A program made the translations under genes and the position numbers. A stretch of DNA of 64,000 nucleotides from Fervidicoccaceae archaeon (lineage in GTDB: Archaea > Thermoproteota > Thermoprotei_A > Sulfolobales > Fervidicoccaceae). The stretch spans positions 62,001 to 126,000 of the forward strand of contig JAVZVD010000002.1 in assembly GCA_038878695.1 (NCBI GenBank), given 5' to 3'. The notes beneath the pieces are model-generated. The model was not told where the DNA came from. It ran no database searches and was given only the letters and a program-made list of their open reading frames with translations. Each line of letters starts with the position of its first letter. Positions within the stretch are counted from its first letter, which is position 1. This document shows, in pieces, positions 1 through 64,000 of the stretch.

Positions 1-178
1 CGCCGGACACCGCCACGAGGACTCTCTCGCGCCTCCTCCCCGCTCCTATCGCGCGGCGCACGATCTTCTCGATTCTTCTCTGGACGCGCTCCACGTAGTG
101 CTGAGCGCAGAGTGCTTCGCGCGAGGCGTCGTCCACGGCTACAGCCGCTGAGCCGCAGACGGAGCAGGGCCTCCTCAC
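1..178 (-). CDS. tRNA 2-thiolation enzyme, TtuA/NcsA type, N-terminal part only
   Basis: Partial gene running off the left edge; only the first 59 codons are present. The product starts with a CxxC pair, then a Cys...His pair (CAQH), and ends at RVLVAVSG, the start of the PP-loop ATP-binding motif (SGGxDS). This Cys/His zinc knuckle followed by a PP-loop is the N-terminus of the TtuA/NcsA (Ctu1-like) family, which makes 2-thiouridine in tRNA. The start is GTG at 178-176, overlapping the TGA of the upstream DUF996 gene (GTGA), so the two are probably translationally coupled. The catalytic cysteines lie outside the window, so the exact subfamily is inferred. Confidence 0.8.
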   Translation of the reverse strand, partial: MRRPCSVCGSAAVAVDDASREALCAQHYVERVQRRIEKIVRRAIGAGRRRERVLVAVSG

Positions 179-768
179 GGCTCGGCCCTCGGCCCGCTTT
201 CCTCGGCCCGCTCTACCTCCATCGGCATGGATAGGAACGCCGCCAACGCTAAGACGGTCGCGGCTACGATAATCGGGGCTCCAATCAAGGTCACGACGAG
301 GAGAGCTCCGATGAAGTACAACAGACCAGCCGTCGAGAAGAGCTTCACCCCTGTCGCCGCGGCCGCTCCATCGAGAGACTTCTTGAGGAGCCAGCCGGAG
401 ACGCTCAGCGACAGCCACAGAGCGACCAGCGCCGCCGCGGCCGCGCTGGCGGCCGCGATGATCGAGAGCGAGCGATCGTGCTTCGCGATATCGATGAGAG
501 TCGCCAAGCCGAGAGAGAGGGCCGTGACGGCCCCCGCCGCCCCGACGGCCACGCCCGCTAGGAAGTCTCTGAGGATCCTCGGCCTACCCGACGCGTCGGA
601 CAAACGCTTTAGCGCCAAGCCGATGCAGAGCAGGCCGACTACTATCGAGATGACCCCCGAGGCCGCCGCGAGCAGGCTCAGGAGCATTAGCGACCCCAAT
701 AGCAGTAGCGCGGATCCCGCCACGCCTAGCGCTTTGGCCTCGCGGAGGCTCGAGCGAGCTCGGCTCAC
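175..768 (-). CDS. DUF996-like integral membrane protein
   Basis: A 197-residue, very hydrophobic protein with about five to six membrane segments (roughly residues 15-50, 66-90, 100-125 and 140-180) and a charged C-terminus. Length, Ala/Leu-rich composition and the pattern of helices separated by short GxxxxK/R loops resemble archaeal DUF996 membrane proteins, whose function is unknown. GTG start; a TATA element lies about 40 bp upstream. It is immediately followed by the tRNA thiolation gene with a 4-bp overlap. The family assignment is by recollection of the sequence pattern, so it is moderate. Confidence 0.65.
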   Translation of the reverse strand: MSRARSSLREAKALGVAGSALLLLGSLMLLSLLAAASGVISIVVGLLCIGLALKRLSDASGRPRILRDFLAGVAVGAAGAVTALSLGLATLIDIAKHDRSLSIIAAASAAAAALVALWLSLSVSGWLLKKSLDGAAAATGVKLFSTAGLLYFIGALLVVTLIGAPIIVAATVLALAAFLSMPMEVERAEESGPRAEP

Positions 769-802
769 CTCTTCGCCCCCGGAGGGATCTCGGGCGAGCG
801 GA

Positions 803-812
803 GCTATATAGC
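803..812 (-). promoter_or_regulatory. TATA element for the DUF996/ttuA operon
   Basis: The sequence GCTATATAGC is a perfect inverted repeat and sits 35-45 bp upstream of the GTG start on the minus strand, consistent with an archaeal TATA box and a short leader. Confidence 0.5.
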
Positions 813-858
813 GATGAGGGGCCCCCTTGGAGGCGTCAGAACGAAGCGCGGCACTTTG

Positions 859-868
859 CTTTTAGTAA
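859..868 (+). promoter_or_regulatory. putative TATA element of rubrerythrin gene
   Basis: AT-rich CTTTTAGTAA stands about 45 bp upstream of the ATG in otherwise GC-rich DNA. A clear Shine-Dalgarno stretch (AAGGAGTGAG, 894-903) lies 5 bp before the ATG, so this transcript should have a leader of about 15-20 nt. The stretch 871-890 is also AT-rich, so the exact box is uncertain. Confidence 0.45.
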
Positions 869-908
869 AGCTAACTTAATAGATAGATTTATTAAGGAGT
901 GAGTTCGC

Positions 909-1475
909 ATGACAACTAGGGCGAGCAGCTTGAGGTCCCCCGAAGTTCAGGAGGCCCTGCTCTCGGCCTTCGCCGGAGAGTCCATGGCTCAGTCCAGGTA
1001 CAGAGCGTACGCCGAGGTGGCCAGGCGAGAGGGCTACGTCAACTTAGCGAGAATATTCGAGGGCATAGCCTTCGCCGAGCAGATCCACGCCAGGAACCAC
1101 CTCGGAGCCTCGGAGCAGACCTCGTATCCTCAGAGAGCCTGCGCGGGGACTCCGACTAGGCTCGGCACGACGTCGAGTAACCTGGAGCTCGCCATAGCCG
1201 GAGAGCTCTACGAGGTAAACACAATGTACCCCTCCTTCATTGGCTTGGCGAGGGAGAGAGGCGACGAGGAGGCCGCGAGGACTTTCTCGCTTGCCCTCGA
1301 GGCCGAGAGGGTCCACGCGTCGATATACAAGTGGGCCAAAGAGCACGTCGACCGAGGGCAAGACGTCCCCCTCGAGGGAGTGTGGATCTGCGAGGGGTGC
1401 GGCCATACGCACCTCGGCAGGACCCCGCCGGCTAAGTGCCCCCTCTGCGGATCAGAGAGGTATCTTTCTTTCTAA
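909..1475 (+). CDS. rbr: rubrerythrin
   Basis: A 188-residue protein. An N-terminal ferritin-like four-helix domain (about residues 8-145) carries the diiron Glu/His ligands (GESMAQSRYR, EQIHARNH, EAERVHASIY). The C-terminus is a rubredoxin-like domain with two cysteine pairs (CEGC and CPLC). Rubrerythrins are cytoplasmic peroxidases that reduce hydrogen peroxide in anaerobes and microaerophiles. ATG start with a strong Shine-Dalgarno sequence. It stands alone as a monocistronic unit with its own promoter and a T-rich end. The downstream neighbour is a dead cytochrome gene on the other strand. Confidence 0.95.
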   Translation: MTTRASSLRSPEVQEALLSAFAGESMAQSRYRAYAEVARREGYVNLARIFEGIAFAEQIHARNHLGASEQTSYPQRACAGTPTRLGTTSSNLELAIAGELYEVNTMYPSFIGLARERGDEEAARTFSLALEAERVHASIYKWAKEHVDRGQDVPLEGVWICEGCGHTHLGRTPPAKCPLCGSERYLSF

Positions 1476-1497
1476 AAATTTTAAAAATTTTTGTGTT
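1476..1497 (+). terminator. T-rich terminator after rbr
   Basis: Immediately after the stop codon comes an A/T-only stretch with several T runs ending in TTTTT, typical of archaeal intrinsic termination and conspicuous in this GC-rich context. Confidence 0.6.
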
Positions 1498-1506
1498 ATA
1501 TGTCAT

Positions 1507-2735
1507 CTACCGGCTCCCTGTAGGTAGGCCCTGGCCACGGGGCCCGTCACGGTATCGAATCACCGAGCCGTTGAGCTGCCCGTCGTCCAGGAAGTCTATC
1601 GTGTCGTAGATGACCTGCTTCACGTACCTCGGGTTGCGGACGAAGGCTCCTGGCTCGTGAGCGAACAGGTTGAGGTTGAAGCCGCTCCTAGCGCGTCTCT
1701 ATCGGGCCAGGCGGTGAAGGCGTTAGCCGTGACGTGTTGAGCTGGATCTGGCGTCTTGTAGAAGCACGGATAGGCCCCAATGTTGTAGTAGATGCCCTTC
1801 CCGGCGAGGAGCTGCTCGACCACTTTCGGCGAGGCCTCGTAGCCTTTCACGGCGTCGTTTAGCGCGCTCAAGAGCTTCTGCTTGTCGGCGTGGCACTTGG
1901 AGCAAACCGTGTCGAAGGCCTTCACGTCGATTACTCCACCGGCGTCCTCCACTACGGCGATAAAGGTGCGATTGGCCCTCGGCATGTGGCAGGAGATGCA
2001 GGTGTTCTCGATGAGGGCGTGAGAGTTGAAGGTCGCGTAGGGCCTCCCCTCGTGCATCGGTTATCCGGGAGCGGGGTCGCAACGTTGCAGAGCAGGTAGA
2101 TCTTGCCCGGATTCCTCAGCGCGTAGGTCCCGTCCTCGACTCTGTGACAGGTCCAGCAGTACAGCGGCCCCCTATTGCCTGCTCAGAAAGAGCGTGTTGT
2201 TGGCTGGGTTATAGGCGATGGGTTGTTTGCTCGGTTGGCGAAGCCCTTCCACGTGTGATGCTGCTGGCAGGCCGCTCTGGAGGGACCCTTGAAGTCATAG
2301 TCCACGAAGGCCGGCGCCCCATCCTCTGTCACCGCGACCGCGATGTTTCGTTCCTTAGCCTCCGGCAGGTACCTGCCGTGGGCCGAGCGGCCCCACTCGG
2401 CGAGCATCGGGGCAGCCCGAGGAACGAAGTGGCAGCCCCGCAACCTCACATTGGGTTTACATTCATCCCCTCTATTTCACTGGTTCTAGGGTCATCGAAA
2501 CGCGGTGCGATCGCTGTCCTGAACATCGAGCTTATCCTCCACGGCCTTATCAATTGAGTTTCAGCCCCGGCGTCACGATGACCGTGGTCATCCTAAGCCC
2601 CGTCCTCGTAAAGGTTGCCGGGGTTACCGTCTCCTGTCAGGCCATGTAGGTAAATGCTCCAACCACTAGGAGCAGGACGGCGATCAGCGCCGAGAGGGCT
2701 CCTCTCCGCCGCGCTCTCCCCTTCTCCGATGACAT
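1507..2735 (-). pseudogene. decayed multihaem cytochrome c
   Basis: Fragments in different frames make one former secreted multihaem cytochrome. Reading the minus strand from 2735, 32 codons encode a basic N-terminus and a hydrophobic signal/anchor (ALSALIAVLLLVVGAF), cut by TGA at 2639-2637. A piece at about 2450-2190 has GCHFV, an AEWGRSAHG stretch and a ruined haem site (CQQHH). Another at about 2170-2060 has CWTCH. The longest piece (2057 to about 1690) has CISCH and CSKCH. After a further frameshift, 1680-1507 encodes a C-terminus with FAHEPGAFV and DDGQLNGS, ending at TAG. At least three frameshifts and one nonsense codon are needed to read it through, so it is non-functional unless the assembly is wrong. 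The original enzyme class cannot be named. Confidence 0.75.
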
Positions 2736-2857
2736 GCGAACGCGTCATAACATAGAGACCTGTCCTGCGCCTCACCGAACGGCTAGTCCGCCCTCTCTCG
2801 ATCACGATCAACGAGCGAGAGCTGCGAGAGGGGAGAAAAAGTTAGGGGCTTTCGGGC

Positions 2858-3331
2858 TCAGCGCCACCTGGCCAGCTCTACGAGATTATTGGGCCAGGGA
2901 GCCAGCGTGAATCTCTTGAGCCAGCTCTCGTCCACGTCGAGCCTCTTGTAAGTCTCGATGATTCTGTCCACGAGCTCCTTCGGTATTCTGCCCTGAGCGG
3001 CAGCCGGGCAGTCGAGGTCCAGGTAAGCTACCTTCTCTCTCCTCTCGATATCGTAGTAGAGCAGAATGGGCCAGGTCCTGCAATCATAGGGCCTCCTCGG
3101 GTAGATCGTGCACCAGCCGCGCTGATCCAAGAAGGGGCACTGCTTCCCGCGAGGCGATCCTAGGGTCCTGACTCTGCCCTCGGGGGTCTCGACCTCGTCC
3201 GAGAAATCGGCGAACTCGTGCTCCTCGTCCGGCAGGAGAACCGCGTAGAACCTCTTGCAGCAGTTCTCGCGACAATCTCTGCAGATCTCCCCGAAGTCTA
3301 CGAAATCGAAATATTTCCTGAGGTCTCGCAT
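2858..3331 (-). CDS. YkgJ-family cysteine cluster protein
   Basis: 157 residues with the cysteine pattern of the YkgJ / UPF0153 family: CRDCRENCCKRF near residue 17, then CPFLD, WCTIYPRRPYDCRTWP and a late DCPAA. These cysteines are thought to bind an Fe-S cluster or zinc; the biological role is unknown. ATG start 57 bp from the divergent MATE gene. It is the first intact gene after the decayed cytochrome region and shows no operon partner. Confidence 0.8.
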   Translation of the reverse strand: MRDLRKYFDFVDFGEICRDCRENCCKRFYAVLLPDEEHEFADFSDEVETPEGRVRTLGSPRGKQCPFLDQRGWCTIYPRRPYDCRTWPILLYYDIERREKVAYLDLDCPAAAQGRIPKELVDRIIETYKRLDVDESWLKRFTLAPWPNNLVELARWR

Positions 3332-3387
3332 ACGCGGATTATGCGCTCCTCGAGGCGCTGATCGAGGGAGGGAGCGGGGGCATTAAT

Positions 3388-4752
3388 TTGCGTTGTGGCG
3401 CGCCCGCCGAGCGAGCGTCTCAGAGCGGGGTGGCGAGCCTGGCTCTCCCCATAGCCGTTGGCCTGGTCAACGAGTCAGTGCTCAGCCTCGTCGCTCTGGC
3501 GACGCTATCCCGCGTATCGGTCGCGGCAGTCGCGGCGGCGGGAGCGGTGTCGTATCTCTTCGCGCTCCTCGGCGCTCTCTCGCAGGTCTTCATGAATGGC
3601 GTCATGGTGCTCGCCTCGCAGGCTCTCGGGGCTCGCAGAGAGGGCGTGGCGAGCAGAGTGATCGGGGAGACCCTGAGCTTCTCCACGGCGGCGTCCCTCC
3701 TCGTGGTGTGCTCGTCTCCCCTATGGCTCGAGGGCTATCTGTGGGTCGTATCGAGAGGAAACAGCGAGGTTGTCGACGTCGGGCTGAGGTACGCGTCGGC
3801 GAGGATCCTCTCGGCACCGGCCACGATGGTCGGCTCCGTGTTGAGCGCGGCCTACAGGTGCGGCGGCAGGCCCTGGCCCGCGGCGCTGAGCTCCGTCGTC
3901 TCCGCTGCCGCGGGATCGATCCTGATCCCCGGCCTAGCGCTCGGGTGGGCCGGGCTCGAGCCCATGGGGGCGCTCGGCGCGGGCCTGGGAGCATCGCTCG
4001 CGAGCTACGTCGGTCTGGCCTCCTACGCTCTCTTCGAGCCGCCGATTCCGATCAGGCCCTCGATTAGGCCGGGCAGGCTAGCCCTCGCCGCGGTGGCGAC
4101 AGGATCTCCCCTCGCGGCCGAGAGGCTCGCGGCAAGCGCGGCTCAGAACGTCTATATCAATGCCGTGGCGCGGGGGGGCACCGAGGCTCTGGCGGCTCAC
4201 AACATAGGCGTGACCGTGGAGATGCTGATCATCCAGCCGAGCTTCGCCGTGGGCCTGGCGACGCTCATCGAGGCTGGGCGAGCGGTGGGAGCCGCGAGTC
4301 CCGAGAGCGCCTCGAGAGTCGTCAGAGAAGGGGCCAAGATCGGGGTCGCGTGGATGGGCGCGGCCGCAGCGCTCTTGGCGTCTCTCTCGCCTCTCGTCGG
4401 GGGGATCTTCGTCGATGACCCCCTCGTCGAGAGGCTCACGATGATCTATCTGCTAATGGCGGCTGCCAGCGAGGTCGGTCTCGGTCTCAGCTCCGCGATC
4501 TTCGGGGCGATCCGTGGAATGGGCAGAGTAGAGCTTCCCACTTTGATAACGATCGCGTCGGTGGTGCTATTGAGAGCTCTGCCTGCGCAGATCCTAGCAG
4601 CGAGCCACGGAGCTCCCGGGGCGTGGGCTACTCAGATAACGGACTGCTATGGGCGAGCTCTGCTCGGCTTAGCCGCCTGGAGGCTGCTGGGCACCGGGAG
4701 GCTCGCTAGGAAGCTGGTGGAGGGGCCGGGGACGCCTAGTCCACCGTCGTGA
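3388..4752 (+). CDS. MATE-family multidrug/Na+ antiporter
   Basis: 454 residues with about 12 membrane helices in two homologous halves, the layout of MATE exporters. Recognisable pieces are the N-terminal LALPIAVGLVNES helix, AAAGAVSYLFALLGALSQVF, a second-half AAHNIGVTVEMLIIQPSF segment and GAIRGMGRVELPTLI. MATE proteins export cationic compounds using Na+ or H+ gradients. The start is probably TTG at 3388; no in-frame ATG precedes the first helix. The 3' end overlaps the converging tldE gene by 17 bp. Confidence 0.85.
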   Translation: MRCGAPAERASQSGVASLALPIAVGLVNESVLSLVALATLSRVSVAAVAAAGAVSYLFALLGALSQVFMNGVMVLASQALGARREGVASRVIGETLSFSTAASLLVVCSSPLWLEGYLWVVSRGNSEVVDVGLRYASARILSAPATMVGSVLSAAYRCGGRPWPAALSSVVSAAAGSILIPGLALGWAGLEPMGALGAGLGASLASYVGLASYALFEPPIPIRPSIRPGRLALAAVATGSPLAAERLAASAAQNVYINAVARGGTEALAAHNIGVTVEMLIIQPSFAVGLATLIEAGRAVGAASPESASRVVREGAKIGVAWMGAAAALLASLSPLVGGIFVDDPLVERLTMIYLLMAAASEVGLGLSSAIFGAIRGMGRVELPTLITIASVVLLRALPAQILAASHGAPGAWATQITDCYGRALLGLAAWRLLGTGRLARKLVEGPGTPSPPS

Positions 4753-6076
4753 AGCCTACGTCCTCGACGAGCAGGTAGGGGCAGAGCGTCGGTATGTCGG
4801 CGTCCCACCACTCTATGGGCCACCGCTCAACCGTGGCGCCTCTTATCTTAGAGAGGAGACCTGGTAGCGTGTCAACGATCCTCGCCCTCTCGATCAATCC
4901 AGCGAGCTCGCCACTCTTCACGTATATCAGCGCGTCTCTCGTCACGGTGCTGAAGCTGCCCTCGATCGCGTTCTGGATCCTGGTGTACCAGTTGTTCGTC
5001 ACGATAAGCCCCTCGCGCATTTCCCTCACAGCCTCCTCGAGCTCCCAATCGCCGGGAGCCACCTCGAGGTTCCAAGGCCTCGGCTCGATCCAGCCGGCGT
5101 TCGCCGTCGACCTCGCTCCCCGCTTGGCCGCCGTCCTAAAGTTGTGCAACAGGCTCCTCAGGGTCCCTCTCTCAATGATCGGCTTATCGCGCGTGGCGAG
5201 CCCCTCGTCATCGAACGAGGCTGCGTTCGGAAGATCGGCGTTCCTCGGGGCATCGATGAGCGTGAACTCCTCGCTCGCCACGACGTCGCCCGGGCTTCGA
5301 TCAGCGAGAAAGCTGAAGCCGAGGTCGATCGCCAGAGCGCTCGCTGCCCCCGCCACGTAGTTGACGAGGTTCGCCACGACCATCGGAGACAGGAGCGCCG
5401 TCTTCCTGCCGGGCTCGACGCCGACGCGCGGTAGGGCGAGGCGCGAGAGCTCCAGAGCTCTCTCGAGCGATCTCTCGAGCAACTTCTCGTTCAGCTTGGT
5501 CGAGGTGAAGGCCCACTGCCCGCTGCACTTCTCCCCGAAGATCCTGAAGTAGCCGCCGAAGAACGTGCGGATATCCTCGCCCTCGAAGCCTCTCGAAGTG
5601 AGGAGGGCCCTCCTGACGATCCCGGCCTTCACCATGCCCGAGGCGCCGGACTCCCCGGCTCGCGCCGTCCCGAACACCAACTCGACGAGCTTCTTCGGCT
5701 CGCTCAGGACCTCCTCGACGCGGCCATCAAACGAGTCCCTCAGAGGCTCGTGGCGCTCAGGCTCCGGGAGCTCGACTCCGTAAAGTGACGGCTCCAGGAG
5801 CTCGATTTCTCTGGCCGTCTCCGAGGCCGCTCGCGCCACCTCCTCCGGGTCGGAGGAATCGACGAATAGCACAGCGAGCCTGCCGCTCCTTCCAACGTAG
5901 AGGCCAACCGAGGTCCTTCTCCAGCTCTGAGCCACGCTGGGCTCCCCATCATATAGCTTCACCATCAGGCCGTCGATCTCCAAGACTAAGACCGCAACCT
6001 CATCGGCCACTTCGCGCAGAGAGCTCAGAATCTTCTCGCCGAGCCGCAGCGGCTCGCTCAACGAGGCTTCACGCAA
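4736..6076 (-). CDS. TldE/PmbA-like subunit of TldD/E protease
   Basis: 446 residues of the TldD/PmbA family but without the HExxxH metal motif, so this is the non-catalytic TldE partner. Family features are an N-terminal domain of about 180 residues and a C-terminal beta-rich domain with FTLIDAPRNADLPN and a TNNWYTRIQNAIEG segment near residues 370-390. TldD/TldE heterodimers degrade unfolded peptides and mature some modified peptides. TTG start. The gene overlaps the end of tldD by 8 bp in the same direction, so the two form an operon and a complex is expected. Confidence 0.9.
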   Translation of the reverse strand: MREASLSEPLRLGEKILSSLREVADEVAVLVLEIDGLMVKLYDGEPSVAQSWRRTSVGLYVGRSGRLAVLFVDSSDPEEVARAASETAREIELLEPSLYGVELPEPERHEPLRDSFDGRVEEVLSEPKKLVELVFGTARAGESGASGMVKAGIVRRALLTSRGFEGEDIRTFFGGYFRIFGEKCSGQWAFTSTKLNEKLLERSLERALELSRLALPRVGVEPGRKTALLSPMVVANLVNYVAGAASALAIDLGFSFLADRSPGDVVASEEFTLIDAPRNADLPNAASFDDEGLATRDKPIIERGTLRSLLHNFRTAAKRGARSTANAGWIEPRPWNLEVAPGDWELEEAVREMREGLIVTNNWYTRIQNAIEGSFSTVTRDALIYVKSGELAGLIERARIVDTLPGLLSKIRGATVERWPIEWWDADIPTLCPYLLVEDVGFTTVD

Positions 6077-7496
6077 ATGCCCTCACCCTGACTCCTCTCA
6101 CTCTGGCGTGCGGTCCTCCGGCCCATATCGGGACGCCCTGACTCGGCTCGCCCTTCCCGCACACCCCGGCGTGGAACTCAAGCTCTCGGCCCAGGGCATC
6201 TATATTCGAGTAGAGCTCGGCCGTGGTGAGCTCCATAGCGACGTTCCTAAGGGGATGCAGCAGCTCGCCCCCCCTCACGTAGTAGGCCTCGAGGCCGACG
6301 TATCTCTGAGTCCACCTCCTGTCGTCTATGTTCCACTCCATGTAGCTCCTCACGTAGATCCCCTCCTTCAATCCCTCGAGTAGCTCCTCGAGCGAGTGGT
6401 CCCCCGGCTCCATGTAAGTGTTGGCCATCCTGATTATCGGCTCGCCGACGTGGCTCGAGCTCCTGGCCGACCCGTTGCTCCCCACGCCGAAGACCGACCC
6501 AGTCCACCTGTTGTGGAGGAGCTCCTCGATCACCCCCCTCCGCATCAAGTATCTCTTCCTCGCTGGCACGGTCTCATCATCGTAGAGATAGAACCCGTTG
6601 CTTCCGGGTATGGTTGGGTCATCGACTACGCTGACGATCTCGCCGCCGAGCCTCGTGCCAATCGCGTCTCTTCCGGCGTAGCTCCTACCTCCCTGCGCTG
6701 CCTCTCTCCCCAAGATCCTATCGGCCTCGAGAGGATGACCGCAGGACTCGTGGACCGCCAGACCCACAATCTCGCTCCCGAGAACAACGTCGAATTTGCC
6801 AGAGGGAGGAGACCTGCCCTCGACGAGCACTCTCTCCAGTCTAATCAGCTCGTCGCTCAGCCTCTCGCTCAGTCTCCACGAGTCGAGCAGCTCTGGACCC
6901 CCCGAGGCCGAGAGCTCGTACCATCTATTGAGAGCCCCCTTCTCCGACGAGAGCGCCAGATTGTAGAAGTAGGAGCTCCTGGGCGTGTAGGACCGCACCA
7001 TCCCCCCATCGCTGTTAACGATTAGTTTCTCCTCTACCCAAACGAGCACGTGCTGATATAGCACGCTGACCTTTACTCTCGAGGCAGAGCTCGAGACGCC
7101 GCTCCAGAGCTCCCTCGCGAGAGACGAGAGCTCTTCGCGAGAGACCGCGAGGGGGTCCTTCTTCGGCCTCACCGCGACGTCGGCTCTCCCCAGCCTCTCC
7201 CGCGAGAACTCGACGGGTCGTCTGACGTGCGCTGACAGCGCCCTGGCCGAGGAGTAGGCGGCCTCGGCCGCTCTCCTAGCCTCCTCTCTCGTCAGGCGGG
7301 AGGTCGACGTAAAGCTCAGGGCTCCGTCGACGATGACTCTGACGGCGAGCCCGAGAAATCTGCGAGCCTCGACTCCCACGAGTGACTCGTTCCTCGCGTG
7401 GAGCCCCGTTCCGACGATCGAGTGGACTCTGGCCTCCGCGTAATCCGCCCCGAGCTCGAGGGCTCTCTCCACGGCCAGCTCCGCTAGATCCTCCAA
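6069..7496 (-). CDS. tldD: TldD metalloprotease subunit
   Basis: 475 residues. The catalytic motif HESCGHPLEAD (HExxxH) lies near residue 254 and is followed by the conserved DDPTIPGSNGFYLYDDE segment, both typical of TldD. The protein is expected to form a cytoplasmic heterodimer with the TldE encoded next and to cleave small or unfolded peptides. TTG start, 79 bp from the divergent aRF1 gene. A third, more diverged TldD paralogue is present at 14661-15917. Confidence 0.93.
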   Translation of the reverse strand: MEDLAELAVERALELGADYAEARVHSIVGTGLHARNESLVGVEARRFLGLAVRVIVDGALSFTSTSRLTREEARRAAEAAYSSARALSAHVRRPVEFSRERLGRADVAVRPKKDPLAVSREELSSLARELWSGVSSSASRVKVSVLYQHVLVWVEEKLIVNSDGGMVRSYTPRSSYFYNLALSSEKGALNRWYELSASGGPELLDSWRLSERLSDELIRLERVLVEGRSPPSGKFDVVLGSEIVGLAVHESCGHPLEADRILGREAAQGGRSYAGRDAIGTRLGGEIVSVVDDPTIPGSNGFYLYDDETVPARKRYLMRRGVIEELLHNRWTGSVFGVGSNGSARSSSHVGEPIIRMANTYMEPGDHSLEELLEGLKEGIYVRSYMEWNIDDRRWTQRYVGLEAYYVRGGELLHPLRNVAMELTTAELYSNIDALGRELEFHAGVCGKGEPSQGVPIWAGGPHARVRGVRVRAFA

Positions 7497-7575
7497 GAGC
7501 TTCGACCGCTACGGGGGTAGATCGCTCAAAGATAATAGAGTTTCAATAGCTTATGCTCTGGAGGGAGGGGCGATC

Positions 7576-8697
7576 GTGCCCGCGGCTCTCGAGGGGAAGC
7601 TGAAGGTCGATCGAGCGACTCTAGCCCAAATAGTGAGAGAGCTCAAGACGTGGAAGGCCCCGGCCACCACTCTGCTCTCGCTCTACGTCCCGCCCGGCAG
7701 GCCCGTCAGCGACGTGATCTCGTTGCTGAGGCAGGAGCTCAGCATAACGGATAACATAAAGCTCAAGAGGACGAAAGACGCCGTCCAAGCGGCTCTAACC
7801 ATGGCTCTCGAGAGGCTCTCCATGATTCAGAAGATCCCCGAGAACGGCCTAGCCCTATTCTGCGGGAAAGACTCCGATAACAGGGACGAGATATGCGTAG
7901 CCTTCTCCCCGCCCGAGGCCGTTCGCGTCTTCTTCTACAGGACCGATAAGTGGTTCCATACTGAGTTCCTCGAGGACATGTTGGAGGAGAAGGAGCTCTA
8001 CGGCTTGATAATCGTGGAGAGGGACGAGGCCACGATAGGCCTTCTGGCCGGTAACAGGATAACCGTCCTCGACGAGTTGGCCGACTACATTCCCGGCAAA
8101 CACAGCAAAGGCGGGCAGAGCCAGAGGAGGTACGACAGAATAATCGAGCAGATGGTCGAGGACTTCTACAAGAAGGTGGCCGAGCGAGCCAAAGAGCTCC
8201 TGGAGCCCTACTTAGCGCAGGGGAGGCTGAGAGGCCTGCTGATCGGGGGACCTGGCTACAGTAAGAAGGACTTCGTGAGCGGCGAGTACCTCGACCACAG
8301 GCTGAGAGCTCTAGTCCTGCCGACGCTCATCGACGTGGCTTACCAGGGGGAGGTCGGGCTGAGGGAAATGGTGCTGAAGGCCGAGAACGTCATCCAAGGC
8401 AACAAGTACGCGCGGATCGTCAACAAGATCGAGGAGCTTAAGGTCCACATGGCGAGAGATGATGGACTGGCCGTCTTCGGGGAGAGCGAGGTCTCGAGCG
8501 CGATCGAGAGCAGGGTCCTCGAGACCCTGATCGTGGTCGAGGATCACCCCAAGCTAGAGGAGCTGAAGAGCAAGGCCTCGTCCTCCGGGGCTGAGGTGGT
8601 GATAGTACCGAGCAGCATCCCCGAGAACGAGTGGCTCTCGAGAGCCTTCGGGGGGGTCGCTGGCGTGCTCAGACTCAAAGCCCGGGGCGGCTCCTGA
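7576..8697 (+). CDS. prf1: peptide chain release factor aRF1
   Basis: 373 residues covering all three eRF1/aRF1 domains. The stop-codon-reading N domain has TDNIKLKRT where most factors have NIKS. The GGQ hydrolysis motif is in KHSKGGQSQRRYDR (about residues 175-190). The C-terminal domain carries GLLIGGPGYSKKDF. The protein recognises all three stop codons and triggers peptide release. GTG start, preceded by GGAGGGAGGGG. It is divergent from tldD and convergent with tfb, 16 bp apart. NIKL in place of NIKS may be a crenarchaeal trait; it is seen directly here but not checked. Confidence 0.95.
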   Translation: MPAALEGKLKVDRATLAQIVRELKTWKAPATTLLSLYVPPGRPVSDVISLLRQELSITDNIKLKRTKDAVQAALTMALERLSMIQKIPENGLALFCGKDSDNRDEICVAFSPPEAVRVFFYRTDKWFHTEFLEDMLEEKELYGLIIVERDEATIGLLAGNRITVLDELADYIPGKHSKGGQSQRRYDRIIEQMVEDFYKKVAERAKELLEPYLAQGRLRGLLIGGPGYSKKDFVSGEYLDHRLRALVLPTLIDVAYQGEVGLREMVLKAENVIQGNKYARIVNKIEELKVHMARDDGLAVFGESEVSSAIESRVLETLIVVEDHPKLEELKSKASSSGAEVVIVPSSIPENEWLSRAFGGVAGVLRLKARGGS

Positions 8698-8713
8698 GCG
8701 GGGACTCTCGAGC

Positions 8714-9655
8714 TCAGATCTTCTCCTCGAGCGGGACCTCGAGCTTCAAAGTCGTTACGAGCTCCTTGTATCTGTTCCTCACCGTGACTTCGGTCACGCC
8801 GGCGACGTTGGCTATCTCCTTCTGAGTCCTCCTCTCGTTCTCGAGCAGGGTAGCCAGGTATATGGCGGCGGCCGCGAGGCCCGCCGGGTCCTTGCCGGCC
8901 GTTATGGCGTGCTCCCTAGCGGCCTCGATTATCTCGGCCGCCCTCTTCAGGACCCTACCGCTGAGGCCGAGGAGGCTGCCCATCCTGGGGAGGTAGTCCA
9001 GAGGATTGGCGAGAGGTACTCTTATCTGTAGCTCGCGCACCAGAAGCCTGTAGCATCTGGCGACCTCTTTTCTGTTAGACTTCGTGTGGAGGACTATTTC
9101 GTCTAAGGAGCGCGGAGCCCTCTTCAATCTGCAGGCCAAATATATCGCCGCGGCGACGACGCTCTCTATGCTCCTCCCCCTCACGAGGCCCCTCTCGACG
9201 GCTTTCCTGTAGATTATGGCTGCCTCCTCCTGAACCGACCTAGAGAGCCTGAGCTGATTGGAGAGTCTCTCGAGCTCGTTCATCGCCTGAGCCAGGTTCC
9301 TATCGATGCCGCTCTGTATTCTGCTCCTGATCTGCCACTTCCTATACCTGAGGAACTCGAGCCTCGTCTTTGGCTCGAGCCTCCTGCCGGTGGCGTCCCT
9401 GTCCCTCCAATCTATCATCGTACTGAGTCCTCTGTCGTGTATCGTGGGCGAGAGGGGGCCGCCCACTCTGCTCCTCTTCTCTTTCTCCTCAGGCGTGAAC
9501 GCCCTCCACTCAGGGCCCTGCTGGACCAGCCTAGACTCTATGATCTCTCCGGTGGCGGCGCAGATGTATTCTCCTCTCTCTGGGTCGAAGACCACGGCGT
9601 CGGGCGGGCACTCCGCTGACTCGCTCTTCTCGGGCCGCTCTTCGGCTCTACTCAC
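8714..9655 (-). CDS. tfb: transcription initiation factor TFB
   Basis: 313 residues: N-terminal ribbon, B-reader segment ([11 protein letters not shown]...KRSRVGGPL) and two cyclin folds (about residues 115-210 and 215-310) with the C-terminal [22 protein letters not shown] helix-turn-helix that contacts BRE. It bridges TBP and RNA polymerase. The zinc ribbon retains only two of four cysteines (CPP and ICAATG where CxxC pairs are usual), as I recall for Sulfolobus TFB1. GTG start; TATA element at 9705-9714. It is the last gene before the aIF1 gene on the same strand. Confidence 0.95.
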
Positions 9656-9704
9656 GGCTCACCAACCTCTAAGTAGAGCGGGATCGCAACCGCGATGCGA
9701 GATA

Positions 9705-9714
9705 GATTTAAAAG
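9705..9714 (-). promoter_or_regulatory. TATA element of tfb
   Basis: Minus-strand CTTTTAAATC lies about 50 bp upstream of the GTG start in a GC-rich spacer. Confidence 0.5.
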
Positions 9715-9769
9715 CGGCGTCGTGGCTCCTCGAATAAGCTTTTCGCGTCTTGACTTAAATTCATAATGT

Positions 9770-9800
9770 AAGTTTTTTATTTATAAAAATTCTATGATTT
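9770..9800 (-). terminator. AT-rich end of the aIF1 transcript
   Basis: Directly after the aIF1 stop codon comes a 30-bp A/T-dominated stretch with several runs of T on the coding strand, consistent with archaeal termination. Confidence 0.45.
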
Positions 9801-10139
9801 TCAGATAACAATGATGTTCTCCGGGGGGAAGCCCATCTCCTCCAGGATCTCGCGGACGGCCTGCCTGTGATCTCCCTGAAGCTCTATCCTCCCATCTTTA
9901 GCCGTTCCGCCGGTCGCTAGCCTAGACTTTAACTGAGAGGCGAGCTTCTTGAGGCTCAGCTCCCTCTCATCGAGGCCCTCGACGATGGTAACTTCTTTGC
10001 CAAACTTCCTCTTCTCGAGCCGAATCTTGATGATCTGCTGCTCTCGAGCTAGCTGCTCGCACAACTCCGGGGGAAGACCCGCGCATATCGCGCCGAGCTC
10101 GTCTCCGCTGCCCATTACCCTCTTTTGACCTCTCTCCAC
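9801..10139 (-). CDS. translation initiation factor aIF1 (SUI1)
   Basis: 112 residues of the SUI1 fold. Conserved pieces are [40 protein letters not shown] and IELQGDHRQ. aIF1 binds the small ribosomal subunit near the P site and controls start-codon fidelity. The first eight residues are non-conserved; the second methionine (MGSGDELG) could be the real start, giving 104 residues. Its promoter seems to lie in the 3' end of the upstream phosphatase gene (AAATAAATA near 10170). Confidence 0.93.
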
Positions 10140-10175
10140 GCCCGCTTGCTCAGTTTCTGTTATCGACTCGGATAT

Positions 10176-10874
10176 TTATTTGGCACGGTCCTCGCACTCG
10201 AGCGCTCCCCTCTCGTAACTGGACACTATATCGAGGATCTCCTCGGGCGAGCGAGCTCTCGCGCACACCTCCGCCTCGACCTGGTCGTCCCCGTAGAGTA
10301 TGGGGAGGCCGGCCACGGCGAACGCCTCTCTGTCCCACACGCTGTCTCCAACGAAAGCTAGCTCAGAGCGGTTAGCCCTCATCCTCTCGGCAACCTCCAA
10401 CAGGACCCTCCCCTTGCCGCCCGCCTCGACCCTCGGAATACCCCCCGGTACCAGGCGACCGCGCGAGTCGAAGACGAGCAGGCTGGAGTGCCACTCGTCG
10501 GCTTTGACTCTCTTGGCTATCTTCTCGACGAGGACGCTGACGCCGCAGCTCACTATGACGATCTTCCTCCCCTCAGATCTCAGCCTCTCGATAACGTCGA
10601 GGAAGCGTGGATCCACGTCGACCCTCTCGAAGACCTTCTCTAGGTCTCTCCTGCTCGCGGTCCCCCCGCTCGCTTTGAGCCAGAGCAGCGTGGATAAATA
10701 GAGCCAGTCGTAGTAATCTATCTCGCCTCTCCGAAACATGAGAGCGAGCTCCTCTGCCTCTCTCAGCACTCCGAACCGAGCGTGGACTAGGTCCCAGCTG
10801 TTCTTGTGAGGCACCAAGACTCCGTCCATGTCGAAGGCGACGATCTTCACTTTTCTCGGCGTCGTTGAGCTCAA
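10176..10874 (-). CDS. HAD-superfamily phosphatase, phosphoserine-phosphatase-like
   Basis: 232 residues with all HAD motifs: nucleophile DMDGVL near residue 15, motif II VSCGVS, a conserved lysine in the PRVEAGGKGRV segment, and motif IV GDSVWDREAF. The cap insertion after motif I is of the SerB-like helical type. A role in serine synthesis is possible but the substrate is not shown by sequence. TTG start; a TATA-like ggctataagc sits about 25-30 bp upstream, so the mRNA may be leaderless. Divergent from lysY. Confidence 0.8.
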   Translation of the reverse strand: MSSTTPRKVKIVAFDMDGVLVPHKNSWDLVHARFGVLREAEELALMFRRGEIDYYDWLYLSTLLWLKASGGTASRRDLEKVFERVDVDPRFLDVIERLRSEGRKIVIVSCGVSVLVEKIAKRVKADEWHSSLLVFDSRGRLVPGGIPRVEAGGKGRVLLEVAERMRANRSELAFVGDSVWDREAFAVAGLPILYGDDQVEAEVCARARSPEEILDIVSSYERGALECEDRAK

Positions 10875-10895
10875 CGCGCGGCTCTGCTCCCTTCA

Positions 10896-10903
10896 GCTTA
10901 TAG
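10896..10903 (-). promoter_or_regulatory. TATA element of the HAD phosphatase gene
   Basis: Minus-strand CTATAAGC centred about 26 bp before the TTG start codon fits a leaderless archaeal promoter. Confidence 0.45.
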
Positions 10904-10913
10904 CCCTCCGCCG

Positions 10914-11016
10914 CGCTAATAAGCGCTGAATCCGCAATGACGAGCTTGCCCCACGTCGGGGCCGGGCGACCTAGCGGATGAGTGCGCGGCGGCTGTCTGA
11001 GCGGCGGTGATGCTCC
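10914..11016 (+). promoter_or_regulatory. promoter and leader of the lysYZ-lysM operon
   Basis: GCTAATAAGC (10915-10924) is a likely TATA box, which would start transcription near 10945 and leave a leader of about 70 nt, long for this genome. The leader region contains a GCCCC-ACGTC-GGGGC hairpin (about 10949-10963) and a 14-codon ATG open frame beginning at 10938. GGTGAT just before the TTG of lysY is a good Shine-Dalgarno site. Confidence 0.4.
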
Positions 11017-12069
11017 TTGCGCGCGGCGGCCGTATTGGGAGCCTCCGGGTACGCGGGCGGGGAGCTCCTGAGGCTCCTCGCTCTCCACCCCGAGATCGAG
11101 GTGAAGAAGGTCTACTCGAGGACCTACAGCGATAAGCCGGTCTATTATGCTCACCCCCACCTGAAGGGCTTCTACGCCAATCTCAGGTTCGAGAACCCGA
11201 GCGGGGGGTCACTCCCAGATGTCGACGTGGTCTTCAACGCCTTGCCGCACGGCGAGGGCATACACATCACGGCCAAGTTCGCCGAGGTCGGCACAATAGT
11301 CGTCGACCTCAGCGCGGATTACAGGCTCAAGGACCCCGAGAAATATAAGGTCTGGTACGGCTTCGAGCACCCGTACCCCGACCTGCTTTCCAAGTTCGTC
11401 TACGGGCTACCCGAGCTGAATCGAGAGGAACTCCGAGGGGCTAAGCTCATAGCATCGCCCGGCTGCAACTCCACGGCGGCTCTGCTGGCCGCGGCCCCCC
11501 TCATCAAAGAGGGGATCGCGGACCTAAGCACTCTGATTATAGATGTCAAGGTGGGGAGCAGCGAGGCGGGCAGGAGGCCCTACGAGGGGAGCCACCACCC
11601 GGAGAGGGAGGGCGCCATAAGACCGTACGAGGCCTGGGGGCATAGACACCTCGAGGAGTTCCTCCAAGAGGCGTCGAAGCTCGCCGGAGGGAAGAGGATG
11701 AGAGCGTCGCTGATTCCGCACGCCGTCTCCAGCGTGCGGGGGGCGCTCGCGAGCGTCCACTCCTGGCTCGCGGTAGACGTAGACGAGAAGGAGCTGTGGA
11801 AAGCCTACGCCAGATTCTACCGGGGATCCCCGTTCATCAGAATAACCTATGCCACCCCTCATAAGCTACCCGACGCTAAGAACGTCGTGGGCAGCAACTT
11901 CGCCGACGTGGGCTTCGCCTTGGAGAGTTACACCTCGAGGGTCTCGGGATTCGCCGCCATAGACAACTTAGTCAAGGGGGCCTCGGGTCAGGCCATTCAG
12001 GCTCTCAACGTGGCTCTGGGCCTCGACGAGACCGCGGGGCTCGTGCTGCCCCCGGTGAGGCCTGCTTAG
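11017..12069 (+). CDS. lysY: LysW-aminoadipate/LysW-glutamyl phosphate reductase (ArgC family)
   Basis: 350 residues. N-terminal NAD(P)-binding GASGYAGGELLR, catalytic cysteine in IASPGCNSTAAL near residue 147, and the conserved HPHLKGF and SHHPERE segments. It reduces the carrier-bound acyl phosphate to the semialdehyde, in lysine synthesis by the aminoadipate route and probably also in arginine synthesis. TTG start with GGTGAT Shine-Dalgarno. lysZ follows after 11 bp, and lysM overlaps lysZ, so this is an operon. Confidence 0.93.
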   Translation: MRAAAVLGASGYAGGELLRLLALHPEIEVKKVYSRTYSDKPVYYAHPHLKGFYANLRFENPSGGSLPDVDVVFNALPHGEGIHITAKFAEVGTIVVDLSADYRLKDPEKYKVWYGFEHPYPDLLSKFVYGLPELNREELRGAKLIASPGCNSTAALLAAAPLIKEGIADLSTLIIDVKVGSSEAGRRPYEGSHHPEREGAIRPYEAWGHRHLEEFLQEASKLAGGKRMRASLIPHAVSSVRGALASVHSWLAVDVDEKELWKAYARFYRGSPFIRITYATPHKLPDAKNVVGSNFADVGFALESYTSRVSGFAAIDNLVKGASGQAIQALNVALGLDETAGLVLPPVRPA

Positions 12070-12080
12070 GTGAGCTCAGC

Positions 12081-12893
12081 GTGACGATAGTAGTTAAAGT
12101 CGGCGGGAGGGTCCTGAAGAGCAACTTCGAGAGACTCTTAGACTCTCTGGCCGCAGCGTGGAAATCTGGGACCAGGCTTGTCTTCGTTCACGGCGGGGGA
12201 GACCAGGTCACCGAGTTCTGCCAGAAGCTGGGCATTCAACCCAGATTCCTGGTCAGTCCCAGCGGCATTAGGAGTAGGTACACAAGCTGGGAAGAGCTCG
12301 AAGTCTACCTCATGGTCATGGCCGGCCTCGTCAACAAGAGGCTAGTGGCCGGCTTGCTGGCACGCGGGGTCAAGAGCGTGGGGCTGAGCGGGCTCGACGG
12401 AGCGCTCGTGATTGCCGAGAGGAAGAAAAAGCTGATAGCGGTCGACGAGAGGGGCAGGAAGATGTTGGTTGAGGGAGGCTACACGGGCAAGATAACGAGC
12501 GCGGACGCCTCGCTCATCGAGCGCCTCCTGGAGCTCGGCCACGTCCCCGTGATCGCGCCAATAGCCTACGGAGACGGCGTCCCCCTCAACGTGGACGGAG
12601 ACCAGATGGCGGCCAGGCTCGCCGAGGCTCTCAGGACCGAGGCTCTCGTGTTGCTCACAGATGTGCCGGGAGTATTCGTGAACGGCTCCCTCGTCGAGAG
12701 GCTCTCGCCCTCCGAGGCCTCGCTGCTCGCCGAACGAGTGGGGCCTGGCATGAATAGGAAGCTCGCTCTGGCGGCCGAAGCCGTCTCGCGCGGCGTGGGC
12801 CGAGCCGTCATAGCCAGCGGCCTCACGGAGGACCCCATCGGGGAGGCCTTGAGAGGAGGTGGCACGGTGATTGTCGGAACGGAGCGACTCTAG
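12081..12893 (+). CDS. lysZ: LysW-aminoadipate/glutamate kinase (ArgB family)
   Basis: 270 residues of the amino-acid kinase fold: VVKVGGRVLK at the N-terminus, FVHGGGDQV, SGLDGALV and the C-terminal VLLTDVPGVF. The enzyme phosphorylates the gamma/delta carboxylate of glutamate or aminoadipate attached to LysW. Second gene of the lysYZ-lysM operon, with GTG start. The last 23 bp overlap the regulator gene, implying coupled translation. Confidence 0.93.
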   Translation: MTIVVKVGGRVLKSNFERLLDSLAAAWKSGTRLVFVHGGGDQVTEFCQKLGIQPRFLVSPSGIRSRYTSWEELEVYLMVMAGLVNKRLVAGLLARGVKSVGLSGLDGALVIAERKKKLIAVDERGRKMLVEGGYTGKITSADASLIERLLELGHVPVIAPIAYGDGVPLNVDGDQMAARLAEALRTEALVLLTDVPGVFVNGSLVERLSPSEASLLAERVGPGMNRKLALAAEAVSRGVGRAVIASGLTEDPIGEALRGGGTVIVGTERL

Positions 12894-13314
12894 CCCCCTG
12901 AGGCTCGACGAGAAGGACCTGGAGCTGTTGGAACTCCTCAAGAGGAACTCGAGGATCTCTTACAGAGAGCTCGCCGAGAGGCTCGGCGTCAGCAAGACCG
13001 CCGTGAAGAAGAGGGTCGATAAGCTCGTCGGCTCGGGCATCATCAAGAGATTCACCATAGAGTACGAGATCGCTCAAAAGGTCAAGGCGGTAGTGCTACT
13101 CAAGGTCCTCCCAGGCTACGACGTCCCCGCCGTCGCTAAGAAGATCGCCGAGCTGGACATGGCAGATCAAGTCTACGAGGTGGCCGGAGAGTACGACGTG
13201 GTGGTCGTGGCATCGACGCCGAACATTCAGACAATAAATAAGCTCGTGGACTCCCTCAGAAGGACCGAGGGAGTGGCCTCGACTAATACTCTCATCGTTT
13301 TGAGAGCTTGGTGA
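12871..13314 (+). CDS. lysM: LysM-like Lrp/AsnC family regulator
   Basis: 147 residues: an N-terminal helix-turn-helix (ISYRELAERLGVSKTAVKKRV, about residues 28-48) and a C-terminal RAM ligand-binding domain with VYEVAGEYDVVVV. Lrp-type proteins act as dimers or octamers whose DNA binding responds to amino acids; LysM of Sulfolobus controls the lys operon in response to lysine. Its position as last gene of lysYZ, overlapping lysZ, supports that role here. TTG start after a GGTGA sequence. Convergent with the MFS gene. Confidence 0.88.
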   Translation: MSERSDSSPLRLDEKDLELLELLKRNSRISYRELAERLGVSKTAVKKRVDKLVGSGIIKRFTIEYEIAQKVKAVVLLKVLPGYDVPAVAKKIAELDMADQVYEVAGEYDVVVVASTPNIQTINKLVDSLRRTEGVASTNTLIVLRAW

Positions 13315-13340
13315 GGCCCGGCTCTCTCGCGCCGCGACTC

Positions 13341-14498
13341 TCACCGCTCATCGCTCCTCGCGAGCCAGAGGAGAGAGGCCAGAGAGAGGGCCTCGACTAA
13401 CGCGACATAGAGGAGCAGCGAGGATTCGCGACTCAGGAGGGAAGAGAAGACGAAGCCCCCGGCTGACCACGAAGCCCCCGTCATTAGGCCGAAGGTGCCA
13501 TAGGCCATCGATCTGTCGCGCGGCTCCACGAGATCCGCGACGGCCGCTCTCATGTTGGTTTCGTAGAGACCCATCACTACCCCCCAGAGGGCTCCGACGA
13601 CGTAGAGAGAAGCCGAGATCTCCGAGCGAAACATGAAGAGGGGGATCAGAGTGACGAGCAAGGGAGCAGGGGTGAGGCTCTTCAGGCCGAGCTTATCGTA
13701 CATAATGCCAGCCGGCAGAGCTACTAGCGCGTCGACCGCCATGGCCACGGAGTACGCGAGGGCTATATCAGACGCAGAGGCAAGTTTCTCCGAGGCTATG
13801 TACATCGACGCGATGGACCAGTGAATATAGCCAGCCAGAAGCAGAGAGGACGACGCCGTGTAGAGCCAGAACCTCCTCGGGAGGCCTCTGAGGCCAGCGG
13901 ACGGCGCGGACCCGCGATCCACAGACTTTATCTTGGGATACATCAGTGCGGCCGCGGCGACGAGTCCCACTGACGCCGCGGCCGGCAGCGAGAGGGACAA
14001 AAACGCCAGGGAGTAGCCGCCCGCGTTCAAAGCCCGAGAGACCGCCAGGGGACCGGCGAAGGCTCCCACCTGATCTAATACCTCGTGGATCCCAAAGCCC
14101 TTGCCCCGCCCAATGCTCGAGGAGACCTCGGCCAGTATCGTCTCTCGAGCCGGGGTTCTGAGCCCCTTGCCCACTCTCTCGGCCAGGTACAACGCCACGG
14201 CGATTTCCCACTGACCGGCGAAAGCCAAGAGAGGCACGACGACGAGGTTGACGGCGTAGCCCGCTATCACGATTGCCCAGAGCACAGTCGATGACATGAA
14301 TGCCGCGGCTACGTAGCCTCCCAAAAATCTCATCGCGTAGCTCAGGAGCTCTCCGCTCCCGACGATAGCTGCCATCAATGGGGCGGCGCCGAGGCTCTCG
14401 AGAAACGGCCCGCTGACGGACCTAGCCCCCTCGTAGGCCACGTCGGCCGTTAGCGAGACCAGGCCCAGGAGCAGGAGCACAGCCAGCTCTCTCCTCAT
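13341..14498 (-). CDS. MFS transporter
   Basis: 385 residues with about 11-12 membrane helices in two halves. The loop between helices 2 and 3 is replaced by GGYVAAAF, and AERVGKGLRTPARE resembles the signature of small MFS permeases found beside metal or drug resistance genes. The substrate cannot be told. GTG or ATG start near 14498. A T-rich TATA-like element (TTTTTAG on the minus strand, about 14540-14546) lies upstream. Divergent from the TldD paralogue. Confidence 0.85.
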   Translation of the reverse strand: MRRELAVLLLLGLVSLTADVAYEGARSVSGPFLESLGAAPLMAAIVGSGELLSYAMRFLGGYVAAAFMSSTVLWAIVIAGYAVNLVVVPLLAFAGQWEIAVALYLAERVGKGLRTPARETILAEVSSSIGRGKGFGIHEVLDQVGAFAGPLAVSRALNAGGYSLAFLSLSLPAAASVGLVAAAALMYPKIKSVDRGSAPSAGLRGLPRRFWLYTASSSLLLAGYIHWSIASMYIASEKLASASDIALAYSVAMAVDALVALPAGIMYDKLGLKSLTPAPLLVTLIPLFMFRSEISASLYVVGALWGVVMGLYETNMRAAVADLVEPRDRSMAYGTFGLMTGASWSAGGFVFSSLLSRESSLLLYVALVEALSLASLLWLARSDER

Positions 14499-14660
14499 CG
14501 AGAGCGGCGACCTCCGCGTTCGCGCGAAACGCTTCCCCGACTAAAAACCTGCGTGAGCCTGCCGGTCGAGCAGCGAGCTTCCCGGAGCTTCGAGTCCCGC
14601 GGCTAGCTTTTTTGGGTCAATTCGAGCCTACGAACTCTCGGGGCTTGGGGATCGCCGCGC

Positions 14661-15917
14661 ATGTACAGAGACCGCGTGGAGTACTCGGAGAGCGTTCTCG
14701 AGATCGCGTGGAGAAGGGGAGACGTCGAGGTCAACGAGTCTAGATCGTCGGCTAGAGCCGTGAGGCTTGCCACAAATAGAGGCTGGGTCATCTGCTCGAC
14801 GACGAGACCCGTGGCCTGGGACGTCCTAGAAGAAGAGGCCCTCCGTCTAGCGGGGAGCGAGAGAGCGGAGAGCTCGGCCGAGTTGGCCGAAGCCTCCCTC
14901 TACGTGGGCAGAGTGATGCTCGGCGAGAGCTCCGCCGATCCCCTGGGCGAGGGCATGAGAGCGGTCGACCTCGCCAGAGCTCTCTTGGAGGAGAAGGGCC
15001 TCACCGGCGAGGTTGTGCTAGTGTTCTCGGAGACCGAGAGGAGGTTGGAGCACCCGTCGGGCTCTGCCTCGGAGAGAAAGACCTTGAGCGAGCTCTACGT
15101 GTACGCCGACGCCAGGCTCGAGGGGTCTAGGGCCGTGGGCTCAGCTCACGCGGCGGTGCTGGGGCCTCCCTCGAAGATCTCCCCCAAGAGCGTGGAGTCT
15201 CTCGTCGAGAAGGCGGCGAGGAGGGCTCTCTGGGGCCTGAGAGCCAAGAAGCTGAGCCCCCTCGAGCGAGGCCCCAAGACCGTGCTATTGATGGGGGAAG
15301 CGAGTGCGGCCTTCTTCCACGAGCTCTCTCACCTCCTCGAGGCGGACGTCCCCGAGCATATCGCGCTCGGCACGCTCGTCTCGAGCAAGAGTCTGACCGT
15401 GTACGATGACCCCTTCGACCCCGAGAGCCCAGCCTCCGTGTTCTTCGACGACGAGGCCGTGTCGGCGAGGAAGAGGACGTTGGTAGAGGATGGAGTAGCG
15501 GTTGGCCTCCTCCACACGAGAGAGACGGCCTCTCTCCACGGCGACGCGCCGGGCTCAGCTCGAGGCCTCTTCCATAGGCCTAAAGCCATGCAATCGACGA
15601 TAGTAGTCAGCTCCGGGGACAACTGGAGGGAGAGCGAGATAGTCGAGGAGACCAGGAGCGGGCTGCTGATCGATGGAGTCGTGGAGGCCGAGCTCCGCGG
15701 AGGCACGGTAAGGCTCGTCCCGGAGGAGGCGTGGATCGTGGCGAAGGGGGAGGTGAGAGAGCCGATCAAGCTGGAGGAGCTCAAGCTCCCCCTGCTCCAC
15801 TCTCTCACGAGGATAGACGCGGTGGGGAGGGCCGCTTATCTGAGGGCCTCCTACGAGAAGAAGCATTTAGTGGCCGAGAGGGCTCCGTGGGTGAGGACCG
15901 TAGCCTACGTGGCCTGA
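14661..15917 (+). CDS. diverged TldD-family protein with HExxH motif
   Basis: 418 residues, homologous to TldD over the C-terminal half: FFHELSHLLEAD (about residues 221-232) aligns with the TldD motif HESCGHPLEAD but is one residue shorter, giving HExxH. The following VYDDPFDPESPASVFFDDE matches the TldD DDP...DDE segment. The N-terminal domain is short and divergent. It is probably a metalloprotease or a regulatory paralogue; no TldE-like partner is adjacent, so it may pair with itself or with the distant TldE. ATG start about 45 bp after a T-rich promoter element. The end converges on hom with a 13-bp overlap. Confidence 0.85.
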   Translation: MYRDRVEYSESVLEIAWRRGDVEVNESRSSARAVRLATNRGWVICSTTRPVAWDVLEEEALRLAGSERAESSAELAEASLYVGRVMLGESSADPLGEGMRAVDLARALLEEKGLTGEVVLVFSETERRLEHPSGSASERKTLSELYVYADARLEGSRAVGSAHAAVLGPPSKISPKSVESLVEKAARRALWGLRAKKLSPLERGPKTVLLMGEASAAFFHELSHLLEADVPEHIALGTLVSSKSLTVYDDPFDPESPASVFFDDEAVSARKRTLVEDGVAVGLLHTRETASLHGDAPGSARGLFHRPKAMQSTIVVSSGDNWRESEIVEETRSGLLIDGVVEAELRGGTVRLVPEEAWIVAKGEVREPIKLEELKLPLLHSLTRIDAVGRAAYLRASYEKKHLVAERAPWVRTVAYVA

Positions 15918-16912
15918 CCCTGCTCCAGTGCCCTCAGGTAGTCTAGAACGTCGGTCATCATCACCTTCGCCGTCCTCCAAGCGGGACCGGCGGGGCCCTC
16001 TAGGTAAATTATCTCGCCCTCCACCTCGATCGCCACCGCGTTCCTGGCGCCAGAGAGACGAGACATAGGGTCAGCGGCAGGCAGCTCTAAGGGGGTCACC
16101 TCGGCTCTCTCCCCCTCGACGTCGATGGAGGCCACGTATTTGACCCTCGCCCCCCGCCTGAGCGCGGCTCTCACCTCATCTTCGTCGACCGAGCTCAGAG
16201 GAGTCCTCCGCACTTCTCTCATCGTCATGCGCAGACCCAGCTCGCATCCTACTATGGCGATCTTCGCAGCCGGGTCGAGGCCCTCCAGGTCGATGGCCGG
16301 GTCTGGCTCGGTCAGGCCCTCCTGAGCCGCCCTGCTTACTGCGTCACCGTAGCTGAGGCCGCTCTCTATGAGTGTGAGCACGTAGTTGGTCGTCGCATTG
16401 AGCACGCCCAGCACGCGAGATACCTCCCTCCCTCTGAGCCCTCTCACGGCGTCGAGCACGGGCGTCCCGGCGGCGACCGTAGCTCTGTAGCCTACAAAGA
16501 GCCCCCTCCTCTCCGCTTCCCTTAGGAGACCCCAATAGTCTAGGGCGAGGCCCGTCTTGTCAGCCGTGACGACGCTTACTCCGAGCTCCACGAGGCCGCG
16601 ATAGATGGAGAGGTTCGGCTCACCCGTCTCGTAGGAGGGGGGCAGAGCCACGAGAGCCAAGTCGACGTTGGCCTCTTCCACCGCGTCCAGCGCGCTCACC
16701 CCCGGGGCGAAGGACGGGTGAGCGTCGAGCCTCAGCCCTCGCTCTGAGAGCTCGAGCAATGACCTCAGGTCTCCCTCGCTCTGGACCATTACAGCCCCCC
16801 TCGACGAGGAGACCGCGGCCACCTCGACGCGGCCTCGGAAGCGCCGCTCTAGCTCGAGCAGAGCTCTCCGCCCCACTCCTCCGAAGCCGATGAGCGCGAC
16901 TCTACTGACCAA
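15905..16912 (-). CDS. hom: homoserine dehydrogenase
   Basis: 335 residues without an aspartokinase or ACT domain. N-terminal Rossmann motif GFGGVGRRAL, central VVTADKTGLALDYW, and GYRATVAAGTPVLDAV with the conserved catalytic region; NATTNYVLT and GLTEPDPAIDLEGLD are typical of the family. The enzyme reduces aspartate semialdehyde to homoserine for threonine and methionine. Monocistronic on the minus strand. thrC is encoded about 38 kb further along. Confidence 0.93.
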   Translation of the reverse strand: MVSRVALIGFGGVGRRALLELERRFRGRVEVAAVSSSRGAVMVQSEGDLRSLLELSERGLRLDAHPSFAPGVSALDAVEEANVDLALVALPPSYETGEPNLSIYRGLVELGVSVVTADKTGLALDYWGLLREAERRGLFVGYRATVAAGTPVLDAVRGLRGREVSRVLGVLNATTNYVLTLIESGLSYGDAVSRAAQEGLTEPDPAIDLEGLDPAAKIAIVGCELGLRMTMREVRRTPLSSVDEDEVRAALRRGARVKYVASIDVEGERAEVTPLELPAADPMSRLSGARNAVAIEVEGEIIYLEGPAGPAWRTAKVMMTDVLDYLRALEQGQAT

Positions 16913-17009
16913 GGCGCAGAGTTACCTCGGTTGAGGCTCTCGGCTGAGAGCATTATATTGGCGGCGAGCTCGAGCGTAGGAGCGCGCCTAGGCGGAGAGG
17001 CGTGGCTCC

Positions 17010-17609
17010 GTGGAGGACCAACGCAGCGCGAGCTCCGACGAGTTCTCCGAGATAAGGAGAGCGCTCGCGGAGCTCGCGGGGAGCTCGTGGCCTCTGATCT
17101 CGAGACACGCGCTCTCGAGACTCAGGAGAGCTCGCCTGCTCCACGCGAGAGCCGCCTGGAGAGTAGAGGTCATCGAGGGGGAGCTCAGGAGCTCTCTGCT
17201 CTCTCAGCGTCTCCTCGGGGCGAGGAGGAGAAGAGAGGAGGTCCTCAGATTCGTCAGGATCTCGAGCCGTAGATTGAAATGCACGTGTGAAGACGCGATT
17301 TTCACGGCGTCCATAGCTGAGAGAAGGCTCCCTCGAGCGGCCGAGGCGGCGGGCCTCTCGATAGAGATCCCGAGCGGAGCGCTAGCTGGTTACTGCCTCT
17401 GCAAACACGTGATCTCGGAGTTGGCCAGAGCGCTGAGGCGCGGCCTGGTGAAGCTCGAGGGCGAGACGCTCGAGACGCTCGCCGTGGCTCTCCTAGCACT
17501 CTCGCTCAGATGCGTCGGCGGGGAGGAGGTCGCGAGCGGCATGAGGGGTCTTCTGTCGAGAGGGCTGAGAACGCTGGTCTCGAGAGGGGAGGTCAGGCTC
17601 CTCAATTGA
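17010..17609 (+). CDS. SWIM zinc-finger protein
   Basis: 199 residues. The central part has the SWIM pattern CxC...CxH: KCTCED near residue 91 and YCLCKHVISELA near residue 129, followed by helices. Rest is Arg/Leu-rich and helical with no recognised domain. SWIM domains bind nucleic acid or protein; crenarchaeal SWIM proteins have been linked to RadA paralogues in recombination, but no RadA-like gene is near. GTG start, with a TATA element (ATTATATTG, about 16951-16959) upstream. Convergent with the thioredoxin gene, overlap 8 bp. Confidence 0.75.
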   Translation: MEDQRSASSDEFSEIRRALAELAGSSWPLISRHALSRLRRARLLHARAAWRVEVIEGELRSSLLSQRLLGARRRREEVLRFVRISSRRLKCTCEDAIFTASIAERRLPRAAEAAGLSIEIPSGALAGYCLCKHVISELARALRRGLVKLEGETLETLAVALLALSLRCVGGEEVASGMRGLLSRGLRTLVSRGEVRLLN

Positions 17610-18093
17610 TGCAGCCCACGGTCTTCAGGTGCTCTCGCACTACGTGAGAGAGAGAGTCCTCGTCGACGGGCCCGGGGATCCTCATCGCCATCCTCCCGTC
17701 GACGAACAAGACCGTCTGAGGAACCGATAACACCATCATCTGTTGCGCGATCAGGGGGGCCTCGGCGGCGTTCACCCTGACGAAGGCCGCCCTGCCCTTA
17801 TATTCCGAAGCCACTCTCGCGAAGACCGGCTCGAAGAAGTAACAGTAGGGGCAGTCGGGCGTGTAGAACGTGACGACAACTACTCTGCATCCCCTCAGGA
17901 TCCTCCTGAGCTCGCTGGAGCGGGTCGCCTCTATGACGGTCGGCCCGAGAAGCCCCGGAGAGCAGCACTGCTCCTCCAGCTCCTCGAGCTCTCTCGGGGG
18001 GCCCGAGAAGGTCTCGCGCGCGAGCCTCTCGAGCAGCTCCTCGAGCTCCCGATCTACGTGCTCGCTCAACCCGCACACCAGCGCTAATGTCAC
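17602..18093 (-). CDS. thioredoxin-fold protein with CPYC active site
   Basis: 163 residues. The C-terminal 110 are a thioredoxin fold with FYTPDCPYCYFFEP (active site CPYC) and the cis-proline loop SVPQTVLF. The first 50 residues are Glu/Leu-rich and helical with a CC pair. No signal peptide, so a cytoplasmic disulphide reductase is likely. CPYC is the glutaredoxin-type active site. Neighbours give no specific pathway. Confidence 0.82.
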   Translation of the reverse strand: MTLALVCGLSEHVDRELEELLERLARETFSGPPRELEELEEQCCSPGLLGPTVIEATRSSELRRILRGCRVVVVTFYTPDCPYCYFFEPVFARVASEYKGRAAFVRVNAAEAPLIAQQMMVLSVPQTVLFVDGRMAMRIPGPVDEDSLSHVVREHLKTVGCIN

Positions 18094-18108
18094 GTAGGGG
18101 CTAAGCGA

Positions 18109-18117
18109 GTTATAAGG
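18109..18117 (+). promoter_or_regulatory. TATA element of the tRNA-binding protein gene
   Basis: GTTATAAGG lies about 40 bp upstream of the ATG; GGTGG at 18140 is a plausible ribosome site. Confidence 0.45.
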
Positions 18118-18151
18118 CTCTCGGGCTCACCCTCTCCCCGGTGGCTCGATA

Positions 18152-18496
18152 ATGAGCAGCGAAATAGATATCGAGGCGTTCTCGAAGATAGACCTGCGCG
18201 TGGGGCTTGTAGAGAGCGCCGAGAGAGTCGAGGGGACCAAGCTCATCAGGCTCACGGTGTACCTCGGCGAGGAGCTCGGGAGGAGGCAGGTCGTGGCTGG
18301 GATAGGAGAGTATTACTCGCCCGAGCAACTCGTTGGCAGAAAGGTGATAGTCGTGGCTAACTTGAGACCCAAGAAAATACGCGGGCTCGTCAGCCAGGGC
18401 ATGATATTGGCCGCGGGGTGTGGCCAAGGCGAGAGGCCCGTGGTGCTCGTGCCAGAGAACGAGGCCGCGGCCAGGCCGGGCTCCAAGGTCTGTTGA
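18152..18496 (+). CDS. tRNA-binding (EMAP/CsaA-like) protein, methionyl-tRNA synthetase beta-like
   Basis: 114 residues of a single OB-fold tRNA-binding domain: FSKIDLRVGLVESAERVEG, VAGIGEYYSPEQLVGR and ANLRPKKIRGLVSQGMILAA. This matches the domain fused to the C-terminus of many methionyl-tRNA synthetases or made separately in archaea. It is expected to bind tRNA and raise its affinity for the synthetase. ATG start. No synthetase gene is adjacent. Confidence 0.9.
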   Translation: MSSEIDIEAFSKIDLRVGLVESAERVEGTKLIRLTVYLGEELGRRQVVAGIGEYYSPEQLVGRKVIVVANLRPKKIRGLVSQGMILAAGCGQGERPVVLVPENEAAARPGSKVC

Positions 18497-18949
18497 GCTC
18501 TCGCTGGCATCTCCTCCGCGACTCGCGCCTACGCCCTCGGGTTCCCGCCTCGGCGCGGAAATCGTCGAGACCTCGTCGCCGCTAACGATGAAAAACACTT
18601 CACAACCCCTGCTCCCGGATCTCGGCGACTTTATCGCCCCGGGCCTCAACTCGCCCTCTATCCCTTCCTCAGCGGAGCGGCGGCTCTCATCCGAAGCCGC
18701 GCAGACGACAGCAAACCCTTCGCGCGGGCCTCCTCGTCGTATCCACCGAGAAGCTATCACTGCGCGTCGAGGGGCTTCGAGCCTCACGCCATAGCCAACT
18801 CTCTTGATCGCTTCGACCGCCTCTCGGCTTCAGCCTCGAGGGGTCGCAGCGAACTCCGTCCTCCCCGGTCGCGGGCTCACCGAGGCCTCGGCTCCCGCCT
18901 TGCGTAGGCTCAGCCTCGCGCGAGGGCGCACGACGCGTGGTACGTTCCC
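18497..18949. other. non-coding or decayed stretch
   Basis: No intact gene seen. On the minus strand short coding-like pieces appear in different frames (for example EAVEAIKRVGYGVRLEA), broken by stops within tens of codons. It reads as an extension of the decayed segment that follows, but I cannot name the ancestor. Confidence 0.4.
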
Positions 18950-19200
18950 TTAGCTCAATGAATCTCCCCTCGACCTCAGCAGCATCAGTGCCTCGCTGCC
19001 CTTTCTCATCGCGTACTTCTCCGGGCTCTCCTCTCAAAATTCTCGTTTGTAAACGCTCGAGCAAAAGCGGTGGACTCCGCCTCGTACACGGTGTTGTGCG
19101 GAGCCCTCGAGGCGTCGGCCTCCATGCCGCAGAAAGGATCGATCTCGACCAAGATCTTTCCTCTCTCGAAGAGCTTCAGCGAGCTTTCATATCTCTGTTA
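18950..19200 (-). pseudogene. decayed gene of unknown family
   Basis: The minus strand has two coding-like segments that join after one frameshift: FERGKILVEIDPFCGMEAD ... VYEAESTAFARAFTNENFE, then EKYAMRKGSEALMLLRSRG to a TAA at 18952. No family was recognised. It lies directly downstream of the dead CPBP protease on the same strand. Confidence 0.4.
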
Positions 19201-19213
19201 TCGCGGTCGAGCC

Positions 19214-19823
19214 TCAGCTCAGCAGAGAACCCGTGAGAGCTGCGTAGAGGACGACGTAGAGCCGGAGAGCGTAGGAGAGCGAACGAGGCCCCTATTCCTC
19301 TCCTGCGCGCGAGCAGCCCGAGGATCAGGCCCGCGACCAAAGCCGCCAGCACCAACGTGACGAGGCCCGAGACGAGGTGGACGAGGGCATAGGGGAGCAG
19401 GGAGATCCATCGCGGCGATCCGAGGCGAGAGACGATGCGCTTCCTCTGGAGAATCCCCCGCTAATAGATTTCCTCAGCGACCCCCACCACCGGGGCGAGG
19501 ATCATCTTCGCCGCCGAGCCGGCGAATCTGCCGTAGACCGACTCCGCTTGCCGCCCGAGACCGAGCTCTCTCAACATGAGCGCCCCATCAACGAAGGCCG
19601 AATGGAGGATGGCAGACGATGCGAGGGCCTCCAGCGCGTCGCGAGCGTCGAGTCTGAGCGCGGCAAGCGAGCCGCAGATAGCGGGTAGAGCAGGACCCCC
19701 GCGGCGCAGAGGATTGACGAGGCCGCGGCCATGGATGCGAGCACGCCGCATTCTCCGCGGAAGGCCCAATACAATAAGGGCCAGGAGGCGATCAGGAGCG
19801 ACGGAGCCCGAACCGTCTCTCAA
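19214..19823 (-). pseudogene. decayed CPBP-family intramembrane protease
   Basis: Pieces in alternating frames give hydrophobic helices, then VVGVAEEIY, an in-frame TAG, RGILQRKRI and a helix with LLPYALVHLV. This is the EExxxRG...FxxxH layout of CPBP (CAAX protease/bacteriocin-processing) enzymes. At least two frameshifts precede the active site and one follows it, before a last segment ending in LTGSLLS. The UAG falls inside the catalytic motif. The intact CPBP gene at 28.4 kb is a different member of the same family. Confidence 0.6.
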
Positions 19824-20866
19824 CTTACCACGACCTCCAGCGCCCCCCTATCGGCCGCCTCTCGGATCTCCCTCGCGATCCTCCTGCCGACGCTCATGGG
19901 CTCGTCCCAGTAGAGCCACGAGTAGGGGCTTCCGGCGACGTAGAGATTGGTCCCGGCTACGATCCTGCCCGAGAACTCGAAGACAACGATTTCGAGCTCG
20001 TCAGTTATCACGGACTCGAGGCAGAAGGGCCCCACGATCCCGGAGGGATCGAGAGCCCTCGTGGCCTCGACGAATCTTCTCCCATACTCCACAACGATCG
20101 GCAGCAAGCTCTCTCTCAGGGTGAGAGGCACGTTTCCGACCACGACGAACGAGGGCTCGATGCCCTCGGCGAGAGAGGGAGGAAGCCTCCTCAGCCCATC
20201 GAGATTGGCTTCGTACCTTATATCGGCTCCCGTGAGCTCGAGCCTGCCCCTGACGACGCTTCTGAAGAAGTGGAAGAAGGCGGGGACCCCCACCACGTAC
20301 TCCTGGATGAGGGCCTCCGAGGCGTCCCTCAGCAGCCCCTCCTCGACCGCTCTCCTCAGCCCCTCCTCGACCTCGGCTCTCGATCTGGCCAAGAAGTATC
20401 CTCTCCCGCCCTTGGCGCCGGGCATCTTGACTATCGCTGGCCTCTCCAACTCCTCGCCCATCTCGTAGATCCTCGGGATCGGTATGCCGGCCGAACTGAG
20501 GAGCTCCATCTTCCTCCTCTGCTCGGCCTCGACTCTGAAGAGGGGCCTCAGCCCGAATAGCGGGACCTCGAGCTGCTCGGCGCAGCTGAGGCCCACGTAC
20601 TCGACGAAGCTGCCGTGAGGTATCACGATCGCGTTGAGCTCTCTGAGCCTCCTCTCCACCTCCTCGTCGCAGAGAGAGCTCCAGGAGCTCACCTCCACGA
20701 ACTCGTCGATCAAGTGGCCGAACTCCGCGTAGAAGCTCAGCCTATCGCGGGGCCCCACCACGATCGTCCCGAGGCCCTCCTTCTTCGCTCCGTGGGCTAT
20801 CTGGAGGGCCGTGTGGCTCGCTAGAGTGGCCACGGAGAGCCTCTTCGCGTCGTACCTCGAGACCAT
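19820..20866 (-). CDS. PurP-family formate-dependent AICAR formylase, paralogue 1
   Basis: 348 residues from the ATG at 20866. PurP hallmarks: N-terminal LATLASHTALQIAHGAK, ATP-grasp GRGYFLAR, the KMPGAKGGRG loop and C-terminal EFSGRIVAGTNLYVAGSPYSWL. PurP makes formyl-AICAR from AICAR, formate and ATP in archaeal purine synthesis; many archaea carry two paralogues and only one is the proven enzyme. An upstream in-frame start at 20986 would add 40 unconserved residues and run into the promoter region, so 20866 is preferred. The divergent partner is a second PurP-like gene. Confidence 0.85.
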   Translation of the reverse strand: MVSRYDAKRLSVATLASHTALQIAHGAKKEGLGTIVVGPRDRLSFYAEFGHLIDEFVEVSSWSSLCDEEVERRLRELNAIVIPHGSFVEYVGLSCAEQLEVPLFGLRPLFRVEAEQRRKMELLSSAGIPIPRIYEMGEELERPAIVKMPGAKGGRGYFLARSRAEVEEGLRRAVEEGLLRDASEALIQEYVVGVPAFFHFFRSVVRGRLELTGADIRYEANLDGLRRLPPSLAEGIEPSFVVVGNVPLTLRESLLPIVVEYGRRFVEATRALDPSGIVGPFCLESVITDELEIVVFEFSGRIVAGTNLYVAGSPYSWLYWDEPMSVGRRIAREIREAADRGALEVVVS

Positions 20867-20879
20867 TTCCGAGACCTCT

Positions 20880-22079
20880 TTGCGCGAGATCACGTGGCCG
20901 GCCCCCGCGGCTCTGAGGCGCGCCGGCTTTTTTATCCGCGAGCCCCCGACAAGCAGAGCTCGGTGCGTCGCCTCGCCCAGATTCAAGGCCAGGAGCCTCC
21001 TAGAGGGCTACGAGCGCGCCGGCCTGAGCGTGGCGGCGATAGCTAGCCACTCGGCCCTCGACGTATTCGACGGAGCCAAGGATGAGGGCCTCAAGACCAT
21101 CGCGATATGTCAGCGAGGCAGAGAGAAGACCTACTTCAGGTTCAAGAGAGTCGTGGACCACCACGTGGTCCTCGACAAGTTCTCCGACATCGTGAGGAGA
21201 GACGTCGTCGAGGAGCTGAGGAGGCGCAGCGCGATCGTGGTACCGAACAGGAGCATGGCGGTCTACGTGGGCTACGACGCGATAGAATCTTCCCTTCCAG
21301 TCCCGGTCTTCGGCAACAGGTACCTCCTCAGATGGGAGGAGAGGTCCGGCGAGAAGAACTACTACAGGCTCCTGGACGAGGCGGGGGTCAGGAGGCCTAG
21401 GGTCTTCTCCTCGATCGAGGAGATCGACGTGCCGGTCATCGTCAAGATGCCACACGCCAGGAGACGCGTCGAGAGAGGTTTCTTCGTTGCCCTCGACTCC
21501 GACGACCTGAAGAGGAGGCTGAGCAAACTCGAGGAGGCCGGGATCGTCAGGCGCGAGGACCTGGCGAGGGCCTCAATCGAAGAGCTGGTCCTCGGGGCTC
21601 ACTTCAACGTCAACTACTTCGTCAGCGTCGCCAGGGGAGAGGTCGAGCTCTTGAGCGTCGATAGGAGGATCCAGACGAGCCTCGACGGGCTTCTGAGGCT
21701 CCCGGCAGACGTGCAGCTCAGGGTCTCCGAGGTCCTCGGCGTCGAGATGGTGGAGATAGGCCACGAGGCCGCCACCGTGAGAGAGAGCGCATTGGAGAGG
21801 CTCTTCGAGGTGGGAGACAGAGTGGTCGAGGCGGCCGAGAGGCTCGAGCCCCCGGGCATATTGGGACCCTTCACGCTTCAGCTCGCGATAACGCCCGATC
21901 TCGACGTCGTCGTCTTCGACGTAGCGCTGAGGATAGGCGGGGGGACCAACGTCTACATGGGCCTTGGGAGCCAGTACAGCAAACTGTACTTTGGGAGGCC
22001 CCTGAGCCTGGGCAGGAGAATAGCGCTCGAGATAAGAGAGTGCGCCGAGATAGGCTGCCTCGAGGAGATAATCACTTGA
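20880..22079 (+). CDS. PurP-family protein, paralogue 2
   Basis: Second PurP-like ATP-grasp protein, divergent from the first. Conserved IASHSALDVFDGAKDEG at the N-terminus, KMPHARRRVERG, and DVALRIGGGTNVYMGLGSQY near the end. The true start is unclear. Homology begins near 20980, but the frame has no ATG, GTG or TTG between the TTG at 20880 and a GTG inside the conserved region at about 21030. TTG 20880 is the first start that avoids the divergent gene. Either a rare start codon or an error near the 5' end is possible. Function: formylation in purine synthesis or a related ligase. Confidence 0.75.
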   Translation: MREITWPAPAALRRAGFFIREPPTSRARCVASPRFKARSLLEGYERAGLSVAAIASHSALDVFDGAKDEGLKTIAICQRGREKTYFRFKRVVDHHVVLDKFSDIVRRDVVEELRRRSAIVVPNRSMAVYVGYDAIESSLPVPVFGNRYLLRWEERSGEKNYYRLLDEAGVRRPRVFSSIEEIDVPVIVKMPHARRRVERGFFVALDSDDLKRRLSKLEEAGIVRREDLARASIEELVLGAHFNVNYFVSVARGEVELLSVDRRIQTSLDGLLRLPADVQLRVSEVLGVEMVEIGHEAATVRESALERLFEVGDRVVEAAERLEPPGILGPFTLQLAITPDLDVVVFDVALRIGGGTNVYMGLGSQYSKLYFGRPLSLGRRIALEIRECAEIGCLEEIIT

Positions 22080-22222
22080 GCGAAGACGAGGAGAGGAGGA
22101 AGAGGTACAAAGTCGGTCACGGCCCTCCTCTCGAGGAGGGGAGGCTGCCGGAGCCCGAGCCGATGAGTCCTCTGAGGTCTCTCAAGAGACTGGCGAGGAG
22201 ACTGCTTGAGGGGCTCTGGTGA
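22076..22222 (+). CDS. small basic protein coupled to purP2
   Basis: A 48-residue reading frame starting at TTG, which overlaps the TGA of purP2 as TTGA. It is charged at the N-terminus (SEDEERRKRYKVGHG), has a Pro/Glu stretch in the middle and an amphipathic Arg/Leu-rich C-terminus. No family recognised. The exact stop-start overlap and same strand make translation plausible; a chance frame cannot be excluded. Confidence 0.45.
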   Translation: MSEDEERRKRYKVGHGPPLEEGRLPEPEPMSPLRSLKRLARRLLEGLW

Positions 22223-22240
22223 GACTGCTCGAGCGTTCGC

Positions 22241-22627
22241 TCATCGAGCCGCGACTCTGACCGTCGCGCTCTCGGGCGGGCTGAGCCTATCCTTCGCCGG
22301 GCTGTCCCCGGCTACGAGGAGCGCTAAGTTCCTCGCGATCGACGACGCGAAGCCCTCCTCCCTCCTGTCGAGCCTCGCGGAGCACTCCTCGCAGAGGCCG
22401 AAGAGCACGAGCTCCGACCCCTCGAACTCTCTCCTCGAGAGCCTATAGGGGATGAACTCGTAGGCTCGTGCCGCGAGAGTTCTCTTGACCCGGTCCGAGA
22501 AGAGCTCGATGGCGTATCTCGAGTCAAGCTCCGAGGCTCTAGCCGCGAGGAGGCGGAACTCGCTCTCCTCCATCAGGGGCCTCAGGCAACCGGGGCAGAG
22601 CCTGACGAACGTTAGGGTCACGGCCAT
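22241..22627 (-). CDS. hypothetical protein with two CxxC pairs
   Basis: 128 residues, unrecognised. It has CPGC near residue 11 and CEEC near residue 78, a spacing compatible with a single zinc site brought together by a helical middle section. ATG start. A strong TATA element (AAATATTTAAAAAT, about 22662-22675) lies upstream on the minus strand, arguing for a real gene. It stands alone, so context gives no function. Confidence 0.6.
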   Translation of the reverse strand: MAVTLTFVRLCPGCLRPLMEESEFRLLAARASELDSRYAIELFSDRVKRTLAARAYEFIPYRLSRREFEGSELVLFGLCEECSARLDRREEGFASSIARNLALLVAGDSPAKDRLSPPESATVRVAAR

Positions 22628-22661
22628 GCTCTCGCGCGACCTCTCAGTCCGCTCGGAGGTG

Positions 22662-22675
22662 CATTTTTAAATATT
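22662..22675 (-). promoter_or_regulatory. TATA element of the CxxC protein gene
   Basis: A 14-bp all-A/T run 35-48 bp upstream of the ATG at 22627, in GC-rich surroundings. Confidence 0.55.
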
Positions 22676-22701
22676 TCGCCGTGCTCGGGACGCTCCGAGG
22701 G

Positions 22702-25356
22702 TCAGCCCACTCGAGCCCACCAGAGCTCTCTGCCGTCCTCCCCTCTAACGAAGACCAGCAGGCCGTCGATGTACTCGAGCCTGTCGCCTGGCTCTAACGG
22801 AGCGAAGGGCAGAGGGAGAGGCTGTGACTCCGGGAGCCCCGTCGAGGGATTCAGGGGCTCGACCGCTCCTCCTCGAGCAGCGAGCCACAGCAGCTCGGCT
22901 CCCCACGCCAGCCCCACCGGTCTCCCGCTCGGCAACGGCGGGCCCTCCGAGAAGCTGCTCGAGGAGAAATCGAAGATCATGAGGAGGGAGGAGTTCGTTG
23001 CGCTATCGACCACGGTGAAGTAGGCGACATCGTCGGAGGAGGCCGACGCCGCGTAGAGCTCGTAGCCGGGGGGCCCAGAGGCCGCGAGGCCGGTCGGCAA
23101 ATAGCCCGAGGAAAGAAGGCTCGTCGCGTTGAAGACGCAGTACCTATCGCCGTGGACCAGCACGAGCAATCTCGAGCTCCTCGAGGCCTCTAGGAGGGGG
23201 GGATAGGCGTAGCCGACGGAGCCCCCGGGGCAGACCCCCAATAGGCTCCACTCCGCGGGCGACGAGAGAAGCGACTTATACACGCTCACATTTCCGCTGG
23301 ACGCGTCGTAAACGGCCGCGTACGCGAATGAGCCTAGCAGAGCCAAATCGCTTCTCGCGCCAGGCGGAGAAGCGCCTGGGGGCAGCGCCGCGGATAGGAG
23401 CGGGCTCACCGAGACCGAGGCCCCGGCCGCGTCTACTCGATATATGTCCACCTCGTCGCCGGCGGCGATCGCCAGCACGCTAGTCGGCGGACCCGGGACG
23501 AGGACTTTGAGGGAGGAGGTGAGAGAGTCCACGCTCAGCACGAAGGGGGCGCTGCTCGAGGCACTCAGCCTCAGCTTGACGAGGCCCGACGCATCCACGT
23601 AGCTCTCGACCTTCCAGAGCTCGCTGAGCACGTCGAGAGCTCCGCGCGACGAGGCGACGATTTCGTAGGTCCCCGAGGCCCAGTTGTAGACTTCTAAGAC
23701 GAGAGAGACGTCGCTCTCGTTGGCTTGAGCGAGGGCGTCAACGAGGAGAGACTTCCAGGCCAGGGCCCCGCTCACGTCGAGCGAGACCTCGGCCTCTACC
23801 ACCGCGTCGGAGAGCTCGAAGAAGAGCCCGAAGACGTCGCCTCCTCTCACCAGCCCGGTATACTTGGCCAATAGAGTCGTGCCGTTGTAGACGGACAGCG
23901 TGGCGTTGGTCAGCTCGAGGCTCAGGCCCGCCGGGTTGGGGAATATCGGCACCACGTGGCCCCTCAAGCCCTCGTCGTAGGTCCCGCTGAATGTCGCGTT
24001 GGGCGTCGAGAGGATCACGCTGAGGCTGCTGCTCGTCCCGAGAACGTAGACGTACAGGGGGCTTCGGCCGAGCGACAGACCCACGTAGTCGAACGTCGTC
24101 CTGGCCGGCCGATAATTCGCCAGGCCTACGTACGACGGCTCGACGCTGGGAGCGCTCGCCGAGACCTCGGCTAGGAGCGCTCCGCTCGAGCTCAGAGCCA
24201 GGCCTCTGTAGGACCTGGCCCCGAGGTCTATCTCGGCCACAAGCACGTAGAATTCGCCAACGGCGAAGTTGTAGGCGGTGGAGTTGAGCTCCCTCCACCC
24301 TCTCGCTGGCTCGTAGATCCGAGCGGCGATCTTATCGGACATCGGCGAGATGGAGAGCTCGACGAGCCCGGGCCGGCCCCCGGGGCTCAGGTCCGTGGCG
24401 TTCAACACAACGAGGCCGTGATAGTCCTGGTTGTTATCAGCGCGCAGCTTGATCACGAAGAAAATCTTGCCCGTGAGATTCGCCGGCGCGGGCGCGCCGT
24501 AGGCCGTCGTATTGACCAACGCGACGTGCTCGTCGGTCGGCGGCGCCCTAGCGCTGCTAGTCTCTTGGACCGTCCGCTGCGGTGGGGTCCAACTCCACGA
24601 GCCGCTCAACCTGACCAGGCGGCTCGCGGGGAGGGGGTTCGATGAGAAATCGTCGTAGATCACCAGGCTCGAGTCGATGATGCGCAGACCGAACCCTGCG
24701 ATTTTCGAGGACGCGACCAGCGCCGCGCCGTCTCTCCTCTGCACGGCCCCCGCGTCGCCGTAGCTCCCGTCCGCGCGGACCGAGATCACGTTCCCGCTCC
24801 TGACCTCCTCCGTGGGCAGCTCGACTTCGCCGCCCCACGTCACTAGCGGCGAAGAATACTGCCTGGGGAGGAGCTCTAGCGCCCACGGCGAAATCGATGG
24901 AAGCGGAGGAGCGAGAGGAGCCTCTTTGAGGCGGACCACGGCCGAGGCCAGCTCGCCCGCCGCGACCCCGACGAAGACCAGAGAGGGCTTGACCGGGGAG
25001 CTGGCGCTGAGGCGCAGCTCCCCGCCGGGCGGCAGGGGGCTCGAGGGGCTCGAGGCCACGATTGCGCTCCCATTCGGATAGACCAGGATCAGGCCCAGGA
25101 CCTCGACCGGCTCCTTGTACGAGCTGCGCAAGACAGCCTCGACGAGCCTCCCCGACACGTCATACCTCCACTCGCCCTCTATCGCCATCTCGAGGATGCG
25201 GGCCTCGGCGACTCTAGCGAGTCTGTACTCTTGCTCTTGGTGCACTCTCAGCGATCCCCAGTAGAGCAGAGCGGACGCCGCCACGAAGAGGGAAATCATC
25301 AACGCTATTATCACGGTCGCAATGACTCCGCTGACCCCCCGAGCTCTCGAGGTCAT
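22702..25356 (-). CDS. large pilin-like surface protein with LamG-like and propeller-like regions
   Basis: 884 residues. The N-terminus (RARG then VSGVIATVIIALMISLFVA) resembles an archaeal class III prepilin signal: a charged short leader, Gly, and a hydrophobic helix of about 20 residues. After a spacer, residues about 215-430 (YDDFSSNP... to FDYVGLSL) look like a concanavalin/LamG-like jelly roll. The last 250 residues have repeated short beta segments with DIYRVDAAG and AAVYDASSG, suggesting a beta-propeller. It is probably a surface adhesin or pilus-tip subunit. ATG start overlaps the stop of the upstream prepilin gene (ATGA). No pilus ATPase is near. Confidence 0.7.
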   Translation of the reverse strand: MTSRARGVSGVIATVIIALMISLFVAASALLYWGSLRVHQEQEYRLARVAEARILEMAIEGEWRYDVSGRLVEAVLRSSYKEPVEVLGLILVYPNGSAIVASSPSSPLPPGGELRLSASSPVKPSLVFVGVAAGELASAVVRLKEAPLAPPLPSISPWALELLPRQYSSPLVTWGGEVELPTEEVRSGNVISVRADGSYGDAGAVQRRDGAALVASSKIAGFGLRIIDSSLVIYDDFSSNPLPASRLVRLSGSWSWTPPQRTVQETSSARAPPTDEHVALVNTTAYGAPAPANLTGKIFFVIKLRADNNQDYHGLVVLNATDLSPGGRPGLVELSISPMSDKIAARIYEPARGWRELNSTAYNFAVGEFYVLVAEIDLGARSYRGLALSSSGALLAEVSASAPSVEPSYVGLANYRPARTTFDYVGLSLGRSPLYVYVLGTSSSLSVILSTPNATFSGTYDEGLRGHVVPIFPNPAGLSLELTNATLSVYNGTTLLAKYTGLVRGGDVFGLFFELSDAVVEAEVSLDVSGALAWKSLLVDALAQANESDVSLVLEVYNWASGTYEIVASSRGALDVLSELWKVESYVDASGLVKLRLSASSSAPFVLSVDSLTSSLKVLVPGPPTSVLAIAAGDEVDIYRVDAAGASVSVSPLLSAALPPGASPPGARSDLALLGSFAYAAVYDASSGNVSVYKSLLSSPAEWSLLGVCPGGSVGYAYPPLLEASRSSRLLVLVHGDRYCVFNATSLLSSGYLPTGLAASGPPGYELYAASASSDDVAYFTVVDSATNSSLLMIFDFSSSSFSEGPPLPSGRPVGLAWGAELLWLAARGGAVEPLNPSTGLPESQPLPLPFAPLEPGDRLEYIDGLLVFVRGEDGRELWWARVG

Positions 25357-25847
25357 CGAGGTAGCACCTCCGCCAGGACCGCCGCTTTGTGGCCAGCCCT
25401 CGTGACTATGAGCACCTCGACCGCGTCGCCGGGCTTCAGCCCCGCCAGGACCTCGGGGGGAGCGATCACGGTGAAGTTGACTAAGCTGAGCTGCGGCAGC
25501 TCGGCCGGGTAGGAGGACGGCGCGCCGTTGACGAGGGCGAACCCCGCCTGGGGCCCGTAGACCATTGTGCCGTCGACGTACACCGAGGCTATAGCTAAAT
25601 GGCCTCTGCCCACCGCTACGAGCAACTCAATGGAGCGCAGCTCGGGCCTCACGACGGCTCTGGCCACGGACGGCAGAGCCTCGCTCGAGAGGAGCTCGGC
25701 CGACGCCACTCGGCTCTCCACCAGCATTCTCGACGAGCTCAGCTGGCCCGAGTAAGCCAAGTAAATGAGGCCCCCCATCGCTAGCACCACGCCGGCCAAC
25801 ATGACCGCGGCCGCTATCTCCGAGACCGCGCGCCCCGAGCTGCGCAT
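25353..25847 (-). CDS. prepilin-like small surface protein
   Basis: 164 residues from the ATG at 25847. A short charged leader (MRSSGRA) is followed by VSEIAAAVMLAGVVLAMGGLIYLAY, an archaeal pilin-type N-terminal helix. The rest is beta-rich and extracellular. A longer frame upstream adds 80 residues antisense to tatC and is not likely used. The gene precedes the 884-residue surface protein with a 4-bp ATGA overlap, so the two are one operon and probably one structure. Shares a TATA element with tatC. Confidence 0.75.
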   Translation of the reverse strand: MRSSGRAVSEIAAAVMLAGVVLAMGGLIYLAYSGQLSSSRMLVESRVASAELLSSEALPSVARAVVRPELRSIELLVAVGRGHLAIASVYVDGTMVYGPQAGFALVNGAPSSYPAELPQLSLVNFTVIAPPEVLAGLKPGDAVEVLIVTRAGHKAAVLAEVLPR

Positions 25848-25882
25848 CGGCTCGCAGTCCTCGCCCGAGAGCTCCGGCCCCG

Positions 25883-25892
25883 TAATATTTAA
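25883..25892. promoter_or_regulatory. bidirectional TATA element between pilin operon and tatC
   Basis: TAATATTTAA is an almost symmetric A/T box. Its centre is about 40 bp from the pilin ATG on one side and about 63 bp from the preferred tatC GTG on the other. Transcription could start both ways from this one element. Confidence 0.55.
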
Positions 25893-25950
25893 CCGCGCAG
25901 GCCGGATGCCCCTCGCGGGCCGCTCGATCGCTCGGGGCGAGGCGCGCGGC

Positions 25951-26835
25951 GTGCCGAAGAAGGTAGTCAGGAGGCCGAAGAGTCCCGACGAGGAGCTGCC
26001 TCTCGAGCTCCACCTAGAGGAACTGGCCGAGAGGCTCAAGAGGAGCATAATAGCCTTCCTCTTAGCCTTCGTCGTGATAACCTTCATCCCGATAAGTCTC
26101 GAGTACTCCTACGTCCCCCTCGTCGCGGTGGCGGCCAGGGAGATGGTCGAGTACGTCCTCCCCAAGACGGTCACGTGGATGGGGAGGACGTACAACGTGA
26201 CCCTGATATACGTCGGGGCCTTCGAGGGCTTCGCCGTCCTACTCTACGTCAGCCTGCTCTTCGCGCTCATAGTTTCCTCCCCCTACATAGGCTACCAGGT
26301 CTACGCCTTCATCGAGCCGGCGCTCTACCCTCACGAGAAGGCTGCCGCGAAGAGGGGCATAGCGGCCGGCCTGGGCTTATTCGTCTTCGGGGTCCTCCTC
26401 GGCTACTTCGTCATATGTCCCCTGACGCTGAGGATCATGCTGCTGCTCCAGGCGGTACCTCTGCCAGAGGGGAGCGCGATAGTAGGCATGACCGTGAACA
26501 ACCTCCTGAGCTTCATAATCAAGCTCTGTCTCACCACTGGGGCGTCCTTCCTCGTCCCCCTCGCGGTCTACTACTTGATCGCCTTCGAGGTGCTCGACTA
26601 CTCGAAGTTCGAGGGCTTCAACGCGAGGCTCGCCTTCGTCGTCATAATGTTAATAGCGGCTCTCATAACTCCGGACCCCAGCGGACTCACCATGCTAATA
26701 CTCGCTCTGCCCTACTACGCTCTCTTCGTCGCGGGAGTCAAGCTCGGTAAGAGGAGGGTGCTGGCCAAGAGGGCTCAGCGGAGGCCCAGTTCGTCGAGCA
26801 AGCGGAGAGACCACGCGACGACTATGGGCGCGTAG
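25951..26835 (+). CDS. tatC: Sec-independent translocase TatC
   Basis: About 295 residues from GTG at 25951. Cytoplasmic N-terminus with ELPLELHLEELAERLKRS, then six membrane helices (starting IIAFLLAFVVITF); conserved FxEPALYPHEKAAAKRG before helix 3 and the Pro-rich TPDPSGLTMLILALP segment. TatC receives folded proteins with twin-arginine signals. An in-frame ATG at 25906 would lie upstream of the expected transcript start. No TatA gene was found here. The 3' end overlaps a minus-strand gene by 61 bp. Confidence 0.93.
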   Translation: MPKKVVRRPKSPDEELPLELHLEELAERLKRSIIAFLLAFVVITFIPISLEYSYVPLVAVAAREMVEYVLPKTVTWMGRTYNVTLIYVGAFEGFAVLLYVSLLFALIVSSPYIGYQVYAFIEPALYPHEKAAAKRGIAAGLGLFVFGVLLGYFVICPLTLRIMLLLQAVPLPEGSAIVGMTVNNLLSFIIKLCLTTGASFLVPLAVYYLIAFEVLDYSKFEGFNARLAFVVIMLIAALITPDPSGLTMLILALPYYALFVAGVKLGKRRVLAKRAQRRPSSSSKRRDHATTMGA

Positions 26836-27269
26836 CCCGTCTCGACCGAGATCCTCTCGCACGCCTCCCACGGGCTATCGTCGTAGAGCTCCGCGAGCTC
26901 CGGCCTCTCCTCCGCTAGGAACCTCGCCACCTCCTCGTCGCGCGGCAGCAACCGGAGCCTCCTCGAGGAGGCCCTGGCTCTCATCTCCTCTATCAGCCTC
27001 TCCGCGCTCCTCCTCCTCAGGGCCTCCAGGGCCCTCCTCAGCTCTCCCCTCTCGCTCCTCGAGGCGATGAGAGCCTCCAGCTCGACCGCGCGCTCCTCGA
27101 CCCTCCTCGCGCTCTCCGCGACCTCTCTCAGAGTTCTCGGCTCTCCCCACAGCCTGGCGAGCTCCTCGATAGCCGAGAGAAGCCTCGCGCTCCTCGGCCG
27201 ATCGCGCCGCTCAAAGAGCACGGGGACTCCGCTCGGAACGCTTTTCGGCTCCGTTCCTAGGAAAGGCAC
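26775..27269 (-). CDS. helical hypothetical protein
   Basis: 164 residues, unrecognised. It is Arg/Glu/Leu-rich with a long predicted coiled coil (about residues 28-105) and a conserved-looking C-terminus (DDSPWEACERISVETGYAP). No membrane or signal segment. It ends inside the antisense strand of tatC and starts 19 bp from the divergent secreted-protein gene. Codon use fits the genome, so it is probably real, but a function cannot be given. Confidence 0.55.
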   Translation of the reverse strand: MPFLGTEPKSVPSGVPVLFERRDRPRSARLLSAIEELARLWGEPRTLREVAESARRVEERAVELEALIASRSERGELRRALEALRRRSAERLIEEMRARASSRRLRLLPRDEEVARFLAEERPELAELYDDSPWEACERISVETGYAPIVVAWSLRLLDELGLR

Positions 27270-27287
27270 GCGGCCTCCTTTTTAGAG

Positions 27288-27833
27288 ATGCCCCACCAGG
27301 GTCGTCGCGAGGCGAGAGACGTGCGGAGAGGAGAGCTGGTCAGGCTCGCGATGCCGGCCGCCTTGGCGGGGCTCCTCGCCCTGGCGGCTGTCGTCGCGAC
27401 CGTGGCTCTGGCCAGCGACGGAGACGAGATCTATGGCGTAGCTCGCTGCCCCTTCCACTGCGGCGTCGGCTGGAAGCAGGGAGGCCCGATGTGGAATAAG
27501 GCCAAGTGGACGCCCCCGCTCAAAATAGGGCCCAAGCTCGAGGTGAGCGAGGACTTCAAAGCAGCGGCTCTGAGCGTGGCTGCCAGTGACCCCGACGTCG
27601 AGGCCCTCATCGGCTCGGGCTATAACGTCACCAACGTCATCCCCCTGATCAAGGTCGTGGTTTACGGAGACGGCAGCGTGCAGCTCAAGGCGACGCAGGC
27701 TCTCGTGGTCCTCGTCAAGGCCGGCGAGGGCAAAGCCACCGCGCTGGTAGACCTGGAGAATAAGACGGTCGTTCAGCTGAGCGTGTGCAAGCTGAGGACG
27801 GCGCCCGAGGGGAGGGGCGCGAGCGGGGCCTGA
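27288..27833 (+). CDS. secreted or membrane-anchored hypothetical protein
   Basis: 181 residues. A basic start and a hydrophobic helix (AALAGLLALAAVVATVAL, residues about 25-42) act as signal or anchor. Next comes CPFHCGVGWKQGGPMW, with two cysteines and aromatic residues, then a mixed alpha/beta domain to the C-terminus with one more cysteine (VCKLRT). No family recognised; the domain resembles small secreted PepSY-like folds only in general pattern. The start may be ATG 27288 or the GTG near 27320. Confidence 0.6.
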   Translation: MPHQGRREARDVRRGELVRLAMPAALAGLLALAAVVATVALASDGDEIYGVARCPFHCGVGWKQGGPMWNKAKWTPPLKIGPKLEVSEDFKAAALSVAASDPDVEALIGSGYNVTNVIPLIKVVVYGDGSVQLKATQALVVLVKAGEGKATALVDLENKTVVQLSVCKLRTAPEGRGASGA

Positions 27834-28042
27834 GCCCCGAGCGAGGCGCGAGCTCTAACTCGATCTTTTTCCTCTCCTCGTCGAGCTCAACGGCACGGGG
27901 TTCATATCTAGTTTGAGCCTCGGGCGGCTCGGGGCACCGCTCTCATCACCACCCGGGGCTTTGAGGAGGAGGTCGAAGCGCGCGACGACATTCCCATGCC
28001 AATGGTTCACCGCCGGTACCGCGGGTCCCCATCCTCGAGCTG
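27834..28042. other. intergenic stretch without a gene
   Basis: Nothing coding seen. It begins with a T run (CTTTTT near 27867) that may end the secreted-protein transcript and passes from GC-rich to AT-rich DNA near 28030. Confidence 0.4.
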
Positions 28043-28300
28043 TTACTGTACTTTCTCGCTGTAAAAATCATACCCAGCGCTTCTAATAGCCCTAACAATA
28101 TCCCTTAAACTAGTAACTCTAAAGTCGTAGGATACAGCAGCCTCATTAGAGGTTACGCTAATCTGAGCTAGAAAAAGCCTTAACATCCCCAACGGCTTTC
28201 TCAATAGTTAAGATATACGTAGCACAATGCATACCAATAATTTTCAGCTTCTCAGTATAATGTTAGAGTTATCTGAGATCACATACTCCACGCTATAACG
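28043..28300 (-). pseudogene. remnant of a copper-ATPase HMA domain
   Basis: On the minus strand, segments in three frames read SVEYVISDNSN, then KLKIIGMHCATYILTIEKAV, then QISVTSNEAAVSYDFRV ... IRSAGYDF to a TAA at 28045. This is the heavy-metal-associated domain of CopA-type P-type ATPases; the metal motif GMxCxxC is GMHCATY, second cysteine lost. At least two frameshifts. The DNA is much more AT-rich than its surroundings, so it probably came from elsewhere or is a relic under different mutation. Only the N-terminal domain remains. Confidence 0.7.
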
Positions 28301-28360
28301 ATAAAGTTGAAAACGACCTAGTACCCGTGGCGCATATCACCTGGTAGTGAAGCGTAAGTG

Positions 28361-28388
28361 TGAAATAGTATGGGTGAAATAGTATGGG
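28361..28388 (+). repeat. 14-bp tandem direct repeat
   Basis: TGAAATAGTATGGG occurs twice head to tail without a gap, just at the 5' end of the CPBP protease gene. Confidence 0.9.
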
Positions 28389-29352
28389 TGACCCGTTTCC
28401 CGCCCTGGGCTTCTCTAGGACTAGTTACGCCTCTACCCCGAGCTTCACCGGGCTATTAGCCACTCCACCGTGGAGGCCGTGGGCATCCTCTACGCTCCCC
28501 AGGCTCATCTTAGGTGAGCGAGCTACGGCTCTGTTAGAGGTCTGCTTAATGGTTCTCCTCGTCGCCTTCGCGGCGTGGCTCTTCGAGGCCTATTTGAGTT
28601 GGTTTGCGCTCCGGGCGTGGTGCTTTAAGGCTCTTTGGGTGCCAATGATTCTGCTTGCCATCGTCTTGCCAAAGAGGGATTTCGGAGCCTACGGCTTCTC
28701 GCCCGAGAATCCGCGCTTCACGTTGAAGTGGAGCCTGGTGTTCGTGGCGGTCTTCATTCTACCCGCGGCAGCCTCAATTGCGCTATCAGAGGCTCTGGGC
28801 GCGGCTAGGCAAGCCGAGCTATCGCCGTTGGGCATCGTCTCGGAAACGGTCTTCCTCATGATCTTCGTCGGTCTAATCGAGGAGGCCTACTTCAGGGGTT
28901 ACGCGCAGTCTAGACTCAATGAGGTCTTCGAAAAGCGCTGGCGGAGGCTCGTCTTCAAGGCTTGGAAGGTCAATTATGGAGTGAGCTTGCCTCTGACCTC
29001 CGTGATCTTCGCTCTGTTACACGTGGTTAATTACTGGAACCCGATCACGTCGAGATGGGAGCCAACTTGGTGGATGCCCGTGCACATCCTAGGGTGCTTC
29101 GCCTTCGGGTGCGTAGCCGGAGCCTTGAGAGAGGCTTCGGGCGACGTTTACGTCCCAGCCTCTCTGCACGGAGGCGCGATGACCGCTTACACGTTCCTAT
29201 CAATCTACGCGAACGAATTAGCGTTAAACGTCGGCCTCTTCATCAGCTGGTTCTTCTTCTTCCTCTCCCTAGCCCGCTTCTTCCAAGAGGCCGAGAGGCT
29301 CAAGCGCCCAGCCGCCAGCCCGGGGCCGTCGGCGATAACTCGTTGGTATTAG
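28384..29352 (+). CDS. CPBP-family intramembrane metalloprotease
   Basis: Up to 322 residues with 7-8 membrane helices. Motif 1 is GLIEEAYFRGYAQSRL (EExxxR) near residue 165, and motif 2 is VIFALLHVVNYW (FxxxH) near residue 213; a third conserved ASLHGGAMTA follows. CPBP enzymes cleave substrates within the membrane, in CAAX maturation, peptide immunity or unknown roles. The first 45 residues are atypical, so the true start is probably later, near the first helix (LLEVCLMVLL). Base composition is less GC-rich than most neighbours, which suggests recent acquisition with the AT-rich DNA before it. Confidence 0.82.
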   Translation: MGDPFPALGFSRTSYASTPSFTGLLATPPWRPWASSTLPRLILGERATALLEVCLMVLLVAFAAWLFEAYLSWFALRAWCFKALWVPMILLAIVLPKRDFGAYGFSPENPRFTLKWSLVFVAVFILPAAASIALSEALGAARQAELSPLGIVSETVFLMIFVGLIEEAYFRGYAQSRLNEVFEKRWRRLVFKAWKVNYGVSLPLTSVIFALLHVVNYWNPITSRWEPTWWMPVHILGCFAFGCVAGALREASGDVYVPASLHGGAMTAYTFLSIYANELALNVGLFISWFFFFLSLARFFQEAERLKRPAASPGPSAITRWY

Positions 29353-30270
29353 AAATTAGAAGAAAAGTAGATGGAACAAGTCAAATCGGCGACATAATTG
29401 ATACACCCACGTTACAACGAGAGGAATTGGCGACGTAGTAGCGGGCGAAGGTTGCCGGCGTAGACGAGGTCGCCGAGAAGTGGAACGCTAAGTCGGCGGA
29501 TCTCAAACAGAGGCGAGATCGTCGAGGTCCACCCAAACCCCCTAGCGTTGGGAGAGGTCGAGGTAGCTAATTGCAATCTTTCCGCAAAAGTCCTTTGATC
29601 TCAATAACTTCTCGGACAAGAGCTAACTCTAGTAAATGTAAACAGAAACAATGCTGCTCGTAAACATTTCCTCGAAACATCGGGGAGAAAGCAGCCCCAC
29701 ATCGCCGCTGACTTGAGCTCGATGAGCGCTCTCCCGTCGCCTCGTCGCTCCAACGATGGGTCGTACGTTCCCCCGCGTATCCTCGGCCTGCGCTCGACGA
29801 GGAGGCGAGGAGAGGGCGGCCGGGCGAGGGCTCCCCTCATCTCTCGGCTCGAAGCGCGCGAGCTCTGAGCTCTCGGTCGGTCTCTCGGTCGGTGCACCGA
29901 CTCGACGCCGGAGCGCCCCCGGCCGGGTCCCCCGATGGAGGGGAGGAGTGTGGTTAAGCGCGGATTAACTTGAAGGCTAGGCAATTTAACCCGGTCTCAC
30001 CTCGAAATGTTTGACGAACCTCTCAAGCTATAGTGAGAAATATTCTACATCTCCACTATAGAGTCACCGCGAGATCTTGTCGAGGTTCTAGAGAGAGGTT
30101 CTCATCGTATGATAGCTCCGGAGCAATGAGCTCGAGCACTTGCCCCGCTCCGAGCCCCCGCCGGGACCAGGAGAGGGGAACTGGGGAGCTATATCTAGAG
30201 CCTCGTTGAGTCGAGCCCACCGAGAGCAAAGAAGACTCTACGAGCTACTGCCGAGTCGTATTGAGCAGTC
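29353..30270. other. long stretch without an intact gene
   Basis: No complete gene. Short coding-like pieces occur, such as EVAEKWNAKSADLKQ on plus (about 29468-29512). On minus (about 29690-29780) a RIRGGTYDPSLERRGDGR run ends in ALIELKS, which resembles a PD-(D/E)xK nuclease core. There is a short tandem of CTCTCGGTCGGT near 29872-29900. The stretch looks like an eroded accessory region. Confidence 0.4.
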
Positions 30271-30488
30271 CTAGCCCTCGGCCCCTCCCCCCGGGGCCCC
30301 GGCCGAGGCCGAGAGAGCGGGGCTCAGGCCGGCTTGCCTCAGCAGGAACTTGTAGATCCTCCCCCAGATGTTCTCGTCTCCTCTTAGTTTGTTCTCGAAG
30401 TTATTAATGTTGGCCCAGTCGACGAACGCCTTCTCGGCGGCCTCGTCCCACGAGCCCGTGAGCTCGCCCCGATAGTAGCGAGCTCGGA
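30271..30488 (-). pseudogene. 3' fragment of an unidentified gene
   Basis: An open minus-strand frame without a start codon encodes about 72 residues (YYRGELTGSWDEAAEKAF ... DENIWGRIYKFLLRQAG), ending in a low-complexity Ala/Gly tail and TAG at 30273. It stops at the point where the OppD fragment begins on the other strand, so its 5' part was lost at a junction. Family not recognised. Confidence 0.45.
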
Positions 30489-31049
30489 GCGCCCCCTGAG
30501 AGAAGTCGGCCTCCCCGAGGACTTCGCCGGGAAGTACCCGCGCGAGCTCAGCGGCGGGCAGGGGCAGCGAGTCATGATCGCCGTGGTCCTGGCCTTGAGG
30601 CCCGACCTCGTGGTGGCCGACGAGCCTACGACGGCTCTAGACGTGACAGTCCAGGCCAAGGTCCTCACCGCGTTGAAGGAAAACGTCAAGAGGAATAAGA
30701 TGCCTATGATCTACATAACGCACGACTTAGCTCTGGCGATCCAGGCGTCCGACAGGATAGCCGTCATGTACGCCGGCCAGGTCGTGGAGCTCTCCGATAA
30801 GTTCGAGATCTTCGAGGATCCTCTCCACCCGTACACCAGGGCTCTGCTAAGCGCCTACCCCTCTCTCTCGACCTGAGGACCCCCTGGAGGCCCCAGGTCC
30901 CCGAGGAGTTCGTTGTGAGCTACGACGATAAGTGTAGGTACTACGAGAGGTGCCCCCTGAGGATGCCGGCGTGCTCTAAGGCTGCGCCGAGGCCGGCTCC
31001 GGTGGGAGGGAGACACGCGGTCTGCTGCATCCTCTACGGGGGAGGATGA
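30484..31049 (+). pseudogene. truncated oligopeptide ABC transporter ATPase (OppD/DppD)
   Basis: The reading frame enters at REVGLPEDF and contains the ABC signature LSGGQGQRV, Walker B LVVADEPTTALD and the H-loop YITHDLAL, then YAGQVVELSD, all typical of OppD. The Walker A half is missing. After SLST the frame is shifted; the next frame carries the OppD cysteine tail CRYYERCPLRMPAC ... CCILYG to a TGA at 31049. So this is a 5'-truncated, frameshifted remnant. No permease or binding-protein gene is nearby. Confidence 0.8.
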
Positions 31050-31057
31050 CGGAGAAA

Positions 31058-32347
31058 TTAGAGCATCGCGAAGAAAGCTGAGTAGACGAGCGCGTTGATC
31101 GCCGTCACGATAGATCCGCGCTTCGCGAACTCGACGAAATCTATCGTGGTCCTCATCCGAGACTCCAGGCACTCGAGCACTATCACGTTGGAGGCCGCCC
31201 CGAGGATCGTCAGGTTGCCGGCAATGGTCGAGAAGGCGGCGAGGGCGAGCCAGGCCTCCGCGTCTCCCCCGCCGTAGCCGAGGCTCCTCATGTGAGCGAT
31301 GAAGAGCCTGACGAAGGGGACGTTGCTAAGAGCCTGGCTGAGCGCGAGGGAGGCCACCGCTAGGCGTAGCACCCCCTCGGGCCCCGTCTCCTTCGAGCTC
31401 ATGAGGGCTCCGAGGACGGGCGCCAGCGCCCCGCTCCTCCACACGCCCTCCATAGTGATGAACATCGCTATGAAGAAGACGATGGTGCCCCAGTCCACTC
31501 TGGCGAGGAGCTGCCTGGGGCTGCTCGAGAACATGTAAATCGCGGAAGCTACCACGAACGGTATTATGCCCCTCCGCTCTACGTGCGGCAGCCCTCTCAG
31601 CTCGAGAACGTCGTTGGCGACGAGGAAGCACACGGCCGATATCAGGCCAACCGCGGCGAGGGCGGCGTCTCTCCTGTTCTTGATGGCCTCGCTCGGTATG
31701 AGGCCTAGCTCGACTCTCGCGTCTCTGACGCCGTAGAGCTTGATCAAGACCCACGGGACGAGGAGGAGGTTGATCAGCGTGGGGAGGGCGAGCTTAGACG
31801 CGAAGACCAGAAAGGGGGCGTCGAGGCCGGACCTCGCCGCTATCAGGATGTTCTGGGGATTGCCCATTGGGGTCATCACAGAGCCCACGGTCAGCGAGAA
31901 GGCCAGGAGCAGGAACATCATCTTGGGGTCGAGCCCGGCCGCTCTCGCGATCGTCAGCGCTATGGGAGGTCCCATGAGAGCCACAGTATCGTTGACGGCT
32001 ACGGCCGAGAGGAGGCCGAAGAGGAGCGACGACCCGTAGACGAGGGTCAGCCTGCGCTTGAACTTCCCGATGAACCATAGAGAAATGGCCTCGAGCAGCC
32101 CCGAAGAATCGGCCAGCCCAATTATGCTGAACATGCCGATGAGGAACAAGATTACGTCCAGGTCTATGACCGTCTCCAGCTCGTCGAAGCCCACGAGGCC
32201 CGAGAGGACAGAAATGAACGACGTGAAGGCCATGATGCTCCATATGGGGACGCGTGGCGCTCTGCTCCGAACCACAAGAGCCGCCACTAGGAAAGCCACT
32301 ATGCAGAGCCCTATCCAGGGCCCGTAGGAGTCGGCCGGCGACCACAT
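31058..32347 (-). CDS. ArsB/NhaD-type ion transporter
   Basis: 429 residues, 11-12 membrane helices in two halves of the ion-transporter (SLC13/ArsB/NhaD) superfamily. Characteristic pieces: GLLSAVAVNDTVALMGPP, SVMTPMGNPQNILIA and, in the second half, SQALSNVPFVRLF and NLTILGAASNVIV. Such proteins exchange Na+/H+ or export arsenite or dicarboxylates; the substrate is not decided by sequence. ATG start; a TATA-like GCGTAAAAGG lies about 45 bp upstream on the minus strand. Confidence 0.88.
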   Translation of the reverse strand: MWSPADSYGPWIGLCIVAFLVAALVVRSRAPRVPIWSIMAFTSFISVLSGLVGFDELETVIDLDVILFLIGMFSIIGLADSSGLLEAISLWFIGKFKRRLTLVYGSSLLFGLLSAVAVNDTVALMGPPIALTIARAAGLDPKMMFLLLAFSLTVGSVMTPMGNPQNILIAARSGLDAPFLVFASKLALPTLINLLLVPWVLIKLYGVRDARVELGLIPSEAIKNRRDAALAAVGLISAVCFLVANDVLELRGLPHVERRGIIPFVVASAIYMFSSSPRQLLARVDWGTIVFFIAMFITMEGVWRSGALAPVLGALMSSKETGPEGVLRLAVASLALSQALSNVPFVRLFIAHMRSLGYGGGDAEAWLALAAFSTIAGNLTILGAASNVIVLECLESRMRTTIDFVEFAKRGSIVTAINALVYSAFFAML

Positions 32348-32468
32348 AGAGCTCGCGCCCGGAAGATAGGGCTCTGGGGTCTCGGCGTCCTTTTACGCCT
32401 TCCGCTCGGTCGATAACAGATAAAGCGAGATAAGCCCGCGCGGCCGCAGCGCGAGCGGTCGAGCGGCT

Positions 32469-32795
32469 TTGAGCTCCGAGGTGGCGCGAGAGGCCAGGAG
32501 GCTCTACGAGGCCGGGGTCCCGGTGCGCGAGATAATGCGGCGCCTCGGCATCAGATCTTGCGCCTCCCTATACAAGCTGTTAGGCGAAGCGAGGAGGAAG
32601 ATCAAAAGAGGAGCCAAGAAGCTGACGAACGAGGAGCTGTCTAAGATCTGCGAAGAGCTGATGAGCGAGAGCGTATACGCCGTCGCGAGGAGATGGGGGC
32701 TCTCCACGAGCAGAGTGCACTCCATCAAGAAGAGGCACTGCGCCTCCTCCGCCTCTCGAGCAGACCTCGGGCGGACCGAGGAGCCGATAAGTTAG
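32469..32795 (+). CDS. small protein with two helix-turn-helix motifs
   Basis: 108 residues from TTG. The first HTH is AREARRLYEAGVPVREIM (residues about 5-32), the second KICEELMSESVYAVARRW (about 57-85), each like Homeodomain/HTH_7-type resolvase or transposase DNA-binding segments. No catalytic domain. It is either a small DNA-binding regulator or a domesticated transposase N-terminus. The end overlaps the converging rimI-like gene by 4 bp. Confidence 0.6.
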   Translation: MSSEVAREARRLYEAGVPVREIMRRLGIRSCASLYKLLGEARRKIKRGAKKLTNEELSKICEELMSESVYAVARRWGLSTSRVHSIKKRHCASSASRADLGRTEEPIS

Positions 32796-33259
32796 CGCTC
32801 AGGCTCCCCGCGGCGGAGGCTGAGGGCCATCACGTAGGCGTCGCTACCATCGGAGTAGTACTTCGGGATCTTGCCCACCACCTCGAAGCCGAGGCTCGAG
32901 TAGAGGCTCATAGCTGCCCTGTTCCTCTCCGATACCTCGAGGTACGCGATCTCGGCCCCGGACCTCTCGGCCTCTTCGATGAATCTCCTCACTAGGGCTC
33001 TGCCTATTCCTCTCCTCCTGTGGGCGGGGTCCACCGCTACGCTGATGAGATGCGCGAGCCTCCCCTCCTCGAGCAGGCCGACAGCGTAGCCCACGACCTC
33101 TCCCTCGACCTCGGCCACCTCGAAGAGGAACGCGCAGCGCAGGAGGGCCGAGAGCTGAGAGCTGCCGTAGGCCTCCGACCTCCCGAAACACCTCTCCTCG
33201 ATCTCGACGAGCTTCGGGACGTCTCTATACTCGGCCCGCCTGAAAGAGACGGAGACCAC
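32792..33259 (-). CDS. GNAT N-acetyltransferase, RimI/ArdI-like
   Basis: 155 residues with the GNAT fold: LVEIEERCFG at the N-terminus, the acetyl-CoA loop HRRRGIGRALVRRF near residue 80, EVSERNRAAMSLYSSLGF and KIPKYYSDGSDAYVM. This is the RimI/Ard1 pattern of archaeal N-terminal acetyltransferases that modify many proteins. GTG start. The divergent small membrane gene starts 100 bp away. Confidence 0.9.
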   Translation of the reverse strand: MVSVSFRRAEYRDVPKLVEIEERCFGRSEAYGSSQLSALLRCAFLFEVAEVEGEVVGYAVGLLEEGRLAHLISVAVDPAHRRRGIGRALVRRFIEEAERSGAEIAYLEVSERNRAAMSLYSSLGFEVVGKIPKYYSDGSDAYVMALSLRRGEPER

Positions 33260-33360
33260 GCCCCGTCTCCTAGCCTAGGTGACGAGGGCAAGAAGGAAAA
33301 TAATAAAAGCGCGCTTGAGCCCTCGGCAGACCATCAGTCGACTCGGAAGGGAGCCGAAAA

Positions 33361-33555
33361 TTGAGATTCTCGATGCTCGCGATCCTCGCGCGAGCTCTAG
33401 CGGCGTACTTAGCGATCGGGCTCATAGCGACGATCTGCATCTATTGCGCGGCGAAAATCTCGCCGGGGCTCCCCAAGGCTACACTCGAGCCGGGCTTCTG
33501 GATCACGGTGTTGCTCTGGCCGCTCGGATTGCTGGCTTTCTTCTACGGTCAGTGA
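33361..33555 (+). CDS. small two-helix membrane protein
   Basis: 64 residues from TTG, with two hydrophobic helices (about 5-30 and 44-62) and a cysteine pair in the first (ICIYC). A good TATA element (AATAATAAAAG, about 33298-33308) stands upstream. Unknown function. It precedes the PH/DUF1648 protein on the same strand and may be cotranscribed. Confidence 0.55.
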   Translation: MRFSMLAILARALAAYLAIGLIATICIYCAAKISPGLPKATLEPGFWITVLLWPLGLLAFFYGQ

Positions 33556-33600
33556 ACGAGGGCTCGGTCTCTGTGAGGTAGAGAATTAAAGCTCGGCGGA

Positions 33601-34488
33601 GTGACCGGCGGGAGGGCTCGAGGCGAAGGGGCATTGAGCGTCGGGCGCAGAGCGATCGTCGCCGTCTCGGTAACGATCGTCGCGGCCGTCGCGTTCTCGG
33701 CGTGGCTGGGGCCCGAGTGGTGCCCCCCCTCGAGCGCCCTCCTCGGCGCGGGCCTCGGGCTGGTCTTCGGCATAGTCCCAACTCTGTGGGCTCTCGCGCC
33801 GAGGCTCTGCGGCCTCTCGCTCGAGCTCCGAAGCGGCAGGCTCGTTGCGAAATTCGGGGGGGCGGAGATAGCCGTAGACCTCGAGGAGATAGAGGAGGCG
33901 AGGCTCGTCGAGAGCTTCGAGAGGCTCGTCAGGATAGGCGGCGCGGCTCTCCCGGGCTGCTACGCCGGCCGCTTCGCCGCGAGAGGGGTCGGCTCCTTTA
34001 GGCTCTACGGCGAGAGGCCCTCCCCCGCTCTCCTCGTCAAGCTGCGAGAAGGGCGGGCTCTGGCCTTCGCGACGAGAGACCGCGCCCTCCTCGAGAGCCT
34101 CTCTCGGCAGCTGAGCGAGGCTAGAGCCGGAGGAGGACCCGCTAGGAGGCCGGCTCAGATCTCGAGCGGGCCTTCGGGGATGCTGCTCGCTCTCACGCTC
34201 TTAGTCCTCGCCGCCGCCTCGGTCCTGGCCGTCGCCATTTACGCTGAGCTCCCGAGCGAGGTCCCAACGGACTACGGGCCGAGAGGAGAGCCCGAGAGCT
34301 ACGGGCCCAAGGAGAAGATCTTGACCGCGGTCCTAGCGCTGATGATCGCCGAGGCCGCGGCCTCGGCGATCGCGTACAGGTTCTTCCGCGACGTTCCTTT
34401 GATCGGCGCTGCCATGTTACTCCTCGCGTGCTCTACGTCGTTGATCGCGCTTAGCCTAATGGTCGCGGCGCGGTGCGCGCCGACGTGA
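33601..34488 (+). CDS. membrane protein with PH-like domain and DUF1648-type segment
   Basis: 295 residues. Two N-terminal helices (about 18-62) are followed by a soluble domain (about 70-175) with the beta pattern of bacterial PH domains (LSLELRSGRLVAKFGGAEI, LEEIEEARLVESF). Then come four helices, with ELPSEVPTDYGPRGEPESYG after the first, the mark of DUF1648 (usually YxxLPxxVPxHxGxxGxPD). DUF1648 proteins are poorly understood; relatives include SdpI-type immunity proteins. The next gene starts 25 bp further on. Confidence 0.72.
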   Translation: MTGGRARGEGALSVGRRAIVAVSVTIVAAVAFSAWLGPEWCPPSSALLGAGLGLVFGIVPTLWALAPRLCGLSLELRSGRLVAKFGGAEIAVDLEEIEEARLVESFERLVRIGGAALPGCYAGRFAARGVGSFRLYGERPSPALLVKLREGRALAFATRDRALLESLSRQLSEARAGGGPARRPAQISSGPSGMLLALTLLVLAAASVLAVAIYAELPSEVPTDYGPRGEPESYGPKEKILTAVLALMIAEAAASAIAYRFFRDVPLIGAAMLLLACSTSLIALSLMVAARCAPT

Positions 34489-34513
34489 GGGCTCTCGAAG
34501 CTGGCGATGCTCC

Positions 34514-35698
34514 TTGAGCGAGGCGGCTTCTCTAGTCTTCTTCGCCGCCTCCGTGGCTCTAGCAGCCGCTCTGGCTCTGCGGGGCCTCAACGTGGCCCTC
34601 TCGCTCGCGGCGGCCGCTCTGCTCTACGGGCTAGCGGTCTCGCCGAGCGAGATTCCGCGAGCTCTCATTGACGTGGCGGTCGACGCGAGGTGCCCTAAGA
34701 CCGTCGCGGCGTTGGTCCTCGCCCTCTTCCTGGCCAATCTCATGAGCGCGTCGGGGGCCTCGAGGAGGCTCGTGCTGGCTCTCTCATCGGCGGGGCCGAG
34801 AGTGGCCTCCTACGCCGTGCCAGCCGTCGTGGGGCTCCTCCCCATGCCCGGCGGAGCCTACGTCTCCGCCGTCCTGGCCTCGAGCATTTACGACGCGCTC
34901 GGTCTCAACGCCGAGATGAGGTCGTTCGTGAACTACTGGTTCAGGCACCTATGGGTCTCGGTGTGGCCCCTCTATCAGACCGTCCTCCTGGCCGCGGGCT
35001 TTCTCCACGCGAGCGTCGGCGAGATCGCGGCCGCGACCTGGCCCGTGCCGGTCTCCCTGGCGCTAGCCGGCCTGGTCTCGACCCGCGACCTCTTGGCGCG
35101 GAGAGCCGAGGCAGAGAGGAGGAGAGAGCTGTCCGGCCTGACCCACGCTTGGCCCCTCTTCTCCCTCTTCGTCCTCGCGATAGGCGCGGGCGTGGACCTC
35201 GCTCTCTCCCTCGTCCTCGTCTCCTTCGCAACTACGCTTATCTATCGAGTAAGCCCGCGCGCCGTCGCCGAGGCGGCTAAGAGGGCGGCCGACCCCACGT
35301 TGATCGGAGTCGTGCTCGCCTCCTTCTTCTTCGGCGAGCTCGTCGAGCGCGGCGGGGCTACGGAGCTCGTAACGGAGCTCGCGGGCGTCAACGGCCTGCT
35401 CGCGTGTGCGCTGGCGCCCTTCGTCGTGGGCCTAGCCCTGGGCCTCGAGTTCACATTCGTCGCTCTGACCTTCCCGCTCCTCCTCCCCCTAATCTCGGGG
35501 GGCGAGCTCCGCCTCTTAGCGGCGATGGCCGGAGGCTGTCTCGGCTCGCTGCTAAGCCCTTTCCACGCGTGTCTCGTCATGACGGTTAAGCACAATAACG
35601 CGAGCCTCGCCGGCGTCTACCGTCGCCTGCTCCCGGCGGCGGGCCTCAGCGCCGCTCTCATAGCTCTCATAGCTGTGGTCGCGGAGGTCGCGGGCTGA
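34514..35698 (+). CDS. DUF401-type permease
   Basis: 394 residues with about 10-11 helices. The signature VGLLPMPGGAYVSAVLASSIYDALGLNAE and NYWFRHLWVSVWPLYQ match DUF401 membrane proteins, distant relatives of gluconate/citrate-type symporters. C-terminal half: LGLEFTFVALTFPLLLP and LLSPFHACLVM. The substrate is unknown. Probably cotranscribed with the upstream DUF1648 protein. A minus-strand gene overlaps its last 147 bp. Confidence 0.8.
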   Translation: MSEAASLVFFAASVALAAALALRGLNVALSLAAAALLYGLAVSPSEIPRALIDVAVDARCPKTVAALVLALFLANLMSASGASRRLVLALSSAGPRVASYAVPAVVGLLPMPGGAYVSAVLASSIYDALGLNAEMRSFVNYWFRHLWVSVWPLYQTVLLAAGFLHASVGEIAAATWPVPVSLALAGLVSTRDLLARRAEAERRRELSGLTHAWPLFSLFVLAIGAGVDLALSLVLVSFATTLIYRVSPRAVAEAAKRAADPTLIGVVLASFFFGELVERGGATELVTELAGVNGLLACALAPFVVGLALGLEFTFVALTFPLLLPLISGGELRLLAAMAGGCLGSLLSPFHACLVMTVKHNNASLAGVYRRLLPAAGLSAALIALIAVVAEVAG

Positions 35699-35998
35699 GG
35701 GGTTGCGCGGCGACGGGGCTCGGAGAACTCTCCTAGGGTCCGTGATCAGCAACAAAGCCAACCACAACAAGATCGCGACGAGCAGCAGCGAGAAGCCCAG
35801 CGCCGCTCGCTCGGCCCCGAGCTCGAGGAACGGCCCTCCCTCGGTCGCGAGCGCGTAGATCTTATCGATGAAGAACATCAACGTGGCCCCCCAGAGGATC
35901 AAGCTCAACTCCTTCAGCCTCAGGGAATCTCGGTCCGCCCTGGAGTACCAGGCCGCGGTGGAGAGAGCCGCCGCGTAGGCGAGGACCAGGAGGTGCAC
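35552..35998 (-). CDS. small membrane protein, divergent pair member A
   Basis: 148 residues from GTG. Three membrane helices (about 1-15, 28-50 and 64-88) with LRLKELSLILWGATL. The last 60 residues are polar and antisense to the DUF401 gene, so the natural C-terminus may have been different. It shares topology and the LxLxxLxLxLWGxxL stretch with the divergent neighbour, hence probably an ancient duplicate. The GTG start lies inside a GAGGTGCACCTC palindrome, about 27 bp from a TATA box, suggesting a leaderless mRNA. Confidence 0.55.
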   Translation of the reverse strand: MHLLVLAYAAALSTAAWYSRADRDSLRLKELSLILWGATLMFFIDKIYALATEGGPFLELGAERAALGFSLLLVAILLWLALLLITDPRRVLRAPSPRNPSARDLRDHSYESYESGAEARRREQATVDAGEARVIVLNRHDETRVERA

Positions 35999-36038
35999 CT
36001 CGAATCACCGGTGCACATTTATATAGGGTTTGGTGCAC
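35991..36038. promoter_or_regulatory. divergent promoter with three GTGCAC sites
   Basis: GTGCAC occurs at 35993-35998, 36011-36016 and 36033-36038, two of them flanking ATTTATATAG (36017-36026), which reads as TATA on both strands. The first lies in the 12-bp palindrome GAGGTGCACCTC (35991-36002 at most). This looks like an operator for a dimeric regulator controlling both divergent membrane-protein genes. Confidence 0.5.
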
Positions 36039-36067
36039 TTACCGTCCGCGAGGAGAAAAGCGTTTCG

Positions 36068-36442
36068 GTGGTGAGAAATTTGGCTTGCTTCATTGCGCCG
36101 CTCGTGGCAGCTGCCCTCCTACGAGTCGTCGGCTTAGCCGCGCGCGGATCCTACGAGAGGCTCGGGCTTAGGACGCTCGAGCTACTGCTGTGGGGAGGAG
36201 CGGTCCTGCTGGCGGCGGAGCACGCCTGGGCTGGCGAGATCGTGCCTTGGCCCCCCTTCCTCACCGCGATGTCCAGCCCAACGGAGCTCTCCGTCGCTCT
36301 GCGCGAGATAGCCACGGCCGGGAGCGCTATGGTGGCGGCCGCGACGAGCCTCTGGGCCTCCCTGAGGGCTCTGAGCTCGATCCTGGCGCGCGGCGAGACG
36401 AGGGCCGTCCCTAAGGTCACGACTACTCTCGAGAGAGCTTAG
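36068..36442 (+). CDS. small membrane protein, divergent pair member B
   Basis: About 124 residues from GTG at 36068 or 36071. Three helices (LACFIAPLVAAALLRVV, LGLRTLELLLWGGAVLLAA and a C-terminal one after residue 75). The middle helix matches the LWG helix of the divergent neighbour and has AEHAW where that one has IDKIY. Function unknown; the pair could form a small membrane sensor or channel. A longer frame starting at 35993 would run across the TATA box and is rejected. Confidence 0.6.
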   Translation: MVRNLACFIAPLVAAALLRVVGLAARGSYERLGLRTLELLLWGGAVLLAAEHAWAGEIVPWPPFLTAMSSPTELSVALREIATAGSAMVAAATSLWASLRALSSILARGETRAVPKVTTTLERA

Positions 36443-36544
36443 GGGGAAATTTTCCGAGCCCCGCGGATTTTTCCCAGCCCCGGAGCCTCTCTTCTCGAGG
36501 TCTGCGAGGAGAGCGAGGGCAGGCTAACGTTTAAGCTCCCCATT

Positions 36545-37315
36545 ATGCTACGCGCAGTGAGAGTGGGTCGAGGGCTAGCCGAGTTGCCGCTCCACATTAG
36601 AGCCTCAAGGGATCAAGTGGCCGAGAGAGCCGTGATCTGCGGAGACCCGGCTCGCGTCAGGCAGATAGCCTCGATGTTAGACGGCGCGAGGCTCGTCAAC
36701 GAGCACAGAGGACTAATCACGTACACTGGGAACTACAAGGGGGTCCCGATAACCGTGGCGACGCACGGCATAGGGGGGCCCTCGGCCGCTTTGGTGGTCG
36801 AGGAGCTCGCTCAGCTCGGCGTGAAGACCTTCGTCAGGCTGGGGACCGCCGGAGCGCTGGTCGAGGAGCTCGACGCGGGGGACGTGGTCGTGGCCAGCGG
36901 GGCCTTCCACAGGAGCGGCGGGCTCTTCTCGCAATACATCGGAGAGGGGGTCTGCGCCTCCGCCGTACCGAACTTCGAGCTCACGAGGAGGATCGTCGAG
37001 GAGCTCGAGAGGAGAGGAGTAAAGCACGTCGTGGCCCCCGTGGTCAGCAACGATGCCTTCTACGCGGAGAGCGAGGAGTTCGCCAAGTGGTGGAGCTCGA
37101 GGGGGGCGGTGGCCGTCGAGATGGAGGCCGCGACTTTATTCGCGGTCGCGTCTCTCAGGAGGCTGAGGGCCTCAGCCGTGTTGATAATTTGCGACTCACT
37201 GGTCAGGGACCTGGGCTTTCTCACGGCCGAGGAGCTCAGACCCTACGTGGAGAGGACGGCCTCGGCGGTCCTAGAGGCCTTGGCTAGAGAGAGGTCTCGG
37301 AGAGAGGGGGCTTGA
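36545..37315 (+). CDS. purine/uridine nucleoside phosphorylase (PNP/UDP family)
   Basis: 256 residues. Conserved ERAVICGDPARVRQIA phosphate loop, VATHGIGGPSAALVVEE, RLGTAGAL, DAFYAESEEF and AVEMEAATLFAVASL, with the ICDSLV motif. This is the trimeric/hexameric PNP-I family (uridine phosphorylase, PNP or crenarchaeal methylthioadenosine phosphorylase); the substrate needs assay. Nucleoside salvage in the cytoplasm. ATG start. It ends in an overlapping TTGA with the next membrane-protein gene. Confidence 0.88.
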   Translation: MLRAVRVGRGLAELPLHIRASRDQVAERAVICGDPARVRQIASMLDGARLVNEHRGLITYTGNYKGVPITVATHGIGGPSAALVVEELAQLGVKTFVRLGTAGALVEELDAGDVVVASGAFHRSGGLFSQYIGEGVCASAVPNFELTRRIVEELERRGVKHVVAPVVSNDAFYAESEEFAKWWSSRGAVAVEMEAATLFAVASLRRLRASAVLIICDSLVRDLGFLTAEELRPYVERTASAVLEALARERSRREGA

Positions 37316-38490
37316 GCTCGGCCGAGCGCGAGGAGCCCCAGCGCTTCGGCGTGCGGCTCGCCAGAGCCGCGGCTCCGCCGATAGTGATCGGCTCGCTCTC
37401 GGCGATCGTCGGAGTGGCCATCTCGCCCTTCAGCGTCTACCGCCACATGGTCCTCGTGGCTACCTCCGTGGCCTCTTTCGCCCTGGCACTCTACATGGTC
37501 TCGGCCGGGGGATTCAGGAGGCTCGAGCGATGGGAGGGACTCGATGGGCTTCTCGTCGCGTCTATAGCCTCTCTCCTCCTCGTCGCTCCTCCTCTCAGCA
37601 TACTCGACGCGAGAGCCGGCGAGGCCTCTCTAGCGGCCGCGTCGGCGCTCTTCGTCGTCTTGGCCCTGCTGGCGGTGCGGCAGGAGAGGCCCCTGCTGAG
37701 GTTCGTCGTTCTCTACCCCGTCGTGGCGCTCCTAGCGGTCCTGGCGCTCGACCTGGCGGTCGAGAGCTTCTCCCTCGTCGAGTTGCTCCTGCTCTACGCG
37801 TATGCCCTCATGACTCCGATGATAACTGGGGTCAGCCTCTACGGGGTCGCGGAGACTTTCGGGGCAAAGCTCACGCTCCCAAGAGTCCTCGCGGTCTACC
37901 CGCTCAACGCGCTTGGCCTGACACTCGCGGTCCTCGGCGAGGGGCTCGGTTACGTCGCGCTGGCCCTCTCGACCTTGACCCACTTCGTCGCCGTCGACCT
38001 GAGAGGGGCCTTGAGGCTCTTGACCGAGGCCAGAAAGAGGGGGGGCCTCTTCTACGGGACCGCGAGGCTCTTGGTGCTCGGCTATGTAGCGGCCCTCGTC
38101 GGCTCGATCTTGACCGTGTATTGGTCGGTTCTCCTGGCCTCCGGCGAGAGCGGGGCCCTCTTCCCTATGGTTCACTCGCTATTCATAGGGTTCGTCGGGG
38201 GGCACATCTATGGGCACGCGGCAATAAAGCTGCCCCTCACGCTCGCGCTGAAGCCCTCTAGGAGGTTCAGGCCAGCCGGGCCAGCCTGCATGGCCGGGGC
38301 CGCTGCGCTCTGGCCGCTCTCGGGGGAACTCTCTCTCCTCCTGGTCCTGAGCTCGCTGGTCCTCTTGTTCCTGGAGCTCGACTTAAGAGACGCGGCGGCC
38401 AAGCTCCTCGGGCTCCGCTCGTTGCCTCCGAAGGGCCGATCATCTCCTCACGAAGATAGCCGAGCCCGCTACGGCGGTCGCGACGACTAG
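37312..38490 (+). CDS. multi-helix membrane protein with conserved His motif, NnrS-like
   Basis: 392 residues, about 12 membrane helices. The striking stretch PMVHSLFIGFVGGHIYGHAAI (positions about 284-304) resembles the HAxFLGFVFSMIFGHA helix of an uncharacterised membrane family related to NnrS and haem-copper-like proteins. The three histidines could bind haem or metal. The last 25 residues overlap the antisense anchor remnant. TTG start overlaps the stop of the phosphorylase gene, so the two are cotranscribed, though no shared pathway is obvious. Confidence 0.6.
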   Translation: MSSAEREEPQRFGVRLARAAAPPIVIGSLSAIVGVAISPFSVYRHMVLVATSVASFALALYMVSAGGFRRLERWEGLDGLLVASIASLLLVAPPLSILDARAGEASLAAASALFVVLALLAVRQERPLLRFVVLYPVVALLAVLALDLAVESFSLVELLLLYAYALMTPMITGVSLYGVAETFGAKLTLPRVLAVYPLNALGLTLAVLGEGLGYVALALSTLTHFVAVDLRGALRLLTEARKRGGLFYGTARLLVLGYVAALVGSILTVYWSVLLASGESGALFPMVHSLFIGFVGGHIYGHAAIKLPLTLALKPSRRFRPAGPACMAGAAALWPLSGELSLLLVLSSLVLLFLELDLRDAAAKLLGLRSLPPKGRSSPHEDSRARYGGRDD

Positions 38491-38779
38491 GGCGACGAGG
38501 CAGAGCGTGAGAGCGTCCGCGGAGGCCCCGGCGGGAGTTCTATTGGGAGTCCGGCTCGGCGTCGAGGCGGGGCTGAGCGAGGGGCTGACCTCCTCCCCAC
38601 ACTAAAAGAGCGAAGAAGAGCTCAGCGTTGACGGATAGACCAGAGGTTAAGAGGTTAAGCGGTGGAGCGTTGATTGCGATAACCACGCGGGGGCTGACTC
38701 TAGGGAGCTTCATTAGCCACTCGCGAGGGATGGGTGAGCGCACTGCTAATTCTCTCCCCACAGTAGTGTTATGAGTCAA
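38440..38779 (-). pseudogene. C-terminal remnant of an anchored surface protein
   Basis: The minus strand near 38600-38440 encodes EEVSPSLSPASTPSRTP, then a hydrophobic helix (LTLCLVALVVATAVAGSAIF) and RR before TGA. This Ser/Thr/Pro linker plus membrane anchor is typical of archaeal surface and solute-binding proteins. Upstream, in another frame and in less GC-rich DNA, lies PRVVIAINAPPLNLL to FFALLVWGG. A frameshift near 38590 separates them, and no signal peptide part remains. Confidence 0.55.
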
Positions 38780-38920
38780 GTATTTGGAGTAGCGGTTGGG
38801 GGCTTAGGGGCTCGTGTAAGTGGGAGCTGGAGAATGAGAGACCAGAGGCTCTAGAGCTCGTGGCGGGCTCGACCGCGTGAAAATTAAAAACTTCGAGCCA
38901 CTCGAAGCGGGAGGCACCTC
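38780..38920. other. promoter-bearing spacer
   Basis: No gene. AAAATTAAAAAC at about 38879-38890 is a probable TATA box for the short gene that follows at 38921. Confidence 0.4.
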
Positions 38921-39157
38921 GTGCTGCGGGAGGCGTTCAGGGCGCTCGAGCGACTCGTCGAGGAGCGCGAGGCGTTCTTCGATAGGAACGAGCGCCTGAA
39001 CTCCGAGGGGAGGAAGCTCTTGGAGGCGGCCTCGAGGATCCTGGCCCGCGAGGCGAGAAGCCTTCGCGGCTACGTGCGGAGAGCGAGGAGAAGCGGCTCG
39101 CTCGAGGACGTGGTCAGGCTGCTCGAGGCTCTGAGAGAGCTCAGCGGGGGCGACTAG
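38921..39157 (+). CDS. short helical protein
   Basis: 78 residues from GTG, almost entirely helical and Arg/Glu/Leu-rich (ALERLVEEREAFFDRNERL, LREAARSLRGYVRRARRS-like pattern), probably a helical hairpin or coiled coil. A TATA box stands about 35 bp upstream. The end overlaps the converging metallo-hydrolase by 17 bp. Unknown function. Confidence 0.55.
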   Translation: MLREAFRALERLVEEREAFFDRNERLNSEGRKLLEAASRILAREARSLRGYVRRARRSGSLEDVVRLLEALRELSGGD

Positions 39158-39815
39158 GCCTAGGGGCCCCGCTGGAGCGCCTCAGAGCGAACCACACGTA
39201 GGGGTTATTCTCGATCTCCGCCCCGAGCGTCGTGGAGGGCCCGTGGCCCGGATAGACCTCCGTGTCAGGCGGGAGGAGAGTGCAGAGCTCGCGGAGGCTC
39301 TCGAGGAGGGCCTCTTCGGAGCCGCCGGGTAGGTCGGTTCTGCCGACCGAGCCCGCGAAGAGCGTGTCGCCAACAAAGACGGACCTCGAGGCCGGAGAAT
39401 ATATCGAGATCGAGCCGGGGCTGTGGCCGGGAGTGCTCAGGACCTCGAGCTCGATCTCGCCGAGCCTCAGCCTCTCTCCCCCCTCGAGGAGAGCGTCGGG
39501 CTCGAGCTGCTCGAGCTCGGAGCTCGAGTAGTAGAGGCCCCAGCTCGAGCTGAGGCCAGCGAGCTCCAGGTCGTCTCGGTGGAGGTAAATGGGGGCCCCG
39601 GTCCTCCGCCTGAGCTCGGGGGCCCAGGCGAAATGGTCCAGGTGGCCGTGGGTGATCAGGATGGCTCTCAGCTTGAGGCCGAGGTCTCTCAGCTTGGCGA
39701 GGAGCTCCCCCGAGGGCCCTCCGGCGTCGACGACGACCGCGTCGAGGGCCCTCTCGTCGTAGAGCAGATAGGTGTTCGTCTCGAGGGGCCCCGCGACGAA
39801 CCTTGAGATCTTCAA
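39141..39815 (-). CDS. metallo-beta-lactamase-fold hydrolase, glyoxalase II-like
   Basis: 224 residues. The metal motif THGHLDHFAW is near residue 56, with GHSPGSISIY, FVGDTLFAGSVGRTDLPGG and VYPGHGPSTTLGAE supplying the other ligands. This is the glyoxalase II/ETHE1-like subgroup, hydrolases of thioesters or related substrates. Start ATG at 39815; MKISRFVAGPLETNTYLL is a standard N-terminus. Stands alone. Confidence 0.9.
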   Translation of the reverse strand: MKISRFVAGPLETNTYLLYDERALDAVVVDAGGPSGELLAKLRDLGLKLRAILITHGHLDHFAWAPELRRRTGAPIYLHRDDLELAGLSSSWGLYYSSSELEQLEPDALLEGGERLRLGEIELEVLSTPGHSPGSISIYSPASRSVFVGDTLFAGSVGRTDLPGGSEEALLESLRELCTLLPPDTEVYPGHGPSTTLGAEIENNPYVWFALRRSSGAPRPSRPR

Positions 39816-39888
39816 TGCCTCGGGCTCGCCCGCACTCGAGGCTAAGAAACAAAAACTAAAAGTTGGGGGCTCTCGGCCGGGGACTTCT

Positions 39889-41409
39889 TCATCTATGCGG
39901 AGGCCCTCGGTGACCTCCGCCGCCCTTCTCCTCGATCTCCTCGAGCGACAGGCCGGCCTGCTCCAGCAGGTCTTCCGCCGCCCCGACCATGACCTTGGCC
40001 CTCTCGTAGGATATCCACGTCGCCAGCCTGGCTACCTCGCGCGGCTCCACGAGCTCGCGCAGCCTCTTCTCGGTCTCGTTCTTCCCGAGGCCCGGCTGTA
40101 TCTTCTCGAGCGGCAGGAAGGAGCGGGCCAGCTCGGACTTTGCGTTGTTGAGCAGCCAGAGAGCGACGTGGAACTTCGTCACGGCCTCCGAGTCCGTGCT
40201 CTTTGCGGGCCCGCGCGCGCCGCGCATCAGCTCGTGCATGTAGCTCATAGCGGCTTCTCTGAGGGAGTCTATCCTGGCCGCGAGCGAGGCCGCATCGTCG
40301 ACCAGCCCGAGCGCCTTCTCGGCCAGGTAGCCCCCGAGCTCCGGGTGCTTGAGCCCTAGGGCCTTGACCTCCTCATCTACCCTCTCCATGAAGGCCCTGG
40401 CCTTACCGATGAGGGAGAAGAAATCGCCCTCCCCGGCCGTCGCTGCCGACAGGTTGCTCGACAGCTCCTCGGCCTCGCTCAAGATCGAGCTCAGCCTCGC
40501 CGCCGCCTCGGTGAGGTTGTTCTCTACGGCGAATTCTCTTAGCTCCCTCAGCACTTCCGCGACGGCCTCTAGCTCGTCTATGGTCTCGTTGACGAGCACC
40601 GCTCTCGTGACGTCGAGCGCTACGCTCACCGACACGTTGGCCGGGATGCCGATGGGGGTCACGTTGGCGACCACCGCCTTGGCGGCCCTCAGGGTCTCTC
40701 GAGCCGCGCTGACTCTCTGGAGGGCCTCGTCAACGGCGTTTATCGCGCTCTCGGAAGCGTTGAGCGCCCTGAGCCTCCCGAGGACCTCCGCCAGGACCTC
40801 CTCCGAGCGCGAGACCTCCTCTTCGGCCCTCTCGAGGCCCTCCACCTCCAGCCTCTCCCTCTCCTTGATCATCTTCTCCACCGTCTTCTCCGCGTGCTCG
40901 CCGAGGCCTTGCCCGAGCCTGATGGCGCTATGAGTCTCGATCTCCGCTCTGCGCCTCTCGAGGCGCTGCTTTAGCTCGCCCAGACTCTTGGCTTCCAAGA
41001 CCTCGGAGGCGGCGCCGACGGCCCCGGTCTTGTTCAGCCTCTCGGCGACCTTCTCACTCATCTTCTTGACGACGACCTCGGGAGGCGTCAGGGCCTCTCC
41101 TCTGACGTTGGCCCTCAGCTCGGCCACCGCTTCTCTGAGACGGTCGACGTACTTCTCCAGGTCCTCTCCGCTCAGCGAGGTCGCGTTGACCGACAAGAGC
41201 TCCCGGATCCTCTGCATCTCCTGCCCGCTCACGTTGGAGACTTGGAGGAGGCGGGCCACGCAGTCCTGGTAGAACATCGCCGCGCTCCTGAGCTTCTCCT
41301 CATCTGGGGGACTCGCCTGGGCCCAGACCGCCGCCGAGGCCGCGCTCAGCAGCAGGACCGTGACGAGGGCGAGGGCCCTGATCCTCTCGAGTCTCATTCC
41401 TCTTCGCAC
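39889..41409 (-). CDS. secreted coiled-coil protein
   Basis: 506 residues. Signal peptide (about 10-32, ALALVTVLLLSAASAAVWAQ) and then almost continuous helix with heptad character (KQRLERRRAEIETHS, EKMIKERERLEVEGLERAEEE), several Asn-x-Ser/Thr sites and a His/Gly-rich tail (GGGGHRGPPHR). No enzyme motif. It is probably an extracellular or pseudoperiplasmic structural or sensory protein. ATG at about 27 bp from a bidirectional TATA box, so it may be leaderless. Divergent from a membrane-anchored winged-helix protein that could be its regulator. Confidence 0.7.
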   Translation of the reverse strand: MRRGMRLERIRALALVTVLLLSAASAAVWAQASPPDEEKLRSAAMFYQDCVARLLQVSNVSGQEMQRIRELLSVNATSLSGEDLEKYVDRLREAVAELRANVRGEALTPPEVVVKKMSEKVAERLNKTGAVGAASEVLEAKSLGELKQRLERRRAEIETHSAIRLGQGLGEHAEKTVEKMIKERERLEVEGLERAEEEVSRSEEVLAEVLGRLRALNASESAINAVDEALQRVSAARETLRAAKAVVANVTPIGIPANVSVSVALDVTRAVLVNETIDELEAVAEVLRELREFAVENNLTEAAARLSSILSEAEELSSNLSAATAGEGDFFSLIGKARAFMERVDEEVKALGLKHPELGGYLAEKALGLVDDAASLAARIDSLREAAMSYMHELMRGARGPAKSTDSEAVTKFHVALWLLNNAKSELARSFLPLEKIQPGLGKNETEKRLRELVEPREVARLATWISYERAKVMVGAAEDLLEQAGLSLEEIEEKGGGGHRGPPHR

Positions 41410-41430
41410 CCGCGCGTAGCTGCGAACTCG

Positions 41431-41440
41431 TTATAAATTA
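41431..41440. promoter_or_regulatory. bidirectional TATA element
   Basis: TTATAAATTA reads as a TATA box in both directions; the divergent starts are at 41409 (about 26 bp) and 41494 (about 58 bp, with GGAGAGGAG before it). One element probably serves both genes. Confidence 0.55.
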
Positions 41441-41493
41441 AGAGGAGCGCGAAACATCCTCGGAACGCCGGCGAGAAGAGGAGAGGAGCCCCC

Positions 41494-42330
41494 GTGCTGT
41501 TCGCGGCGATCGCGCTGGTTCTGGCCCTGGGGGCCGGGGCACTCGAGATCTCCATCGACGAGGACGGGCTGGCGCACGCGCGCCTGGTCCTCGAGAGCTC
41601 GCCGGGCCTCAACTCGGTTAAGCTCCCGGCTAGGCCCCTAATCGGCACGATGACGGTCTCGATCGAAGGGTCCGAGACCGCGGCACTATACGACGACGAC
41701 ACGAGGACCCTGTACTTCCTGGCCCCGTCGGGCGGCCGAGCCGAAATGACGTACCTCGTGGAGATCTCGACCGAGGGGCTCTTCTACCGCTTCGACGTGG
41801 AGGACAATGTGACGTTCAGGCTCGCCGCCGCCCCCAACGTGATCCTAGTCGACGTCGAGGGGTTCCTGGAGTTTTCGCGGAAGCCCAACGGCTGGATCGA
41901 GCTCCTGCTGACCGGGCCCCTCACGGTGAAGTACGCGGTGAGAGCTCCGGCCCCTCATCCCAGTCCCACTCCTTCGCCTACTCCCACCGTCTCGCGGAGC
42001 TCCTCCTCGATAGCGCTGGTCGCCGCGATCGCGGCGACCGGCGGGGCGGCGGCCTACGTCGTCCTGAAGAGGAGAGCCCGAGGAGCCGAGGAGGAGCCCG
42101 GCGTCGAGCTGGTCGGCGAGGCGCTTACGGACGTAGACCACGAGATCCTCAAGGCGCTCGAAGAGCGGGGAGGAGCGGCGCTTCAGAGCGAGCTCTACAG
42201 GGCCCTCGGTCTACCGAAGACCACCGTCTGGAGGCACGTCAGGAAGCTCGAGAGGCTCGGCTACGTGGAGCTGATGAGGAGGGCTGGCACCTCGACCGAG
42301 GTGAGGCTCAGGAGGACGAAGCGAGACTAG
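41494..42330 (+). CDS. membrane-anchored winged-helix regulator with extracellular domain
   Basis: 278 residues. Signal/anchor at 1-17, an extracellular beta-rich domain (about 18-152), a Pro/Ser/Thr linker (HPSPTPSPTPTVS), a membrane helix (about 172-192) with KRRARG after it, and a cytoplasmic C-terminal winged helix (about 205-278: DHEILKALEERGGAALQSELY, KTTVWRHVRKLERLGYVEL). This is a one-component transmembrane transcription factor, a layout known in archaea. GTG start with a good ribosome site. It shares a promoter with the secreted coiled-coil gene, which is its likely target. Confidence 0.78.
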   Translation: MLFAAIALVLALGAGALEISIDEDGLAHARLVLESSPGLNSVKLPARPLIGTMTVSIEGSETAALYDDDTRTLYFLAPSGGRAEMTYLVEISTEGLFYRFDVEDNVTFRLAAAPNVILVDVEGFLEFSRKPNGWIELLLTGPLTVKYAVRAPAPHPSPTPSPTPTVSRSSSSIALVAAIAATGGAAAYVVLKRRARGAEEEPGVELVGEALTDVDHEILKALEERGGAALQSELYRALGLPKTTVWRHVRKLERLGYVELMRRAGTSTEVRLRRTKRD

Positions 42331-42537
42331 ACGCAGGCCAGCTCGGGGACCGAGACGGGGAGATCGCGTTGAGGGTAGGTGGAGGAGGGGGCGGCCGACT
42401 CCGACTCCAGCCCGAGCTCCTCCGCAACGAGGGGGAGCGCGGGAGCTTCGCTCGACGCCCTCCGCGGTCGCGAGGGGCGCGGCGCGGAGCGCGGCGACGA
42501 GCTTCGCGTCCATGAGGCTGGGCGAGGGCCCGGCTCC

Positions 42538-43479
42538 TCACAGGGCTCCTTTGGGCTCTATCGAGGTCTCGATGACTCTGGCCGTGGGCAGAGCCCTCTC
42601 GACGGCGGCCCTAACTTCGCCCCCCATGCCCCTCTCCGCGAGGACCAAGACCGAGCCCCCCATGCCCGCCCCCGTTATCTTAGCCCCGATCGCCCCGGCC
42701 CTCAGCGCGGCACTTATCGCGAGCTCGGCCTCGGGGAAGGAGACGCCAATGGCGCTGAGGAGACCGTGATTTATCCGCATGAGCTCGCCTAGCCTCTCAA
42801 GATCTCCTCTGGCCGCGGCTCTCGACCCCTCCTCAACTATCTCTCTAGCCGCCTCGAGTAGCTTGAGCCCCACCGAGCCGCTGGCTTTGAGCCTGCGCGT
42901 CGCCTCCTCGACGGCCCTCTTGGTGCTTCTGGGCACGCCCGTATCGACTACGAGGAGCGAGGCCCTCTCCAGGCCCCTCGCCTCGACGCGCTCGTAGTCG
43001 TCGACGCCTCTGAACAAGATCAGCCCGCCAATCACCGAGACCACGACGTCTATGCCGCTCGGCCTCGCGTGGAACATTCTCTCGCCCACCATCGAGAGCT
43101 CCACGAGCTCTCGCTCGCTCGGGGAAACGCCAAGAGCCGATAGGCAAGCCGCTGCCACTGCCACGGAGGTCGCGGCGCTGCTTCCTAGGCCCGAGGCGGG
43201 CGGTATCTCCGACGAGATCTCTATCCTGCAACCTCCAGAGATGCCCGAGCTCCTCGCTATCGAAGCGTACGGGGCCGTCTCCCCCTTCAGCTCCTCCTCG
43301 CAGAACCTCGATGTTCCTAGCGCGTTGGAGAGCACCTCCACGCATCTCCCCTCCGTCAGCTCCACCGACGCCGAGGCTCTGAGGGAGATCGCGGCCGCGA
43401 GAGCGGGCGAGCCGTGTACCACGAAGTGCTCGCCCAGCAGTATGACCTTGCCCGGAGCGCTGCCCGAGCCCCTCCTCAA
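42538..43479 (-). CDS. mvk: mevalonate kinase
   Basis: 313 residues of the GHMP kinase family. APGKVILLGEHFVVHG at the N-terminus is the mevalonate kinase signature; the ATP loop is PPASGLGSSAATSVA near residue 94, and the C-terminal glycine loop is KITGAGMGGSVLVL. The enzyme phosphorylates mevalonate for archaeal lipid isoprenoids. Start is probably GTG or ATG near 43479. It converges on the winged-helix gene and diverges from hsp20. Confidence 0.94.
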   Translation of the reverse strand: MRRGSGSAPGKVILLGEHFVVHGSPALAAAISLRASASVELTEGRCVEVLSNALGTSRFCEEELKGETAPYASIARSSGISGGCRIEISSEIPPASGLGSSAATSVAVAAACLSALGVSPSERELVELSMVGERMFHARPSGIDVVVSVIGGLILFRGVDDYERVEARGLERASLLVVDTGVPRSTKRAVEEATRRLKASGSVGLKLLEAAREIVEEGSRAAARGDLERLGELMRINHGLLSAIGVSFPEAELAISAALRAGAIGAKITGAGMGGSVLVLAERGMGGEVRAAVERALPTARVIETSIEPKGAL

Positions 43480-43540
43480 CGCCTCCTCTCCTCGTCGCGC
43501 GGAGGTCGAGCAGAGACCGAGATAAAGCTAAAGGGCTCAG

Positions 43541-44092
43541 GTGACGCTTGATAAAGCGGTGGCCAGATTGTTCAGGCGCAGGAGGGTTCGCGACATCTTC
43601 GAGGAGTTCTTCGAGGAGATGGAGGAGATGATGAGAGAAATGGAGGAGGAGTTCGCCAGGCTCAGCAGAATGGCGCTCGGCCGAGAGGTCGAGAGGTTCG
43701 GCCCGCTGCTCTACGGCGTGAGGATCGAGATAGGGCCCGATGGAGTGCCCAAGATTCAGGAGTTCGGCAACGTGAGGAGGGTCGGAGTCAGACCCAAGAT
43801 ATCCGAGGAGAGGGAGCCCCTCGTCGACGTCTTCGAGGAGAGAGACAAGGTAATCGTGGTGGCGGAGATGCCGGGCGTCGAGAAGGACAAGATCTCGGTG
43901 AGAGCCACCGAGGACACGCTCGTGATAAGAGCAAGCAACGAGCACCGTAAGTACTACAAGGAGGTTCCGCTGCCGAAGCCCGTCAAGCCTGAGACCGCGA
44001 AGGCCAGCTACAAGAACGGGGTCCTCGAGGTTAAGATTGAGAAGAAAGTCGTCGAGGAGGCCAAGGGAGAGGTCGAGGTCAAAGTAGAGTGA
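43541..44092 (+). CDS. small heat shock protein, Hsp20 family
   Basis: 183 residues. A Glu/Met-rich helical N-terminus (EEFFEEMEEMMREMEEEF) and an alpha-crystallin domain (about 85-183) with VDVFEERDKVIVVAEMPGVEKDKI and KASYKNGVLEVKIEKK. These proteins form oligomers that hold unfolded proteins during heat stress. GTG start; GATAAAGCT at 43521 is a probable TATA box, only 20 bp upstream. A ribbon-helix-helix gene converges on it. Confidence 0.92.
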   Translation: MTLDKAVARLFRRRRVRDIFEEFFEEMEEMMREMEEEFARLSRMALGREVERFGPLLYGVRIEIGPDGVPKIQEFGNVRRVGVRPKISEEREPLVDVFEERDKVIVVAEMPGVEKDKISVRATEDTLVIRASNEHRKYYKEVPLPKPVKPETAKASYKNGVLEVKIEKKVVEEAKGEVEVKVE

Positions 44093-44104
44093 GAGTCTTC
44101 CTCC

Positions 44105-44488
44105 TCACCCGGCTCCCAGCTTTTTCGCCTGGAGCTTGATCTGCCTCGCCTGTTCCTCGATGAATCGAGCGAGCAGGGCTCTCAGCAGGTCGCTCCTGTT
44201 CCCGAACTTGAGCTTGAGTACGAGCTCGTCCAGCTTAGCGAGCGTGCGCTCATCCAGCTTGAACGTGATGGTCTTGTGAGGCGAGCACGACATGAGGAGG
44301 AGCCTCTCCTTCTCGAGGCTCAGGTCTTGGCGGTCGGGGTCGCTGAGGGCTTTGTCCACGAGGTGCCTGAGGAGATGACTCCTTGACGCGAAGCCGCTCG
44401 CTCTCCAGGCCGCCTCGAGGCTCTTGTAAGTCTCCTCGTCGACTCTGAGAGACACGGTCCTCTTCTCGAATATATCGATGATTATCAC
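44105..44488 (-). CDS. tandem ribbon-helix-helix DNA-binding protein
   Basis: 127 residues containing two similar RHH units: TVSLRVDEETYKSLEAAW with SRSHLLRHLVDKAL (about 10-48) and TITFKLDERTLAKLDELV with NRSDLLRALLARFI (about 71-113). RHH proteins normally dimerise to make the DNA-reading sheet; two units in one chain could form it alone. Ser/Thr and Arg at strand positions fit DNA contact. ATG start. It converges on hsp20, which may be one of its targets only by proximity. Confidence 0.8.
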   Translation of the reverse strand: MIIIDIFEKRTVSLRVDEETYKSLEAAWRASGFASRSHLLRHLVDKALSDPDRQDLSLEKERLLLMSCSPHKTITFKLDERTLAKLDELVLKLKFGNRSDLLRALLARFIEEQARQIKLQAKKLGAG

Positions 44489-44599
44489 GTCGACGTCGGA
44501 CCCGCGTCTGCGAGAGCCGAGGGCAGAGCTCAGTTTGGATCAGCCTCCGTAGATAACCACAAGTAGCGCGAAGCGCGTTGAAGTCTGCGAGAGGAGTCG

Positions 44600-44608
44600 A
44601 ATATAAGA
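44600..44608 (+). promoter_or_regulatory. TATA element of zpr1
   Basis: AATATAAGA is centred 26 bp from the ATG at 44630, which fits a leaderless mRNA and supports that start. Confidence 0.55.
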
Positions 44609-44629
44609 TTAGCTCGCTTTCGCGATCTC

Positions 44630-45229
44630 ATGAGACCGTCAAGAGGGGGAGGCGGAGAGGGGTTCAACTCGCGAGGTGCGAGGGGTTTGACAGATCGTAA
44701 TACCGAGCACGCTCCCATCGAATACACCACTAGGCTCGAGCGCCTCATCGAGTCTACGATCGATTGCCCCATGTGCGGATCCAGTAATACATTTCTCGTT
44801 AGACACGCTCTCTACGACATGCCGCGCTTCGGCCCTACGATATTGTTGTCAGGCAAGTGCAGCTCATGCGGCTACAAGTTTGCATGGATTCTGCCGGCCG
44901 AGGAGAGAGGGGAGAGGATCCTGAGGCGCGAGATCCGAGGGCCAAGCGACCTGAACGCCTTGGTGCTGCTCGGGGAGGGGGCCGACGTAGTGCTGCCAGA
45001 GCTGGAGACGGAGATCCTCGCGACGGACCTCGAGCCCGGCTTCATCACCACGGTCGAGGGCCTGCTGCTCAGGATCTTGGATAGAGCCAGAGCGCACTGC
45101 GAGCGGGGCTGCGAGGAGGCGATCGAGAAGCTGGAGAGGGCGAGTCGGGGAGAGATCCCCTTCACGCTAATCGTGATCGATAAGCACGGTAGGTCGGCCA
45201 TCTACGAGCTTAGCGACGAGCCTCGGTGA
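44630..45229 (+). CDS. ZPR1-type zinc finger protein
   Basis: 199 residues with one ZPR1 unit: zinc-binding CPMC and CSSC pairs (about residues 46-80, CGYKFAW after the second), followed by the beta domain with LETEILATDLEPGFITTVEG, the mark of archaeal ZPR1. Eukaryotic ZPR1 binds EF-1A; the archaeal role is unproven. The first 35 residues (Gly/Arg-rich) are unusual; TTG at 44687 is an alternative, but the TATA position favours ATG 44630. Its end overlaps the converging cobalamin gene by 28 bp. Confidence 0.85.
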   Translation: MRPSRGGGGEGFNSRGARGLTDRNTEHAPIEYTTRLERLIESTIDCPMCGSSNTFLVRHALYDMPRFGPTILLSGKCSSCGYKFAWILPAEERGERILRREIRGPSDLNALVLLGEGADVVLPELETEILATDLEPGFITTVEGLLLRILDRARAHCERGCEEAIEKLERASRGEIPFTLIVIDKHGRSAIYELSDEPR

Positions 45230-45672
45230 GCTCTCTCGAACGACGCCGCTCTGACCTCGAGGCCGAAGAGCACATCGCTCATTCTATTGAGCACAGAGAG
45301 AGCGAGGTCGCTCCTCCGCAGGGGGACGCCTGCCTCCAGAGCGGCCACTAGGGCTCTCTCGGCCCTTCTGACGAGAGCTCTCGCTAGGCCTATCGCCGAG
45401 GAGAAGGCCCCCGCTCCGTGGATCAGGAAGCCGCGTTGCTCGCGCGGCCAGTAGAGCTCGAGGAGCGAGTTCAGTCTCTCCAGGTCCCTCTCGTCGATCT
45501 CGATGCGGCCCGCGACCGTGTAGCCTACTCTGAAAAGCATGAGCTGAAGCTCCTCGAGCACCGAGGCGAGGTCCTCGAGGCCTTGGGGGGCTAGAGCTCG
45601 AGCGAGGCCCAAAGCGGATTCTGCTTCGTCGAGTGAGCCCAAGAGCTCCAGGCACGCGTGCGACTTACTCAC
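45202..45672 (-). CDS. PduO-type ATP:cob(I)alamin adenosyltransferase
   Basis: 156 residues, all-helical. Conserved N-terminal HACLELLGSLDEAESALG, central FLIHGAGAFSSAIGLARALVRRAERALVAA and C-terminal LNRMSDVLFGLEVRA match the PduO family. The enzyme adds the adenosyl group to cobalamin. This fits a need for B12 in the cell, including the B12-binding radical SAM enzyme encoded 1.3 kb away. ATG start. Confidence 0.82.
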   Translation of the reverse strand: MSKSHACLELLGSLDEAESALGLARALAPQGLEDLASVLEELQLMLFRVGYTVAGRIEIDERDLERLNSLLELYWPREQRGFLIHGAGAFSSAIGLARALVRRAERALVAALEAGVPLRRSDLALSVLNRMSDVLFGLEVRAASFERAHRGSSLSS

Positions 45673-45768
45673 GAGCTCACCCGTAGCGGGGCACTCGGTG
45701 TGGCCGGAATCTCCTCTCCCCGCTCCGGGCTTCAGTGCTAATCCCGGCGTTCTCTTGCTCGCCCGACA

Positions 45769-45778
45769 ATAAAAGGCT
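45769..45778 (+). promoter_or_regulatory. TATA element of the GPN GTPase gene
   Basis: CAATAAAAGG lies about 34 bp before the TTG start, followed by GAGGAG right at the start. Confidence 0.45.
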
Positions 45779-45807
45779 GCGGAGTGATCGAGGACCGGTA
45801 GAGGAGC

Positions 45808-46563
45808 TTGCAGGTGGTCTTCGTAGGGACGGCGGGCTCCGGCAAGACCTCCTTGACGAGAGCCTACGGCTCCTGGCTTGAGGAGCGCGGCTACTCGGTC
45901 TCCTACGTGAATTTGGACCCCGGCGTCAAGATCCTACCTTACGACCCGGACGTAGACGTGAGAGAGAAGTTCACCGTGGAAGAGCTGATGCTGAGGACGG
46001 GCCTAGGCCCCAACGGGGCTTTCATGCTTGCCAGCGACCTGCTGGCTCAGATAGCGGAGGAGCTGGCCCTCAGAATCGCGGAGCTCGAGCTCAGGAGCGA
46101 CTTCGTCCTCGTGGACACGCCGGGTCAGATGGAGATGTTCGTCTACAGGGAGAGCGGGCCGAGGACTCTCGACCATCTGCGGAGAGTCGGGAGAGTCGCG
46201 GCGGTATTCGTGGTGGACGGGGCCGTGGCGCGATCCGAGGAGGACTTGATCGTCCTCTGGCTCACCTCGCTAATAGTGCAGCTCAAGCTGACGGTCCCCG
46301 TCGTCCCCGTCTTCAATAAATCGGATCTCATCGTCGATAGAAGCGCTGTGGAGCGCTTCGTCGCGGATCCCTCAGCGCTGACCGAGACGCTCGAGAGGCG
46401 CCCGGGCCTGACGTCCGACCTCGCTTTAAGGCTCGTCGAGCTCGTGAGGAGCTACGGGAGAGCCCTCAGGCCCGTGCTGATCTCGGCCGCGAGGTCCGAA
46501 GGCCTAGAGGTCCTGCACGCGGCGCTTCACGAGCTCTTCTGCGTTTGCGGAGACCTGAGCTGA
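45808..46563 (+). CDS. GPN-loop GTPase
   Basis: 251 residues. P-loop GTAGSGKTSL, the family-defining Gly-Pro-Asn in GLGPNGAF, G3 DTPGQMEMF and G4 NKSD. Eukaryotic GPN proteins help assemble and import RNA polymerase II; archaeal ones are homodimeric with unknown target. TTG start. Same strand and about 90 bp before the small gene that precedes the B12 radical SAM enzyme. Confidence 0.92.
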   Translation: MQVVFVGTAGSGKTSLTRAYGSWLEERGYSVSYVNLDPGVKILPYDPDVDVREKFTVEELMLRTGLGPNGAFMLASDLLAQIAEELALRIAELELRSDFVLVDTPGQMEMFVYRESGPRTLDHLRRVGRVAAVFVVDGAVARSEEDLIVLWLTSLIVQLKLTVPVVPVFNKSDLIVDRSAVERFVADPSALTETLERRPGLTSDLALRLVELVRSYGRALRPVLISAARSEGLEVLHAALHELFCVCGDLS

Positions 46564-46650
46564 AGCCACGGCAAGGTTAAGATACCGGGGAAAATAGCCA
46601 GAGATCGAGGGCGCTACGCGCTTCAACGCTCTCCCCCTCGGTGGGCGACC

Positions 46651-46962
46651 TTGGCCCTCGAGCCCGGTGCCTCTCGGCGTTTGGTCGCCGAAGGCGCGGC
46701 GCTCGTGGTGAGGGGGTGCCCGAGGAGCGAGAGTGAAATAGAGAGGGCGTTGGGGACCGCTCGCTCCATCGCGAGAGAGGGAGGCGGGAGGCTCACCGTG
46801 GTGCTCGAGGGCGCGAGCTTCCTCGAGTGCGTGGACCTAATCAGGGCGCTCTACGAGAGGCTCGCGGAAGCCACCGTGGTGGTCGAGGTCGGCGGAGCTT
46901 CTACGCCGAAGGACGGCCGCGGAGCTCTCGAGCTCTCTTTCAATGGATCTGGGGAGAGGTAG
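46651..46962 (+). CDS. small hypothetical protein before radical SAM gene
   Basis: 103 residues from TTG, alpha/beta with LVVRGCPRSESEIERAL, GGRLTVVLEGASFLECVDLIRAL and ATVVVEVGG. This resembles the alternating pattern of a small Rossmann-like fold. No family recognised. It overlaps the radical SAM gene by 20 bp on the same strand, so the two are likely functionally linked. Confidence 0.6.
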   Translation: MALEPGASRRLVAEGAALVVRGCPRSESEIERALGTARSIAREGGGRLTVVLEGASFLECVDLIRALYERLAEATVVVEVGGASTPKDGRGALELSFNGSGER

Positions 46963-48598
46963 AGCCGAGTTGGCACGCTCGCTCGAGTTGGACTTCATCA
47001 TCACAGTCGACAGGAGCATGATGAGCAATCACAGAGGCAAGGAGTTCCTGGGCTTCATGACGACGGCCCCCGCCGTTGGGCTGCCCGAGGTCTTGTGGAG
47101 AGCCCTGGCCATGCCGAGGATCCCCGTCGACGAGCACGGGAGGCCGAGGCAAGCCCCGTACGGACTCAGGAAGATAGAGGCCGCCCTCCTCGACGCCGGG
47201 TTCTCCGCGGCCGTGGTGGACCCGGACCACGTTCGGAGATACGTTGAGAGAGCGAAGGCCGTGCTCATCGGACACCACGACTACTTCGCCTTCAACTCAC
47301 CGAGCATCGAGTACTGGCTCATAACGGGCGAAGAGCCCCTCAATAGGAGGAGCTTCCTCGAGTTCGCCTCGAGACTGGTCGAGATGAAGAGAGGGCTGAA
47401 CCCCGATCTCAAGATAATCGTCGGAGGGCCGGCGGCATGGCAGTGGCTCTACGTGCCTGAATACATCGAGAGGTTCGAGGTCGACACGATAGTCGAGGGA
47501 GAAGCCGAGGGCGTCGTCGTGGAGCTGGCTCGGAGAGTGACCGAGGGGCTCCCCCTGCCGAAATTCGTTATGGTCGGGCCCCGCGATTGCCCGGAGATGG
47601 AGGAAGTGCCGGTGATACGCGGAGCCTCGATCAACGGGCTGGTGGAGATAATGAGGGGGTGCCCGAGAGGGTGCAAGTTCTGCAGCGTGACTCTGAGGAG
47701 GCTTAGACACTATCCTCTCGAGAAGATAGAGCAGGAGATGAGGGTCAACGCGTCGAGCGGCCTCAAGGGCTGTGTGCTCCACAGCGAGGACGTCCTGCTT
47801 TACGGAGCTAAGGGGATAGAGCCTTCCCCGGATAGCGTCATCAAGTTACACGAGCTCGCCAAGAGATACCACGAGGAGGTCGTGTGGAGCCACGCCACGC
47901 TCTCCTCCGTGCTCTACGCCGAGAGGAAGTACAGGCTCGTCTCGAGAGTGGCCGAGCTCGTGTTGGACGGGCGCCAGAGGTACTCGGGCTTTCAGACGGG
48001 AATAGAGACGGGCTCTCCAAGGCTCGCCAGACAGATCATGGCCGGAAAAGCCTCCCCCTTCAAGCCAGAGCAGTGGCCTGACGTCGTCGAGGAGGCCTTC
48101 GGGATACTCCACGACAACTTCTTCGTGCCCGCCGCTACGCTGATACTCGGGCTCCCGGGAGAGACTGAAGACGACGTGATCAGAACGATCGAGCTCGTCG
48201 AGAGGCTGAAAGATTATAGGAGCCTCGTGGTTCCAATGTTCTTCGTCCCCATCGGAGCTCTGAGAGGCTGCGGCTGGTTCACGAGCGTTCATCTGAGGAG
48301 AGTCCACGCCGAGCTCCTATTAGTCTGCCTCAAGCACTCACTGTTCTGGGCCAAGGATATCGTCTCGAGGTTCTACGCGAGAGGTCTCTCGTCTCCTTTC
48401 CTCAAGCTCACGCTAATGAGCTTCTTGATGTCAGCGGAGAGGTTCGCCAGAAGTCTGACGCCAGACGAGGTACTAGAGCACATCGAGAGGTCGAGGAGGA
48501 AGCTCGCGGGAGAGGTCGAGGAGACCTCAATTAGGGAGAGCGTGCTCGAGCGCCTCAGGCGCTACGCTCGAGCCCCGAAGGTCGCGGCGAGGCCGTGA
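46943..48598 (+). CDS. B12-binding-domain radical SAM protein
   Basis: 551 residues. The N-terminal region (about 30-210) is a Rossmann B12-binding type fold (IGHHDYFAF, KIIVGGPAAWQW, DTIVEGEAEGVV). The radical SAM cluster motif is CPRGCKFC near residue 241, then GLKGCVLHSEDVLLYG, SGFQTGIETGSPRLA and LILGLPGETEDDV. Such enzymes do methylations or other radical rearrangements; the substrate is unknown. Overlaps the 103-residue gene before it; the YbaK-like gene follows after 3 bp. Confidence 0.88.
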   Translation: MDLGRGRAELARSLELDFIITVDRSMMSNHRGKEFLGFMTTAPAVGLPEVLWRALAMPRIPVDEHGRPRQAPYGLRKIEAALLDAGFSAAVVDPDHVRRYVERAKAVLIGHHDYFAFNSPSIEYWLITGEEPLNRRSFLEFASRLVEMKRGLNPDLKIIVGGPAAWQWLYVPEYIERFEVDTIVEGEAEGVVVELARRVTEGLPLPKFVMVGPRDCPEMEEVPVIRGASINGLVEIMRGCPRGCKFCSVTLRRLRHYPLEKIEQEMRVNASSGLKGCVLHSEDVLLYGAKGIEPSPDSVIKLHELAKRYHEEVVWSHATLSSVLYAERKYRLVSRVAELVLDGRQRYSGFQTGIETGSPRLARQIMAGKASPFKPEQWPDVVEEAFGILHDNFFVPAATLILGLPGETEDDVIRTIELVERLKDYRSLVVPMFFVPIGALRGCGWFTSVHLRRVHAELLLVCLKHSLFWAKDIVSRFYARGLSSPFLKLTLMSFLMSAERFARSLTPDEVLEHIERSRRKLAGEVEETSIRESVLERLRRYARAPKVAARP

Positions 48599-48601
48599 GC
48601 T

Positions 48602-49063
48602 TTGTCTCTCGAGTGCATCGAGGAGAAGGCCAGGGAGAGCGGTGGGAGAATCATAGAAACGGAGGGGTCCGTCAGGACCGTGGAGCAAGCCTCCAAGAGA
48701 ACGGGTGTCGAGGTTGGGAGCATAATCAAGACTCTGCTCTTCGTGGGTCAGAAAGGGGTCTACGCCGTCGTCTTACCCGGCGACCGCAGAGCGTCGATCG
48801 AGAAGCTGGAGCTTCTCCTGGGAGAAAAGGGGCTGAGGCTGGCAAGGCCTAGCGAGGTCAGAGAGCTGACGGGCTACGAGGCCGGGGGCCTTCCGCCCTT
48901 CTGCCTCGGCGACAAGGTCTCGGTCCTCCTAGACTTCAGGGTTCTCGAGAGGGGGCTCGTGGTGGGCGGGGGAGGCTCTACGAGGAGGCTTGTGGAAGTG
49001 CCTAGCAAGGCCATACTAGAACTCAACCGGGGCGCTCGGGTGGTCGATGCTTCGTCAGATTAA
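48602..49063 (+). CDS. YbaK/ProX-type aminoacyl-tRNA deacylase
   Basis: 153 residues. RTVEQASKRTGVEVGSIIKTLLFVG is the YbaK/EbsC signature, with LPGDRRASIEKLELLLG, AGGLPPFCLGDKVSVLLDF and GGGGSTRRLVEVP. These enzymes remove wrong amino acids from tRNAs (for example Cys- or Ala-tRNAPro). TTG start, 3 bp after the radical SAM gene and overlapping the next radical SAM gene, so all three are one operon. Confidence 0.9.
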   Translation: MSLECIEEKARESGGRIIETEGSVRTVEQASKRTGVEVGSIIKTLLFVGQKGVYAVVLPGDRRASIEKLELLLGEKGLRLARPSEVRELTGYEAGGLPPFCLGDKVSVLLDFRVLERGLVVGGGGSTRRLVEVPSKAILELNRGARVVDASSD

Positions 49064-50333
49064 ACCGCCCCCGGAGCCGTTTAAAGCTCAGAGGTCGCAT
49101 CTTACGAGGAGCCTGTGGGTCTCCTTGGGCGTTTGCCTCTCGTGCGGCAAGCTCTCGAGACTGGTCTCGAGCTCCGTGGGAGCGTGCTACGCGTGCCTAG
49201 TGAGCAGACCGGGCGAGGCTCTCTCCGCCGCAGCGAGGAGTCGCGAGCGTTGGAGAGAGAGCGCAGGCCTGCCGCCGACTCCACCTAGGAACCGGGGCGG
49301 CCCTCGCTGCGCGGTCTGCGTGAACGAGTGCAGCATACCCGAGGGGGGCCTGGGCTTCTGCGGCGTGTGGGCTAAGAGGGGGGGCGCGCTCGAGCCCAGA
49401 GCGGGGAGGGGCGCGCTCGTCGCCTACACGTATTTGGACCCCCTCCCGACGAACTGCGTGGCCACGCCGGTCTGCCCGGCCGCCACCTCGAGGGGCTACC
49501 CAATTTACACGAAGACGCGGGGAGCGGAGAGGGGGCGATTTAATTTAGCGGTGTTCCTCGGCGGCTGCAACCTCGACTGCTTCTTCTGCCAGAACATAGA
49601 CCACAAGCGCGCGGTCTCGATCAAGCCCTCCTCCAGGGTTTGCCGAGAGATGCGCGTCGAGGAGCTGATAGAGGAGAGCTCGAGCGACAAGATAACGTGC
49701 GTGTGCTTCTTCGGAGGAGACCCAACGCCTCACGTCCCGATTCTCCTGCGCTACTGCGCCGAGGTCTCGAGGCTCGCTAAAGAGAGCGGAGCGGTCAAGA
49801 GGATATGCTGGGAGACGAACGGCCTCATGGCCCCCAATCTCATGAGGGTCGCCGCTCGCTTCTCCCTCGAGAGCGGGGGCATAGTCAAGATAGACTGGAA
49901 AGCCTGGACCCCCTCGGTCTACGAGGCTCTCACGGGAGTCGATGGCGAGAGAGCGCTTGAGAGGCTGCGCGAGAACGCGAGGCTGGTAGCCGAGATGGCC
50001 GCGAGCAGGCCCGAGCCCCCTCTGCTAGTGATCAGCGTGCTCCTCGTCCCAGGCTACGTGGGGCCGCGAGAGGTGGGGGCGATAGCGAGCTTCGCCGCCT
50101 CGCTGCCCGCCAAGATCCCCATGGTGCTACTGGCTTTCTACCCTCAGCATCTGATGTGGGACCTGCCGACGACCAGCAAAGATCACGTGGAGAAGGCGGT
50201 GGAGGCCGCCAAGAGGGTCGGAGCGGAGGAAGTATACGTGGGGAACGCGTGGTTGGTGCGCCCCGGATACTTAGTCGAGGAGTTCGAGCCGCCAGCCCAG
50301 CCTTCGCTCAGTACCACTCGAGCCGCCCAATGA
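49047..50333 (+). CDS. radical SAM protein of the PflA/AmrS-like group
   Basis: 428 residues. N-terminal CLSCGK ... CYAC pair, then CAVCVNECSIPEGGLGFCGV, the cysteine segment that precedes AmrS/PflX-like enzymes. The Fe-S motif is GGCNLDCFFCQN near residue 172, with FFGGDPTPHV (GGE/GGD motif) and CWETNGLM. It is probably an activase or a radical enzyme with extra clusters; its target is unknown. Overlaps the YbaK gene by 17 bp and converges on the flavoenzyme gene by 26 bp. Confidence 0.86.
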   Translation: MLRQIKPPPEPFKAQRSHLTRSLWVSLGVCLSCGKLSRLVSSSVGACYACLVSRPGEALSAAARSRERWRESAGLPPTPPRNRGGPRCAVCVNECSIPEGGLGFCGVWAKRGGALEPRAGRGALVAYTYLDPLPTNCVATPVCPAATSRGYPIYTKTRGAERGRFNLAVFLGGCNLDCFFCQNIDHKRAVSIKPSSRVCREMRVEELIEESSSDKITCVCFFGGDPTPHVPILLRYCAEVSRLAKESGAVKRICWETNGLMAPNLMRVAARFSLESGGIVKIDWKAWTPSVYEALTGVDGERALERLRENARLVAEMAASRPEPPLLVISVLLVPGYVGPREVGAIASFAASLPAKIPMVLLAFYPQHLMWDLPTTSKDHVEKAVEAAKRVGAEEVYVGNAWLVRPGYLVEEFEPPAQPSLSTTRAAQ

Positions 50334-51336
50334 GGAAGGCATGTATATGGGCCGCGACCTCTCTGCCCTCTCTCATCGCCCTACCTACGTTACTGGCCCC
50401 CACTCTGACGTCGCCGGCCGCGAAGACCCCTCTCCTCGTCGTCCTATAGAGGTGGTCGGTGGCTATCCTCCCATCTCTTTCGATCCTCACCCCCGCCTCC
50501 TCGAGCCCGGGCGGAGGAGTGGCGACGACGCCGGTCGCCAGCAGCACGGTTCTCGCCTCAATGTCGACCGGCCTGCTCTCGTCGACGAAGAAGGCCGACC
50601 TCCCCTTGCCGTTCGGCGGGCTCAGCCTCACCTCGTTGCACCTGACGGCCTCGACCCTGCCGCTCGGCCCGGCTATCACCTCGCTGGGGGCTAAGAGTTC
50701 GAGGAACTCGACCCCGCGCCTCTCGAGCTCTAGAGCCCATCTGTGGCCCATCGGGGCCTCCCACTTGGTTCTCCTATAAACTATCTTGGTCTTCATGCCG
50801 AGCTCCACGCCCGCTAGGAGAGCCGCGTCGAGTGCGGTGAAGCCCGCTCCGATTATCACCACCGGGTCCGCTAGCTCGTCGAGAGGCCTCTTGTAGCGTA
50901 TAGGCTCGTAGCCCATCTCGAGCCTGATGTAGTCTGAGAGCCACTCGAGGGCTCCGAGCACTCCGGGGAGGGTCTCGCCGCGGATCCCCGGGCTCTTGGT
51001 CCTCCACGACCCGCTCGCCACGAGCACCGCATCGCTCTTCTCGATCAGCTCCTCGAACCTCACGTCTCTCCCGACGAAGGTCCTCAGCACGAACTCCACT
51101 CTGCCCGTCTCTTTCAGCCTAGCCACGCCTCTCCTAACTCTATCCTTGGGAAATCTCGAGCTCGGGATGGCGAAAATCATCATGCCGCCGGGCTCGGGAT
51201 TGGAGTCGTACACCACTACTCTGTGACCCAGGCACGCGAGTTGACCGGCCGCGGTCAACCCGGCAGGCCCCGCCCCGACTATTGACACGGTCTTGCCGGT
51301 CGGGGGCGGCAGCTCCGTGCACGTCAAGAACTCCAA
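50308..51336 (-). CDS. FAD-dependent NAD(P)H oxidoreductase, GltD-like without Fe-S domain
   Basis: 342 residues of the GltD/NfnB flavoprotein group: FAD site VSIVGAGPAGLTAAGQLA near residue 18, EPGGMMIFAIPSSRFPKDRV, NAD(P) site VVIIGAGFTALDAAL near 173, and AAGDVRVGASNVGRAMREGRE at the end. The N-terminal Fe-S domain of true glutamate synthase small subunits (about 120 residues) is absent; a TGA lies in frame 30 bp upstream. TTG start. Third of three minus-strand genes after the dihydrolipoamide-dehydrogenase-like one. Confidence 0.85.
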   Translation of the reverse strand: MEFLTCTELPPPTGKTVSIVGAGPAGLTAAGQLACLGHRVVVYDSNPEPGGMMIFAIPSSRFPKDRVRRGVARLKETGRVEFVLRTFVGRDVRFEELIEKSDAVLVASGSWRTKSPGIRGETLPGVLGALEWLSDYIRLEMGYEPIRYKRPLDELADPVVIIGAGFTALDAALLAGVELGMKTKIVYRRTKWEAPMGHRWALELERRGVEFLELLAPSEVIAGPSGRVEAVRCNEVRLSPPNGKGRSAFFVDESRPVDIEARTVLLATGVVATPPPGLEEAGVRIERDGRIATDHLYRTTRRGVFAAGDVRVGASNVGRAMREGREVAAHIHAFLIGRLEWY

Positions 51337-51366
51337 AAGCCTTCGAGCCTCCGGCAGCCCTCGAGC

Positions 51367-51600
51367 TCACCGCGCGCCCTCGAGCTTGAAGCCCTCTCTC
51401 CTCAAATACGCGAGGACTCCCTCGGGGAGTCTAACTCTGATGGTCGAGCCGGGGTTGCGCGGTAGATAGAAGGCTTTTGGGAATCTGGGGCCTTCGATTA
51501 TAGCTCCCACTACCTCGCCGCTCGCGTCTCTCACCATCGTTATTTTGTAACCGTGCTTTATAACGGGCTCGTCCCGCTTTATCGCGATAGCGGGGCCCAC
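51367..51600 (-). CDS. small hypothetical protein between two flavoenzymes
   Basis: 77 residues from GTG. Beta-rich, with KHGYKITMVRDASGEVVGAI and RLPEGVLAYLRREGF near the end. No family recognised; it may be a small beta-barrel or subunit. It sits between the Lpd-like and GltD-like genes on the same strand with short gaps, so it is probably cotranscribed with one of them. Confidence 0.6.
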   Translation of the reverse strand: MGPAIAIKRDEPVIKHGYKITMVRDASGEVVGAIIEGPRFPKAFYLPRNPGSTIRVRLPEGVLAYLRREGFKLEGAR

Positions 51601-51665
51601 TTCTTCTCCCGAAGAATATGATCGCGAGCGCGAAATAAATACCGCGCGAGCCTCGAGCGAGAGCG

Positions 51666-53036
51666 CTAGATGCCTCTCCTTCTGCCTCGGAGCAGGAAGT
51701 GAATGGGTCTGCCCAGCGCCAGCTGGCCGGCCTCGCGTAGGGCTTCGACCATCGTTGGGTGAGGCGCCACCGAGTCGGCTAAGCTGTTTAGGTCGAGGCC
51801 CGAGTCTATCGCAAGCGAGGCCGCGTAGATGATCTCGCCCGCGCCCGGCCCTATCGCATGAGCCCCCGTCAGCCTGAGAGTCAAGGGGTCGTAGACGAGC
51901 TTGAGGAATCCTTCTCCTCCGCTCTCAACGATAGCCCTCCCCAGCGAGCCGAACCTGAAGATGATGGATCGCCCCTCGCTAGCTCCCACGCTAGCGACCT
52001 CGGGGATCGAGAAGACGACGAAGGGCACGCTCTTGGAGAATTCAACCGTCTCCCCGCACATGTTCCTAGCAGCGACGATGCTCTGAGCGTAGGCCTTGTG
52101 AGCCAGCATCGGGTGTCCCACGACGTCACCGACGGCGTAGATCTTAGGGTTCGAGGTCCTCATCGTGGAGCTCACTTTCACGAACCCTCTTTCGTCCAGC
52201 TCGACGCCGCACTCCTCGAGCCCAATCCCGCGAGAAGAGGGCGCCCTCCCGGTGGCCACCACGGCAACGTCGGCCCTCGCGCGCTCCCCTCCCTCGAGGA
52301 TCACCTCGACGGAGTCCTTAGACCTCTCGAGCCCGATCGTGGACGATGAGAGCCTTACGTTGATTCCCCTCTTGGAGAGGGCCTTGGCGAGATACGACGC
52401 GACGTCGGCGTCCACGCCCGGGAGGAGGCGGGGCGCGGCCTCGATGAGGGTGACCCTTGAACCGAGACTGGCCAAGATCGAGGCGAGCTCCACGCCGACT
52501 GCTCCTCCGCCGATCACGGCCACGCTCTCCGGGAGATCCCTCAGCTCCAGCAAGCCCCTCGAGTCTAGCACTCTCGTCCCGTCGGGCTCGAGGCCTTTGG
52601 GAAACGAGGGCTCGCTCCCCGTCGCGACGAGAACAGCTCTCTCCGCCTCGAGCACCACGATTTCTCCTCTCGAAGAGACCTCGACCTCGTCGCCCGGGGG
52701 CCTCAGCCGGCCCCGCCCCCAATAGATCTTCACGCCGTAGCCCTCGAGCAGCGTCTCGATTCCTTCGGAGATCCTCCCCCTGATCTCGTCGACCCAAGCC
52801 ATCAGCTTCGCGAAGCTCTCGAGCCTGCAGCTGAGGCCCGGCGTAGAGGAGCCCTCGGCGAGGATCCTCGCGGCTCTCGCGAGAGCCTTCGTTGGTATGC
52901 AGCCGTAGTTCGCGCACTCCCCGCCCAGCCTGCGAGCCTCTACTAGGGCGACCGAGTGCCCTCTCCTCGCCAGCTCTATCGCGGCGGGGTAGCCCCCCAG
53001 ACCTCCTCCGATCACCACGAAGTCGTAGCGAGGCAC
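51666..53036 (-). CDS. dihydrolipoamide-dehydrogenase-like flavoprotein
   Basis: 456 residues of the pyridine nucleotide-disulphide oxidoreductase class I. FAD site VVIGGGLGGYPAAIELA, redox-active cysteines in GGECANYGCIPTKAL, NAD site VAVIGGGAVGVELASILASLG, and IYAVGDVVGHPMLAHKA. The C-terminal AHPTMVEALREA replaces the usual HxHPTxxE, so His-Pro-Thr and Glu are kept. Without other 2-oxoacid dehydrogenase genes here the partner is unknown; mercuric-reductase-like or lipoamide roles are both possible. ATG start. Confidence 0.88.
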   Translation of the reverse strand: MPRYDFVVIGGGLGGYPAAIELARRGHSVALVEARRLGGECANYGCIPTKALARAARILAEGSSTPGLSCRLESFAKLMAWVDEIRGRISEGIETLLEGYGVKIYWGRGRLRPPGDEVEVSSRGEIVVLEAERAVLVATGSEPSFPKGLEPDGTRVLDSRGLLELRDLPESVAVIGGGAVGVELASILASLGSRVTLIEAAPRLLPGVDADVASYLAKALSKRGINVRLSSSTIGLERSKDSVEVILEGGERARADVAVVATGRAPSSRGIGLEECGVELDERGFVKVSSTMRTSNPKIYAVGDVVGHPMLAHKAYAQSIVAARNMCGETVEFSKSVPFVVFSIPEVASVGASEGRSIIFRFGSLGRAIVESGGEGFLKLVYDPLTLRLTGAHAIGPGAGEIIYAASLAIDSGLDLNSLADSVAPHPTMVEALREAGQLALGRPIHFLLRGRRRGI

Positions 53037-53115
53037 GAGGCTCTTCCCTCGCTGCTGTGCGAGAGAGCGGGAAATAAGCGGGCCCTCGGTCTGAGAATAA
53101 GCCTGGACGATCGCG

Positions 53116-54021
53116 TTGGGCTTAACGGAGGAGATTGTCGAGAGGGCCGCGGAGCTCTCGAGAGACTCTCAAAGCCTCGTTGCGTGGCTCGACCGATTCG
53201 CCGAGCGAGCGGCGACCCGAGGCAAGATCGTCGACGTCTCCCTCGAGGACTGGAGCTACATGTTCGTCGGAGACGTCCATGGCGATCTGGACTCGCTGAT
53301 CCGCGCCCTCCGAGAGGCGGAGGCAAGGGGCTATCCCCACTCGCTCAGGCTTGTCTTCCTCGGCGACTACGTGGATAGAGGGCCCCATCAGATCGAGGCG
53401 GTGACGGTCGTCCTGCTCCTGCTCTCGTCTTACCCGGACAGCACGATAGCTCTGCGGGGGAACCACGAGCCTCCTCTCCACTTAGTGCCCCACCCGCACG
53501 ATCTCCCCGTGCACTTGGCTAGGAGGCTCGGGCGCGTCGACGGCAGCAGGGTCTACTCGAGGCTCCTGAAGATCTTCGAGCTGCTCCCTCTGGCCGCGCT
53601 GGGCGACTGGGGCAGACTCGTCGCCCTCCACGGGGGTCTCCCGACACGAGGCTGGGACGTCGAGGGGCTCGGGCTGAGAGAATACTTGGGAGGAGAATCG
53701 GAGAGTTGGGTCGACGCCTACACGGAGATCCTCTGGAACGACCCGATCGAGAGCGACGTAGTCAGACTCGAGTCCCCCCGCGGCGTCGGGTATCTATGGG
53801 GCAGACCGGTCACGGAGGCGGCCAAGAGAAGAGGCGTCGAGCTCGTCGTGAGGGGGCACGAGCCCTGCGAGAAGGGCTATAAGCTAAACCATGGAGAGGC
53901 CGTTCTCACGCTCTTTAGCAGAAAGGGGCCTCCCTATTTCAACGAGAGAGCGTGCGTCTACTACGTCGAGAAACCAGAAAGGGGGCTCAAGTTCGACGGT
54001 TCGGGCCTCATATGTTGGTGA
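53116..54021 (+). CDS. PPP-family protein serine/threonine phosphatase
   Basis: 301 residues. All PPP motifs: VGDVHGDLDSL near residue 54, FLGDYVDRGPHQ, ALRGNHEPP, LHGGLP and VRGHEPCEKGY. These are two-metal phosphoprotein phosphatases like PP1-arch. TTG start; a TATA-like GAGAATAAG (53092-53100) is close. The C-terminus converges on thrC with a 14-bp overlap. Divergent from the Lpd-like gene. Confidence 0.93.
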   Translation: MGLTEEIVERAAELSRDSQSLVAWLDRFAERAATRGKIVDVSLEDWSYMFVGDVHGDLDSLIRALREAEARGYPHSLRLVFLGDYVDRGPHQIEAVTVVLLLLSSYPDSTIALRGNHEPPLHLVPHPHDLPVHLARRLGRVDGSRVYSRLLKIFELLPLAALGDWGRLVALHGGLPTRGWDVEGLGLREYLGGESESWVDAYTEILWNDPIESDVVRLESPRGVGYLWGRPVTEAAKRRGVELVVRGHEPCEKGYKLNHGEAVLTLFSRKGPPYFNERACVYYVEKPERGLKFDGSGLICW

Positions 54022-55138
54022 GCTCGAGGAGCTCGTCTATGAGCTTCAGCCCCGAGCCCGTGATCACGACGAGGGGCTCGTCCACGGCCTCCTCGGCCGA
54101 CAGCTTCTCTAGAGCCGCGAGGGCAGCCGCCGACGTCGGCTCCGCCACGACGCCATAATCCCTTAGGCGAGCCGCGGCTCTCCTTATTTCCTCGTTCGTA
54201 GCGACCACCACGGTCCCTCTCGTGGCTCTCACCGCCTCTACCATCGCCCTCAGCCTGGGAGGCCTCTCTAGAGTCAGCCCGTCGGCCAGAGTGCTATCCT
54301 CGCGCGAGGAGGGCTTCTCGCCCCAGAAGGCCTCGTAGAGCGGTGGCACGGCTGAGCTCTGAACTGCGATGAGCCTAGGTAGCTCGTCTATGTAGCCCCA
54401 CTCGCGCAGCTCTCGGAAACCCTTGTAGAGTCCCAGGAGCCCGGTCCCGCTCGAGACCGGGACGAAGACGTGGCTCGGGGATCCGCTCAGCTGTAGGAAG
54501 ATCTCGTAGGCCAGAGTTTTCATCCCCTCTACGTGGTGAGGCATCGTCGTGTGCGGCAGATAGATCGCCCCTCTGCCCCTGGAGAGCTCTATGGCCAACG
54601 CTCTGGCGCTCTCTCTGCTCTCGGCCAGAGCCACCTCGGCCCCGCACAGCTCGACGAGCTTGAGCTTGCCCCTAGGCGCGGTTCTGGGCGTCACTATCAG
54701 GGCCTTGAGGCCGTGCGCTCTCGCGTAGCAAGCCAGCGACGCTCCGGCGTTGCCGGACGAGTCCTCGCAGACGACCCCGATCCCCCTCGCCAGCGCGGAG
54801 GCCAGAGCCACGGGAGTTCCTCGATCCTTGAACGAGCCCGTTGGATTTGCCGACTCGAGCTTGAGTAGAACTCTGGCTCCTCTCAGCCTGACCTCCCTCA
54901 GAGGCGTAGCGCCCTCCCCCAACGTCGGCTCGGGGCCCAGCTTGGGGAGCTGACGCGAGAAACACCAGACTCCTCTCCTGCATCTCACGAGCTCGGCCGG
55001 CTCCGGGAGCTCGGGGTCGACGTCGTACTCCAGCTCGAGCAGGGAGCCGCAGCGTGGGCACGAGAGGAGAGCGGGGTCCTCGGGCCCGCTCCAGCCGCAA
55101 GCCTGACATCTATATTTTGCCGCGTTCATAGAGTCCAC
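54008..55138 (-). CDS. thrC: threonine synthase
   Basis: 376 residues. N-terminal zinc-ribbon-like CQACG...CPRCG typical of archaeal threonine synthases, PLP lysine in NPTGSFKDRGTP near residue 110, the phosphate loop VSSGTGLLGLYKG and C-terminal TGSGLKLIDEL. It converts phosphohomoserine to threonine. Start ATG 55138, or ATG at 55129. Divergent from lysX; the homoserine dehydrogenase is at 15.9-16.9 kb. Confidence 0.92.
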   Translation of the reverse strand: MDSMNAAKYRCQACGWSGPEDPALLSCPRCGSLLELEYDVDPELPEPAELVRCRRGVWCFSRQLPKLGPEPTLGEGATPLREVRLRGARVLLKLESANPTGSFKDRGTPVALASALARGIGVVCEDSSGNAGASLACYARAHGLKALIVTPRTAPRGKLKLVELCGAEVALAESRESARALAIELSRGRGAIYLPHTTMPHHVEGMKTLAYEIFLQLSGSPSHVFVPVSSGTGLLGLYKGFRELREWGYIDELPRLIAVQSSAVPPLYEAFWGEKPSSREDSTLADGLTLERPPRLRAMVEAVRATRGTVVVATNEEIRRAAARLRDYGVVAEPTSAAALAALEKLSAEEAVDEPLVVITGSGLKLIDELLELTNI

Positions 55139-55190
55139 AAAAAATCGCTTGGATCAGGCCGAAAAAATCTCGAGCACGAGGCCCGGAGCC

Positions 55191-56027
55191 TTGAGGGTCC
55201 TGATGGTCTACGACGTGGCCAGGTGGGAGGAGAAGGACATACGCAAGAAGTGCTCCGAGGAGGGATTGGAGCTCTCTCTCCTGGCGCTCCCCCTGGAACC
55301 GATCGAGCTCGGTCGACGAGTAGAAGCCGACGTCGCTCTCCAGAGGTGCGTGTCGTTCAACAGAGCTCTCTCCTCGACTCTGGCTCTCGAAGCCTCGGGC
55401 ATGAGGGTCGTGAACTCTTCGAGCGCCTTGGCCGCGGCCGAGGACAAGGCCTGGGCTCACTCACTCGCCGCTCGAGCCGGCATAAGGGTGCCGAGGGCCT
55501 TCATAGCCTACGATTATAGGTCGGCGCTCAGAGCGGCCGATGCTCTGGGCTACCCGATCGTCGTGAAGCCCCTGCGCGGGAGCTGGGGCAGGCTCGTGCA
55601 CATGGCGAGGGACCCCGAGGAGCTGAGGAGCATAGTCGAGCACAGACTGCTCATGGGAGAGCACTACAAGGCCATGTACGTGCAGGAGTTCATAGCGAAG
55701 CCGGGACGCGACATAAGGACGTTCTGCTTGGGGGGCAGAGTCGTTGCTGGCATCTACAGAGTGAGCGATCACTGGGTCACGAATACAGCCAGAGGGGGGA
55801 AGGCTGTTCCCCTGACCGCCGACCCGGAGCTCGAAGACCTAACAGTGAAAGCGTGCGAGGCCCTGGGCGTCGAGTTCGGTGGGGTGGACTTCGTCGAGGA
55901 CCCGGCGAGAGGCTACATGTTGCTCGAGGTCAACGGGGTCCCCGAGTACAGAAACACCGTGAGAGTGACCGGCGTCGACGTGTCGAGGGAGCTGGCTAGA
56001 TTCTTGAAGGAGAAGATCAAGAGGTGA
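55191..56027 (+). CDS. lysX: LysW-aminoadipate/glutamate ligase (LysX/ArgX, RimK-like)
   Basis: About 278 residues from TTG 55191 (MRVLMVYDVARWEEKDIRK), the expected N-terminus; an upstream TTG at 55149 would add 14 residues. ATP-grasp fold with GYPIVVKPLRGSWGRLVHM, YVQEFIAKPGRDIRTFCL, and the EVNGVPEYRNTVRVTG motif that reads out the amino-acid substrate. It joins aminoadipate (or glutamate) to the C-terminal Glu of LysW. One copy only is seen, so it may serve both lysine and ornithine synthesis. Confidence 0.9.
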   Translation: MRVLMVYDVARWEEKDIRKKCSEEGLELSLLALPLEPIELGRRVEADVALQRCVSFNRALSSTLALEASGMRVVNSSSALAAAEDKAWAHSLAARAGIRVPRAFIAYDYRSALRAADALGYPIVVKPLRGSWGRLVHMARDPEELRSIVEHRLLMGEHYKAMYVQEFIAKPGRDIRTFCLGGRVVAGIYRVSDHWVTNTARGGKAVPLTADPELEDLTVKACEALGVEFGGVDFVEDPARGYMLLEVNGVPEYRNTVRVTGVDVSRELARFLKEKIKR

Positions 56028-56040
56028 GGCTCTCGTCTCA

Positions 56041-57147
56041 TCAGCCCAGTTTCTCCGCTCTGCTCGGGCGATAGCTCGAGAGCAAGTAAGAGACCGCTCT
56101 TAGGTAGACCTCGACAGCCAGGGCGAGCTCGTCGACCGAGACTTTCTCTAGGCTCGTGTGAGCGAGAGAGGGGTCGCCCGGTCCGTAGGCGGCTATGCTC
56201 TCGGTCAGCGGGCCGAGGACGTTGAAGTCGCTGGTCCCAGCCTTTAGGGCGTAAGCGGGCTTGAGTCCCAGCTCCAGCAGAGCTCTCCCCAGGCTTCTCG
56301 GCACCGGATCCTGAGGTCTCACGGAGAAGGGACGCTCCATCGAGATGAGCCCCGAGCGGCAGTCTCTCTCCAGCGTGCTCTCGATTCTCGCGACCGCCTC
56401 CTCGACCGAGAAGCCGGGCGGAACGCGTAAGTCGACGACGCACTCCGCGGTCTCGGGCAGAGCCCTCGGGTCGCTCCCCGCCACTAGCACGGTCACGGCC
56501 GCAGTCACCTCTCTCGCGCTCCGCCCGCTCAGCTCCCGCAGCCTGAGGACGAAGGCCAGGAGCTTATCGAGAGCGGAGTCTCCCGCCCATGGTGAGGCCG
56601 GGTGCCCGCCCGCTCCCTCACAGAAGACTCGCAGCTTAGCTCCTCCTCTGTAGCCTATCGCCACCCTCGTCGCCCCCGTGGGCTCTCCTATCACGACGAA
56701 GGGCGGAACCCTCCTCCTCTCGGCGAGGCTCCTCGCTCCTCTGCTCTCGCCCTCCTCGTCAACGAGAGCTGCGACAGCTACAGGGAGAGCGGGGTCGCGC
56801 TCTGCGAGGAGGGCCAGAGCGGTCAACATCGAGGCGAGGGGGCCCTTCGCGTCGACGGCGCCCCTGCCCGATACTTCTCCGCCCTCCTCTCTGGGCTCGA
56901 CAAAGCCCTCGATCGTGTCTATGTGTCCGGCGAGAAGCACGGAGGCTCTCCTCTCCGCCAGCGGAGGCGCGGCGAGCCCGTTACCCGCCTCGTCCACCCA
57001 AGCGTCGAGGCCCAGCCCTCTGGCCAGGTCCACGAAGACCGAGACGGCCTCGGCCTCGTGGCCCGTGGGGCTGTAGACCGATAGGAGCTCGACCAAGATC
57101 TTAGCAGCCGTGCTCCGCGCAAACGCACTCCGCGATTTTGTCGACAA
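56041..57147 (-). CDS. lysK: LysW-lysine/ornithine hydrolase (M20 family)
   Basis: 368 residues of the M20 metallopeptidase family: VYSPTGHEAEAV, metal site LAGHIDTIEG near residue 70, GRGAVDAKGPLASML, catalytic DEEGESRGARSL and GEPTGATRVAIGYRG. It releases lysine (or ornithine) from LysW. TTG at 57147 overlaps lysJ by 47 bp; TTG at 57096 is an alternative just past the lysJ stop but would shorten the first helix. Second gene of lysJ-lysK. Confidence 0.9.
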   Translation of the reverse strand: MSTKSRSAFARSTAAKILVELLSVYSPTGHEAEAVSVFVDLARGLGLDAWVDEAGNGLAAPPLAERRASVLLAGHIDTIEGFVEPREEGGEVSGRGAVDAKGPLASMLTALALLAERDPALPVAVAALVDEEGESRGARSLAERRRVPPFVVIGEPTGATRVAIGYRGGAKLRVFCEGAGGHPASPWAGDSALDKLLAFVLRLRELSGRSAREVTAAVTVLVAGSDPRALPETAECVVDLRVPPGFSVEEAVARIESTLERDCRSGLISMERPFSVRPQDPVPRSLGRALLELGLKPAYALKAGTSDFNVLGPLTESIAAYGPGDPSLAHTSLEKVSVDELALAVEVYLRAVSYLLSSYRPSRAEKLG

Positions 57148-58258
57148 CCTCGTCCACCGTCTCGGCGTCGATCGTGTAGGGCGGCAGCAGCCTGAGCACC
57201 GAGGCTCCGGCTCTGAGGCTCAGCACTCCCCTCTCTTGGAGACACCTCATGACCTTGGCCGGCGGATACCTCAGCTCGACTCCCACCATTAGCCCTCTAC
57301 CTCTCAGCCCCCTCACCGGACCGAGCCCCCGCACTCTGGACTCGAGCCTCGACCAGAGCCTCCCCGATACGGATGAGACCTTCTCGGGGACCGACTCCTC
57401 CAGGTAAACCTCAACGCTGGCCTTGACGGCGGCGAGAGCCATGGGGTTGGAGGCGTAGGTTGAGCCGTGCCTACCGTCGAGTAGCGAGGAAGCGACGTCC
57501 TCTCTCGTGAAGACCAGCGAGACAGGGAATCCTCCTCCTATCGCCTTCCCCGCCAGGACCACGTCGGGTTTGAGCCCGAGCTCCTCGTGGACCCAATTGA
57601 CTCCTGCTCTCCCGAAGCCGCACTGAATCTCGTCGACGATGAGGAGGGCCCCCGTTTCTCTGGCCATTTCTTCGATGCTCTTGAGGAATGGTCTACTGCC
57701 CACGCTTAGACCTCCTTCGCCTTGGATCGGCTCTACGATCACGGCGGCGGCGTCCCTGGGGAAGACGTCTCGGATCTCCTCCGGGCTCGAGTTGTACTTG
57801 ATGAAGGTCACGTCCTCGAGCGTGGGGAAGCCCGCTCTATATTTCGGCTCCCACGTCACGCTCAGGGCTCCGAGCGTTCTACCGTGGAAGGAGCCCGTGA
57901 AGGCCACGAGCCTCCTCCTGCCAGTAAAGGCCCACGCCATTTTGAGCGCCACCTCGACCGCCTCGGCCCCGCTGTTCTGGAAGATGACGCAGTTAGACGA
58001 GCGAGGGGCTATCTTATCGAGCACCTCGATCGTCTCGTCCTCGATGGGAGCTTTGAACGAGGGGCTGACCGTCATAATCTGACTCATTTGTTGAGCCAGA
58101 GCCCTCACCACCTTGGGATTGCTGTGGCCGAGGAAGGCCACGCCGTGCCCGGTGTGAGCGTCGACGTATCTCCTACCGTCTTTGTCCCAGACGTAGTGCA
58201 AGTAGCCTCGGACGAGCTCGAGGCCCCTATACTCGTAGAACCTGAAGACCTTGAGCAT
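57101..58258 (-). CDS. lysJ: LysW-aminoadipate semialdehyde/ornithine aminotransferase
   Basis: 385 residues, class III PLP aminotransferase. GHGVAFLGHSNP, SGAEAVEVALKMA, FTGSFHGRTLGALS, LIVDEIQCGFGR and PLP lysine in LAGKAIGGGFPVSL (Lys near residue 238). It aminates the carrier-bound semialdehyde. First gene of the lysJK operon, with its own promoter. The order lysX / lysK-lysJ, convergent, resembles other crenarchaeal lys regions, but lysYZ is 43 kb away. Confidence 0.92.
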   Translation of the reverse strand: MLKVFRFYEYRGLELVRGYLHYVWDKDGRRYVDAHTGHGVAFLGHSNPKVVRALAQQMSQIMTVSPSFKAPIEDETIEVLDKIAPRSSNCVIFQNSGAEAVEVALKMAWAFTGRRRLVAFTGSFHGRTLGALSVTWEPKYRAGFPTLEDVTFIKYNSSPEEIRDVFPRDAAAVIVEPIQGEGGLSVGSRPFLKSIEEMARETGALLIVDEIQCGFGRAGVNWVHEELGLKPDVVLAGKAIGGGFPVSLVFTREDVASSLLDGRHGSTYASNPMALAAVKASVEVYLEESVPEKVSSVSGRLWSRLESRVRGLGPVRGLRGRGLMVGVELRYPPAKVMRCLQERGVLSLRAGASVLRLLPPYTIDAETVDEVVDKIAECVCAEHGC

Positions 58259-58300
58259 TCCGCCGCCCTCGAGAGTCGAGGACTCTGCGCTCGATGAGTC

Positions 58301-58310
58301 TTAAATTAAT
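58301..58310 (-). promoter_or_regulatory. TATA element of lysJK
   Basis: Minus-strand ATTAATTTAA lies 43-52 bp upstream of the lysJ start in GC-rich DNA. Confidence 0.55.
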
Positions 58311-58345
58311 TGCTCAACTCAGATCCTCAACGATGATACGGAGCT

Positions 58346-59110
58346 TCAGGCTTCCCTCCACCTGCTCCTGTACGTGGCCGCGGCCGCCAGAAGAGCCGCC
58401 TCGACGAGTGCCACGAGCCAGGCCGCCGCCTCGCCGACGGGAAGCTCCTCCGGCCTCACCAGGCCGACCTCGACGTGTATCAGAGCGGCTGCGTTGCTCG
58501 TTGGGACGAGGAGCGAGGCTAGACGCAGAGCCCAGGGCAGGCGATCGATCGGGTAATATACGGGCGGCAGTATGGTCAGAGTGAACGTCAGTATCCCCAA
58601 GAGGGGCCAAACGAATCTCTCCTCTCTCACGAACGTGGCCAGGGTGAAGCCGAGGCAGGCCAGCGATGCCGTGGCCAACAACGTCGCGAACAGGACGCTC
58701 GGCGCGCTCTCGAGCCCGACGAGCTCTCTACTCACCATGAGCGCCCCGAATATGGCGAAGCCCGGGATCGCGAAGAGGAGGGAGCTCAGAACCAGGCCGG
58801 CCACGTAAGATAGAGGCCGCATGGGGCTGGCCACTAGCATGTCCTGGAGCTTAACGGTGTTCTTGTAGAAGACGGCGTCTCCCATGATGCCGAGGCCGTT
58901 GGAGGCGGCGGTCATCAAAAGCCCTCCGATGAGGGCGTAGTTCAGCGCCTCCTCCACCGCGAAGATCTTAATCATCATGAGGAGGCTCAACGGAGGAGCG
59001 AGATAGCTCAGCACCCAGAGCGGGTTCCTCCTGGCGGCCACCACGCCGTTCAGCCAGCCCAGGGCGAGGGCGGCTCTCGCCTGCCTCCTCAACTCTCTGA
59101 GGCGCGACAT
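58346..59110 (-). CDS. ABC-2 type exporter permease
   Basis: 254 residues with six membrane helices and the ABC-2 layout. NPLWVLSYLAPPLSLLMMIKIF is the typical first helix, GIMGDAVFYKNTVKLQDML a coupling segment, and LGILTFTLTILPPVYYPIDRLPWALR the conserved helix 5-6 loop. It forms the membrane part of the transporter whose ATPase is encoded 14 bp upstream. The exported substrate is unknown (drug, lipid or peptide). Confidence 0.88.
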   Translation of the reverse strand: MSRLRELRRQARAALALGWLNGVVAARRNPLWVLSYLAPPLSLLMMIKIFAVEEALNYALIGGLLMTAASNGLGIMGDAVFYKNTVKLQDMLVASPMRPLSYVAGLVLSSLLFAIPGFAIFGALMVSRELVGLESAPSVLFATLLATASLACLGFTLATFVREERFVWPLLGILTFTLTILPPVYYPIDRLPWALRLASLLVPTSNAAALIHVEVGLVRPEELPVGEAAAWLVALVEAALLAAAATYRSRWREA

Positions 59111-59124
59111 CGAGCCTCACCGCC

Positions 59125-60033
59125 TCAGCTCCTCGTTGATAAGAGGAAGAAGTCCTCGAGGGTTACCGGCGACATAGAGGCGGCGCAGCCTCTCGAGCTC
59201 AGCTCTTCAACGAGCTCCGCGGCGTCGGCAGCCCCATTCACGTAGACAACTATCGGCGGCTCGGAGCCCAGCACCTCGCCCCAAGACTTGAGGGCCTCCA
59301 CGTCGCATTTGGACCTCACCTCGACTTTGTACTTTCTCCCGAGCGATGAGACCAAATCGAGTGGTCTGCCCTCGGCCAGTAGAGAGCCCTTATGTATCAT
59401 CACGACCTTGTCGCTGAGGGCTTCGGCCTCCTCGACGTAGTGCGTCGTGAGCACGACGGTTCTGCCGCCCTCTTTGAGCTTAGTTATCTTGCTCCAGAGC
59501 CTTCTCCTGGAGAGAGGGTCCAGGCCCACGCTCGGTTCGTCTAGGAATAGAACCGGTGCGTCTGACGCTAGGACCGCGGCCAGCAGGACTCTCCTGATCA
59601 TGCCTCCGCTCAGGCTCCATATCGACCTATTCCATAGGCTCCTGGGGACCTCCATCTCCTCTAGGACCTCTCTCGCTCTCTTCTCGGCCTCGGCGAAGCT
59701 CTCTCCCCTCATTACCTGAACTGCCTTCACGTATTCGCGCGGAGAGGGGAAGCCTAGGGGCCTCGCGTCCTGCGGCACCATAGCGATGAGCTCTCTGACT
59801 CTCCAAACCTCGTCGACCACGTCGTGCCCGAGAACCCTCACGGTGCCTCGCGTGGGCAGGAGCTGCGTGGCGGCGATCCTGAGGAACGTCGTCTTCCCCG
59901 CGCCGTTGCGACCGAGGAGAGCCGTTATGCTCCCGCTCTCGATATTGAACGTGATGCCTCTGAGAGCCTCGACGGGGCGTCGCCCCCTCGAGTATATCTT
60001 CCACAGAGACTCGGCCTCTATGGCGGATCTCAT
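59125..60033 (-). CDS. ABC transporter ATPase (drug/lipid exporter type)
   Basis: 302 residues. Walker A GRNGAGKTT, Q-loop AMVPQD, signature LSGGMIRR (M in place of the usual Q), Walker B VLFLDEPSVGLD and H-loop TTHYVEEAE. The last 70 residues are the C-terminal extension common to CcmA-like exporters. First gene of a two-gene ABC-2 exporter operon. ATG start about 35 bp from the tRNA-Tyr gene. Confidence 0.92.
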   Translation of the reverse strand: MRSAIEAESLWKIYSRGRRPVEALRGITFNIESGSITALLGRNGAGKTTFLRIAATQLLPTRGTVRVLGHDVVDEVWRVRELIAMVPQDARPLGFPSPREYVKAVQVMRGESFAEAEKRAREVLEEMEVPRSLWNRSIWSLSGGMIRRVLLAAVLASDAPVLFLDEPSVGLDPLSRRRLWSKITKLKEGGRTVVLTTHYVEEAEALSDKVVMIHKGSLLAEGRPLDLVSSLGRKYKVEVRSKCDVEALKSWGEVLGSEPPIVVYVNGAADAAELVEELSSRGCAASMSPVTLEDFFLLSTRS

Positions 60034-60067
60034 GGGAGCTTCACGCTCAAGGTGGGGGGAAAAGAGT

Positions 60068-60190
60068 TGGTCCCCCCGCCGGGATTTGAACCCGGGACCT
60101 GCCGGTCTCCGCGGAGCGCCCCACGGGGGCGCTCCAACAAGCCAGGCCCTCTCACTACAGCCGGCCGCTCTCCCGCTGAGCTACGGGGGG
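60068..60190 (-). tRNA. tRNA-Tyr (GTA) with intron, CCA encoded
   Basis: Minus-strand cloverleaf: acceptor CCCCCCG/CGGGGGG, TA, D arm GCTC-AGCGGGA-GAGC, anticodon stem GCCGG/CCGGC, T arm CCGGG-TTCAAAT-CCCGG, discriminator A at 60071, CCA at 60070-60068. The anticodon loop starts CTGTAG, giving anticodon GTA. C1-G72 is the archaeal tyrosine identity pair. Mature length without CCA is 72 nt after removing a 48-nt intron. Confidence 0.95.
60107..60154 (-). other. 48-nt intron in tRNA-Tyr
   Basis: The intron lies at the canonical site between positions 37 and 38. It contains a 10-bp hairpin (GGAGCGCCCC-loop-GGGGCGCTCC, 60113-60135) with a 3-nt loop. Splicing would be by the archaeal tRNA endonuclease at a bulge-helix-bulge motif. 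Confidence 0.85.
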
Positions 60191-60222
60191 TTCGCGGGAG
60201 CAATCCTCACTCAAACACGAGC

Positions 60223-60230
60223 GTTAAATC
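60223..60230 (-). promoter_or_regulatory. TATA element of tRNA-Tyr
   Basis: Minus-strand GATTTAAC lies about 33-40 bp before the mature 5' end. Confidence 0.5.
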
Positions 60231-60345
60231 ATTTTGCTCCTCGAATTCGTTCCGCGCGCCTCGCGCGGCGGACTTCGCATCGTCGAGACCCCATTTCCGC
60301 CCTATCGCGGCGCGCCTCCTCCCGAGGCTCCGACGAGTCTGACTT

Positions 60346-61089
60346 TCAATATCTGGGCTCTCCCGACGCGGGGCGCGGAGAGCGCGGTTCCGTGGCCATT
60401 GAGGAGAAGTAGAGGATTCTGGTCTTCTCCGCCGGCTCTCCCTGTCCTCTGCAATAGAAGAAGGAGGAACCGTCGAGCTCTATCCTCCCGGTCTTGGCCG
60501 AGAGGAAGAAGTCGTAGACGGGGTAGAGCGGGAGCATGGAGCCCGGGACCCAATAGTGCATGGGGACCACGTAGACCGGCTTCACGAGCTCGGCTAGCTC
60601 CCAGGCCTCGTAGGGCTCGATGGTGAAGAAGCCCCCGACGGGAACCATGAGAAAATCCGGCCTGGGACCGGAGAGCTTCTCAATCAGATCTGGGGAAAGC
60701 GGGGCCCCGATGTCGCCGGCGTGGATCAGCGTGACTCCGTTGACTCTGAGTTTGTAGAGGGAGGTCAGTCCTCTCCTCCTTCCTCCTACTCTATCGTGAG
60801 GGGCCCTGAAGCCCTCGATCTCTACTTCCACTTCTCGCAGCTTGAGCCTTCTGAACCCCTCCAGCTCGACCAACACGAGGGAGTCCGGCTTAGAGACGAT
60901 GGAGACCGCGTCGTGGTCGAAGTGCTTGTGTGTCACGAGCACGAGGTCCGCCGGCTTGCTGGGCCTTCCGAGCCCCACGCTCTCGCCGTCGTGAGGGTCC
61001 AAGCATATTCTGAGGTCTCCCACCTCTACGTAGAAGCAAGAGTGACCGCAGTACTCCAGCACGACGCACCCGGGCCTCGAGGAGCTCAC
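60346..61089 (-). CDS. UlaG-like metal-dependent hydrolase (MBL fold)
   Basis: 247 residues. Metal motif VLVTHKHFDHDAVS (HxHxDH) near residue 53, with IHAGDIGAPLS (Asp ligand) and VVPMHYWVPGS (His ligand). This is the UPF0173/UlaG-like lactonase group. The physiological substrate is not known. The last 30 residues (SSMATEPRSPRP) look like unconserved tail. Stop codon of the ThiDN gene overlaps its start region by 4 bp, so the two are cotranscribed. Confidence 0.88.
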   Translation of the reverse strand: MSSSRPGCVVLEYCGHSCFYVEVGDLRICLDPHDGESVGLGRPSKPADLVLVTHKHFDHDAVSIVSKPDSLVLVELEGFRRLKLREVEVEIEGFRAPHDRVGGRRRGLTSLYKLRVNGVTLIHAGDIGAPLSPDLIEKLSGPRPDFLMVPVGGFFTIEPYEAWELAELVKPVYVVPMHYWVPGSMLPLYPVYDFFLSAKTGRIELDGSSFFYCRGQGEPAEKTRILYFSSMATEPRSPRPASGEPRY

Positions 61090-62483
61090 GCCGCGACCCT
61101 CAGGAACCTGGAAACGGCCTCATCTACCGAGGTCCCGAAGAAGTAGATCAGGTCCTCTCGCCCGAAGCTCCCAGTCTCCGCGATCACGTCCGGGACCCGG
61201 CTCGTCGGATCGGCCGAAGCGTTCCTAACGAGCTCGGCCGCTCTGGCCTCGAGCTCCTCCGGCTCCTTTTTGCCTCTCCAGTCGTGGACGTAAACGATCA
61301 GCCCCCTCTTCTCGGCGGCCTCGACGAGTTCTCTCGAGAACGCCACGGCCAGGGCCGCTCTGTGGGGCCAGCCCGCTCTCGTCGCCTCGAGTAGGAGAGA
61401 AGCCGCTCTGTCCCCCGAGGCCCCGAAGACGGGAGGAGACGCCGCCCGCAGCTCGCTCCCCACGAGCGCTAGGCCACCGGGGATCGAGGCCACCTCGTCG
61501 ATTCCTCTCACGTACCACGGGGGGAGGCAGGCCGCGATCCTGATCTTGGACTCGGGCACGTGCCCGACCACCACGTCTAGCTTCTCGTTGAGCCTTCTCA
61601 CCGCCTCGGTGAGTGAGCGAGCTATCCTGTGTTTCTCGGCGTCCATAACGACGAAGTACATCGGATTGACCGGGCAGTGCCCTCCACCAACCCTGTAGCT
61701 GTATTTTATCGCCCCAGTGATGAATTCCTTGGCCTTCGCGATCGCCTCGATGGGGTCTAGGCCCAACGCGATATAGGCGGCGATGGCGGCGCTGAAGCTG
61801 CAGCCGGTCCCGTGAGTGCAGGCCTCCTCTTCGGGGATTCTCGGCGCTCTCAAGATCCTGGCGCTCGCTCCGTCGTGGACCACGTCGATGCTCTCCTCGC
61901 CGGCTAAATGTCCCCCCTTGATCACGACGATGCGGGGGCGCAGCTCCTCGATTATCTTCTTCGCCGCTCGAACGGCATCGTCTAGGCTCCTTATCTCTAT
62001 GCCCGAGAGGGCCTCGGCCTCCATTCTATTGGGCGTCACGACCGTAGCGAGAGGAAGGAGCTCTCTCGTGAGAGCCTCCACGGCGTCCTCCCTCAAGAGC
62101 CTCGCCCCGCTCTTGGCTATCATAACGGGGTCGACAACGAGGGGGAAGCCGTACTCGCTCACCTTCTTAGCGACGACGGAGACTATGGCGGAGTTGCTCA
62201 GCATGCCCGTCTTAGCGGCGTCGACTCCTATGTCCTGAGCCACTGCGTCTATCTGGAGAGCCACCATCTCCGGGCTCACGTCGTATATCCCGCGCACCTC
62301 GAGCGTATTCTGAGCAGTGATGCTCGTGATGGCGCTCATGCCGTGCACTCCTAGAGCGGCGAACGTCTTGAGGTCGGCCTGAATTCCCGCTCCTCCGCCC
62401 GAATCGCTTCCAGCTATCGTGAGGGCCCTCGGAGGGCTCCGCTCCGCTCTCCGCGTCCGGGCGGAGCAGACCACTCGAGACAC
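61086..62483 (-). CDS. bifunctional ThiD-ThiN (HMP-P kinase / thiamine phosphate synthase)
   Basis: 465 residues. The N-terminal two thirds are HMP/HMP-P kinase: ALTIAGSDSGGGAGIQADLKTF, AVAQDIGVDAAKTGML, VIKGGHL and ACTHGTGCSFSAAIAAYIALG. The last 170 residues are ThiN (WYVRGIDEVASIPGGLALVG, GREDLIYFFG), which replaces ThiE in archaea. Together they make thiamine phosphate. The ThiD-ThiN fusion is common in archaea. Divergent from the geranylgeranyl reductase-like gene by 33 bp. Confidence 0.93.
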   Translation of the reverse strand: MSRVVCSARTRRAERSPPRALTIAGSDSGGGAGIQADLKTFAALGVHGMSAITSITAQNTLEVRGIYDVSPEMVALQIDAVAQDIGVDAAKTGMLSNSAIVSVVAKKVSEYGFPLVVDPVMIAKSGARLLREDAVEALTRELLPLATVVTPNRMEAEALSGIEIRSLDDAVRAAKKIIEELRPRIVVIKGGHLAGEESIDVVHDGASARILRAPRIPEEEACTHGTGCSFSAAIAAYIALGLDPIEAIAKAKEFITGAIKYSYRVGGGHCPVNPMYFVVMDAEKHRIARSLTEAVRRLNEKLDVVVGHVPESKIRIAACLPPWYVRGIDEVASIPGGLALVGSELRAASPPVFGASGDRAASLLLEATRAGWPHRAALAVAFSRELVEAAEKRGLIVYVHDWRGKKEPEELEARAAELVRNASADPTSRVPDVIAETGSFGREDLIYFFGTSVDEAVSRFLRVAA

Positions 62484-62516
62484 CGCTGATCGATCGATGA
62501 GCGCGCTTTAATTAGC

Positions 62517-63776
62517 GTGAGTTCCCCGCCGAGTAGCAAGGCCTTGAGCCGCGTCGCCGTGGTGGGCGCTGGGCCCTGGGGTCTCTTGCTAGCCGAGAGC
62601 CTCGCGTCGTCGAACTGCGATGTAGTCGTGTTCGAGGAGCACTCGAGGGTAGGCCCGCCTAGGCACTGCGCCGGCATAGTATCGACGCGCGTCTTCTCGT
62701 CTCTCGGAGAGCCGATCGAGTGCGTCGAGGCCGAGCACCGCTCTCTCCGCGTAGTGACGCGCTTGGGGGGAGAGCTGAGGCTTAGAGGATCTCCCCTCCT
62801 CGTCTCGCTCGAGAGAGTCTGTCTCGAGGAGGTCCTGCTCGAGCGTGCCGAGAGAGCGGGGGCCGACGTGAGGTTGGGCGTCAGGGTCGAGAGGTTCGGC
62901 GAGAAGGGAGAGGTCGTGGTCGAGGGAGGGGTCGAGAGGTTTGACCACGTGGTCCTGGCCTTCGGGGCTAGGTCGGAGCTCTCGCCTCTCCTCTGGGAGA
63001 GGGTCCGAAGCGGTCTGCCCGGCCTCAACGCCGTGGTCGAGCTCGAGGAGCCTCCTCTCGACGGGAGCGAGGTCCTGGTCCTCGTTGATCACTCTATAGC
63101 GCGCGGCTTCTTCTCGTGGTTCGCGCCGCTCGGCGGCAGGAGAGCTCTAGTAGGCCTGGCCTCCGAGAGCTGGAGAGGGGGTCGCCGAAGGCTCGAGGCG
63201 GCGGTGAAGGCGGCGGTCGGGGCTAAGGTGAGGTCTTTCCTCAACCTCTTCGGAGGCGTGGTCCTCCGAGGTCCTCCGCTTCGCAGACTGTGGGCCGGGA
63301 GAGTCACCGTCGTGGGAGACGCCGGGGGTCTCGTCAAGCCTCTAACGGGCGGAGGCCTCTACTCGGCCTCTCTCGTGGCCGAGAGAGTCAAGGGAGCCAG
63401 CTGCGAGGAGGCTCTGCGTGAGCTCAGGCTAGCGCTGAGCGATGAGGCGAGGAGGCTCAGGCTGTCGAGGCCTCTTGCCGAGATCGTGCACGACCCGGCC
63501 AACGAGGGCCTCGTGGACTCTATAATCTCGGCGCTGGGCTCGAGCGGTCTCCCCGAGCTCCTCGACTTCGACGAGCACGAGCGCGTGCTGTCGCTGCTCG
63601 CGAGGGATCTTCGCCTAGCGACTCGGGTGGCTTTGACTCTGATCGCGCGCGGCTCCAGGCTCGATAACGCTCGCAGACTGCTCGAGCTGGCGCTGGAGCT
63701 GGCGAGTCCTAGTGTGCCCCGCCCTACCGTCTCGCGTCCATCTTCATCTGCCAAGCGGCATCGTCCGCGAGCGTGA
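62517..63776 (+). CDS. FAD-dependent geranylgeranyl-reductase-family protein
   Basis: 419 residues. FAD site VAVVGAGPWGLLLAESLA near residue 14, PRHCAGIVSTRVF (the PxxxCxG motif of GGR), and the second FAD motif VTVVGDAGGLVKPLTGGGLYSA near residue 262. Family members saturate the isoprenoid chains of archaeal lipids; some act on other polyprenyl substrates. The C-terminal tail is Pro/Ser/Arg-rich. GTG start, 33 bp from thiDN. Confidence 0.85.
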   Translation: MSSPPSSKALSRVAVVGAGPWGLLLAESLASSNCDVVVFEEHSRVGPPRHCAGIVSTRVFSSLGEPIECVEAEHRSLRVVTRLGGELRLRGSPLLVSLERVCLEEVLLERAERAGADVRLGVRVERFGEKGEVVVEGGVERFDHVVLAFGARSELSPLLWERVRSGLPGLNAVVELEEPPLDGSEVLVLVDHSIARGFFSWFAPLGGRRALVGLASESWRGGRRRLEAAVKAAVGAKVRSFLNLFGGVVLRGPPLRRLWAGRVTVVGDAGGLVKPLTGGGLYSASLVAERVKGASCEEALRELRLALSDEARRLRLSRPLAEIVHDPANEGLVDSIISALGSSGLPELLDFDEHERVLSLLARDLRLATRVALTLIARGSRLDNARRLLELALELASPSVPRPTVSRPSSSAKRHRPRA

Positions 63777-63827
63777 GAGAGGCGGGGCCATAATTTTTTC
63801 CGTGGAGTTCTTGGTTAAAAGCCGAGC

Positions 63828-64000
63828 GTGGCCGATTTGAAGGTCTACACGGATAAATTCGTCCTCTCCCCCGGACCTACCGAAATACCCGACGAGATCA
63901 GGCTGGCTCTGGCCAGGAAAACAACGAACCCGGACCTCGACCCAGACTTCAGGCAGGAGTACGAGCAAGCCTCGAGGAAGCTCGCGGCCCTGCTGGGCGC
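63828..64000 (+). CDS. class V aminotransferase (alanine-glyoxylate type), N-terminal part
   Basis: Gene cut by the right edge; 57 codons seen from GTG at 63828. FVLSPGPTEIPDEIRLALA is the conserved start of alanine-glyoxylate/serine-pyruvate aminotransferases; TTNPDLDPDFRQEYEQA and KLAALLG follow as expected. A TATA-like GGTTAAAAG lies about 9-17 bp upstream, so a slightly later start (TTG at 63836, not in frame) is excluded and a leaderless start is possible. PLP lysine is outside the window. Confidence 0.85.
   Translation, partial: MADLKVYTDKFVLSPGPTEIPDEIRLALARKTTNPDLDPDFRQEYEQASRKLAALLG

Follow-up and report, generated by a model that had tools for sequence, protein, structure and literature searches.

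A solitary TldD-fold protein of Thermoproteota with a predicted gluzincin-like HExxH+Glu metal site

The window, that is, the whole 64,000-nt stretch of DNA from a heat-loving Fervidicoccaceae archaeon that was analysed, carries, besides a copy of the widespread peptidase TldD, a gene (Table 1) whose product we interpret, with a probability of roughly two thirds, as a solitary TldD-fold zinc peptidase with a metal site rebuilt in a gluzincin-like way, HExxH plus Glu. Directly supported parts of this explanation are the sequence, the clade, the association of character states, the predicted fold, and purifying selection; zinc binding, the role of Glu399 as a ligand, and activity are predictions. 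In the proposed mechanism, H220 and H224 of the HExxH motif would be the histidine ligands, with the catalytic E221 on the same helix, and Glu399 on the clamp hairpin would replace the cysteine ligand of TldD, yielding a His-His-Glu site as in thermolysin-type enzymes (gluzincins). E221 would activate the zinc-bound water for promoted-water hydrolysis of peptides, the same chemistry as in TldD. The substrates are probably unfolded peptides, and the protein may act as a homodimer or as a partner to the cell's TldE.

Table 1. Positions in the window of the studied gene, its main elements, and the canonical TldD/TldE genes
Feature	Position	Strand	Basis
Whole gene, Glu-type TldD-like protein, 418 aa	14661..15917	+	ATG-to-stop ORF, relatives, AF2 model, TldD fold
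Central helix with the metal motif, residues 212-225	15294..15335	+	DSSP on the model
HExxH, H220-E-L-S-H224, with the two His predicted to bind zinc and the catalytic Glu221	15318..15332	+	conservation
E227-A-D229, counterpart of E. coli TldD E270/D272	15339..15347	+	sequence; roles from the accessible text of PMC5810440
DDE 263-265, conserved, structural	15447..15455	+	D263 and E265 in 7/7 TldE rows
C-terminal beta hairpin 387-417, shortened counterpart of the TldD clamp	15819..15911	+	DSSP on the model; clamp as defined in the accessible text of PMC5810440
R395, conserved	15843..15845	+	present in 50 of 54 HExxH Glu-type rows that cover this position
E399, predicted to be the third ligand of the metal, in alignment with the CGK Cys	15855..15857	+	conservation, alignments
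E406, another invariant Glu specific to the clade and an alternative ligand	15876..15878	+	54/54 HExxH rows with the column
Canonical TldD (HESCGH, CGK)	6069..7496	-	ORF, profile matches
Canonical TldE, no metal motif	4736..6076	-	ORF, profile matches

The product, which contains AAFFHELSHLLEADVPEH, does not stem from a chance reading frame, since related genomes carry its full-length relatives (31–57% identity), dN/dS values are low, and H220, E221, and H224 are invariant. These three residues, as well as E399 and E406, are the same in 29/29 diverse relatives; H220, E221, and H224 are also found in 57/57 HExxH rows, this class being itself set by the motif. The C-terminal domain PF19289 is matched at 89.6 bits (cut-off 22), and it is matched by all 29 members of alignment A2, the alignment of 29 relatives used as the AlphaFold2 input. 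For the N-terminal domains PF01523 and PF19290 no profile match is observed in this protein; PF01523 is weakly matched by three of the 29 A2 members, and each of the two domains, by four of seven HExxxH+Glu relatives. Pfam finds PF19289 alone because the N-terminal half is divergent and begins at the equivalent of E. coli TldD residue 34. The protein scores 64.3 bits with NCBIfam NF040952 (cut-off 635), and the window's own canonical TldD is likewise below the cut-off, with 208 bits.

The AlphaFold2 model of the 418-aa protein has pLDDT 95.3 and pTM 0.91. All 16 Foldseek matches with E-values up to 0.001 are TldD/TldE chains (TMq 0.85 for E. coli TldD, 5nj5_A), and VIA superposes model residues 1–418 on residues 34–478 of E. 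coli TldD with Z 38.8 and 2.6 A over 404 aligned residues, with no fold other than TldD/TldE at Z 5 or above among the families listed there. Judging from the model, the product is a TldD-fold protein (TldD itself presumably corresponding to COG0312).

The earlier note described the gene as a third TldD-family paralogue with a shortened motif and no adjoining TldE, and all of this holds. Exactly three PF19289 proteins are present in the genome (1.11 Mb, about 98% complete), namely, this paralogue, TldD, and TldE; reading of the ORFs gives HELSH-LLEAD here and HESCGH-PLEAD in the window's TldD, the distance from H to LEAD being one residue shorter; and each of 41 loci holds exactly one ORF of the TldD/E family. 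The loci span 6.7–19 kb each, some of them representing the same place from two collections, and the locus of the window's genome covers approximately window positions 8000–23000, with the TldD/TldE pair lying outside. With PF01523 taken as a marker of canonical TldD/TldE, the carriers also have canonical proteins of the family, as the note had proposed to check (51 of 53 genomes by hand count, the exceptions being G005, 61% complete, and G130). We rejected this co-occurrence as evidence for partnership: TldD/E is near-ubiquitous, with PF01523 in 201 of the order's 214 genomes, and hence co-occurrence proves no partnership.

Gene neighborhood was considered as a clue to the substrate and rejected as well, as no neighbor recurs beyond one genus, barring common or mixed clusters, e.g., an ABC-type one, observed in 9 of 41 loci. 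In one genus (L047, L048/L109, L051, and L110) the Glu-type gene is adjoined by a gene that we take, from its sequence, to encode a MoaA-like radical SAM protein. Elsewhere in the window, two visibly similar proteins are encoded head to head at 19820–20986 (−) and 20811–22079 (+), with overlapping predicted 5' ends, and look like a divergent paralogous pair; a short ORF at 1620–2057 (−) with two CxxCH haem-type motifs is possibly a part of a multihaem cytochrome.

The Glu-type gene occurs in Thermoproteota, the phylum covered by our profile searches. Seventy-five of 214 genomes of the window's order match the 15-row profile at 1e-30, and by hand these were assigned to 53 genomes with the Glu-type gene (full-length or fragment), 21 with a short motif-less protein in family f11, which we take to be Sulfolobaceae, and one with a canonical TldD (G125). 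Beyond the order, there are four further carriers in the class (G214, G216, G217, and G218), and the gene is found in other classes of the phylum as well; named carriers include genomes of Pyrodictiaceae, Ignisphaera, and Desulfurococcales. A second phylum search, with a profile of HExxxH+Glu proteins, yielded no Glu-type gene in a new genome among the best 30 loci, five of which were of the Cys type. When 84,980 species genomes were scanned with a pattern, 22 loci were confirmed, all titled as Thermoproteota archaea.

According to the accessible text of PMC5810440, E. coli TldD binds its metal through the two His of HExxxH (H262 and H267) together with C454 of the clamp, which is a hairpin insertion absent from TldE; K456 bridges E270 and D272. 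The same text states that the extra residue of HExxxH distorts the helix, that in a superposition of the site on that of thermolysin C454 takes the position of the thermolysin Glu, and that Asp can substitute for Cys and would be more thermolysin-like. In the window protein, this zinc-binding Cys (motif CGK) is gone. When the whole family is aligned by MAFFT, the invariant E399 (motif x-E-K) falls into the column of the Cys, with the equivalent of G455 missing and K400 at the position of K456, and E399 is also placed on the Cys by hhalign of the Glu-type profile with 15 Cys-type TldDs. A small first alignment had Y398 under the Cys, one residue off, and therefore the register of E399 is taken from the wider alignments rather than from structure; between the HExxxH+Glu and Cys-type profiles, the short clamp stretch is not clearly aligned. 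The Cys is retained in 19/19 Cys-type TldDs (18/18 with HExxxH and one with HExxH). At the E399 column, Glu is present in 54/54 HExxH Glu-type rows covering it (three of 57 being cut short) and in 7/7 HExxxH Glu-type rows, and the 19 motif-less Glu-type rows have 13 Glu, 3 Asp, and 3 other residues.

The larger change, overlooked in the earlier note, is the loss of the third-ligand Cys, with an invariant Glu at the same or the adjoining position. Loss of other metal ligands had been named there as an argument against its idea; every member has indeed lost the Cys, but by exchange for another residue. The note was right about the conservation of the DDP...DDE region and wrong about its role in metal binding: D263 and E265 are kept in 7/7 inactive TldE rows, and, DDE being largely retained in TldE, we ruled out this region as a source of ligands. 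The E227-A-D229 element is varied in a part of the Glu-type clade. In the model, HExxH lies on helix 212–225, as in gluzincins. A fragment model of residues 1–400, without the second strand of the hairpin, did not form the latter and was excluded from the fold search. The protein lacks two tested marks of canonical TldD, HExxxH and the Cys ligand in CGK; it has the metal motif HELSH and so does not qualify as TldE, whose mark is the lack of a metal motif.

For the history of the site we collected 113 family rows that score 60 bits or more and are no shorter than 300 aa, dereplicated to 109: 57 HExxH Glu, 7 HExxxH Glu, 19 motif-less Glu, 18 HExxxH Cys, one HExxH Cys (L172), and 7 TldE; an eighth HExxxH Glu-type relative is a 208-residue fragment, L161 in G437. 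The tree of 105 rows (four short ones dropped) was built by a short search without the motif and clamp columns, with SH-aLRT supports only, and contains 54 HExxH+Glu, 7 HExxxH+Glu, 17 HExxxH+Cys, one HExxH+Cys, and 26 motif-less rows. All 80 rows of the Glu type fall into a single clade (support 100), and the 18 of the Cys type, into another (support 89). The third residue changes once on the tree; the spacing changes about four times, one of these within Cys-type TldD. The subclade holding the window's order comprises 59 rows (support 98), and 43 of its 43 motif-bearing rows have HExxH, with all HExxxH+Glu rows falling outside. The HExxH homologues, which the earlier note proposed to check for a clade, thus cluster strongly, but spacing does not define the group, because of the four or so changes on the tree and the eight HExxxH+Glu relatives; rather, the clade is defined by the loss of Cys and by the invariant Glu that stands at this position or beside it. 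The exception within the Cys type, L172 (G412), combines CGK with HEMGH and adjoins a TldE-like ORF, at 4143 (−) and 5517 (−) in reverse-strand offsets; it is an independent contraction without the switch to Glu.

The existence of HExxxH+Glu members makes it probable that the Cys-to-Glu switch came before the contraction. Bacterial TldD is known in its Cys form, and so the simplest order, which we consider likely, begins with Cys to Glu and continues with HExxxH to HExxH; one helix residue would have been lost after the ligand was replaced. A fuller scenario, in which a Cys-ligated HExxxH fold was converted stepwise to a self-sufficient His-His-Glu HExxH enzyme via a dipeptidyl peptidase III-like HExxxH+Glu stage, with the Sulfolobaceae pseudoenzyme arising later, we offer only tentatively.

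Motif-less copies are also conserved. In nine close pairs with HExxH kept in both members (one of which, L007, is cut short before E399), dN/dS is 0.06–0.23; it is 0.18 in L054/L090, a pair with the motif lost from one copy, and 0.08 in L097/L099, both motif-less, the sole measurable Sulfolobaceae pair, and two further pairs are saturated. It appears, then, that genes of the active-looking form and of the motif-less form alike are being maintained, and, given purifying selection on the motif-less copies, a part of the function may be independent of catalysis. Family f11 (L095–L105, L020, L025, L029, and L146) has a short Glu-type-derived paralogue of about 330–390 aa without HExxH and with D-E-x-H in the clamp, present in 21 f11 genomes by hand count, a putative pseudoenzyme worth its own study. 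In one Glu-type clade, L054 (HEISH), L090 (HEISN, E399 replaced by Lys), and L093 (HHLSH) represent stages of motif loss, and this is a natural decay series.

The window protein shares with TldD of the E. coli TldD/TldE heterodimer (5nj5) the full-length fold, the position of the metal helix, the catalytic Glu, the DDE element, and the clamp hairpin with Lys, and differs in HExxH instead of HExxxH, Glu for the Cys ligand, a shorter clamp, the absence of the N-terminal 33 residues, and no adjacent TldE. With TldE/PmbA the fold is common, but TldE has no metal motif, and the window protein has a complete HExxH. The predicted likeness to gluzincins of clan MA (thermolysin) consists in HExxH on a helix and a later Glu, here from a hairpin 175 residues downstream. 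In dipeptidyl peptidase III, which has a fold different from that of TldD, the third ligand is Glu, resembling the HExxxH+Glu relatives, whereas the window protein has HExxH. The accessible text of PMC5810440 notes that the TldD fold is unrelated to thermolysin and that HExxxH is common to dipeptidyl peptidase III and TldD. BipI is also of the TldD type with no TldE gene alongside, but is an enzyme of a bacterial biosynthetic cluster; in the accessible text on BipI, HExxH is written for TldD in general (PMC12707348).

A zinc peptidase with E406, or water only, as the third ligand and with a structural E399 is an unlikely alternative, although E406 is invariant in active forms, is not a conserved residue in Cys-type rows, and is lost in 15 of 19 motif-less rows (retained in four, compared to 13 for E399, most of the 19 representing one Sulfolobaceae lineage). 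It is E399, not E406, that is aligned with the Cys ligand by both MAFFT and hhalign, and in L054/L090 E399 is lost along with the second His while E406 stays; moreover, by the hairpin register derived from DSSP (turn 400–401), the cross-strand partner of R395 would be E406, suggesting a salt bridge. Mere drift of spacing, with HExxH and HExxxH interchangeable and no functional change, would agree with the repeated spacing changes, including the one with Cys retained, but leaves unexplained the concerted, invariant Cys-to-Glu change and the shortened clamp; since the tree data do not reject a single contraction among the Glu-type rows (p-AU 0.189), to-and-fro drift is not required, and we regard this reading as very unlikely.

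Equally improbable seems a mainly non-catalytic scaffold or TldE-like partner with a decaying site: all 13 Sulfolobaceae tree rows and six others (L014, L090, L093, L169, L170, and L171) lack HExxH, and such copies are still conserved where measured, but 61 of the 80 Glu-type rows in the tree retain an intact motif, with invariant E221 and E399. Compatible with the preferred reading, and itself doubtful, is the possibility that the protein serves the cell's TldE as a substitute for its catalytic subunit and is not a self-sufficient homodimer. E. coli TldD needs TldE, by the accessible text of PMC5810440, and TldD/E-type proteins accompany the gene in nearly all carriers, which says little given their ubiquity; against this stand the solitary position of the gene in all 41 loci and BipI, which is active alone, as described in the accessible text of PMC12707348.

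The usual sorting of zinc peptidase sites relies on spacing and the third ligand as though neither could change. In the present case, a single fold and a single tree hold Cys/HExxxH, Glu/HExxxH, and Glu/HExxH states along with decayed forms, and therefore the order and the chemical effect of the changes are testable on small, probably heat-stable proteins. For annotation, x-E-K in place of C-G-K is a mark separating the Glu type from canonical TldD. In archaea, the TldD/E system gains a third arm that has apparently escaped study, as in the open-licence PMC literature we found no description of an HExxH or Glu-type archaeal TldD clade. If the stepwise conversion is true, it would be a case of convergent evolution of a thermolysin-type site with an intermediate stage preserved; the parts predicted to hold the metal, swapped and shortened toward the thermolysin layout, would make active-site rebuilding readable within one fold.

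Follow-up and report, generated by a model that had tools for sequence, protein, structure and literature searches.

To our knowledge, Thermoproteota are largely devoid of two-component histidine kinases, and signalling from the cell surface to genes in these archaea is poorly known. In bacteria, regulators of the ToxR/ToxS, TcpP/TcpH and CadC type cross the membrane once and carry a sensor domain on the outside, and some of them have a co-encoded outer partner. One-component transmembrane transcription regulators (TTRs) have been reported in Thermoproteota in the census of Demey et al. 2023 (PMC10269533). ArnR and ArnR1 of Sulfolobus acidocaldarius are membrane-bound one-component regulators. 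In ArnR, the HTH is located at the N-terminus and two membrane helices at the C-terminus, and the protein also has a HAMP-like and sensing domain; the ArnR boxes at flaB, TCGAC-N5-GTCGA, are located upstream of BRE/TATA, within -43 to -84 (PMC6396743).

The window analyzed here is a stretch of 64,000 nucleotides from the 1.11 Mb genome of a Fervidicoccaceae archaeon. It contains two divergent neighbouring genes: MTF, a membrane regulator gene (41494..42330, + strand; ORF of 278 aa with a GTG start), and CC, the gene of a secreted all-helical partner (39889..41409, - strand; ORF of 506 aa with a signal peptide, starting at the GTG at 41409 or at the in-frame ATG at 41397). ToxR/ToxS, TcpP/TcpH and CadC are generally known to have an N-terminal DNA-binding domain, bacterial transcription machinery and a membrane-bound partner, in contrast to the large secreted partner of MTF. 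Like the TTRs, MTF combines a DNA-binding domain and a membrane-spanning region in one chain; however, the MTF family, with its C-terminal winged helix and outer beta domain, is not described in the accessible part of the TTR census, and the secreted helical partner gene and putative operator that are conserved with MTF go beyond it (PMC10269533). Like ArnR and ArnR1, MTF is crenarchaeal, membrane-bound and one-component, with candidate sites upstream of BRE/TATA. Unlike in ArnR, the winged helix of MTF is C-terminal, and there is one internal membrane helix in addition to the N-terminal signal/anchor; the sequence TCGAC, by reading, is absent from 41410-41493, and a linked secreted helical protein is not described for ArnR in the accessible part of that report (PMC6396743). 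TTRs as a class and ArnR are already known, and the MTF-CC pair was not found described in the open literature, although a description may exist elsewhere.

The GTG start of MTF is preceded by GGAGAGGAG at a distance of about 5 bases. The AlphaFold2 model of MTF (41-row alignment, mean pLDDT of 85.8 for the whole protein) gives the following order, all on the + strand: (i) a hydrophobic N-terminus (signal/anchor); (ii) an outer beta domain, residues 16-149 (41539..41940, pLDDT ~97); (iii) a Pro/Thr/Ser linker of low confidence, residues ~150-172; (iv) a single membrane helix, also evident from hydropathy, residues ~173-195 (42010..42078; 174-195 in the model), which is followed by the basic KRRAR and is conserved among MTF relatives; and (v) a cytoplasmic winged helix, residues 211-272 (42124..42309, pLDDT ~96). 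The winged helix matches Pfam HTH_24 at 1.4e-9, and MarR_2 and its relatives as well. The domain architecture read from the letters in an earlier note is borne out. VIA-align, whose matches to MTF cover the winged helix only, aligned it to 9u7b_A with Z of 11.8 and rmsd of 2.3 over 71 residues, and MarR-like and ArsR-like folds scored close to these values. The recognition helix, PKTTVWRHVRKLERLG, is of the W type in the helix alignment. The family comprises 123 full-length homologues; a DNA-binding domain is recognisable by Pfam in 41 of 41 relatives, and the winged helix of 32 of the 41 members matches DUF7343 (PF24034) at E <= 0.01. The window MTF scores 25.1 bits against the DUF7343 cut-off of 27.6, the match being confined to the winged helix. 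No papers on DUF7343/DUF7345 or COG2512 were found in the open literature. A 477-residue protein encoded in the same genome outside the window (L010 1462-2895; G000:C2 near 156710) carries, by eye, a PAS-type sensor and an MTF-like terminal winged helix.

The beta domain was assessed by Foldseek alone. The best matches of the MTF model are M1 aminopeptidases (E of 4.6e-5, TM-score over the query of ~0.3), and the likeness is taken to be with their N-terminal beta domain (e.g., 3chp), an assignment guided by the portion of the model that consists of beta strands. The outer domain of the model thus bears a resemblance to that domain and is not credited with more. An M1 aminopeptidase itself was rejected: the 278 residues, by reading, contain no HExxH, they are too few to house the catalytic domains, and they match no Pfam peptidase family.

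The product of CC was described in the earlier note as a secreted coiled coil of 506 residues. That it is secreted and helical holds, but one long coiled coil is a less safe description: the AlphaFold2 model (mean pLDDT 73, pTM 0.57) is all-alpha with ~17 helices of 8-42 residues, and "secreted helical protein" is therefore the safer name. For the window CC, Pfam gave nothing at E <= 0.01, and Foldseek with its model gave nothing at E <= 0.001; VIA-align reached Z values of at most 10.5, against helical bundles of no evident relation to it, and these were not taken as kinship. Within the CC family, Pfam matches are weak, scattered and restricted to one member apiece. It should be noted that "secreted helical" denotes a composition rule (secreted, Gly/Pro-poor, >=350 residues), not a homology call, yet most CC proteins are linked by phmmer: the window CC finds that of L116 at 3.3e-21 along with those of other loci, and 43 of the 48 CC partners form one linked cluster, with those of L078, L081, L088, L089 and L110 outside it. 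Close members share an N-terminal block around NVSxLSxxEL in the alignment. The C-termini of two CC proteins (L015 9295-10635, KGVVLQYNN...; L090 4187-5815, KGIVISINQ...) resemble a small beta domain, an end that the window CC does not have. Two other genes of the window can be mentioned here: 37312-38490 (+) encodes a 392-residue protein that has ~10 membrane segments and matches no Pfam family even at E <= 1, and 44105-44488 (-) encodes a protein of 127 residues whose single chain contains two CopG-like stretches of the ribbon-helix-helix kind.

Relatives of MTF were found throughout the order and class of the window organism; a search of named genomes (14-row alignment) identified them in Ignisphaera, Pyrodictiaceae, Wolframiiraptor, Geothermarchaeum and Thermocladium. 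Among the 43 loci of an initial set, secreted helical proteins were encoded by 28 genes directly beside MTF, compared to 4 genes in all further positions as far as offset 8. In the enlarged set, slightly biased by a few loci that had been obtained via CC, 46 of 79 MTF genes (<=50% identity), from several classes of Thermoproteota, adjoined a secreted helical gene; the remaining 33, some of them at contig ends, had none adjacent under the criteria used. Secreted helical genes occupied 46 of 151 adjacent slots versus 4 of 351 at offsets of 3-6 genes (Fisher P 3e-22); the MTF-CC pairing is not a matter of chance. The CC profile matched 40 of 398 genomes of the phylum, and in the reciprocal test, starting from CC, 13 of the 20 loci fetched had an MTF-family gene as the neighbour of CC. 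One half of the disproof named in the earlier note, that the two genes are never neighbours elsewhere, is false. The divergent arrangement that this note had singled out is found in 11 of the 46 linked pairs, the others being MTF->CC (19), CC->MTF (14) and convergent (2), and the MTF tree contains at least 10 orientation changes with linkage kept. Thus, it is the adjacency that is conserved and not a common promoter. The ORF starts used in these comparisons are those of the longest open frames, simply trimmed, and some are wrong, most clearly that of the W pair of L109. At L085 and L086, a secreted helix-poor protein of ~190 residues is encoded between MTF and the helical gene.

The gap between the two genes of the window is 84 bases long (41410-41493). 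As the earlier note had stated, a TATA element lies between the starts: TTATAAATTA at 41431-41440, with its centre ~26 bases from the GTG of CC and ~58 bases from the start of MTF. The TATA region of CC (41431..41442, - strand) reads CTTAATTTATAA on that strand and is the sole evident TATA element for the gene on the + strand, too. Scans for sigma-70-like promoters and terminators gave nothing, which is expected because the host is an archaeon. Beside the TATA element are two putative operator half-sites that the earlier note had missed, both members of the predicted conserved operator described below: a proximal GTTTC (GAAAC on the + strand; 41451..41455, - strand), proposed from sequence and spacing, and 11 bases from it a second one, GTTCC (GGAAC on the + strand; 41462..41466, - strand). 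Read towards CC, the window has GTTTC GCGCTCCT CTTAATTTATAAC, which is the layout of the relatives, and the spacing GTTTC-N8-CTTA agrees with theirs as well. The window has a single GRAAC-N6-GRAAC (0.17 expected), and the genome as a whole has two, the second pair being elsewhere. Two GRAAC sites in the gap correspond to a shuffle p of 0.04, and neither of them is a full TGRAAC; taken alone, these candidate sites are weak evidence. They are few, and the place of the window in the operator set rests on the pattern of the family.

In the relatives, aligned divergent gaps show repeated GAAAC/GGAAC. Fourteen divergent gaps contain 47 GRAAC/GTTYC sites versus 9.5 +- 2.9 in dinucleotide shuffles (maximum of 21 in 500), a count that includes data in which the motif had been noticed. 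Less circular are the results for L175 and L176, which were fetched after the element had been spotted (each with 4 sites, where 0.56 and 0.75 would be expected), for control promoters and for Y-type loci. Operator counts refer to the 130 bases that precede CC, in a set of CC proteins made non-redundant at 60%. For 29 W-type loci, TGRAAC/GTTYCA before CC was found 55 times compared to 3.9 +- 2.0 in shuffles, with TTTCCC at the level of chance, whereas 139 other upstream regions of W loci had 11 TGRAAC versus 9.3. Of 36 W-like loci, 12 had the combination GTTYC-N7-10-CTWA, compared to 0.34 in shuffles. The distances from half-site to TATA peak at 8-9, 20-21 and 30-31 bases, a periodicity that would be expected if the sites share one face of the helix beside BRE/TATA. 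The conserved feature is a predicted operator just upstream of the CC TATA box.

In one family, the operator is unique within the genome: the exact triple repeat GAAAC-N7-GAAAC-N4-GAAAC occurs without mismatch once per genome in seven of seven genomes of family f9, always before the MTF-CC pair, and three matches with one mismatch lie elsewhere. In family f6, GGAACNGTTCC is at the MTF-CC promoter in four of the six genomes that hold it; the other two have the match elsewhere.

The element also indicates which of the two genes is addressed. In tandem MTF->CC pairs, it is found in the gap before CC and is mostly absent before MTF; GRAAC before MTF is merely twofold enriched over all loci, and an unbiased 7-mer comparison upstream of MTF gave mixed motifs, since tandem loci carry the element before CC. 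These observations bear on the version of the earlier note, in which a symmetric common promoter places both genes, as a unit, under the control of the tethered winged helix. Divergent pairs do have the array between the two starts, where it could serve both, and the window has a single evident TATA element; however, with only 11 of 46 linked pairs divergent and the tandem element before CC, we consider this version improbable, and the symmetric promoter falls as the essential point of the proposal. Given the same two facts, the dedicated target would be the CC gene. The wider idea of a two-gene module from the outside to DNA gains support, as conservation of the pair extends well past this genome and the CC-promoter element matches the type of the winged helix.

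This match was seen in two types of loci. W-type recognition helices (PKTTLWRH) go with GTGRAAC repeats, and Y-type helices (PKTPLYRR) with TTTCCC repeats. In 14 Y-type loci, one of which (L061) was mis-typed by the script and is really W, TTTCCC, a motif spotted in Y loci prior to counting, was found before CC 16 times versus 2.4 expected, with TGRAAC at chance. When helices were aligned, the combinations were W with GRAAC (24 cases), W with TTCCC (2), Y with GRAAC (0) and Y with TTCCC (12). This is a concordance rather than proof, because only ~2 switches on the tree are independent, too few for a tree-based sign test of helix versus operator to reach significance. The loci L108 and L109 each hold one W pair and one Y pair: their Y pairs have TTCCC, and GTTCC arrays precede CC in the W pair of L109 and in L107, a close relative of L108. 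At L109, a stretch of 12.8 kb holds both MTF-type regulators, one W and one Y, as well as two genes of secreted helical proteins. We judge it quite probable that the winged helix of MTF binds the predicted CC-promoter element.

The element is also kept where the pair is not intact. It is present at L164, where the neighbour of CC has no winged helix, and at L155-L159, where the MTF gene is unlinked; in 11 loci with an unlinked CC (Ignisphaera-like) or a winged-helix-less partner, TGRAAC was found 9 times versus 1.1. In the Ignisphaera-like genomes with unlinked CC, GAAAC/GTTTC before CC is kept and a full MTF is encoded elsewhere. Such loci could suggest that the element is bound by a soluble regulator of surface proteins with no relation to MTF and that MTF acts on something else. 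We regard this as improbable, since the element changes along with the type of recognition helix, the single exact match per genome in all seven f9 genomes speaks for a regulator that is local and dedicated, and most genomes with unlinked or winged-helix-less partners encode full-length MTF members elsewhere.

The winged-helix-less proteins are informative about the surface half of MTF. Seven distinct homologues with a beta domain and a membrane helix but without a winged helix adjoin CC (family f25; extra gene at L061 and L062), and one further homologue of this kind, L213, is not adjacent to CC by the criteria used. At L061 (6946-7863) and L062 (8845-9747), the winged-helix-less protein is the product of a third gene beside CC, and in genome G005 the CC neighbour likewise lacks the winged helix in raw translation. 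The surface half of MTF therefore stays linked to CC where the DNA-binding half is missing. This suggests that it touches CC outside the cell and hence that the outer domain binds the CC protein; for this binding, we see about even chances. CC itself is the leading candidate for what the outer domain senses. The same proteins (f25, G005, L061, L062) would fit a pair that is chiefly a surface structure, with the beta-domain protein anchoring or capping CC and the winged helix playing a minor part or reporting assembly to other genes, and so would the N-glycosylation sequons of many CC proteins and genome G006, which has a full MTF and no helical neighbour. This explanation appears unlikely, if somewhat less so than the common promoter or the soluble regulator, because the recognition helix is intact and well conserved in most family members and the CC promoter carries a matching operator.

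Taken together, we consider it likely, with good though not full confidence, that MTF, as a transmembrane one-component regulator, does its sensing at the cell surface and controls CC, probably as an activator. The beta domain of MTF would face the outside, where it would probably contact CC; the cytoplasmic winged helices would bind phased half-sites of the GTGRAAC type directly upstream of the BRE/TATA of CC; bound MTF would most likely activate CC; and the amount or state of CC may feed back on CC transcription. The conservation of the predicted operator is indirect support for MTF altering transcription from the membrane.

Many archaeal winged-helix proteins are repressors, and MTF could bind the element and repress CC instead. 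However, the proximal half-site ends ~8-9 bases upstream of the start of TATA, with further sites running upstream, and the ArnR boxes, which are needed for flaB promoter activity, are likewise upstream of BRE/TATA (PMC6396743). Predicted sites that abut the BRE from upstream suggest activation, which we hold to be the rather more probable sign of regulation; repression appears doubtful. Feedback on the CC protein is a tentative reading. Slightly more tentative is the full scenario of an ancient dedicated circuit of Thermoproteota, in which the tethered winged helix would read the amount or assembly of CC via beta-domain contact and drive CC from a cognate operator, two subfamilies having switched helix and operator together.

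The architecture, the linkage, the CC-promoter element, its TATA spacing, the uniqueness in one family and the agreement with helix type were computed here. The MTF-CC pair, which many heat-loving archaea carry, has the look of a hitherto undescribed way in which a single protein connects the cell surface to a gene. With a family this widespread, and with its target and operator predicted, the surface-to-gene question in Thermoproteota becomes testable, as the site, the target and the mutants can be named beforehand. The family would also offer an initial clue to a large group of secreted helical proteins of no known function.
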